This document shows, one piece after another, positions 1-64,000 of a stretch of DNA of 64,000 nucleotides. Position 1 is the stretch's first letter, and every line of letters starts with the position of its first letter. A program made the position numbers and the translations under genes. Below the pieces are notes generated by a model, which was given only the letters and a program-made list of their open reading frames with translations, was not told where the DNA came from and made no database searches. This stretch comes from Bolinopsis microptera (taxonomy: Eukaryota; Ctenophora; Tentaculata; Lobata; Bolinopsidae). The stretch covers positions 16,073,669-16,137,668 of the forward strand of contig NC_087072.1 of NCBI RefSeq assembly GCF_026151205.1, read 5' to 3'.

Positions 1-932
1 ACGGGTGATACTCGTAAAATATTTGTTTCAAATATTAGGACCGTCATATATCAGGACCGTCGACGAGTCCAACTCGGCGCGCGTCCTGGTAGGTTATAAA
101 CCTACCAGGATTATAACCTTGATTACTCCATGCATTGCATCGCGCGATATTTAATTATATATGATCCAAATTTGCGCGGCCCACAAAATATTTTAATATG
201 TAATCGTAAGTATATCATTAATAATATATAGCTTTGCTCATGCAAAATTGATTAATTGTTAACGATAATTACTTGTCATACGTTGTATGACCCGCCGCGC
301 ACGAAGTGCGCGGCTCCCCCTGTATCGTCGAAGACGATATAGTGAAGCGACAGTGGGGGTCACCACGTGATACAAATAATTACATAATTAACATAAATAA
401 CATAATATCATAATAAAGGTTTTCATGATCATGTTCTAACATTTTTATTTTACGTATCATGTACATACAATTGTTGCTTTAACCAAAGCCCTCTCGCTTG
501 CAGTATATAGCGCGAGACCGCCGAAACAATTAGAACGTCACCAGTCACGCAGTACGCGTCGCACAGTACCAAGTACGCGTCACGCGGTACGCGTATATAG
601 ATGGCTATGTGAAATACAATTGTGCGCTGCATGATAAATAAAATAAACATTTTACAAATATGAATAACATCATTCAAAACATAACACCTCATCAAAATGA
701 CAATGTTAAATTAGTTAGTAGTTTGATCATTGTTAATGGTCTGGCCCGGCGCGCGATACTTCGTAGCACTTTCGAGAAGAAAGCGGCGCGCGATACTTCC
801 TAGAAATTTAGACGAGTAACATCCTTAAAGTTAGCAAGTAATACACCTGTAGTTTTATAACCTACCAGGACGCGCACCGAGTTGGACTCAAATATTTTAC
901 GGAACAATTATTTTACAAGTATCACCCGTTAA
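1..932. mobile_element. TTAA-flanked TIR element (piggyBac-like MITE), copy 1
   Basis: The window opens with ACGGGTGATACTCGTAAAAT and the mirror image ATTTTACAAGTATCACCCGT closes at 930. TTAA follows at 929-932, and the leading A is probably the last base of a TTAA cut by the window edge. Sub-terminal arms also mirror each other: the GTCCTGGTAGGTTATAA region near 85-101 and its complement near 855-875. Related ends occur near 35700, 36680, 37170 and 37333, all with TTAA, which is the piggyBac target site. There is no transposase ORF, so it is non-autonomous. The family assignment rests on the target site only. Confidence 0.75.
289..370. repeat. GC-rich nested hairpin segment
   Basis: Two perfect hairpins with GAA loops lie side by side: CCGCGCAC-GAA-GTGCGCGG and TATCGTC-GAA-GACGATA. 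An outer GACCC/GGGTC pairing and a CCCCCTGT/ACAGTGGGGG pairing surround them. Composition is strongly GC-rich inside AT-rich DNA. A reverse-complement copy of the first hairpin with its GACCCGCC flank is at about 1075-1101, just outside the TTAA element. Confidence 0.6.
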
Positions 933-1101
933 GTATAATACAATAATATTTTTATCGGGCGAAATTGAAAGCCCCGACACAGCCGTTGCTCTAACCAGAG
1001 CCCTATCGCTTGCAGTATAGCGCGCAACCGCGACCGTCACGCAGTACGCCTATACACATGGCTATGTGAAATACAGCCGCGCACTCGTGCGCGGCGGGTC
1101 T
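470..1101. repeat. Duplicated unit with ATGGCTATGTGAAATAC core
   Basis: Two diverged copies of one unit lie at about 470-625 and 980-1090. Shared blocks, in order, are CCAAAGCCCT/CCAGAGCCCT, CGCTTGCAGTATA, GTCACGCAGTACGC and ATGGCTATGTGAAATAC. One copy is inside the TTAA element and one outside, so two repeat families are interleaved here. No coding capacity was seen. Confidence 0.6.
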
Positions 1102-1970
1102 AGAACGTGTGACAAACCCAATCCTAACCAACAAATAAAATGGGATGGATCCATTTGAGTGTTTACCAGTCACCTAGTATATTATATCTCGACTCAAATC
1201 TTGTTTAAAGCTATGATAGCTATACTATATAGAGCTGGAAAAGTTTGAAATTGTTAATAAATTTGTATGTTAATTATTTATCGATTAACTTACAATATTC
1301 CCTTGCATTGCAATAGTATTCATAATTTTATTGATCTGTTACTCGCTAATTCTGTTAAACTTATACATATGATGTATTAGTAAAGTTAGACCTTAATTTG
1401 AAATTTCAAACTGCAGTACAATTTGTGATTCGTAGCAGATAAAGTTTCGCCACAGTTGTACTGCTTCGAATGTACCCCCTCCGCCGACCTGATAAAATGA
1501 TTGATGATGGGTTGGGCAGCGTCTGTCACAATTGTTTCAAATTATCAAAAAAAGATCTCCTATCCGACCTCCTATCCGACCTCCGTCTGTAGTAAATTGC
1601 TTTCTCAGATTAACTTTAATAACCTCATTTGTATATGGTATGATCTGTGATAACTAAATAGTTTTTCTCCAATAGTCACTGGTATGTGGTAGATTTTTTT
1701 TCTTAAAAGTGGAAATATATAATGTTAACAGCTGTTGTGCAAAGTTTTAATTCAAGTTAGTATGTCTGATTATCGACTGCTTCATCTTGATATCAATAGT
1801 TGATAGATTAAGTGGTATATAGTTGCCTTCACGTACCAGTAGGATACGAGTAGTGATCCTGAATTTTGAAAAGGTCACTCAAACAATTAAGTGGTATCGT
1901 ATATGGACACGTTCATTGAAGTTTGAGGATATTGGTAAATATTAGTGACTCTACTGAATGGCACGATGAT
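933..1970. other. Intergenic AT-rich stretch
   Basis: Apart from the end of the duplicated unit near 980-1101 and a short CTCCTATCCGAC tandem near 1558-1582, I see no gene, RNA or ordered repeat here. Confidence 0.5.
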
Positions 1971-2736
1971 GTAAAATGTGTCACACTATGAAACTATATA
2001 AACCCTCTAACCCTAAGATAATCGTTTCATCCTCTAGATAAACTTTGTCGCATAACGATATCTTTATCAGACGATTAGATATCGCTTAAATGCGGCCGGC
2101 AGTGAGTTGTAAACTTTGTCACACTATAAAAACGTGACGGAGTTTATATGGACCCCTTGTTGCCGTGTTTGACCAAATTTTCGAATTTCCAATTCATATA
2201 ATAGCTGTATATGACTATTATCTACATATTTAGCGACTTTTTTCCTTAAATGGTAGCACCATGTAAACTCCGTCACACATTTAAGAAATTTATATGAGGG
2301 ATGTTTATGACATCCTGACAAGAAATGCCGAATAGTCTAGCATTATTTTGTGAGCTGAATGTGTTTGGAATTGTTCACATATTTCATTGTTATAGGCAAA
2401 TACAAATACAGAAGGCAGAAAAAGGTAAATTTAGTCACATAAAGTTGTATGATATCTCAACATGTGTGAAATTGAGTAAATATTAGTATACCAACTTAAA
2501 CACCCTATATTACGTATTATGGATCAATTAGCAATATTTCAACCATACGCCGGTCATATAAATTATTATATGGAAGTGATATGTTAACATTGGATAAATT
2601 TCAACACCTGAACAGGGTACAAATTTGTAAATTTCGTCACAAAAAAAAATCATAATTTTATTTGCTCCGTGTTGGCAAAATAACTAATTTATCGACAAAG
2701 TGATGGTGATAAAGTAACATTATATACTAATTGAGG

Positions 2737-3710
2737 TATGATTCTTCAAAATAGGGGCAAGAAATGTAAATTTCGTCACATCAGCCATTGCATTAGTTAG
2801 ATAGATTTTCTTTCATATCAACTGCCCTTATTATAGTTGGAATGGATTTATACAGGAATAATTGAAACCCATGCCCATTTTTCATCAAATTGTAATTATA
2901 CTGTTGGGGCAGGAAAAGTAAATTTCGTCACATTTCGGTAAATTAGTGATATCAAACTCAGCATTGTTAAACTTGGGTTCTGATTTGCTGAAAAATAACC
3001 TACCAATAATTCCTGGAAGAATATTGAATTCTAATCGGGGTATGGTTCTTCAAAATAGGGTCAAGAAATGTAAATTTCGTCACATACGTCATTGTAAAAT
3101 GTAGATACATTTTCTTTCACATCAATAGTCCTAATTATAGTTTGAAATGATTAATTCAGAGATAAAGGAAATATAGAAACCCATGCCCATTTTTTATAAC
3201 ATTGAAATTATACTTTTGGGGCAGGAAAAGTGAATTTCGTCACATTTCGGTAACTTAGTATAATTAAACTCAGAATTGTCAAACTTGAGTTCTGATGATC
3301 TGCTGAATAATAACCTACTAATAATTCCTGGAAGAATATTGAATTCTAATCGGGGTATGGTTCTTCAAAATAGGGTCAAGAAATGCAAATTTTGTCACAT
3401 ACGTCATTGTAAAATTTAGATACACTTTCTTTCACATCAACAGTCCTAATTATAGTTTGAAATGATTAATTCAGAGATAAGGAAATATAGAAACTCATGC
3501 CCATTTTTCATCACATTGAAATTATACTGTTGGGGCAGGAAAAGTGAATTTCGTCACATTTCGGTAACTTAGTAAAATTAAACTCAGAATTGTTAAACTT
3601 GAGTTCTGATTTGCTGAATAATAAACTACTAATAATTCCTGGAAGAATATTGAATTCTAATCGAGGCATGTTTCTTCAAAATAGGGTCAAGAAATGTAAA
3701 TTTCGTCACA
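2737..3710. repeat. ~311-bp tandem dimers (three copies)
   Basis: The phrase TTCTTCAAAATAGGG(T/G)CAAG recurs near 2741, 3049, 3361 and 3673, giving units of about 307-313 bp. Each unit holds two box-bearing half-units: one begins GGGTCAAGAAATG and the other GGGGCAGGAAAAG. Copies are clearly diverged, so this is an aged array. Confidence 0.8.
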
Positions 3711-3767
3711 TCAGCCATTGCATTAGTTAGATAGATTTTCTTTCATATCAACTGCCCTTATTATTAT

Positions 3768-5062
3768 TGTGACAATTTTTACATCAACTGCCCTTAACTT
3801 GAATCAGCTCTATCCGTGCATCGTCCTTATATACAGTTTTCCCGCCTTCCAAACCTAAATCAGATATAAATGATTTCGGCAATTCACCCAAAATTTTAAA
3901 TTCCATATAATGTGACAGAATTTACATCATTTCCCAATAAGTGCATGTATTTTCTAACTTTTCAAAACAACATATTTTAGGGCTATGATTGGTAGAAGAA
4001 CCATCAAATAATGAGTTGAAAGGGTTTTGAGGACACCTCACAGTAGAAAAGAGGTATCGTATTCTGAGTGTGACAAAGTTTACGAAATATTGCCTTAAAA
4101 CCGTTTGATCCCTGCCCTTTAGCCAAATGTTGTATCATAATTGTTAGAATGACCTAATCTACTATATTTTAAACCAAAAAATGCTAATTGGGCAGCTATG
4201 GTTAACACAGTCACAAAAATGTGACATTTTTTACATTATAGTGCCTAAAAACAATAAATTGTATTTCTGAGCCGTGTATATGGAAGTATGGGTCACGTGG
4301 CTAATGTCCAGAACTTCTGAACACGCTATTTTTTTTGGTTTACCAATATCCTTAAACTTCAACATGAACGTGTCCATTTACGATTTCGTATCATTTTGTG
4401 ACGATGTTTACATCAACTGCCCTATATACTTCAATCAACTGTATCTGTGTATCGTCCTCATATAGAGTTTTCCCGCCTTCCAAACCAAAATCAGATATAA
4501 ATGATTTCGGAAATTCACCCAGAATTTCAAATTCCATATAATGTGACAGAATTTACATCATTTCCCAATAGCCAAGTGCATGTATTTGTTAACTTTTCAA
4601 AACAACATATTTTAGGGCTATGATTGGCAGAAAAACTATCAAATAATGAGTTGAAAGGGTTTTGAGGACACCTCACAGTAGAAAAGAGGTCTCGTATTCT
4701 GAGTGTGACAAAGTTTACGAAATGTTGCCTTAAAGCCGTTCGATCACTGCCCTTTAGGCCTACATTGTCTCATAATTGTTAGATTGACCTAATCTACTAT
4801 ATTTTAGACCAAAAAATGCTAATTGGGCAGCTATGGTAAACAATGTCACAAAAATGTGACATTTTTTACATAATAGTGCCTAAAAGCAATACATTTTATT
4901 TTTGAGCAGTGCATATGGGAGTATGGGTCACGTGGCTAATGTTTAGAACTTATGAACACGCTAGATTAATATATGTTAAAATTAAGCCACTATCGTCAAA
5001 AACGCTGTTTTAGAAATTTACCAATTTCCTCAAACTTCAATGAACGTGTCCATATAGTTCTC
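3768..5062. repeat. 629-bp tandem unit (about two copies), inverted relative to the dimers
   Basis: TGTGACRATKTTTACATCAA begins the unit at 3768 and again at 4397. Each unit carries four boxes in the GTGAC-N4-TTTAC orientation. Near 4201-4234 and 4836-4869 two boxes face each other as GTCAC-AAAAAT-GTGAC. The second copy decays after about 5060. Confidence 0.8.
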
Positions 5063-6787
5063 TCCTTGATATGCGAAGAAGCTGTTGCAGCTAATACCTT
5101 TCGTGTTGCCCACGGGGACATGAAGAATAATTATGTACAGAAAGCAAAATTAATGATAAAAGCTCAGTTCATAATTGCATTGATCACAATTGAATTAACT
5201 AAAAATTCGGATCAGCGGAAGGGACCCTTACTGGTCATTGTAAATACAAGTTACAACTACCTGTAACATTAATGTGTCAGATCAATCGGACGAATTTGGC
5301 ATTTGCATTTCCGAGGACTATCATAATATTGTAGATGTTACAAAACATTTGAACTACTTCTGGACAGGGAAAATGAAACTTCCACCAATTGTCAAACCTA
5401 TTTTACACAGATTTTCCGTTCACAACCCCCTACAAGTAAGTAAGTAAGTAAGTAAGTACAAAGAAGGTGTAATATTCTTATTGACCAAAATGTGTCTTCC
5501 AAATCTATGGATTGGTAAAATTACATAATGGTGGCATACAGTTTTTTTAAATCTTGGGAAAAGACTTTGAGGGTGTGAAAGTTACTCTGATATATCATGT
5601 ATTTTTGGACACTGATTTGGAATCACCGCATGACGTAGGATAAAAATACCTCCCTGAGGAATAATTGGCAAAGAATTGTTTTGGTCTAGTAAAACACAAA
5701 TCGGATTGTGTATGGTAAGGGTTGTGGTTAATGTTGTGGTGAGCCATATATTGTTGGCACAGTTCCCCTTAAGAGTATACCCTCTAGGCATATTGTTGGG
5801 AAATCTCTTAAAAAATAAACTGCATAAAAATAACATTATTCATTAATATGCATCTGAGTGCATCGGATGGAATGCCAGTTAAATTTGCATTTATAATCGG
5901 TAAAGCAATGGGACATTTTACACAGCTTAAGTAACTTTAAAGTGTGGTCTGGCACACAAGTCACTAACAGGCTGGTAATATTTCTGGTGGATTCACTGAA
6001 ATTGAAGGAGAGTAAGAAAGGGCATTGAAATTAACCCTTCATCTTAGTTCAATGCCATAGGAGCTGTTCCATTAAAAATTTGTTGATTGCATTTTTCTCG
6101 GAGACAAAAAAATTGTTGCAAATTTGGGTTTCATCTTGTTATATATTTTATTGTAACTTTGAGTTTAATTTGAGCATAATTTGTCGTTGTGTTATCAATT
6201 AATCGTTGATTAAAATTTTTGATGGATTGATTTTAAATTTTTTAGTATTATTCTTTACAATGCTTCAAGATACAGGTTAGAGATGCTAGAAACTAAATCC
6301 CTAATCTGAAGTTTTAAGCAAATAGTCAGTTTTAATTCCCTTATTGTCCAAATCTTTTCCCTCTATGGACAGTAAGATACTGTTATGCCAATTCTAGGTA
6401 CTCCATGATTAAACATGAAGTTGTTATATAGCATTTCATTTTTGAGGAAACCGTATCTATTACTCAATAATTAATTTTTTTAAATGTTCGGCTCAGGTCA
6501 ACCCCCACACTTCAAATAGTGATTAAGATTCAATAAGACATGTTCCGTTGATGACTAGCCTAAGATTAATCCATTGTTTATTCTAGGTTAAGATATGGCA
6601 ATAACTGAGGTACACAGGATTTCTCCACTTATACTATTAATATTATGTGAGTAATAAAATAATTTTCGATTATTGTTAAACCAATTTACTGACATTATTT
6701 GACGACTATCTTTTCGTGAAATCAGAACATTTTTGCAACACGTACATTTTACTTTGAATATTGATATTGAATTGATCTTTTCCACAG
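5063..6787. other. Unassigned region upstream of the first recognised receptor exon
   Basis: It contains a (GTAA)n microsatellite at about 5435-5459. ORFs of 97 aa (4973-5266, +) and 84 aa (5582-5836, -) show no recognisable domain. The missing 5' exon(s) of the PLXDC-like gene could lie here, but I found no convincing signal-peptide exon. Confidence 0.4.
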
Positions 6788-23916
<17,129 letters not shown>

Positions 23917-24396
23917 TATCATGATAGGGACTAGAATGTTCTAAAATTTTCTGCCGATCTATATAAGATATAGGATGAGATGTATGATTATCCTGTGAGA
24001 AGAGTAAAGAAGTAGGTGAAATGTATGAAGATGAGGTAGGATGTGACGAGAAAGAAGAGGATGATGGATTTATCTGTGGTATGAGGTGACGAAATATTGA
24101 GACAACAAACTGAAGCGAGACGTGTGTCAATATTCGAGCCGATTGAGATAATTTAACACTAAATGACTGATGATTTATGCAATCTGATTTATTTCGTTTG
24201 ATACATAATTTATTTTTATATGTCTTATTCTGCACAATTTTTTACTGCACATGATGAACCATTTATTTTCTTATGTATACATTCATCCTTGAATTTTACC
24301 GCAAGACTACAATGACGAATATTTTTTCTTTTCTTCGAGTTTCTTCGTTACGATGCTATTGTTGAAGAGGACTACATTTATCTAACTATTGAGTTA

Positions 24397-24546
24397 GGGG
24401 CCAACATAATATTACGTAATCACTGAGGGGAGGAGGATGGTTCTGAATGATTACGCTAATGTAATTTATTCACTACAGGTATGTTGTTTGTAGCTACAAC
24501 GGGGTCTAAAAATGGCCAAAAAGTGATTACGTAATATGTGAACGAG
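24397..24546. mobile_element. Degenerate MITE with ATATTACGTAATCAC ends
   Basis: The left part carries ATATTACGTAATCAC and the right part GTGATTACGTAATATGTGAACGA, in inverted orientation. A better-preserved relative is at 43350-43519. The outer GGGGTCGTTC end is decayed on the left. Confidence 0.65.
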
Positions 24547-25152
24547 TATAACTATAATAGAGATGGAGCATACTAAATCTGGGCTGCACAAGTTAGCAGA
24601 CTTACTGTAGTCCTCGAATAAAACCAGGGCACATTCTTGCAAGTAAAGTAACGTCTCGCTTGTAAACCTACAATGTGGTTTGGGAGGTTGACATTATAGT
24701 GGTCCTGCAATTTTTATAACAGTGTGTTCAAATATATGATATATTGTTTGACCACATGACGTGACGATAAAAAACTCGAGTAAGTTTATGATGATGATGA
24801 TATGTTTATTCTTTTTATTATTGTCTTTTACCGTCCTGATGTAATAACACACATGTAAATGGATAAATGTATCATACCGCAACACAGAGAGTTTTATTTA
24901 CTCCCACCTACAAAAGGGTCGAGTGTATGAAATTGTGGGCTGTGGATAAGAACAGCTGCACTGGCTTTGTTGTGAAATGTTCCTGTGAACTGGCAATTCG
25001 TTATGGGAGTTAACTAATTACAAATTATTTTGACATACACCGAATCACAGAATGTTAAGTCATTGAAAGTCTTTTTAATATCTCCTTTTTATGCTTGCAG
25101 CTGCATTTTGATGGTTCATGGCACTGCGCGGAATTATAATTAGGAAGATTAT

Positions 25153-25510
25153 GGGCCATCTACTTAGGACGTCCGCCAAAATCGCAGATTTTCAGACCAC
25201 CCCTCCCACTGTCCAGGTGTGTCCGAATTTTCAAAACCTCCCCCGGACGTCCGGATTTCCAGCTAATAAAACCAACTCAAATTCATTGTTAATAAAATGT
25301 GTAGTTACTTAAAATAGACAATAATACATTTAGTGTCGAACAATTTCAGTACAGTTACATTTAAGTACTTGTTCAAAATACAGGGATCTAAACTTACAGA
25401 GTAATTAGTGTCAAAGAGTTGAAATAAATGGGACTTTTTCGTTAATTCTGCCAAAACGTCCGGATTTGTCCGAAATTCCAATTTGCCGGACGTCCTAAGT
25501 AGATGGCCCC
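25153..25510. mobile_element. PIF/Harbinger-like MITE (GGGGCCATCTACTTAGGACG family)
   Basis: Ends GGGCCATCTACTTAGGACGT and ACGTCCTAAGTAGATGGCCCC are inverted. Direct TTA lies just outside both ends, allowing one changed outer base on the left. Internal GGACGTCCGGATTTCCAGCT is shared with 36116-36422. A 3-bp TWA target site is typical of PIF/Harbinger. There is no transposase. Confidence 0.75.
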
Positions 25511-26495
25511 TTAGTAAGTTTCGATCCCTACCTAGGCTATACCTGGGCTATACAGATGGTATGATTTATGAAGGTGGTCATGAACGATACACTCCATCAT
25601 AACGATTACAATTCATGCAGCAGCAACAAGCCCACCAGAAAAGAGGAGTCCTGGTAACTGGCATGTTCAGGCCAATTTCATATTACTTTCATGCACATCA
25701 CTATGGGTCCTGTAAATAACTATTAACTGGATTTTCGACACGCTGGCCCCCACTGAGATGTACACAAGTTATGGGACCTGCCCCAAAATCATGATAAAAT
25801 CCGGCTGGTTGGAACGCGCGAACTTGAAATTGTGATAAAATTTTGCCAACGCTTCCAAAACAAAGATTAATTAAGGAAGCGCGCGCCGTAAACCATGCTT
25901 TCTCGCGCGGCCAGTTCAGTATGCAAGACGATGTGAATATTTAGCTGGAATGATGCCAGATTCAGTTACAGAATGTCTGATGCTTGCTTGTTATGTTGCA
26001 AGGGCGTGTTCATGATTGTCCTACAACAAGCAACACAAGGATTTTTCATTTCATGACATGTGACGCCAGGCTATTTTCCTGAATTACTTTTGATCGAAAC
26101 AAATCGACAATTGATACAATAATTGTTTTGTCACAATGGAGAATTTAAAACAAGTTAACAAGAAAATTTAGCTAAGAAATGTCTCATTATCAAAATATCA
26201 CTTCAATTGTATCCAAAACACACACGTCTAATTTGGCAAGTATCGGAAACTTTGGCCTATTTAAATCACGTACAAGATTCATAAATACAATGTATTGTAA
26301 TGAGGAACGTTGTCATGAGTTTAAAGAAAATCAGCAGTCAAATGAAGTATCCACGAAATTTTTGTTCAAATATTAATCATGTGAAATTTAGGATAGGCGT
26401 ACGTTCAATTCGGATAGATATCACTATAAGTTATTTCACTTCTTGAAAAAAGAATCTATCATATATTCAAATTTCTCCGATACTGAATTTCACTT

Positions 26496-29400
26496 TCAGT
26501 CGTACGCGTAATCCCCTGCGTACTCCCCGTGGGTATTAACGTACGTGCCACTATGTGATCTCTGCCGCTCCATTTCAATTTCAAAATCTAGTGTGCTGTC
26601 CCTGCGCAAGAAGCTATCCAGATCGCGATCGGCCGAAGTAGACATACTAGAGCTAACGTAAATAGGTCCCGAACCACCCTCTTCAACTTCTTCTATCCTC
26701 CTCTGATAGTCGCTCTCTGTGCGTGGGATACTCTCACAGAAGCTGGAACCGATGGTTGAGCCCTGGGAGTCCAGGCGAGTAGTGTGGCTGAAGGAGTCTA
26801 ATCTGTCGCTGCCTACGATACCACATGTACTGCTGGCTATGGAGTAATTTCGGGTGTTGCAGACTTCAGCTTCTTTCCGACCTGGAGAAGAACCAGTTTT
26901 CATGTTGTTTTATGGTAAACAATCTTAAACTAAGATCAAACCAAATTGGATCGTTTAATCAATATTTATATATCTTAAAATTGCATTGCCATAAATGCAT
27001 TGAAAATATCATTCATTATGTCTCCCAAACCTGTGTTGATGGGACAGTAGTAAGGGGTAGACATGGCTGCGGGGGGTACGACATCAGTCATACTGTCCTG
27101 TTTGTCAGGTCTGTCAGGTACTCTGGAGGATATGGACCCGAGTGAGGGCCGGCATGTGTACCTCAGCGACTGACTGCTCAGAGGTGCGTTAGCTGAAGGA
27201 AGAAGTAGTGTTATTGATAGAGAAATAGTTCAGTATGATGTTATCTATAATATTTGTCTGTGAGCATTCTGACATTGTTGCCGATGTTCTGTTAAACAAA
27301 CCGTTCAGAAGACAGGGGTGCAATATCTCAATGTAATGGAGAATGTCGAAAGGTTACGGTTACTTTCATGTAACAACTACAACGTTTTGAGTTCTTTGCT
27401 AATACTGTTATAAACTTAATTAACACAGAAATACGTGTACATTTGCAATTAACATCATAACTTCCAGGATGATAATGCAGCAATATCATGCTAGGTTATT
27501 CTCGCATTGGGCTACTCAAATTTAAGTTTAAGAATAATACACATGATAGGACAGTCGCTGTAAGGTGTAAGATATAGCTTATAGTTGATCTATGAGAGCA
27601 ATGTATTCTGTACGGAAAGCACCGTAGAACAAAATCTTGGCAATATAAGTACTTCTGGACCACCCTGTATAACTACATGCAAATTCGAACATGACGGCCC
27701 TTTCCCATCTTCACGGTTAATGATCATGTTAGATGGAAATTTTCCACAGAAGCTATGTGTTATTACGAAAAACTCAATCACAACTGCAGGTACATCAACC
27801 TACATAATATATCATGCTGCAACATAAACCATGCAAAAGTCACGACCATGCTAAGCCACAACAATGCTTTGAGTGAACCATGCGAGTAATCTCACTGATA
27901 AAGTATCAGTACCGCTTTCAGTTTCAGGTTCTTCTTCGATCTCTTCAAATACTTGTGAAGCTCGGTCGATGAAGCTCGGTGAAGTTCGGTCCGCCACTAT
28001 TTTTGGTTTTCGTATCACAACTGCACAAAAATCACAAAATATTAAAAAGCAAGATATCTGCATACGAATCAGACAATAAAAAACAAGTTAGGCCGGAAAA
28101 CAAAGGAGAGACCTATTAATAGCATAATTATCTGGGCACGTTGGAAATGGTAGCACAGACCGAAATAAAATAGTGGAATTTACGTTATATTATATATATT
28201 ATCTAAGAAGAATCTCCGAACATGCAAGGACCTACGATAAGTGTCCTCAGATTTCCCGAAGTATAAACCAGGTTCAAATTCGCAGAGGGACTGACGAGCA
28301 GGACGACTAGCAGCACTATCATTCCGTCCACGATTACCAATTTGATCCTCCGATTGTGCCCTTTTGAAGCTAGTGTACTTCTTGTGCTCAAACTTGTAGG
28401 TAAATGTAGGGGAGGGTGTGGGGGAGTCTTGTGCAACCGGGGAGAGTAAGGGAGAGGAGGGCATTTCAGGCTGGAGGCTGTACCGGGCTTTAGCACCACG
28501 GTTTTTCAGGTATTCGCTAGGTAGGTCTATCATGGGCAGGAAAAGGAGATGTTTTAAGTTTAAAGAATATCCAAGGGATGCGATATTCTCAGGATAAGAA
28601 ACGATATACATATTATTGATGAAGATTAATGATTAGAATTTTTTAACGACTCAATAGCTATAAAAAAATCTATAGATCTGTTAGTAGACAGATAAAGTTT
28701 AAAATTACATTTTCTCTCCGGGCCGGGTCGAAGAAGGACCGGACTGTTTCTTTGCTGGGGGCTGGGAGTGGGTGATCTCAAGAGCTCATCAATCATGTCA
28801 TCACTGTCATAACACTCACTGGGCATTCTAATACGGTGATTTGGATTGACTCTATGCATAACTGGCGTCTTCTGGAGTGACATGGTGCTCACCGGCAACG
28901 CTGTAAAAATAGAGTTGAGGATTAATTTTTTTCACTTACGCCTACGGCGAATCAAATCATCCCTATCATCGAACTTTCCCACCATAAAGACAATCATGAT
29001 TAAATTCTGAACGAAGGAAAATTCTGTAACTATACATGCCACAACGATATTACGAAAACATACTTATATGGTATATAAGGCACCCCACCCCAGAGGGAGC
29101 ACGATCGCCTCCCTGCACCCCCGGTACACTTACTCAAACTTAATCCCACTGATCCAAGCGGTCGACTCTCCTCGTATGAGTACGCTTCTCGGCACCCTAT
29201 GTTGTTTTTGTCCGCGTTAGCACAGCAGCTCCATTTATCTCTCTTGTAGTGGCCCGGGTGGTACTGTGACTGCATCCGGTGATCGTTATACGCCGAACAA
29301 ACTGCAACAAAATGTGACATTTATTGATATGACACGTACCTTATGATCGTGTAACAGACGTATATGCATATATTTTCATAGCATGCACCGCACCCTTACT

Positions 29401-30699
29401 CATACTACGCATATTTAAACCATAAATTTCCACAGATTTATAAATTCCAAAATGCGTTGCACTATTTTCTGTAGATTAACACAGCTGTAGAGCAGATTCG
29501 CAGAAAACACCCGCCCAATTCCCGCAGCTGATTCTACTCAAGAGATAATTTGGAGTTGTACTCACGTTTTCTTACGTGGATCTTCCATGATTCTCTCATG
29601 TCGTGATCCTTGGCTTGGATATACAGATGAAACATCTTCCCTTTTTCCAAATACCCTACCTGCAGCACGGAATATACAGTCAATCACCATTAAACATAAT
29701 TAAAACATAATTAAAACATAATTAAAACATAATTAAAACATAATTAAAATATAATTAAAACATAATTAAAACACAATTAAAACATAATTAAAACATAATT
29801 AAAACTTTGACTCTATATCCACAGTTATTCACCATGGATTTGTTTGTTATTAAATAGTTTTTCATAAATTTTTGGATTTAGATTAATTCGATGTAATGGG
29901 TCCAAGTTACTGCGGACATAGTTCACTATGTGTTTACCGTGTTTGGGTGCCCATCATATTTTACAGATGGGGGCGATATTTTGAACGATTCTATTTTATA
30001 TTCATCTATTGCTGTACTCTGTAAAATTTGAAAAGTATTTAATAAAAACATAATTAAAACATAGTTAAAACATAATTACAGGCTCTAATAATGTAGTTTT
30101 ACGAAGAACTCAAGCCTCATATTGCATGTTTTCCTGCGCGTGTCCAAATGCAACATATAATTAGAACATAAGATGAAATATTGTCAAACAAATTAAAGAC
30201 CATAATGATATAAAATAAACTAATATTAAATGAGCTGACTTAGTTAATAGAGATATAAGTGTGCACTGTGCACCTGAAAGACGTGGGGGCGGTTAAAGGA
30301 GCATTCCTCAACGTCCTCACAGATCTTGATACCCATCACACTCACGCTACCACGTGTCTGGAGTAGTTTAACAGTCAATATTAACATTTTATAAACACTA
30401 GTTTAACAGTCAATATTAACATTTTATAAACACTTTTATTTAATAATTGATTTGGGTGGTTCTGATTAAACTTATCAACGTAATTCCTTGGCCAACTTTT
30501 AGGCTGATAGATAAATTGGGAACATTAAGTCTACCTGTTTTCCATCTTTACTTTTGTATACCAGCTGATGCTTGTACAGAACGAACATTCTTGTCTGGAA
30601 CTTGGCGACGGTTGTGGCTTTCTTCATCATTCGTCTCTTCTGCATCTCATCTTGAATTATTGGTGGCAGCACTTTGGTGGCTGCTGCCATTTTGCTCAT
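26496..30699 (-). CDS. PH domain plus Btk zinc motif protein, no kinase or RasGAP domain
   Basis: Nine minus-strand exons: 30535-30709 (ATG at 30699), 30274-30357, 29566-29659, 29134-29301, 28709-28900, 28236-28526, 27913-28020, 27031-27192, 26496-26881 (TGA). The spliced frame is 1650 nt, 549 aa. Residues ~10-112 are a PH domain like that of Tec kinases (QTRMFVLYKHQLVY; conserved W108). It is followed by a perfect Btk motif, H129-x10-C140-C141-x9-C151. The rest (about 170-549) is Ser/Pro/Arg-rich and disordered-looking, with SPTPSPQQ and an acidic EEIEEEPETES block, ending GDYAYD. Tec kinases and RASA2/3 place kinase or RasGAP modules with this unit; none is present before the stop. The PH domain suggests phosphoinositide binding at membranes. 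Uncertain: exon 7 has a stronger donor at 27896 (phase 0) that would need an unseen exon; the 27913 donor keeps frame. An untranslated 5' exon probably lies upstream of 30710. Confidence 0.8.
29691..29805. repeat. (AAAACATAATT)n 11-bp tandem repeat
   Basis: About ten near-perfect copies lie in the intron directly upstream of PH/Btk exon 3. A few more copies are near 30047-30079. Confidence 0.9.
30365..30436. repeat. 36-bp tandem duplication
   Basis: AGTTTAACAGTCAATATTAA, then CATTTTATAAACACT, occurs twice in direct succession in the intron between PH exons 1 and 2. Confidence 0.9.
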
Positions 30700-31644
30700 G
30701 CTCTTCTTGCTGCAAGGAGAATTACGGAGGTCATTTTCGTTTTCGACTTTCAAAGTCAAACAAAGAATGTTATTTACGGAGACTAATTTGTCCCTGATGT
30801 CCTACTTATAATAATAATGGATTTTACTGGTAATTTATCAAATTATCTTATTATCAATGTTACTTTAATTCGTATTAGAGCTTAGAGCCAAAGTCAGCGG
30901 CTCCATTTCAACAAAAATGTTAGTAATTTTGAGAGGAAGGTGCGATGAGAACTAAGCAAATAATAGCAAAAATAATAGCGGGACTGCTATAAACAAGATG
31001 AGGAGAGTGTGTCGTGATGGAGGAAGTTCAAAAGCAAAAGTTGGAGCTTCTTAGTCTTCCCTGGCGCTGTTTACTTATTAACAATAATACCCTCAATGCT
31101 ATGAAACTTCTGAATAATATGTAAAAACCGGTACAATTCGTTAATTACCTAAGGACATAGTTTACATTTAAACATAGTTTTATTACATGCGTATTACTTA
31201 AATCGGAATCGCAAATATAATAAGGAAGGTCGTGTCCCATTGACTTAGCGAATATTTAATATACAACAATTAAATAAACTACACCATATGAACAAACTAC
31301 AGCTGAATAAAGAACATAATATAAACAAACTATAGTCGAATAAGCTACATATTAACAAACACGATAGTAAGAACACATGTCACACTCCAACATGTTAAAT
31401 GCTGCACCCACGAATACTCAACCCTCATATGTTCTGTCTACTGTAGTGTAAAAATGTTAACAATGTTGTAGTCATGGTTAACAATACTGTATGCTCGTGA
31501 TGGAGAAGGTTTAGAATATCTAAGTACTCAGTACTTATAGTAGGTGCAGCCAATGCATGTTCGAGTTGGCAAAATCACGAGGTTTCTTTATGTCGAAACT
31601 ACAATATTTACGGCTATCCTGAAATCTGGAGGAATAAACGGACA

Positions 31645-31680
31645 ATCTGATTAATAACATTATAATGTTATTAATCAGAT
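31645..31680. repeat. 36-bp perfect palindrome
   Basis: ATCTGATTAATAACATTA is followed without a spacer by its exact reverse complement. Short AT-rich sequence flanks it and no larger element was recognised around it. Confidence 0.95.
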
Positions 31681-34301
31681 ATAGAGAGGAACTTAAAATG
31701 GACATGGAACTTCAAATAATATCCATTACTATTGTCGCCATTCTTCTATAACATTGTTGTATAACATTGTATAACATCCATAACAACCTTTAGTCGATAA
31801 TTTTGCTAAATGTGAAAATGATGGCGTCGAATGGCGTCCCCAGTATAAGTAACAATTGAAAAAGATAAATATTTGCTACATAGCCGGCTAAGCTAGACAC
31901 AATATCGTGTGTAAATTATTATCCACAAAATAAGCAGATCAAAAGACAAATAACTACATAATTGCTGCACACCTGCAGTGAGAGCTACCAAGAGAAGGTA
32001 CATTTTGCAGTTCAAGCAGGTGTGTGTTGCAAGGGGGTGTGACTATTGTTTCAACATATACCTGTGTTCTGGACACACTACATATTTCCAACAAAGCTGG
32101 GAGAAGGTAAAGGGAATGAAATGATCACATAATTCCTGCTGTATGTAGCGGCTGCAGGACGCAGGTCGGAACAAACAATTCTACTTCCTCTTAGCAGGAA
32201 GATATTGCAGATACGAGGTAGTGTGTTGTGATACCGCAGGTTGGAACGGTGCCACGATTGAGTGGTGGAGTGGCAGACAAGAACTGAGAGTAAAATAATG
32301 TGGAATTACCTACTTGACCACTAGTAATCGTGCATTGCGTAAAGAAAACCAAAAACAGTCAAGTCACAAATGTCAATTAAGAGAGAAACCTCAAACCAGA
32401 CCAGCAAAAAGCACATCTCTTTATCCAACACTGTATGATAAAATGATCCACAATTGTAAATATACCCTCTATAATTGTGACCCAAAAGCCGCCAGGCATT
32501 GACTGCAATTACTGCAAGGGAACGATAACGTGAGGAACTGGATTGCAGAGGCATGAGGACGAAGGATCAATGTTATCAGTTTGATGAAGTTAAACAATGA
32601 TGGACACTAATATCCGAAAGTCAAAAGTGCATCGTCAGGACAGATTAATGTCCTCTCTGCCCCCTACACAATAAACTGATGTCGCCGTGCTGTACTTGCA
32701 GATGTCATAAAATATCGGGGCACCTATCAGATTTCCAAATACCTATCTTGACCACGCCACCTGGTTATTGCTCATGTAAAATCGAAATCTTTAAACTTGG
32801 AAATGTTTCGATGAGTAGTAACCTATAACATGTATATATGTATACTAGAAACCCGCTAGTCGAAAGCTTTGTTCGAGGAAATTTCAAAAATAACGTTGTT
32901 ATAATTTATCTTCATCATCTAGCTCTGTATACTGTAAAAAGTATGGATTTTATTCGACAATGACGAAAACGTTTTAAGTTAGTACCTAAGTATTCAGATT
33001 CCCTAAACGATACTTTTTACCGCATCAAAAATATCAATTACAACAAGTCATGAATATTTATACCGTCCGTTGCCGGTGGAATGTCGTCAAGTTTAAAATA
33101 TAGCATAGATATTAGTTATGTATAACCTAAATAATATTTATAACATACTAAATATATCTTATCGAATATTTTTCATAATACGTTATCTAACGTTGGACTC
33201 ATGTTATTGTTATTAGACACTTCGTCGAGCTCTGTTCTGTAACGCCCACGTTACAGAACAGTTGTAATTAAAAATTTTAACCAGTTAACCTGATTAATGA
33301 TTTTCTACTTAAACTTTTGCTTTTACATTTAATGTATCAGTATGAGGTTGGTATATTGCATGCAAAAGATCAAAAACAAAAAAGAAAGTTTACCTCAAAT
33401 CAGCTGGGACAATTGGTAAAATTTGGCCATGGGAAATGCAGTGGCATAAAATTTAAAGGAAAACGAAACAGCCAAATTTGGTTCTGCTTTCGTTTCAAGC
33501 CTGAAGGATTGATAGAAACTCTGAAAATGTTGTTTAAAATTAAGTGAAATAATTGGTAAGAGATTAGAGACCTGATCTAGAGAAGATGTGCCGCATGCAG
33601 CTGAGTAAGAATTTATGATAGCAGCCGTCTCAGATATAGGAAAAGAAAATGTTATCTTAGTGAGGCTAAAATTCCATTTTAAATTCTATGAAAGCTGCAA
33701 GCAGACTGCCGGCTGTTAAATGCCCAATAGATTGTGCATGTCAATGAGAAATAGTCTTTTTGAACTTCAACGTTCAAGATATTGTAGTCGTGGAAATAAC
33801 AATATCAGATATGGAGGGAGTACACGAGACAAAAATCACATTGGAATAACTGGTCACTATTGCTGAAAAGCAGAATCAAGAATACAGAATGTCAGTGAAA
33901 ATGGTGATCTGAGTAGTGAGTAGCAATGTATGGGTTGGCAGTCTGTATTCAGAAGAACTGATTGCCTGTTCCAAGGAAAAATCTTACAGTTTATACAATA
34001 TCTTCGGTATAAACTATACAAATTATCTTACATGGAAGTAAAATTTGATGATGCAATTTTCCAGGGTAAGTTTGTGCAAAAATATCATCAGATTACGTAA
34101 TAGCCATTACCTGTTAATAAATACAACATCACGACATCAGCTGAGTCTAGCATGACACAATATCTTTTAAAAATTTAAGTTGATAAGTTATTTTATCTCA
34201 ATAACAGTTACTAGAGTTCTGAACCCAACCCAGAACACCATAACCTCAGAAGTTGACATGTCATTTGAACACTCACCAGTCACCAAGGTACAAACCCATC
34301 G

Positions 34302-34870
34302 TTGATTATTTGGAATGATCTCATCCCCTATGTATTCGAAATATGTAATGCTAATGAAAATGGGATAATAATCCCGGGTTCTTCCAAAAATTCAGACTTA
34401 TCAGCCTCGTCAGGTATTATTAAATCTAACCTTAAAAAGCACTTGCTATCCCTCCAAAATCGAGGTGACCCTAATATATGGTAACTAATCTATATTATAT
34501 CTCAAATTCTACATCCGGTACGGCTCTGCACACATAATATCTCTCTCTCTCTGCCATGAAACATGGCTAACCTTTCAAACTATGATTTAAAACATAAACC
34601 TAGACTAAAACTCAACTGGGCTCTCCTATGTCACCAAACTAGACCAATAAGCAATTTTAGCTTAGATAATTATATTTTTCTATATTTGTATAATAAGTAT
34701 ATTGACGTAGTATAGTGGATGGTTGAGGGGGTTTCAAGCACAGGTCACTCTCAAATCCTAAAGATAAGCAGTGGCCTTCGGCACTTGAAACCTCTTCAAA
34801 CCTCCCCTGATTTATTTATTATTGATATTGTTTGATTGTGCCGTAAAAATAAATATTTGTTTTACATTTT
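34302..34870 (+). mobile_element. Decayed non-LTR retrotransposon (LINE) 3' end
   Basis: A 60-aa ORF at 34302-34484 has the layout of the C-terminal end of LINE reverse transcriptases (IIWNDLIPYV ... IKSNLKKHLLSLQNR). It is followed by ~380 bp of non-coding sequence, as in a 3' UTR, containing AATAAA near 34848. No endonuclease or RT catalytic domain remains. Confidence 0.5.
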
Positions 34871-35468
34871 ATTAAAAATATTTGTTTTATTATTCAGATA
34901 TCAAGGAGCAGGAGGCAGTTGCAGTAGTCACGTGTCCTGGAGTCACGTGACCTGGAGTCAGTTCTGTAGAAGTAACTTGTAACTCTGTAGAACTAGAAGT
35001 AACTTGTATCTCTGTTGAAGAATCAAAACTCATAGTGATAATGGTGTTATACTTATAACTTGTAAATTGAATCATGAATACAGAGTGAATGTGACTAATA
35101 GGGGTGACTATATTTGTCCTACCTTACGAGACATATTTATGTTCGACATAATTCCGGTGACCTAAATGATTTGGGTACGAATTACTGGGCTGCGCTCAGC
35201 CTGTCATTCCGCCGAATCTTTTTTCATATGTTTATCATTATGAACATGATAGCCTGAGGTCCCCAGGTTGCAGGTAAGGTACGAAAATATGGAAATTTGT
35301 TCCGAAAACTGCAACATTTCGTACTCCAAATTAAATCATGGTATTTGGGATTTTTTTCATTTCCTTATTTTACAAAGATTAACCCCAATATTTGAGAAAA
35401 TTAACAACAAATATTTTCTCTGATAAGCTGTTTCATTTTGTAAACAATTTCTCCGGGGCCAGTACAAA

Positions 35469-35551
35469 CATTATTTTCACGGCCGACATAATTATTCACG
35501 CTAAGGTCTTCAGCGTGAAAGTAATGTCCGTGACAATCATGTCCGATAAGG
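35469..35551. mobile_element. Short foldback element, copy 1
   Basis: Nested inverted repeats: outer CGACATAATTATTCACG against CGTGACAATCATGTCCG, inner CACGCT-AAGGTCTTC-AGCGTG. A near-identical copy lies at 57457-57533; both are followed by GATAAGGTRAG. Confidence 0.7.
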
Positions 35552-35629
35552 TGAGTTATTGGATATGGCGATATGTTAACTGAATAAGATAATAATTGCA
35601 TAAAATAATGTGCATTAAAATAGGTGACG

Positions 35630-35706
35630 AGTTTGTACTTGTAGGTTTATAACCTACCAGGACGCGCGCCGAGTTGGACAAATATTTTACGAGTATCACC
35701 CGTTAA
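35630..35706. mobile_element. TTAA element, solitary right end
   Basis: ATAACCTACCAGGACGCGCG ... ATTTTACGAGTATCACCCGT with TTAA at 35703-35706 matches the right end of the element at 1-932. No left end was found nearby. Confidence 0.7.
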
Positions 35707-36115
35707 GTGACGAGTATAACAAACAAAGGTTAGGTGAAATTGTAGGATGATGCATGTTGCATGTTTATTAGTATTACTAGTTCAACATTTAGGACCGTGT
35801 TTGGTTCCGCCTTCGTGTTCATGATAAACTTAAAGCGAGTCATTTGATCGTTTCCACTCTCCCGTCCTCGTGTCCGCACCCTTTTAGAAAAGTTCCGCCC
35901 TTGTTTCCTTACCCTCCGACCCTCGTGTCCTCCGCCCTCGTGTCCCGTTTCCGACTGTTTATCTGGTCTAAAAACTTTTTTTCGCGTCGCGAGCCTCACT
36001 AATATTTGCTATAGACAATAGACATAGTGCTATGGTCATAGATCAAACTTTCAAAGTTGAGTACCTTCACCTACATTTGCGAGTGACTTCAGACTTGTCT
36101 AATGTCTAACTCTAA

Positions 36116-36422
36116 GGGGCCATCTAATTAGGACGTCCGCCCCCCCCCAGGCCCACCGTACCCCGGCACCCCCTCCGGCCCCCGGACGTCCGGATTTCCA
36201 GCTACTTTTAAGAGTACAAATAAAACCAACTCAAATTCATTGCCAAAGAGTTGAAATAAATGAGGCTTTTTCGTTAATTCTGCCAAAATTTCCGGACGTC
36301 CGGATTTTCAGAAACCACCCCCTCCCCCTAGCCTGTCCGGATTTGTCCTAAATTCCAAAACCACCCCCCCCCCCCCCCCCCCCCCCCACCCTTTTTGCCG
36401 GACGTCCTAAGTAGATGGCCCC
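36116..36422. mobile_element. PIF/Harbinger-like MITE, copy 2
   Basis: GGGGCCATCTAATTAGGACG at the left and CGTCCTAAGTAGATGGCCCC at the right, flanked on both sides by TAA, a clean 3-bp target duplication. It contains a ~27-bp poly(C) run near 36361. It is related to 25153-25510. Confidence 0.85.
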
Positions 36423-36573
36423 TAATATATAAGGCTAATGTTTAACTTTAAGTACTGATACAATTCATTGACAAAAGTAAGTTCCGAATTTCGGCTCCCA
36501 TCCAAATTATCGACCAATTCATGTAACTTTTTAATAATTTGTAATTGCATTTGTTCACTTTCTGTTATTGTTT

Positions 36574-36683
36574 TGTAGGTTTACAACCTATAACCAGGAC
36601 GCGCGCCGAGTTGGACTTGTCGACGGTCCTGTTATGTATATGAATTAATATGGAACAGATATTTTACGAGTATCACCCGTTAA
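36574..36683. mobile_element. TTAA element, right end
   Basis: It carries ACCAGGACGCGCGCCGAGTT, then TCGACGGTCCTG and ATTTTACGAGTATCACCCGT, with TTAA at 36680-36683. Left end not identified. Confidence 0.7.
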
Positions 36684-36956
36684 TTATTCATATTGTTAAA
36701 CGTTCCCGTTTTTTAATAGGTGAACCCGGATTTTTGTTCTATTTATTATTTATCATTTATATCCGTTTAATCATTAATAGTAATAGTATTAGTATACGCA
36801 CGAAGAAATACAACTAATATTTTTGTACTACACTGCAATTATTAGATAAACAAATTGATTAATAAAATAAATAATTTTAGTTTATAAGTATAACCTAACA
36901 TCATGCATTTTTAATGATTTGTAGGTCTAAGTCTAACTTTATAACCTATAACTTGA

Positions 36957-37170
36957 CCATTGTTAATGGTCTGGCCCGGCGCGCGCTACTTCGTAGCTCG
37001 TGCCATCGGGCCATTTCGAGAAGAAAGCGGCGCGCGCTACTTCGAAGAAATTTAGACGAGGAACATCCGTCAACCTATTATATATAACAAGACGCGCGCC
37101 GAGTTGGACTCGTCGACGGGCTAATATATCTGAAACAAATATTTTACGAGTACAGAGTATCACCCGTTAA
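36957..37170. mobile_element. TTAA element, right portion
   Basis: TGTTAATGGTCTGGCCCGGC and the block to AACATCC are shared with 733-823 in copy 1. It ends TATCACCCG plus TTAA at 37167-37170 and abuts the next copy with one base between. Confidence 0.75.
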
Positions 37171-37171
37171 A

Positions 37172-37333
37172 TTAACGGGTGATACTCGTAAAATATTTGT
37201 TTCAAATACAGGACCGTCGACGAGTCCAACTCGGCGCGCGTCCTGGTAGGTTATAATTATAAATGATAAACCTACAACCGTTAAACGGTCTTGGAACAAA
37301 TATTTTACGAGTATCTATTTTATCACCCGTTAA
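37172..37333. mobile_element. TTAA element, short complete copy
   Basis: TTAA at 37172-37175 and 37330-37333 bracket ACGGGTGAT...ATCACCCGT ends. At 162 bp it is the only copy in the window with both ends and both target sites, and it defines the family. The right arm has a ~12-bp insertion within the inverted repeat. Confidence 0.9.
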
Positions 37334-37535
37334 TGATAATATTAAAATTAAATGCAATGCATGGGTCATCGGTATAATACTACATCGGTAGTACTTTAAG
37401 TACTATATAGTACTAATAATTATGAAATATTTTATATGAAAAATGTATTCTTCATTCATAATCATATCTACAAAACTTCTATTATTGTTAATAATAATGG
37501 ACCAAATAATCGAAATTATTTTGGACACTGATTTT

Positions 37536-38748
37536 TTAACCCTTTGCACAATTTGCATCTGTTGCCCCATAACAGTGATACAAGGCGATGCAACATTCGA
37601 ATTCCCTCGTTGATTTCGATTCTTTGCATTTACCGGATTTCTTCTTGCACTCTGAAATCGAGATATTTCGTCAGTGTCAAAAGTATGTTACAGTTAACGT
37701 ACAAATACAATGATAACAATGCTTTAATGCTGTTCGTAAGTATTCATAATAAATACTTTGTACAACATACAACTAAGTACTAAATGCTTACTGCATACGT
37801 GCAAATCAATTGTAGAATACTTACGGACGAAGGAGGTGTTCTTATTGAACGAGTTCAAATCCTTGAATTGCGTGCAGTTCGTATCGTACATTTTCTTAGC
37901 CTTTTCTAAGCACCTGCAATTCTCACCTCGGTCGCGACCCCAGACTGTTGTTTTCATATACGTATAGAGATCCGACACACTAATGGAGCAATTAACTTGA
38001 TCTGAAACTTCAAAGCCCGATTAGTCATGAAATGTAATATATATAATATAACATAAACATAATATTTATATATAATATTTATATCTTTTAATGTTTATAA
38101 ACATTAAAAAATTAAACACCCTGACCCGGTTCACCGCATACTTTTATTTGCCAGAAATTACTTATTTTCCTGATACAAGTTTTATATTGTATTAATTAAT
38201 TTAGACACGTATGTAAATTGTAAACATAAAAATGAGGGATCTTTGTTTATAATAAATAAATACTTTATATATTACATCAGCTCATGATTTGATTTCTAGT
38301 TAATTATTTATTGCAGTAATGTTAAAAGTATTAAATCTTTATTTGCTATTGAACTCAGGCTGCACCACCACGATTCGGGGTTCAGTTTAAGTTTAACTTT
38401 CTAGTCGATAATTAGAGCATTTCTACCGTAAAGAGCTGCTAAGTGCTAGTTAAGTGCAACATATCTAATTACCGTCAGAGACAATTTCTTTATAAAACCT
38501 ATGAGCCATGTTAGTTGAAGTAAGGAGGATGCAACAACGTGGTGATTGATACTGGAAGTAGTACATTTGGTGTGGGATTGAAATGATTTATTGATAATTT
38601 AATTACTCTGATAATGTTGATAATGTTGATAACGTTGATAGTGTTACGTACTCTGAACAGCAAGTTGCGCCTCCTCCACATCTATGGTTGACACCACAAG
38701 GGCAGCAGATGCTACGAAAAACAGGATCAAAATCACAGACGAATTCAT
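37536..38748 (-). CDS. Small secreted 10-cysteine protein, family not recognised
   Basis: Three exons with matching phase 1 junctions: 38652-38748 (ATG at 38748), 37825-38001, 37536-37651 (TAA). They encode 129 aa. Residues 1-20 form a signal peptide (MNSSVILILFFVASAALVVS). The mature part has ten cysteines at 37, 61, 63, 75, 93, 100, 111, 112, 118 and 126, including CxC and CC pairs, and three N-glycosylation sequons (N36, N74, N87). Donors GTACGT and GTAAGT and pyrimidine-rich acceptors support the model. An even cysteine number fits five disulfides. The spacing did not match insulin, PLA2 or any other cysteine family I tried. It could be a secreted signalling, defence or structural protein; function is unknown. 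Confidence 0.72.
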
Positions 38749-38830
38749 AGTGGACAAGTTCGTAATATAATGAAATATGTTTTGGAAGTGGAGGTAATAT
38801 ACCCGTGATGGCGTGATCTTCTCTGGCGCG

Positions 38831-39137
38831 TTGGTTTGGTTAGTGGTTCCTTCTCCGAGAATTAGATTTCCTAATTTGAGTTTAACAGGAACACGTTTCA
38901 CATCCAACTACTAAAACTGTACTCAAACTGTTGGTTTGGTTAGCGTTTCCTTCTCCCAGAATTAGATTTTCCTAATTTGAGTTTAACAGGAACACGTTTC
39001 ACATCCAATTACTAAAACTGTACTCAAACTGTTGGTTTGGTTAGCGTTTTCTTCTCCCAGAATTAGATTTTCCTAATTTGAGTTTAACAGGAACAAGTTT
39101 CACATCTAACTTGTAACTACTCAAACTGTACTCAAGT
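38831..39137. promoter_or_regulatory. Three ~101-bp tandem repeats upstream of the secreted-protein gene
   Basis: TTGGTTTGGTTAG starts copies at 38831, 38931 and 39032. Each contains AGAATTAGATTT, AATTTGAGTTTAACAGGAAC and TTTCACATC. They start 83 bp upstream of the ATG and extend to about 390 bp upstream, so they occupy the promoter or 5' UTR. A regulatory role is inferred from position. Confidence 0.6.
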
Positions 39138-40338
39138 GTAATTTACAAATATCCTCGGCCAAAAATATTCTAATTTTCGTAAAATATTCTGAAAGGAATA
39201 ATTATAAACCCTAATTTATGATTCAGAGCTAGTAACCCTCCACTCAACGGATATAATATACATATTTAACGTGTTTAAGGGAAATAATCAATAATCTCTC
39301 GAAATAAGTTATCTTCCCAATGGGAATCACTGTTTGATCACTTACACGGTGGATCAGAGAAAGCTTATGCAAACTGAGAACTGATACGATGATATTTTCA
39401 AACAAACAATTGTATTAACTTAATGTATTGGTAAACATTACAAAATTCACAGTTAAATAATCTTCAATAACCAATGAGCTTGATCACTATTTAGTGTGAT
39501 CTGCTTTTAAAGGGTCACAGTATGGGTCACATACATTAGGTCACTCTTAAAATAGTAGCCCTAAACAGGATTCGAATGAACCATTGCATTTCGCTGAAGT
39601 CTGATTTGTTCCATGCAAAAAAAGTAAGCCTATTCTTTAAACAGGCCATCCTTAAAATTCTAATTTCTAATATTAGTTAAGTGGTACCTACTCAATTAAA
39701 TGTTAGGGTGACACTTTAAATTTAAAGCAACGAATTTAATCAGACCACTTTAATATCTAATTGTAAAGTGTTGCGTCGTTAATCTATATATAGATTTGTA
39801 ATTGCAATAGTAATTGTATATATACACAATTACTGTTAATTCTAAATAAGCATAATCTGATGTAAGTATAATTCTGATAAAAAGTTAAATATTGACTTGG
39901 TTAAATTCCGATAAAATGGTTGTCTGAAATATTTTTGAGGAAATGCTTTACCTTACTTCTTACATTCTCAGCGAACAACTATTCATCAAGTGCTGGACAT
40001 CTCAGATTTTCATAACTGAAAAACTCCAAAGCGTATTGCAGTAAACTACTATGGCACCAAAAAACAACAAGCCATCCAATCTAACAGTAAACAATCAAAT
40101 AATAAAAGTAAACAAAATTTCTAAAACAAGAATTGTAATTATTTAGATAGAAAATTCCACTACAATACGTAACAAACAAGATATTAAATCGTTATAGCGA
40201 AGGAATAAGATCAGACCGTCTTGATCATACACAATACATATCCCACAAACCAAAGATCTGAATTTTGATATCAAACATGGTCAATTACACCAATCAAACT
40301 TTGATGGATGGTTTAATGTTCCACAAAGTCAAAGTTTT
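39138..40338. other. Intergenic AT-rich stretch
   Basis: It lies between the secreted-protein gene and the 3' end of the ABCG gene. I see no coding sequence or ordered repeat. It should include the 3' UTR of the minus-strand transporter. Confidence 0.5.
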
Positions 40339-41186
40339 CTAGTTTGTCTTCTCTTTGATCGGTTTCCTCTTCTCCCTGACACGAAGCCACATGAATAAGA
40401 CAGAGAAGGCGAGGAAGCCAGCCGACAGTAGCAATATCGCTACAAAGTCTGGGAACCACACGTCATTCTGAGGGGTAGCAAGTTATTAACTAGTAGTTTT
40501 AACTCTTTTTAAAGGAGAGGGGTAGCTAAGGGGATTTTTAAATCCGTGCCTCTATTCCCCGAGAGTTTCCACGCCAACTGGCGGGAGCTCTAAACACACT
40601 TCGCGCCTCGTTGTGTGAATCCGGTGACTAGTGGCGGGAGCTCTAAACACACTGTGCCTTTTGACCCACGCCATGTGGCCCGTCGCACATGGCGTAGTGT
40701 GGGCAGGAAATCCGTGCCTCTGAATAGAGGCGCGGATTTGCTAAATCCACGCCAAGTGGCACAGTGTGTTTAGGTTAATCGGGTCATGTGGCCCGTCGCC
40801 ACATGGCGTAGTGTGGGCAGACGGGGGGGGGGGGCAATGACTACCAATGGAGACTTTTGGGGACTAATGGGGACTAAAAATCATGGGGACTAGAGGTCAA
40901 CTCGTTGACGTAATTCACCATTTGTCCCCATAAGTCCCCAGAATTTTTGACAGTTATTTATGGTTTTCAAGTTAGTTTAATAACGATACGATCGAGATGT
41001 TTTGTCCAAGATAAGAGTAGGATAAATCTAAATGGGGACTAATGGAGACTTTTGGGGACTAATGGGGACTAAAAATCATCTAAATGGGGACTAATGGAGA
41101 CTTTTGGGGACTAATGGGGACTAAAAATCATGGGGACTCTGGGTAAAATCGTTGACGTAATTCCCCAAGTCCCCAAAAGTAGTCAT

Positions 41187-41222
<36 letters not shown>

Positions 41223-44200
41223 GCAGACCCTTACTATTATGTATATAGTACTTGTCAGTATTGTGGGTGGTGTTGTATACTGTTTAGACGGCATTATCTC
41301 TAAACCCACATAATCTAATCCCTTTTTTGAGGAGAGTTCTGGAGAGGAAGACGTTGCAAACAAGAAATATATTTAACATTATGCGTAACATGTGTAAAGG
41401 TGTAAGATGTTTGCCATATTTCGTACAAATTGTGTTTCCTGTTGCTGATTGATCAAATACTCACTGCATCGAGATGGTAATAGCTGAGAACTTGGTTGCC
41501 GTCCTTGAATACACATAGACTCTCTGGAACTTTGTCACACTCTGCCAGAAAATAATTATCAAAGTTTCAAAGGTCAGCTAGTCGTGTAGCTTTACCTAAG
41601 TAAAGTAAGTGTGGTTGTTCTGTTCGAATGTGAACGTTACATTTAAATAAAGGTCTGACATATGAAGTTAAATTGCAGCAACTACATCATTATACAGTTA
41701 AAAAACACATTTAGTTGATGAAACAAATGTGGAATAAATAACTAACTGATTTCAGCGTCCTCAAACTCGCTAATAAGGACCATTCCAAAGGCGTACTTGA
41801 ACCAAGATCCATACTTTATAGGGTAGAAGTAGTACGGGGTAGACCTGATGAGAAACATGTAATACAGTAGACAAGAAGGTACATTAGTAGGTACCATCTC
41901 AAAAACAGGTCTTAATAAAATTCCTGTTCTTACTTCTTAGTTATAACTACAACCAGCTTAAAACTAAAAGTCAGATACTAATTAACCTAATTACTAACGC
42001 TTCATTTTGATAGAGTCCGCCAAACAAGAAGAAAGGCAGGATAATGAGAGGCGACAAAGCAGCTGATATGACGGGACTACCAGAGGCAGTTCCAACAAAG
42101 TACCCCACAGCTGTTGAGACTACAGACACTGCTAGACATGCTGCGTAGCATGTGAAGAATGCCACTACATTTCTTCTTAGTCCTGGTATGTGTGATCAGG
42201 GCTTAGTCGGGGGTTTGGGTGGTATTTATACATTCCAAACTGAACTCTCTACACCTAAATATTATGATAAAGATTAAACACTTATTTTCTAGGGTTCGAT
42301 AAAACACGTTATTTGTATAAAGTTAAGTTGGTACCTGCCATGAGCCAGGTAATGACCCACTGTATAAGTGTCAGGACTATTAGATAGGGCATCTGAAATA
42401 ATGGTTCATCGTTAATTGGAAAACGAACAGTCTTATAATATCTGAACCTATGGGAACTATAACATCATTAGGGGGGGGGGGGGGGGGGGGGGGGTCATAT
42501 ATAACCTTGTTCTTCTGGAGATTATAATCTGAAGAAAGAGTTTCACCTCTAAAGTAAAGCGAGGTATGAGAGCCCCCATAATTCCGTACATTCCATTTCT
42601 GTACTCCCGTTTTATAATCGGTAAGTCTTCTGGTATTGTCTGCGGAGAATGAATAGTTTTACCTTATATTGATGATTAATATATTATGTTATGATAATAA
42701 CTCAACACAACTGACAACTCAATAATTAACATGTCAGTGACTACAAAAGTAACCTAGACGAAACAGGAATTTACCGATCCTTGAAGGAAGACGTTGGAGA
42801 ATGTGATGGAAGTAATGAGGAAGAAGAGAAGTCCACTCTTATCTTGAACGGACTCTTGTCCATTACCCGTGTTGAAGTAGGCTAATCCACCCAGTAAAGA
42901 TATCACCTGAGAAGGTTATCGACCTTTTAGTTTGAGTCATTTTTTAATGTATACAGAGTACTTGCAATGTGGGCCACGATATCAGGCATATTTTTTAACA
43001 TTTGCTGATTAACCGATTAACTGATTAAAATTACAGATAAATATTATGATAAATATTCAGTTATTACTAAATACTAATGTTACTTACAAGGGCTTGAACT
43101 AATCTAATTTTGGTATAGCCAGGATTTCTGGTTACATTCTTCCAGGATCTGCCAAAGTTAGCCGACATTTGTGTAGAGAATATGCTCCTGGATCTAAGAA
43201 ATTAGAGGAGTTAATTATTAGAGAATTAGTTTGTGATTTGTGTCCCATAATTCAGCAAAACTATCAACAAGGGAATAAGTGATCGGGCATAATTTAATGA
43301 TGCAACCAGGAGGATATGTTTGATTCCTAGTCCTATGTAGGGTATGTAAGGGGTCGTTCACATATTACGTAATCACTTTTTGAACAATTTTTACCCCCCC
43401 CCCCCCCCCCTGCGTAATCAGTTTTACACAGCTATTGTGTCAAAATTACACTAGCGTAATCATTTGAAACCCCCCCCCCCCCCCCCCCTCGGCTGATTAC
43501 GTAATATGTGAACGACCCCTAATAAGCATAAATCAGATTACATTCCTGTGTATTTTCTGAGACTTTTTCCCAATCCAATAGCTTATTGAGTATCAGGTGA
43601 TCAAGACGTATGATCGATTGATTGTGTTAACAAATACTGATTTACACTCTGTTGACTGTTCAGATAAACAATTATTCTCAACACTCACCCTTCCAAATTA
43701 GTCTTAACATCTGATTCATTCTGTGCCTCTTTCTCCACAACCGCGATGTTTTTCTTCAATGTGGCAAGCTCTTCCGATTTAGCGAACACACCCGTAACTT
43801 CCTGCAATTTTAAGTTCATGAAATTATGTTGGATTATAATCGATAGGGTTGATTTACAGTTTATTTTTATTCATTAAAAAAAGATACAGCGAGTTATTTA
43901 TAATGTTTATGTCTAATGTCTATTATGACTAACAAAACAGTTAGAATTTTAACTTAAACTTACGTCGACTCTTTTTCTGCATTCTTCTTCCTCTCCAGGG
44001 ACAATGGCCAAAGTGAAGATATAGTGATCAGCCGGATTGTAGTTATCTGGACAGGGGTAGTTGACGGACTTGAAAAACTTGAGAGCGTCAGCACTGTCCC
44101 CCGTAAACGCGCATTTCCCCTCAGCAACCAGGTACAGCCTGTAATAATAAGAATATGAATTTTGTGTTGGATCATTTTTATTGGGATACACTTACAGCTG

Positions 44201-47200
44201 TTGAACGGCCATGAGAGAACCTAATTTTTTCAACCGTCTTCAAATTTGACTCCAATTATGGGATCATGACAAATGACTCAACGGCGTAATACCTTCTGGT
44301 TAATTTCTAATATTTTTATGCGTCATTCAATTAGACTGCGGAAAAAATTGTTCAGAATAAACCGTTTACACTCGGAAGAAAAAAAATTACAGTATTTCAT
44401 GGTCGGTTAATCTAAAATACTACATGTTTTGCCAGTCAACAAACATCTTGTCCGAGTGATACTGGACTTGGAAGAGAAGGCTGGAACAGTTTTACCTCAT
44501 CCATAGCCTGTCATGAGACACACCGTCACACTTCTCGCAAGAGTGACAGTTAATCCTTGACAGTCTTCCTGCCTTACAACTGATAATCCACCTGTCTCAA
44601 ACACCAGGAGCAAGGCACGTGGTCAGGTGTTTAGTCACGTGATACAGCTCTTATCTCCTCATTGGACAGCAGATATTGGAGTAAAAGCAGAGAGATTGTA
44701 GACAAGCTTTCATTTCTCGTTTGACGATGACGCTTCAACTGCAGTTTCAGTTTTACAATAAACTTAAAAACACCGCAGCTGATAAGGAGGTAGGTTCTGT
44801 TTTTTACCCAGTTTCTAATTTCTCTTTAGGATATCAAGGCTTTTAAATGCAAACTGTCAAAGACACTGTTTCCTTCAACGTTTTTACTTTGATGTAGGAA
44901 CTTTATTTATTACCACAGATTTTCATATAATGTTTGGAGAATTGAACTTGTGGTCGGATGATAATATTTATATGACATTTGACATTATCGACAGGTATTG
45001 GAAGTAATCACAGGTTACAAGGTACAATCATGGATAGACAAGGATCCTCTGCAGATAGTCGACCTAGTCAAGGTAAGTTTTAGAATATATCCGTCATTAC
45101 ACCAATAATTGTAGAAAAGAGTAACATTTTGAATTGAAATTTGTTTCACATTTTACATAATACAGTGCAGCGAGAATTGATATTTGAGCACAGTTTATGA
45201 TTATGGAATGATTAACGAATGTTTAGCGATCATATCTTCATAGAAACCGGGGAGGGGAGACCAGGACGCGCAAGACAAGACCATGCTGAACGAGATTATC
45301 AACCATCTGTCTTTCTCAACTTCTTTCCGTGGGTGGATGTCCTTCCCTGACTACGGCACCTCAGCTCTCTACTATACCCCATGTCTAGAGGTCGAACTTA
45401 GAGGTGAGTCACATTGAGTTAACAAGATACAACTATTTAAGTATTTAACTATAAACTAAGGGTTGTGTTTTGCTCTGCTGGCACATTAGATATTTAGTTT
45501 TTAACACTCCGTCATTTCATTCGTTACTACAAAGTACACTTTAGCTCGTTAAATTTAAAATGCACTTTCGTACAATTACAGGGGGGGGGGGGGGGTCCGA
45601 AAGTCAGTGTGCAAACGTTGGGTCTTATACCTCCACCGTGTTTTATATTTGAGAGTTGTTGCTTTGCATTTGGCATACTGTACCTACTTGTTCGATGATT
45701 CCGTTACAAAAATTTGAATATTTTAGACCACGCCCATTCAATATGAAAACACCTATATTGTTCTGGTGACAAATTCCTCGAACCAGTGGTGGTAGTTAGT
45801 CATACCAGAAAGAATTATTTCAATTGGACAGTCAGTGACTGAGCTATTAAGGTTAACGTTTGTACACTAACTTTCGGCCCACCCCTCCCCCCCCCCCCCC
45901 CCACCCCTGTATATAAATATGTTGCGGAAAAAGTAGTGGCCATTTTCAAAGGTATGTCAACTTCTGCTCCAAACGGCCTTCCTAGTTGAAGTTTTTGGGA
46001 GCAATGTGGGAAACCTCCCTCCCCAATCCCCATGATGACATTTACATTTAGTTGAACGTATAATTAACAATTCCGAACACTAAAAAGGTTCACTATTCAG
46101 GGGTGGAATTTTGTTCGATGATCACTCCCTTTGAGATCTACCCACACTTTGATACACTAAGCTCTGAGGATTGTAAGATATTGGCTGTGTTCGAACATGA
46201 CATACAGAGGATAATGATCTACATCTGCAAGGAAGGCTCCGTGTGGAACAGGATCTACCTTCACTATGATGATCTGGAGAATCACGTCGTTCAGCAGGTA
46301 TGTTATTTCTTAGTCCCTGTTTCCCTTTCTTCTATTTTATGTTTTTCTAATTTCTGTTTTATTTAATCTCGATGAGATTAACATTTAATTAATAGCAATT
46401 AAACGAGCTGGACGCTGGTAGTGGTAAGAGATCGTAGGCTTATATAGGGTTAGCTGATGAACAATGAACAATGAACATTCGATATTTTCGTCCAAACTGC
46501 GATAGTTTAACAAGTACAACTCAGCTTATTTTACCTATCACGCATAATATTATAATTAGTAGATGTTGGTAAAGCAGGAATCTTAATTATTTCTTATTTA
46601 ATTTTATGACCTAGATAACTGAAAAAGACACTACCCGTCTGGTACTTTGTCTGAAGTGCTGCCCCTCATTCTGGCAGTCACTACCCGAGGTATGCATCTC
46701 AATTCTCATTTATTTTCTGGTACAATTTACTCACATGCCTATAATTTAACTGTAGTGAAAAAGATATCACAATAATTCAGCACGGACTCAGTAATGATTC
46801 ATCGAGTCGATGATTTAATATTCGATAGAAGTATTTAGCTTTTTATGATTATAATTTGTGAACCATTCTCGACAGACGGTTGCCCAAAAAAGAAAGAAGC
46901 TCTCCCGAGACCACTGTGCCGGCGATCAGCTGGAAAAGAAACTGCGTCTAAAGACCCCCTGGACAAGAATAAGGACCCTGACTGATGATGAGGAAAAGTG
47001 CGACATTCCAAAGTGCTCCACCCTCGTGTTGACATACCCAACAAACGGCTCAACACTCAGCAGGATCGTGTCCGGGTTCAAGAAGCACAAGTACCAGTGT
47101 TACTTCACCAAGTTTGATGATCTGAGGTACCCGGAGAACGGTATGAGGGGGAATGGAAAGTGCTGGATCGAACGGCTGATGGAGAGCAACCCACTGCACC

Positions 47201-50200
47201 TTGACAATATAAACTTGAGATATTCTCTAAAATGTCTGGAATCTCTGGGCTTCCAGTTTTTGGACAAGCTTCACAAGACCTCTACAGAACATAAGAATTC
47301 ATTCTTTAGATTCCTTCAGCAAAAGATAAAGGAAAACGATGTTGAAAGAATTGACTTGGTCACCCAGACCATTTTCAAGCTGGTGCAGGCTTTTGACAAA
47401 GACCCATTCTTGGACCCAGCAACTGTCTTCCAACTGTACTTTGACAAGGTTGACGTGAAGCCGTTCAACGTAGAGTCCCATTACCAATTTATCAAGAGGA
47501 TAGTAGTTACGCCGTCTAGAACCATCTTTGTGCCACCAGAGCCCATCGCTATAAACAGAATTCTTCGTCAGCACATAATGTACGTGGAGAATTTTGCTAG
47601 GGTCTGCTTCAGAGACGAAGACTTCTCTCAGTTCAACGTACATTCGGAGCAAGCGACATACAACGTTCGGAAAGTTATAGATGAGGGAATCAGGATCTCG
47701 GATGACATCGTGTTCCAGTTCTTAGCGTGCTCCAACTCCCAACTAAGATCGCAAGGACTCTGGTTGTTTTACCCACAGTGTCCCATCACAGTTGAGTCCA
47801 TCAGGGATAGCATTGGAGAGTTGAACAAGATGAAGACAACCCAAAAGTACGTGACTAGGATGGGGCTCGCTTTCACAGCAACTGACTTCTCCTTGTCTGA
47901 AGAAGTTGAAATCCAGGAGATTCCAGAAAAAGAGAGGATAGTTGGGAACAAAAGGTTTATCTTTAGTGATGGAGTAGGCTGTATCTCACCAGGAGTAAGG
48001 GACCTTATCGTGAAGGAGAAGTATGGGTATCAAGCTGACTATAAGCCAATAGCATTCCAAGTGCGGGTCGGAGGATGCAAGGGTATGGTTGCTGTAAACC
48101 CAGATCTAGATGGCCTACTACTTCAAATCCGTCCCAGCATGAAGAAGTTTGAGTCTACTCACAAGCAGATAGAGCCATGTGGGTACTCGGGGCCCAGAGA
48201 GTTGTACATGAACAGACAGGTAATAGCTATCTTACGGGCACAGGGGGTCCCAGACAACAACTTTATCTCCCTGCAAAACAAAAGTCTCATAGAGATAGCA
48301 GACATGTTGACTAAAGAACCACTTGCCTGCCACGAAATGGGATCAATGCTGAGGGTCAGGGTGTCTAATCTTGAGAGAAGTTCCATCAGAATAACAACAG
48401 AGCCATTCCTGCGAAGACAGCTTGTTTCTCTCTACAAGTTTAAGGTTCGAGATGCACTAAACAAGACTCGCTTTAGGATCGACATTGACAAAGGCAGACA
48501 AATGAAGGGAATCATGGACGAGACAAACACTCTCAACTATGGAGAAGTGTTTGTTCAGTACACCGAACTCAACGGGACTAACTTGAAAAGAATCCTTATA
48601 GGCGACCTGTTTGTCACTAAAAATCCATGTCTCCATCCAGGTGACCTAAAACGAGTCCGGGCCGTTGACGTTCCAGAGCTTAGGCATCTGTATGATGTTG
48701 TGGTGTTCCCTTCAAAAGGACAAAGGCCCATACCTAACGAACTATCAGGTTCAGATCTTGATGGTGATGAATATTTCGTATGTTGGGAGCAAATGCTGAT
48801 GCCAAAGAAAGATTGCGAGGCTGCTGAGTACTATGTTGAGAAATTAGATCCGATAAAAGACTCCTCAACCGAGCCACCGCCGGAGTTCGCCGATGCTCAA
48901 ATTAATGACTTTGTCTTCAACTACATAACCAAGGGTTCCAAATTGGGTCAGATCAGCAACGCCCATGCTATCTGGGCCGATCGACTAGAAAAGGGTGTCC
49001 TCTCCAAACAATGTGTTTCTCTAGCTGAAAAACACAGCGATGCAGTTGACTTCATAAAAACTGGCATAGCACCAGTCTTCGACTTTTCCGAGAGAAGCTT
49101 GATCTACCCAGACTGGATGATGAAGCCAGACAAAGCCGCTTATAGCAGTAAAACTGCAACAGGGAAGATGTTCCATATTGTACAGGGTTTGGAGCACTCG
49201 GTCCTAGATCTGAATATTCCTGAAGAAAACATCGCCCCGGACGAAATATTCCTACTGGATGAAGGTCCAACGGATGAGGAACTAGAGAGTGCTACCAAAC
49301 TTTACACAACGTATTGTACGGAGTTATCCAACATCATGGTGGCCTACGGAATTGCAGATGAAGGAGATATTGCTGCTGGCTGTTTGAACTCCATAAAGAG
49401 AAGCCTCGCTAAGGAGCATGAACGGAACTATGATATGCGGGAACAGTGCCTGTCCATGTTTAGATCCCTCCAAAGGAAGTACAGAAGAACGTTCTTTTCA
49501 AACCTTGGTGTATCTCAAGAGAACTGGAGACAGGAAGAAGAGAAGGTGCTGAGACAAGCTGCAGCCTGGTACTTTGTCACTTATCACAAACCACAACCAT
49601 ACCAAGATCTCATCCTGCTTAGCTTCCCCTGGTGCGTGGCTAACATTCTCATCAGGATTCCAGAGCTCATGAACACGTCAACAATACCTAACTCGATAAG
49701 AGACAAGCTGAGGGCAGAGCTGAGAGAATGGTACGGTGTCAAGTTGAGGAAAGGAGCTGAGTTCAAAGATCGAGGTAAAGAAGTCCTGAAGCTTTTGAAT
49801 AGTCCTGAGATGGTCAGTGTGACAGATATTAGCCGATACACCTATGGACTGATTATTGGAGAAGCCTTTATTTATTATGTGAACGAATCTCCAAAAGATT
49901 TTGCTCTTGAACTAAAGAGCTGGCTAGCGAAGCAAAGTTTCGACGCAGACGTTTCGGGTGAACTGAAAGACTTAGCGACAGACTTCCAAAAATCGAGCGA
50001 AAATTGGGCTGTCTCAGAAATCTGCGTGAACGATAAGATGATGAAAGTTATTGTCACAAATGATAAACTCTTGCTGAGAAAGGTGAAGATCTTAAAACAG
50101 TACTGCCAAAAGTACAAAATTCTGGGTCACACCATGTTTTTAATCTTAAACTGGGCTGAAAAGAACAACATAACCACTAACGCGGGTCTGGAGGCAGATA

Positions 50201-53200
50201 TTGGGATAAGCTTCCTGGAATTCATGTTAAGGAAACAAGATGGCCAGATCTATGAGATGTCCGAAGAGTCCTACCTCCTTGATGATGTGATAATCGGTCA
50301 GTATCCCCTCAAGAACACAGCCACGTTGTACCTGGAGTATCTGAAGTACATAATAGGAGACTGCAAGATGGAAGGAGAAGATGACATCCTAGGGACTGAT
50401 CTACTGGAGATTGCTCGTACACTACTCGGAACTGAAAAGTGTATGATCGCACTGATGAGAGAGTATCATTTCGTTTCCTACGCTCTCAAGTTCGAGTCTA
50501 ATGAGAGCTACAAGCAGAACAATATCATCAGGAAAAAAGATAAGAAGATGTGCTTCAACATTGCTCGAGCTACTTCCTTCTGTTCGAGCTTCTTTAACGA
50601 TCCCGACATCACTGAAACCTTCGAGACGGGCCAAAAGATCGAGATAAAGATCAGAGAGACGGAACTGGGATCTATTAACGCTCTGGTGTTGGAAATTTGG
50701 GGTGACAATCCCCAGAAGATGAACGAAATTGCCGATGCTTTTGAAATCGACGAAGATAGATTTCAATTATTTGGCAACTATTTGTTCATCCGTCAAAAGA
50801 ATTTCAATCAATTCAATTTCCTTGCTCCAAAGACGATCGACAAGCCGCTTAAAAAGTATTTCTCCCTCCGGAAGCACGAGTCAAAGCCTCGGGAGAAAAA
50901 TCCACTGAAACACGATATAGATCCGATGTATTACAATAACGATAATAACAATAGAGACGAGAGTTTGAAGGAGCTGGTCTACAGGGAGATTCTCCGAAAG
51001 ACCCGTCTGATGAGAGATGGGCTCTACAACCAGATTTCTCACGGGAAACTGACCATCAACACCACTTTCGGAAAGCTGAAAATCAAACGGTGTGAAAATG
51101 GTAGTCTGGACAAAGAATACATGTCTTTGTTCCTAGACACCAAAGGAAACATCTTAAAGAAACTTAGAGGAGTCACCAAAGCTACTCCAAAGGTAACGAC
51201 AAGTTACGTGTTTAATGTGATATACGAGGGTATTTCCTACAAAGTACATTTCGACAAATTCCACAAACTGAAGTCGCTATCTTTGACTGACATCGTATGG
51301 ACAGACATGATGATCCTGCATGACCGGGGAGTAGATATGAACATCATGATGACATCAACCCACTCGCTGAAAGGGGAGCGTTTGAACCATCTACCCTTAA
51401 CATACGAGCTTTTTAGAGGCACTAAGAAGTGGATTGATCGGGTAGACAATGGGAAAGGGATCCAACTAATAGATAGGAACGAAATACCTTGCTTCATTTC
51501 CTCCATAGAAGTGATTACAGAGAAACAGTACAAGTTCTGGAAGGATCCTGCTCTGGCCGATATGACAGTTTCTGAGCTGACAGTCGAGGTGTATCAGGGA
51601 TTGGAAAAAGGTTTCGTAAGGCACTCCAGGACTTATTTTGAGCTTAGACTCTCAGCGACTATAGACACCCTCTTAAACACAGAGTTCTTGAAGACATATG
51701 AGAATGTGGCGCTGGATATAGCCACTGTGGATATGAATACACGAACACCTAGAAGAAGTGGGAGTTGGAGAGCCGCGACCTCTGACCCAGACTCAGTTCC
51801 AATTCTTCCACGCAGACCCAACAAAAGTGGTCCTCGCCAGACTACTGAAGACAGTGCACCTACCATTACCAACATCTACCCCTCACAGTTTCCCGGAATA
51901 GCCGAGGAAAATTCAGTTGCGAGTCGTAGTAATGTGAGTACCGGTGCTCCATCATTGACCAGGTCTGGTGACTTACCACCTTCAACTAGTAACAGTGTCA
52001 GTAGACTAGCAAGACAAGTTAGGATGAGAGCCATGGCAACCAGTGGAGATCACGACGAGTTTGAGCAACTCACTCCTCAACAGTTGGAAAGTAAAGACGG
52101 ACTTACAACAGAAGATTACATATTTCAAGTTGAACAGCCACCGGTTTTTCACCCCATCCCAGGTCCGAACTCCAGCTTTACCAACTACACAGATTTGCAA
52201 ATCGGAAATGATATTTCTTATCATCATCCTCTTAGTTATCCTACTGTTATTGGAACGCATGATCCATCCGGTGATGAACTAAGTCTTAGCTTGGATCCTA
52301 CAACTGTTCAGGGAATAGGAGCTGGATATCAACTATCTTCACAGGAATCCAATGAAGCACCGGAGCTTGAGGATCTGGATCAGTTTGACATGACCTTCTT
52401 GGACCCCACACAGCTGCTCCCAACACACGAGATAACAGAACCAAAATCTCCGTCTCCACACAGCAACGCTTCCTCTGGTCCCGACATTATTCTGGTGGAA
52501 CAAACCTTTACGGAGTGTCCAGGATCAGGTGTTTCTGGTAACCCCTTTGAGGAGGAAGTTCATGATGAACCTAACGTCAGCGATTATGAAGACAGGAAAT
52601 TCTTGGATTAGCTCCTCTAACTGCCCTTATACTCCTTAGGTAAGCTTCTTAGGTTATTAAAGTTATGTCAGGTGAAATTAGCCCTTGATCGAACCTGAGT
52701 GGTCAGAGATCAATTCAAGTGTATATTAGAATTCAAATTAAAAATGGAAGAACGTTCAGTTTTCAATCTGACAATATTATATACACGATTGAAATTCTTG
52801 AACTGGCTTCGATTAGCTGAAATCTTTATAAATAGCTGATTTGCGAGTCATGCTAGGGTTACCATATAGTTCGGAAAATATATAAGTTTTAAGAACGACA
52901 CTCTTTCAGGTGAAAGGAGGTTCCTGACGTTTTGAAGCACCTACCCATTTTGAAGCGGAACTGTGTTTTGTTATTTTAGATTTTTTTCAACAATATTGAC
53001 ACTTGAAAATGCATTTAAAAGCATGAGCATATCTTTATTTGATCAGTTTTTTAGATGAAAGGTTTTACACATACCAAGTTTTAAGTTGAAAATAGTTTGT
53101 ACAGATTTGATGCAGTATGTTTTGAGCGAATCATAGATTTGTTGAACTTAAAATCTTCCAGTTGGATTGAATGATTGAATATTTAAGCTAATATCGTTTT

Positions 53201-56200
53201 TGATAAATGTTAATTTCGTTATGAATAAATGAACTTATTGCTTAATAGTCATTTGTCCAAGATACAATATTTTTAGTTTATTAGACGATGCTAAAAGTTG
53301 TTGGAAAACTAAAATAAACTCACTGATCAAACATAGCAAAGACTTCAGAGGTAGGCTGATGTATCGTACAGAGCACAGTTCTGTTTGCTTTAGCTAACTT
53401 TCCAATAATTTTAACAATATTCCTTGCCATGAATGAGTCCAGACCTGAAATAAAACTATTAAATATATGAGACTATGATACATTGTATCAGGATAATGTG
53501 GTACTCTCCTTGTGTATAAGAATAACAGAGTAAGCAGCATGTAAATCATTACCGCTGGTAGGCTCATCAATGAAGAGGAGTGGAGGGTTCATGAGGAGTT
53601 CACAAGCAACTGACAGTCTCTTTTTCTCTCCGCCAGAAATACCACGAATCATACCACCAGGCTGCCCACAGAGGCTGTTCTCTATTTTCTTCAACCCCAA
53701 CTAGAAACGAGAGAAAGTTAATACAAATCTGAACAGATTTGACAGGCAATGCATGGTCAAAATGTCCATCACATATATTTTAACTCTTATTACAACAGCG
53801 TAAGAAAAATTGAAGTTAATCATTGCCATGATAACCATTTGATATCGTATTTAGATCGCACGATTAAATCGATCGACGCGAATCGAATCTTGATGCATTG
53901 CGCCATGTCATGCATCCTGAGCTGGATACGCTACATATTATATGCATGAGCGCGATGCATGCAATCATAAATCAAGAGGCTTGCATATATTGAACATATT
54001 GACACGGGTGCAGAGTTGAGTCTGTACGGAACCTAGTAGTTTCAGATCCTTGTTTAACTTGCCGTACAGCAAGGTCATCCACTACTTTAGCCCGGCGAGG
54101 CACATAACTCCCTCTACAACTCCATGACAAATGTTTCATATATACTAGCCGAATTCACAATGCCATGTGCGCGCGCCGCGCCATGCGCTGCTGCATGCGC
54201 TGCATCGATTTAAAACAACCGCGCGTCAAAGAATTAAATTAAGGCCATCGCGCGCTGCAGAATCTAGATCAAGAAACCGGTCACGTACTGTCCCTAGAGG
54301 GTAAAATTAAAATACCGCATCAATTACCACCAGCCGACTCAGAATACGAACGTCGTTCTACAGCTGAGGTTGTGCCTTGCATAGAATTCAGAATGTAATC
54401 CACTTTTAGTTTCTACCATTGAACCCCTCCAGGAGTATCAAGCGCTAAATTGCCGGCCAACACCGTCTTTAAAAAATCTATGATGCTGTTGCAATTTGGA
54501 CCAAAATTTGTAAGCTTTTGAACAAAAAATTTAAAGAATGGACTTTTTCGGCTCTTTGCCACCGCTGTTCTTGACTGACTCCAGTGCTCAAATCACAATG
54601 AATGTAGACTGCCGGTGAAGAATGAAGATTATGTGTATCGTGTAAATTATACCATTTAACTCAATTAAACCCCACAATCTACTTCCAAGCTTTTTAAAGG
54701 CTGAAATCAGGAAGGATTATACCGACTTTTGTGCGGAAATTCTATTTTCAAGTTTTTCGTGGAGGAATTTTGCGTAAATTCTGGACGAATGCCGAGCACA
54801 GTCATTAGTCGTTACACTTAACAATATTCCATGTGACTAGCAGAGTGATTATATTTCATCATCGAAGTGTAGTTTCAGTGTCTAACTTCACCAAATCACA
54901 CAAACCTCGTGTAAAACTTTGTTTACTTTTCTCTTTTTCTCCTTCATTTCAACATCTCGCCCCATTCTGAGATTCGCCTGAAATGTTAAACATATGTATA
55001 AATGTGACATATTAAATATTAATAATCAATTCTGGGTATGTGTCGTGTCTAGGCATTTGTAACTCATATTTCGTAGCCGTAGAGTAACCATAAAAAGTAA
55101 ACTACAAAACACAAAAATTGTTTGATAGGCTTGCTGAATATTACATTAATTTAATTTGGAAATATTATGACTAGGAATTAGATTTTTAAATTCCTCACTT
55201 TAAGCCACTGGGATGTAGGGACACACACTATTATTATTAAAGCAAGCTTCTAGTTTCGGGATAGCCTGTAGCAGGCAACGCTCGATACTAATGATTCTAC
55301 AGACCTACACAAGTGCAAGTAAGTAGGTAAATATTTCATGCTAGGCATGTGGCACCCATTACGGACACGCAGACTAAAATTAATGGAAATAATTACCGGA
55401 CTTTATTTTTCACGGACCTTAAAGGACCAGTTAACTGAAAAATTTGTAGTCTCCAATTTGGCTAAGATTTAAATCAGCTGTGACAAACTGGTAAAGAATC
55501 GTATCGCCGAAAGAACCAACTCTCTAGCGTACGTGTAACGCGTGTTATTGCAATAATAAGCTGTGGCCTCGTGACGTCACGAAGTCCCTCAGTGCGCGCT
55601 GACATAGCGTAATACGTTGCAAATGTTTATCGTTGTCATTAAAACACGTGTTACTCACTCAAATTTTAGAATTATGACTATTACCCGAGTTCTCCAAAAT
55701 CCTTATAGTTTTGGCTATCATCCTAACTAAAGGAATAGCTGATTGGATGTACAGTGCTCACGTCATGATTTTAAACAGTGATATAGGTTCTTGGACAGAG
55801 GCGGTTGAATGTACGGTTAGAAAGTTTCTGCTATTACAGTTCTTATGTCATATGTGATAATTTTGGATTGTTTTCATTGCTTAATTACACAAGCAGGGAG
55901 ACTGTACCGATTATTTTTCCCCAGTCCATGAAACTCTAACGAATTTAAAAGGATCTAGATAAGTAGGAGATAGTTTGTTCAATTCCGAGAGCAATTATAT
56001 TTATAGCATAGCGAAATTTCTAACTTTAATCTGCATGTGTCAGCCAGTACAGGAGACAAGAAGTCTGGCTACTTTACGGCCGTTCCTCTGGGACCATTAG
56101 TAGAAGTAGCTTCTATCAGAACAGTGCCGTGGGAACAGAATTCCCGCCAAAATACCCGGTCTACCAAATAGTAATAGTGATTGGAGTGTACGGTGTGCGG

Positions 56201-58342
56201 TGTGTTACAGTTTTGAATTATACTTCGGCTTACCTAGCTGTTATCCTAATTGCATTATCATCGGTACATAACATAAATAAACTACTGGTAAGTTTAAATA
56301 CCAAGTGCAAACGTGTTCAGTCAATCGACCCACTGAACAAATATAGAATTTCCAAGATCCTATTATTCTTTGGCCATATATTAATACGGCACGATCGATT
56401 GTTAGATGGTTAAACGACTATACAATTCTAAAACTATGAGCTAGCACTTTAATCTAAAAATACACTTTTTATATTACTCCTGATTTTTACATTTCACGTA
56501 AAACATTGTCGCCACAGGTTGATCATGGACACTAACAGCTTAATTTGAGATAAATGACTATGAGTTTCTCTAAAGTTAACTCTAAAGTTGTGTAATCCAG
56601 TCATTTATGGACATTTATGGAAATGAACCTGCAAATGTTCAGATACTCACGAAACTTTGCACAGACCTTCCCGAAGGTATGAATAAACGATTTTCGTTTG
56701 GAGACATTTGTTTGACAGTGGAGAAAACCCAGGAGGACCACGCCCATATTGACCCAATAACGTAACCGACCCCTTGCTTCTGAAGGTCGTAGATACTTCA
56801 AAATAGGCTTAAACGAAGCCACATATGCATGTTTATATAGGAGTTATCGAGCAACACATGGCCTAAAATCCTTACTTTTCGAGAAATTCGCCAAAAACCA
56901 TTTTGGGCGTGGTGCTGAGCCCATTTTCGATAGGATCGTGATAGAGTCTTTAGACACTAGACAGGGTGCAAAAGAACCGCAATTAGCATATTAATATATG
57001 ACTTACGAACAAACATATGCCTTAAAGTGCTTACTTTTTCAGTTATTGGCGAAAAACTGATTTTCGGTTCCAGAAATCATGCAAAACTATGGGTATCTGG
57101 TAAATTGGGCTATGAAGGTTTTTGAATGTGTGCAAATTGTGCAGAATGGCCATGTTTATATACAACTTATGAAGCAACATGTACCCTAAATTACTTACTT
57201 TTCGAGTTATTCGGGGAAAAACATTGTATTATGTCCATTTTCTACCTGTAAAATACATTCTCACGAGCTCCTCTGCGCGCGCAAGGGACTTCGTGACGTC
57301 ATCGCCAAAATAATACAAACGCTATTTACACGCGTTAGAGAGCAGTTAGAGATTTAGGAATTTCGACTCGTTGCTTAGTTTGCTATTAATCACAATCTGT
57401 CAAAATATGAGTATAACTTTTTTTTCAGTTAACTGGTCCTTTAATGCCACAGAAATTATTTTCACGGACATAATTATTCACGCTAAGGTCTTCAGCGTGA
57501 AAGTAATGTTCGTGATAATTATGTCCGATAAGGTAAGCTACACATTGTTTTCTTTGCTAACATTAAAATTAAAAGATACGTGAAACACACAAATCATATC
57601 CACTTGTATTGATAGTACAAGGAAATACACAAATCATGTTTATTGTTGTATACACTGTACACTATACCTAGCTGTTCAAAGAGGAACACATTCCATTTCC
57701 GTGCATATATCCTTAAAGTGAAAATGAAATAAAAGCGTATTTCAAGAGGAATATATCATAGGGATTATAATAAGAAAACAACCTTATCGTAGTTACAATA
57801 AAGAGAGTGGTGTACCAATGTAAACTCACGTGAAACATTAAGACCTCTTTGACTGTTAGAGTTCCAATAAAGAAATCCTCCTGTTGGACGTACGCAGAGA
57901 GAAGGGATGTTGTGCGGCCCGTCAGTGGCTTTCCGTTCACTAGAATCGTACCTGAAAATTGTATATTATTCATCTTATTTTTTGATGTATTTAACGTACT
58001 TGGTGATAGTTACCAATTCAAAACTTATTTTAAAGCCTAAATCCGGAATTAAGATAACAGAAATGAGCAGTAAAACTGGTAACCATCACCATATTCAAAA
58101 TTTTACTAGTGAACGAGAGTAAGCAAGCAGTTTACGTGCTACATTGTCGCAACATTTGTGAACTGCTGTCTGTAACCTTGGTTATTATGCTTGTAAGTTA
58201 GAATATCTGGAGGTTTGATATTCAAATGCCTGGCCTGCCTGCCGTCTCATTTGGTGTAATTAACCGGCTATTTAAAACATTTCTAGGATTAAAGACCAGA
58301 CCTAAGTACTGTCTAATACCCTGTAATCCTGTAGTACCCACT

Positions 58343-58380
<38 letters not shown>

Positions 58381-59947
58381 TTTAGTAACACAGTCACGTA
58401 GGCAGGATTATCTGGCTATGTGGGTAGCTGTAGTAACACTGTTAGATATAATAGTGGTCAGTGGACCGCATCTAATACTCGAATTACAGTGTCTACGTAT
58501 ATACATATATATACATAATACATTAGTTAGCCTCAACAGTCAATGAAATACAACAATTGTCTTGAATCCCAACTTCTCTGATTTAACTTTGCAGACATTA
58601 AATATCCTAGTCACATTCGGCTCTTAACCTCGAGACAATTTCCTCTAGTCCATTTCAAGCTCTCTAAATTTGACACAAGTGAGCACTGAACCATACGTCA
58701 GTTAAGCACTACCCAGATCTAAAGAATGACGACATCAAAGAAATCTTGAAATATCATTAACATCTACCTGATTCATCAAGCTTGTGGTCGTTCTTCATAG
58801 CTAATGTGTTGAGGAGAGTCGTCTTGCCTGCACCACTGTGTGTTGCAATATTACTTAGAATTATGCCCAAATAGGTGACATAAAGGTCAATCGTTCATGA
58901 AATTACGATTAACAGAAAAAAGAGGTTTCAAGAGTATAATAAGTAACTAGTAACTACATAATATATAATATTATCACTATACATTAGTCCGTAAATTTAT
59001 TATTCGGGCCAAAGAAACATATTTATAACAGTCAATAATTTTAATAACCATAATCTCCCCCCCCCCCCCCCCCCCCCCCCCCCCCATAATATTACCGACT
59101 AAGGTAGTTAGTAGTTTCTAATTAAGTAATGTAAAGGGTGTCTCACCTTGCCCCCATGATTGCCATGAATGTTCCGGGCTTGCATAAACCAGAAACTGAA
59201 ATTATATTAAGTCATGTTTACTTTTCAACTTCAGGAAAAACATATATAACCCGTTGTCATGGTGACTAAAAGTTACAGGATTCAACACAATGGGCTAATC
59301 ATGGCTTTAAAGCTGCGCATATTGAATAATATTCAATATATATTAAGACGCAATGAAACTATCGGACTACGATGTATGGGGACTGCCACCCCATTACATT
59401 CTGTTATATACCTCCTTTAAGAATTTCTTTTTTAGTAATAGTGTCCTTGTTGGAGCGACAACAGGCAGGACCCTTCCCTGTGTCCACAGATAGAGACACT
59501 TTCACGTCCTCCCATGACAGAGTCACTTTGGAGTATGCACCAAATCTGTTAGTCTCATCATCTAACTGCAAATTGGAGTATTTTAATAAAACATTCAATC
59601 AAAAACAATTTGATTAAAGCAAATAGTAAATTAGAGTGCTTTTAGTTGGGAGGAAATGTTACAAATGAAGCATGCAATTAGATTGTGATCTAGAATCATC
59701 AATAATTTCTTGGCAAGCTTAAGATAAAGTATCATAAAGTTGAACTCTAAAGTTGAACTCTAAAGTTGAACTCTAAAGTTGAACTCTAAAGTTGAACTCT
59801 TTCACTTACTGCACTAAAATCAAGACTGTCACTGGATGTAACTGTTGCGTCAGGTACGTTACCACTGTTGGGGTCCACATCTTCCAAACTGAGACTGTTG
59901 TTAGCAGGTAAAACAATTACAGCAGCAGATTCGTCTTCATAACTCAT
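40339..59947 (-). CDS. ABCG-family half-transporter (White/ABCG1-like), 18 exons
   Basis: Exons, all phase-compatible: 59810-59947 (ATG), 59412-59565, 59147-59195, 58768-58835, 57830-57951, 54906-54977, 53553-53700, 53324-53444, 43964-44138, 43689-43801, 43088-43193, 42775-42906, 42547-42639, 42335-42392, 41999-42182, 41747-41844, 41465-41541, 40339-40467 (TAG). The spliced frame is 2037 nt, 678 aa, a normal half-transporter length. The ATPase domain precedes the membrane domain (ABCG order): Walker A GASGAGKT (112-119), Q-loop YVQQED (157-162), signature ISGGEKKR (222-229), Walker B LLFIDE (242-247), H-loop H279. Six hydrophobic segments follow from about residue 414, with a two-cysteine extracellular loop (CDKVPESLC) before the last helix and a short basic tail. 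All catalytic residues are present. It should work as a homo- or heterodimer exporting lipids or other hydrophobic substrates; substrate unknown. The intron between exons 8 and 9 contains an entire RdRP gene on the other strand. Confidence 0.95.
40530..40814. repeat. GC-rich foldback repeat in the last ABCG intron
   Basis: It carries paired direct copies (CATGTGGCCCGTCGC...GCGTAGTGTGGGCAG near 40671 and 40786) and inverted copies (CTAAACACACTGTGCC against GGCACAGTGTGTTTAG). A hairpin joins AAATCCGTGCCTCT and AGAGGCGCGGATTT near 40709-40741. It is much more GC-rich than its surroundings. Origin unknown. Confidence 0.6.
40823..41220. mobile_element. hAT-like MITE with 8-bp target duplication
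   Basis: GGGCAGAC occurs at 40815-40822 and 41221-41228 as an exact 8-bp direct repeat. The element ends are inverted: a G-run then GGCAATGACTAC on the left, GTAGTCATTGCC then a 33-base C-run on the right. Inside, TGGAGACTTTTGGGGACTAA recurs three times. An 8-bp duplication is characteristic of hAT transposons. It lies in the last ABCG intron. Confidence 0.8.
43350..43519. mobile_element. PIF/Harbinger-like MITE (GGGGTCGTTCACATATTACG family)
   Basis: Terminal GGGGTCGTTCACATATTACG and CGTAATATGTGAACGACCCC are perfect inverted repeats flanked by TAA on both sides. Two internal poly(C) runs are present. It lies in the ABCG intron between exons 10 and 11. Confidence 0.85.
44727..52611 (+). CDS. 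Eukaryotic RNA-dependent RNA polymerase (RNA-silencing type)
   Basis: Six exons with consistent phases: 44727-44789 (ATG), 44995-45072, 45244-45403, 46101-46297, 46615-46689 and a 5.7-kb last exon 46876-52611 (TAG). They encode about 2102 aa. Cellular RdRP landmarks are the DGVG-type block FSDGVG (554-559), [20 protein letters not shown], and the catalytic motif DLDGD (818-822, in [15 protein letters not shown]). This family (RDR, QDE-1, EGO-1/RRF-1) copies RNA to make dsRNA or secondary siRNAs; all three catalytic Asp are intact. After the polymerase region, about 900 residues follow: a charged middle part, then a Ser/Pro-rich, acidic, probably disordered tail from about residue 1800. This is longer than the roughly 1600-residue nematode members. 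The intron-poor final exon contrasts with the small 5' exons. The gene lies wholly inside an intron of the opposite-strand ABCG gene. Confidence 0.95.
53224..53229 (+). other. Candidate poly(A) signal of the RdRP gene
   Basis: AATAAA lies about 613 bp after the RdRP stop codon and about 95 bp before ABCG exon 8 on the opposite strand. No closer canonical signal was noticed. Confidence 0.35.
53870..54290. other. Locally GC-rich, CG- and GCGC-containing insert in ABCG intron
   Basis: Dense GCGC/ATGC motifs (GCGCGCGCCGCGCCATGCGC, CATCGCGCGCTGCAG) stand out in AT-rich intron DNA. I found no inverted ends and no ORF. It could be an old repeat of unknown type. Confidence 0.35.
55419..57446. mobile_element. 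~2-kb TTAA-flanked TIR element in ABCG intron
   Basis: TTAA-AGGACCAGTTAACTG at the left is mirrored by CAGTTAACTGGTCCT-TTAA at the right. Inverted similarity continues inward: GTGACGTCACGAAGTCCCT near 55572 against AGGGACTTCGTGACGTCA near 57284. The interior has three degenerate ~160-175-bp repeats starting near 56818, 56990 and 57146 (TTACTTTTCGAG core). The ORFs inside (56129-56413 +, 56601-56822 -) do not resemble a transposase, so it looks non-autonomous. TTAA targeting suggests a piggyBac-type source. Confidence 0.8.
57457..57533. mobile_element. Short foldback element, copy 2
   Basis: Nested inverted repeats CGGACATAATTATTCACG / CGTGATAATTATGTCCG with an inner CACGCT/AGCGTG stem, nearly identical to 35469-35551. 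It sits 10 bp beyond the right end of the 2-kb TTAA element. Confidence 0.7.
58346..58380. repeat. Poly(C) tract, ~35 bp
   Basis: A C homopolymer in an ABCG intron. Another of about 38 bp lies at 59056-59093, and further C/G runs of 15-33 bp are scattered through the window. Confidence 0.95.
59738..59800. repeat. (AAGTTGAACTCTA)n 13-bp repeat, five copies
   Basis: Five nearly identical 13-bp units lie immediately inside ABCG intron 1, ending about 4 bp from the GTAAGT donor at 59804-59809. Confidence 0.9.
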
Positions 59948-60221
59948 ACCTCATGGATAATGGATATAGTATTTTGTTCAATAATGCCACAAGTACATAT
60001 TTTGAAATTCCAAAGTTCACAAAAGCATATATTTCACCTTTTACATAAAAGATACCAAAAACATACACATTTCCAGGTACAAAAGTTAAAGTTATTTATA
60101 ACAAATAATGGAGCTTACTAAAACCAAAAAATTCAGTGTGAATTTAAATGGCATACAAAGAATACAAGTTTACCCATTGATAATTAAGAGCGTCAGACTT
60201 AGAACCTTTTTTTAAATGCAA

Positions 60222-60491
60222 CTACAGATGCTGGAAGCCCTCCCTATCACTGCAGGCAATTAATAATTTAGTAAGAGCTGTTATAAAGCTGTCATCTCCT
60301 GTTAACGACTTAAGCAGATTAGGATGATGGCCATCTGAGACAGTGCTTTTAAAATTATTAGGCTTTAATTGTTCCTTTTTAACATTATCAAACATAACAG
60401 CAATATCATATATACAATTGGTATCCTCAATATTTCTATCAGATACGGGTCGGAGTGGCTCACGGACAAACAGAACTAAAAGCACTTGCAA
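60222..60491 (-). mobile_element. Decayed LINE reverse-transcriptase fragment
   Basis: The 89-aa ORF resembles the start of the LINE RT domain, where families read roughly LKPNKSPGPDGI...LLK. Here it is EQLKPNNFKSTVSDGHHPNLLKS as a degraded version, followed by a helix-like ALTKLLIACSD. There is no catalytic motif. It lies just 5' of the ABCG start codon. Confidence 0.5.
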
Positions 60492-60640
60492 GTACCTCTA
60501 AGATAAGATAAGATTTAAAATTATGCCTCTCTGGGTATCTCATATACAAATATAATTACTTCAAAACTGTACAATTTACGTTTAATAAACTATTAAAATA
60601 TAAAAATTAAAAGAAGTAACTGAAAACTCTTGCTGTAAGG

Positions 60641-60740
60641 NNNNNNNNNNNNNNNNNNNNNNNNNNNNNNNNNNNNNNNNNNNNNNNNNNNNNNNNNNNN
60701 NNNNNNNNNNNNNNNNNNNNNNNNNNNNNNNNNNNNNNNN
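60641..60740. other. Assembly gap (100 N)
   Basis: Exactly 100 N bases, the usual placeholder for a scaffold join of unknown size. Confidence 0.99.
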
Positions 60741-61509
60741 TTTTCTTTTTTTTGATAATATTTTATTTTTTTTCAAAGTTTAATAATAATTTTGGGTTTT
60801 TAAAAAAGGGATTTAAAAAAATTGGGGAAAAAATTTTAAAAAGTTTCCCAAAAAAAGCCCCTTTATTTTCCCTTGCTTTTTTTATGTATTCTTTTTTTAT
60901 TTGTTTTTTCCCCCCCCTTTTAAAAATTTTTTAAAAATAAAATTTTTTATTTTTTTCCTGCTAAAGGGGCTCGCTTTTTTGGGGCAAAAGTTGTCATCTT
61001 TTTTGGGTAATTTTTTTTTGTCGGGAAGCGTGTTTAAAAATTTTTTTGAAATTTTTTCAATTTATTTTTTTATCGTTTTTTTTAATTTTTTTCCGTGCCC
61101 CTCCCCCCCATGATCAAAAAATTTACCTTTTTAAAAAATAATCAATTTTTTTTCGATTTAATTTTTTGGGGTTTTTTTTTTTTTTTTAAAAAAAAGTTTT
61201 TTTTGGATGTTTATTTTTTTACTAAACTCATTTTTTTACACCCCTTTATCTTGATTCTTGTTTCTTTTTACTTTTTTGGGGAAAAACTATATTTCTCCTT
61301 TTTTTTTTTTTGTTTTTTAAGTTTCTAATGTTTTAGAGGGGTTTTTTTCAAAAAGACTAAAAATCGTTTCCAAAGAGCAAAATTTGAATAGTTCAAAAAC
61401 CCGGGAAAACCGAAGAAAAATATTAAAAGGTTATTAATTGGGGGGGGAAAACAAAACTCCCTGTTTAACCCCAGAAAAAAAAAATATTGTGTAATAATCT
61501 TTTCCCTCT

Positions 61510-61828
61510 TTTAACAGATCATGGACATGTTTTTTTGTACGAAAAAAAGGTGCAAAAAAAACCCGGGAAACTTGTTTTTCACCCCGGGGCCCGGTAGAGA
61601 AAAAGTCAACCCAACCTCCCAAGGTACAAAAGGGTGGAAGGGAACCCTGAAGGGGGTGGGAGTGAAAAAGGGTTTCCCGGGAAATGGACCCAGACCCCCC
61701 ATGACCGTACAAGTAAACCCAAATTTTGGTTGTTTGGGGGGCCTTTTTCTCAAAAAAATCCCCCAAAAAATTTTCCACCGGCCCCCTCCCGTAAAATTTC
61801 GGAACATTTGAAAAAAAAGGTGGTAAGT
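61510..61828 (+). pseudogene. Possible exon damaged by homopolymer errors
   Basis: A TTTAACAG acceptor precedes, and a GGTAAGT donor follows, a ~310-bp more GC-rich block. Different frames carry plausible peptide pieces (for example KPKFWLFGGPFSQK). Frame changes coincide with homopolymers, so sequencing error is likelier than a true pseudogene. Family not recognised. Confidence 0.25.
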
Positions 61829-63187
61829 ACCGGGATCAGTCTTTTTAAAAACTTCCATGGCGAAAAAAAAAAAAATTTTTTTGAAAAACCTTTCGGTTTT
61901 TTAAATGTGGGCAATCACAAATGTGGGATAATTTTTCCCAGTTTTTTTTGCCCGTTTTTTTAAATTTTTTGGGTAAGGTTTTGGGCCCAAAAATTTCCAA
62001 AAATCCCTAGTTTTTCCCCCGAGGAAGTGCTTTTTTAAAAAGAGCTTTTCAAAAAAGTTGGGGGCTCCCAACATTTCCAAGACATTCCCATGACCCGGGG
62101 TTTTATTTGCAAAAGTTTTAAAAATCGGTTTCCAACGTGGGGCCGTTTTTTGGTCACGTGGGTTGAGATTTTTTTTGTTAAAAAATTTGTCATGTAGGTT
62201 TCCCAATTTTACGCTTTAAAATATGTGCCCCAAAAAACTTCTGCAGAAAATATCGTTAAATTTTGCCAACTCCCAACTTGTATGATATTTTTTCAGTAAT
62301 CTTTTGGGGTTGCAATATCTAATATCCTTTTTTTTTTTTTTTTTTAAGTTTTTAAGAAATAAATTGCGCCCCAAAAACGCCCAAAAAAAATGTTTTCGCT
62401 AAAATATAGAAGAAGAAGAATTATTTTTAAGTTTTTTTATATTTGTTTTAGTTTTTTTTTATGGTTGCTGTGATTTTTGTTAAATTAATTGATGTTTTAA
62501 AGATTTTTTAAAAGCTTTTGGACTTTTTTTTAAAAGCTTTTAGTTTTTTCTAAAATTTTTATTTCCCGATTTAAATTTCCTAACTCATTGAAATTTCCAA
62601 AAATTTTATAACAAAAACTAATTACTTTTCGAAAAAAAAAAACCCTGAAAATTTTTTGGGGGACCCCCAAAGTATTCAAAAGCGGTCTATGAAATATGGT
62701 AAAAAAAATAATTTTTCCCCCAAATTTTTTATTAAATTTTGCACCACTATATATGAAATAAACACTAACTACCCGTAATTTCACAAAAACAAAAAGACTA
62801 TCTGGGGCGTATAGGTGGAGGGAAGAGGGGGACCAAAGGGGCTGTTTTTCTATTTATTTAGCAGAAGGGAAAGGGGGGGGCCCCCTTTCAAACAGGGGAT
62901 TTTGTCAAGGGGTAAAACAACGCTTACCCTTTTTCTTTGGATATCCAACCTGTGATAAGAACTCCTTGTGGGAAAGGTTAAAATTAATTTTTACTTTGGG
63001 TGGGGATATTTTTGGTAAAAATTATTCGTCCAGAAAAAAATAAAACGGGTAAATGATTAGTTACTTAAGGAAAAAATTTTATCCCCGTTTTTTTCCCATT
63101 AAGAATAAAATTTTGGGGAAATATATTTTTTTCACTGCTATTCAGCAAACGTGTTTGATTTTTTAAATAACATATCTTTCCCCTCAG

Positions 63188-63426
63188 GTCAAAAATGTTC
63201 CACCTGGAAAAAATAGGTGAAGCTGGATTTACCCGCTCTTAAAGATGCTGAATCCAAAATGCCACCAAAAGAATACGATGATGAAAAACCTTTTAACCAC
63301 AAGGGTTATTTCCCAAAAAGCCCTGAAGCTATATATGCGATGGGGAAGAAAAATTTTTTTGATTTGGCATCCTTGGTTTACACTACCATCGCGGTAAATA
63401 AGTCCCCCTTGAAGACCCCGAGCTGA
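63188..63426 (+). CDS. Possible exon of an unrecognised gene
   Basis: A TTTCCCCTCAG acceptor ends at 63187. From 63217 a 69-codon frame reads as ordinary protein (VKLDLPALKDAESKMPPKEY ... HKGYFPKSPEAIYAMGKK), ending at TGA. An in-frame TAG at 63214 follows an A-run and could be a miscall. I could not place the family. The neighbouring sequence quality is poor. Confidence 0.35.
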
Positions 63427-64000
63427 AACGAATTAAGTTTGGGATTTTCAGAAGCAAGGGGAAAGCCCAACGACAATTCCCCCCATTTTGGAAGTAAAAT
63501 TTTCTATAAACCATACTTCCCCCAATAAGAGGTTTCCCAAATTACTTTTTCCAGAATTGAAAAGAAGTATAACTTGCATAATTTCCGTAATTTCCATATC
63601 GCCTATTTGGCGTTGGCCCCTTTAAATATGGTCAATATTAAATATGGATCATATTATGGGGTAATATTTGGAACTCCATTAAAAAAAGGATTAAAAATAT
63701 GGGACTAATAAAGTAAGTCCCCTCCTTTTCAATCCCGAAACACCGTGGGGAAGTTAACGGTCCTAAACAGGGGAGAAACACCTGTTACATACTAAATCCT
63801 AAAACCAAGTTTAACCTTAAGATGAAAAGGCCCGGGAAAGAAAGGCAAAAACCTGCCGCTTTAGAAAGAAAGCCCCCCAACCTCGGTGCTTCCCTTTTCT
63901 CTACTAAAGTCCAATAATGAAAGAAGTAACACCCACGTCAACTGTCTGGAGCTAAAAACCGTAAGACCAGGTACATTATATTTTTTCCAAACCAACAGCA

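Follow-up and report, generated by a model that had tools for sequence, protein, structure and literature searches.

Opposite-strand nested gene pairs, in which one gene lies within an intron of another, are common in animals where they have been counted. In C. elegans, ceh-10 and polq-1 form such a pair, along with 566 other opposite-strand nested pairs (PMC12274878). In human, 220 of 296 simple nested pairs are opposite-strand. Inner genes are said to be typically short and intronless (PMC8467205), and in Drosophila, 2mit in tim2 is given as an opposite-strand nested pair (PMC3786989). Animal RdRPs, for their part, are sorted into alpha, beta and gamma groups (PMC6396948).

Here we describe a pair of this topology in the window, i.e. 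the whole stretch of 64,000 nucleotides of Bolinopsis microptera DNA that was analysed. According to gene models built from the sequence, a complete RdRP gene lies on the plus strand inside the eighth intron of a complete ABCG half-transporter gene on the minus strand. The nesting is real, but the arrangement is of a well-known kind. The locus as a whole is very probably an opposite-strand nested pair into which the RdRP gene moved, and whose two members would be expressed largely independently.

Results

Arrangement of the nested pair

The arrangement is defined by the following features.

40339-59947, minus strand: gene of an ABCG half-transporter of 678 aa, in 18 coding exons separated by 17 GT-AG introns (spliced frame; Pfam; colinear with ABCG1)
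53324-53444, minus strand: ABCG exon 8, ending in phase 2 (CA/; sequence CA/GTGAGT)
44139-53323, minus strand: host intron 8, 9185 bp, position and phase common to three paralogs of the same genome
43964-44138, minus strand: ABCG exon 9, following TTACAG, with an opening G that completes the codon CAG
44727-52611, plus strand: nested gene of a eukaryotic RdRP of 2102 aa, with 6 coding exons and five GT-AG introns

All RdRP coding exons (44727-52611) fall within the one host intron (44139-53323), in the opposite orientation and at distances of 588 and 712 bp from the flanking ABCG exons. The coding exons of the two genes do not overlap, and the antisense geometry spans the entire RdRP coding region. 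A preliminary description of this DNA had proposed an RdRP gene nested antisense in an ABCG intron, and the spliced frames and GT-AG junctions bear it out. The end of exon 8 (53324) and the start of exon 9 (44138) that it gave are exact to the base. The ABCG frame does resume in the same phase at exon 9, through the split codon CA/G (Gln), and the coordinates place all six RdRP exons between ABCG exons 8 and 9 on the other strand, as it had stated.

The ABCG host gene

The spliced ABCG frame is 2037 nt long and includes a single stop, at its end. It encodes a half-size protein with the ATPase domain (ABC_tran, 1.7e-26, residues 95-250) N-terminal to the ABC-2 membrane domain (ABC2_membrane, 1.2e-35, residues 394-605 of 678), as an ABCG half-transporter requires. 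The alignment with ABCG1 spans residues 92-665 and is gapless at the exon 8/9 junction. A paralog in the same genome (C10:12629662-12631170, 51% identity) has no intron over residues 16-523 and is likewise gapless at the junction. Since one codon is split between the two halves and the alignment runs without gaps over their junction to both ABCG1 and the intronless paralog, the halves belong together: as read from the sequence, they are one protein, and a single host gene extends over the intron. CDR1 (9iuk), which scored best among the solved structures, has two repeats; beside the junction, the alignment with one of them shows an insert of a single residue, which counts against the best explanation, and the alignment with the other shows none.

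When the window was searched with the ABCG protein using tblastn, 15 matches covered residues 1-678, each part once barring short end overlaps; one further match (24119-24039, E = 3.1) is at chance level. Ns are present in the window only at 60641-60740, outside the locus. The possibilities of a broken ABCG gene and of two such genes were considered and rejected, on account of the junction, the comparison with the paralogs and the finding that each part occurs just once.

The RdRP guest gene

The gene model of the RdRP and its sequence features are as follows.

44727-44789, 44995-45072, 45244-45403, 46101-46297 and 46615-46689, plus strand: RdRP exons 1-5 (gene model)
46876-52611, plus strand: RdRP exon 6, 5736 bp, encoding all of the polymerase core plus a long C-terminal part
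47506-49176, plus strand: match to the Pfam RdRP domain PF05183, covering 1-580 of the 582 profile positions (residues 210-766 when numbered from 46879)
48754-48768, plus strand: DLDGD motif, residues 818-822 (sequence; aligned with DLDGD of 7w84)
53224-53229, plus strand: AATAAA downstream of the RdRP stop and still within the host intron, a candidate poly(A) signal (pattern only)
53313-53318, plus strand: second AATAAA; if it is used, the RdRP 3' end could reach ABCG exon 8 (pattern only)

The last exon is open for 1911 codons, which has a chance of about 10^-50 at its own base composition. PF05183 matches there with 486.2 bits against a cut-off of 23.8 (E = 2e-145), and the region was aligned to solved RdRP structures. 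A DxDGD catalytic motif is defining for eukaryotic RdRP, and the DLDGD of the nested RdRP is presumably this catalytic motif. The nested gene is complete and probably working. The approximately 980 RdRP residues past the stretch matched by solved RdRP structures gave no Pfam match over cut-off. Two ATTAAA sequences (52656 and 52737) were also observed upstream of the AATAAA patterns.

The genome yielded one further RdRP locus. Where the nested copy has its core in one exon, the core of this locus has many interruptions: tblastn recovered residues 455-1115 as 11 separate pieces, and inserts with stops break up two of these. The two RdRP proteins are distant, 24-70% identical by piece. A pattern scan of a collection of genome contigs with the RdRP core, looking for relatives elsewhere, gave eight pattern matches, none of which was confirmed.

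Age of the intron and copy number of the region

Three of the nine ABCG paralog stretches examined have an intron at exactly the same place and phase (253, 413 and 1311 bp). The other six have none at exactly this place, which counts against the best explanation. Given the three paralogs with a short intron at this place and phase, the intron site is probably older than the nesting, with the RdRP gene most likely a later arrival in it; synteny and the insertion step are both inferred from paralogs of the same genome.

A genome DNA search with 46101-53323 returned the locus itself alone (one candidate, one scored). The search with the whole intron, with 40 of 1653 candidates scored, gave at least 74 matches, made up of the locus and 73 that fall within a dispersed repeat at about 45565-45918; 44139-45564 was covered by this search only. 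No duplicate or haplotig of the intron region was found in these genome DNA searches.

45565-45918, no strand assigned: dispersed repeat within RdRP intron 3, its inverted ends short and G-rich (genome DNA search)

Around the nested pair, the window had no Rfam hit that reached the gathering threshold, and ARAGORN (bacterial code) predicted no tRNA. For neighbouring genes, 10 of 33 stop-to-stop open reading frames were scanned against Pfam, with weak matches in five of the ten, all under cut-offs, and one frame of 1-14998 had no Pfam match at E <= 0.001.

Discussion

We favour the entry of a complete and probably working RdRP gene into an old host intron over the growth of the host gene around the RdRP. 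The RdRP gene's own promoter would lie between 44139 and 44726, the ABCG pre-mRNA would be spliced across the RdRP gene, and expression of the two genes would be for the most part independent, with no more coupling than the transcriptional interference or co-activation already described for nested pairs elsewhere. The number of such pairs in other animals also speaks for a nested pair here.

It is hardly credible that the ABCG halves belong to two distinct genes, are pieces of different paralogs or were brought together by misassembly. Such a reading could appeal to the length of intron 8, 9.2 kb against 108-2852 bp in the 16 others, but without the RdRP coding span an intron of 1300 bp is left, within the range of the three paralogs' introns. 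Moreover, the split codon is exactly completed over a gapless match, no ABCG segment is missing or doubled, no Ns fall within the locus, and third-position GC of the halves is not far apart (0.434 and 0.500). Entry of the RdRP gene into the intron by reverse transcription, either as a retrogene or with its 3' introns lost through cDNA, is less likely than not. In favour of this route, a single exon of 5.7 kb holds the core and the whole 3' part, against 11 tblastn pieces at the other RdRP locus, and no intron lies beyond the first 191 codons, the pattern that 3'-biased intron loss would leave. Five introns do remain, however, and at the positions of three of these the other locus continues in one open frame, so that these three would have to be later gains here or losses in the other copy. 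The distance between the two RdRP proteins also argues against this route, as does the lack of an A-run >= 7 in 52612-53323 and of a target-site duplication beyond chance (the longest shared words measure 10 nt; 200 shuffles gave 9.6 on average and 13 at most). With shared words at chance and no such A-run, a recent retroposition with target-site duplication is unsupported. An old retroposition event would have lost both the duplication and the poly(A) tail.

As for regulation between the two genes, a self-regulatory loop of the kind suggested in the preliminary description, in which unspliced ABCG RNA would pair with the RdRP mRNA and be cut to small RNAs that tune RdRP expression, is very improbable. 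The loop's small RNAs might perhaps be amplified by the RdRP itself. Consistent with such a loop are the antisense position of the entire RdRP coding region, the DLDGD motif, and nine places in the genome that match Piwi/Argonaute domains. Because the coding exons do not overlap, however, pairing would need unspliced ABCG RNA, unless the RdRP 3' end enters exon 8; unspliced nuclear RNA is normally short-lived. Hundreds of nested pairs, moreover, have the same geometry. An RdRP-dependent small-RNA pathway is reported for a tick (PMC10062562), but siRNA amplification was not detected in a lancelet or in Nematostella (PMC6396948 and PMC12768352, respectively). That the RdRP is held in check by host antisense RNA, with read-through ABCG pre-mRNA pairing with its mRNA and the duplex made into small RNAs against the RdRP by the very silencing machinery that it serves, and with the nesting conserved by selection for this loop, is highly improbable. 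More ordinary consequences of the arrangement, namely polymerase collisions or an RdRP promoter that also fires a shortened ABCG transcript, would be compatible with the best explanation and seem rather unlikely here; ceh-10/polq-1 of C. elegans, with the same topology, speaks for them (PMC12274878).

Taken as an opposite-strand nested pair with largely independent expression, the locus adds one more such pair to the known genome features, with an unusually long inner gene. It also matters for annotation, as gene predictors may split the ABCG gene or lose one of the two genes, and RNA-seq without strand information would mix ABCG and RdRP. If the nesting were conserved between species and accompanied by small RNAs from both strands, it would offer a natural way of testing whether an RdRP of the animal type can be regulated by its own silencing pathway. 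A narrow literature search did not find an RdRP nested within an ABCG intron with a link to RNAi, and absence from print is not thereby shown.

Comparison with known systems

The host protein has the same domain order as the ABCG half-transporters ABCG1, ABCG2 and ABCG5/8, with the ATPase before the ABC-2 membrane domain, and its gene differs from them in the long intron with a guest gene. The guest includes the same whole domain and DLDGD as the animal eukaryotic-type RdRPs (PF05183), and resembles them too in having a second locus in its genome; the roughly 980 residues without a Pfam match set it apart. As with ceh-10 in polq-1 and 2mit in tim2, a gene on the other strand lies within an intron of a multi-exon host. 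Unlike typical inner genes, the RdRP gene is long (7.9 kb, 2102 codons) and has five introns and, in contrast to the known nested pairs, the inner gene here codes for a member of an enzyme family known to make dsRNA.

Gene models of the ABCG host and the nested RdRP

The window corresponds to C1:16073669-16137668 of the searched genome (264.65 Mb, 232 contigs). Both gene models were rebuilt by reading the raw sequence in three frames near the proposed exons, fixing the splice sites and joining the exons by script.

59947 to 40339, minus strand: ABCG half-transporter gene; 18 exons, 2037 nt, the single stop being the terminal one
44727 to 52611, plus strand: RNA-dependent RNA polymerase (RdRP) gene; six exons, 2102 codons, five introns, all GT-AG

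All 17 ABCG introns are GT-AG. By Pfam, residues 95-250 match ABC_tran and residues 394-605 match ABC2_membrane. Among solved structures the two-repeat CDR1 (9iuk) scores best and ABCG1 (7r8c) second, the latter aligning as a single stretch with residues 92-665. Every part of the protein is encoded once within the window. Intron 8 measures 9185 bp, compared with 108 to 2852 bp for the remaining 16 introns, and the rebuilt models confirm that all six RdRP exons (plus strand, 44727-52611) lie inside it, opposite to the minus-strand ABCG.

The RdRP matches PF05183 with 486 bits over profile positions 1-580 of 582. Two plant RdRPs of known structure, 7w84 and the RNA-dependent RNA polymerase 2 of 7roz, align with residues 391-961, a stretch that includes DLDGD at residues 818-822. 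With exon 6 as the query the structure match extends to residue ~1120, past which no match to these solved structures was found. This last exon is open for 1911 codons, for which the chance by base composition is ~10^-50. The C-terminal part (~980 residues, window ~49660-52608, plus strand) has no Pfam match above the cut-off, DUF7752 being the sole match below it. By eye, S, T and P abound over the last several hundred residues, which seem disordered. RdRP intron 3 carries a dispersed repeat (45565-45918) with short G-rich inverted ends and dozens of genome matches at 80-90% identity.

Several other features were observed in the window. An element at 55408-57455 (~2 kb, 35-bp inverted ends, 86%) occupies most of ABCG intron 5, and a small element in intron 10 (43349-43520), with perfect 27-bp inverted ends (AGGGGTCGTTCACATATTACGTAATCA), looks like a MITE. 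Upstream of ABCG, 0.7 kb from its start, a 100-N gap (60641-60740) is followed by an odd T-rich, homopolymer-laden stretch (~60741-61500; GC 0.29 across 60001-62000) that may mark a poor assembly end. The 64 kb contain eleven runs of pure G or pure C, 15 to 37 bases long (e.g. 58344-58380), a number that seems high by impression, and self-comparison suggested tandem arrays at 2716-3764 and 22064-22430.

Continuity of the host protein and age of its intron

The preliminary description had the ABCG frame stopping at 53324 and resuming in the same phase at 44138, and this reading held. Exon 8 ends in TTT GAT CA before GTGAGT, and exon 9 starts with G CTG TAC CTG after TTACAG, so that the split codon is CAG. 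The ABCG1 alignment is gapless across the junction; of the two CDR1 repeats one is gapless and the other has a one-residue insert beside it. The closest paralog in the same genome (C10:12629662-12631170) is one open frame against ABCG residues 16-523, with 51% identity and no gap at the junction, and its remainder (residues 510-668) is a second piece, next after the first. Residue 291 is covered in a stop-free frame by all seven of the seven best-scoring genome matches to the ABCG protein. Because same-genome ABCG matches run gapless or stop-free over the junction, there is independent evidence, at the level of sequence, that exons 1-8 and 9-15 encode one protein. Two pairs of neighbouring same-strand ABCG genes were also seen, at C4:14532819-14537021 and C1:14066741-14071042, each gene being a single open frame over about residues 52-668.

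Nine paralog stretches, the C10 paralog among them, were fetched for comparison. Three have an intron in the same codon and phase (FD, two bases, intron, one base), and six have none at exactly that point.

Paralog stretches at the site of ABCG intron 8
C7 (L050): same-site intron, 253 bp
C12 (L052): same-site intron, 413 bp
C1 at 4.12 Mb (L051): same-site intron, 1311 bp
L054, L057: straight alignment through the point (tblastn pieces only)
L053: reads through the point
L055, L058: break slightly upstream (L058 from tblastn pieces only)
L056: break near the point, exact place not fixed

Without the RdRP coding span the window intron would be 588 + 712 = 1300 bp, inside the range of the three paralog introns. 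On the simplest reading, the RdRP gene would have entered an ABCG intron that was already old.

A second RdRP locus

A genome search that scored all seven candidates exon by exon, and might overlook a copy split into very small exons, found one further RdRP locus, C3:2485100-2495309, with DLDGD. It matches the nested protein in 12 tblastn pieces, 11 of them within residues 455-1115, a single exon of the nested gene, and two of its pieces contain inserts with stops. This copy is apparently intron-rich, as read from pieces and some exon ends, not from a full gene model. A 499-codon open frame of it aligns with nested residues 75-449 and runs through the nested gene's intron places after residues 100, 166 and 191; those after residues 21 and 47 lie outside the comparison. 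Loss of introns from the nested copy through cDNA fits its single-exon stretch over residues 455-1115, set against the many C3 pieces, but neither a target-site duplication nor poly(A) was found when looked for at the nested RdRP. Alternatively, the two loci may represent two deeply diverged RdRP groups.

The proposed regulatory loop and precedents for the arrangement

It had also been proposed that unspliced ABCG RNA could pair with RdRP mRNA and feed silencing. No coding exon of one gene overlaps a coding exon of the other, so pairing would need unspliced ABCG RNA. Two AATAAA motifs follow the RdRP; the second, at 53313, is a candidate signal by pattern match only, through which the RdRP 3' end could reach into ABCG exon 8 and give a short exon overlap. 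Piwi-domain matches fall at nine separate genome places (19 matches, 17 above the cut-off), and Argonaute-type genes, some possibly incomplete, therefore exist in this genome; two matches of near-equal score lie 43 kb apart (C13:15865886 and C13:15908618). An RdRP-dependent small-RNA pathway is reported in a tick (PMC10062562) and speaks for such a loop, whereas siRNA amplification was not detected in a lancelet (PMC6396948), nor secondary siRNAs in Nematostella (PMC12768352). These findings from other animals serve only as priors here, and we consider the loop very improbable.

One narrow literature search did not find a nested pair combined with an RdRP. Opposite nested pairs have been counted in C. 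elegans (ceh-10/polq-1 and 566 others), where a nested gene inducing a short form of its host is also described (PMC12274878), and eukaryotic RdRPs were surveyed in animals, occurring in 98 of 538 metazoan proteomes (PMC6396948); therefore both ingredients of the arrangement are known.
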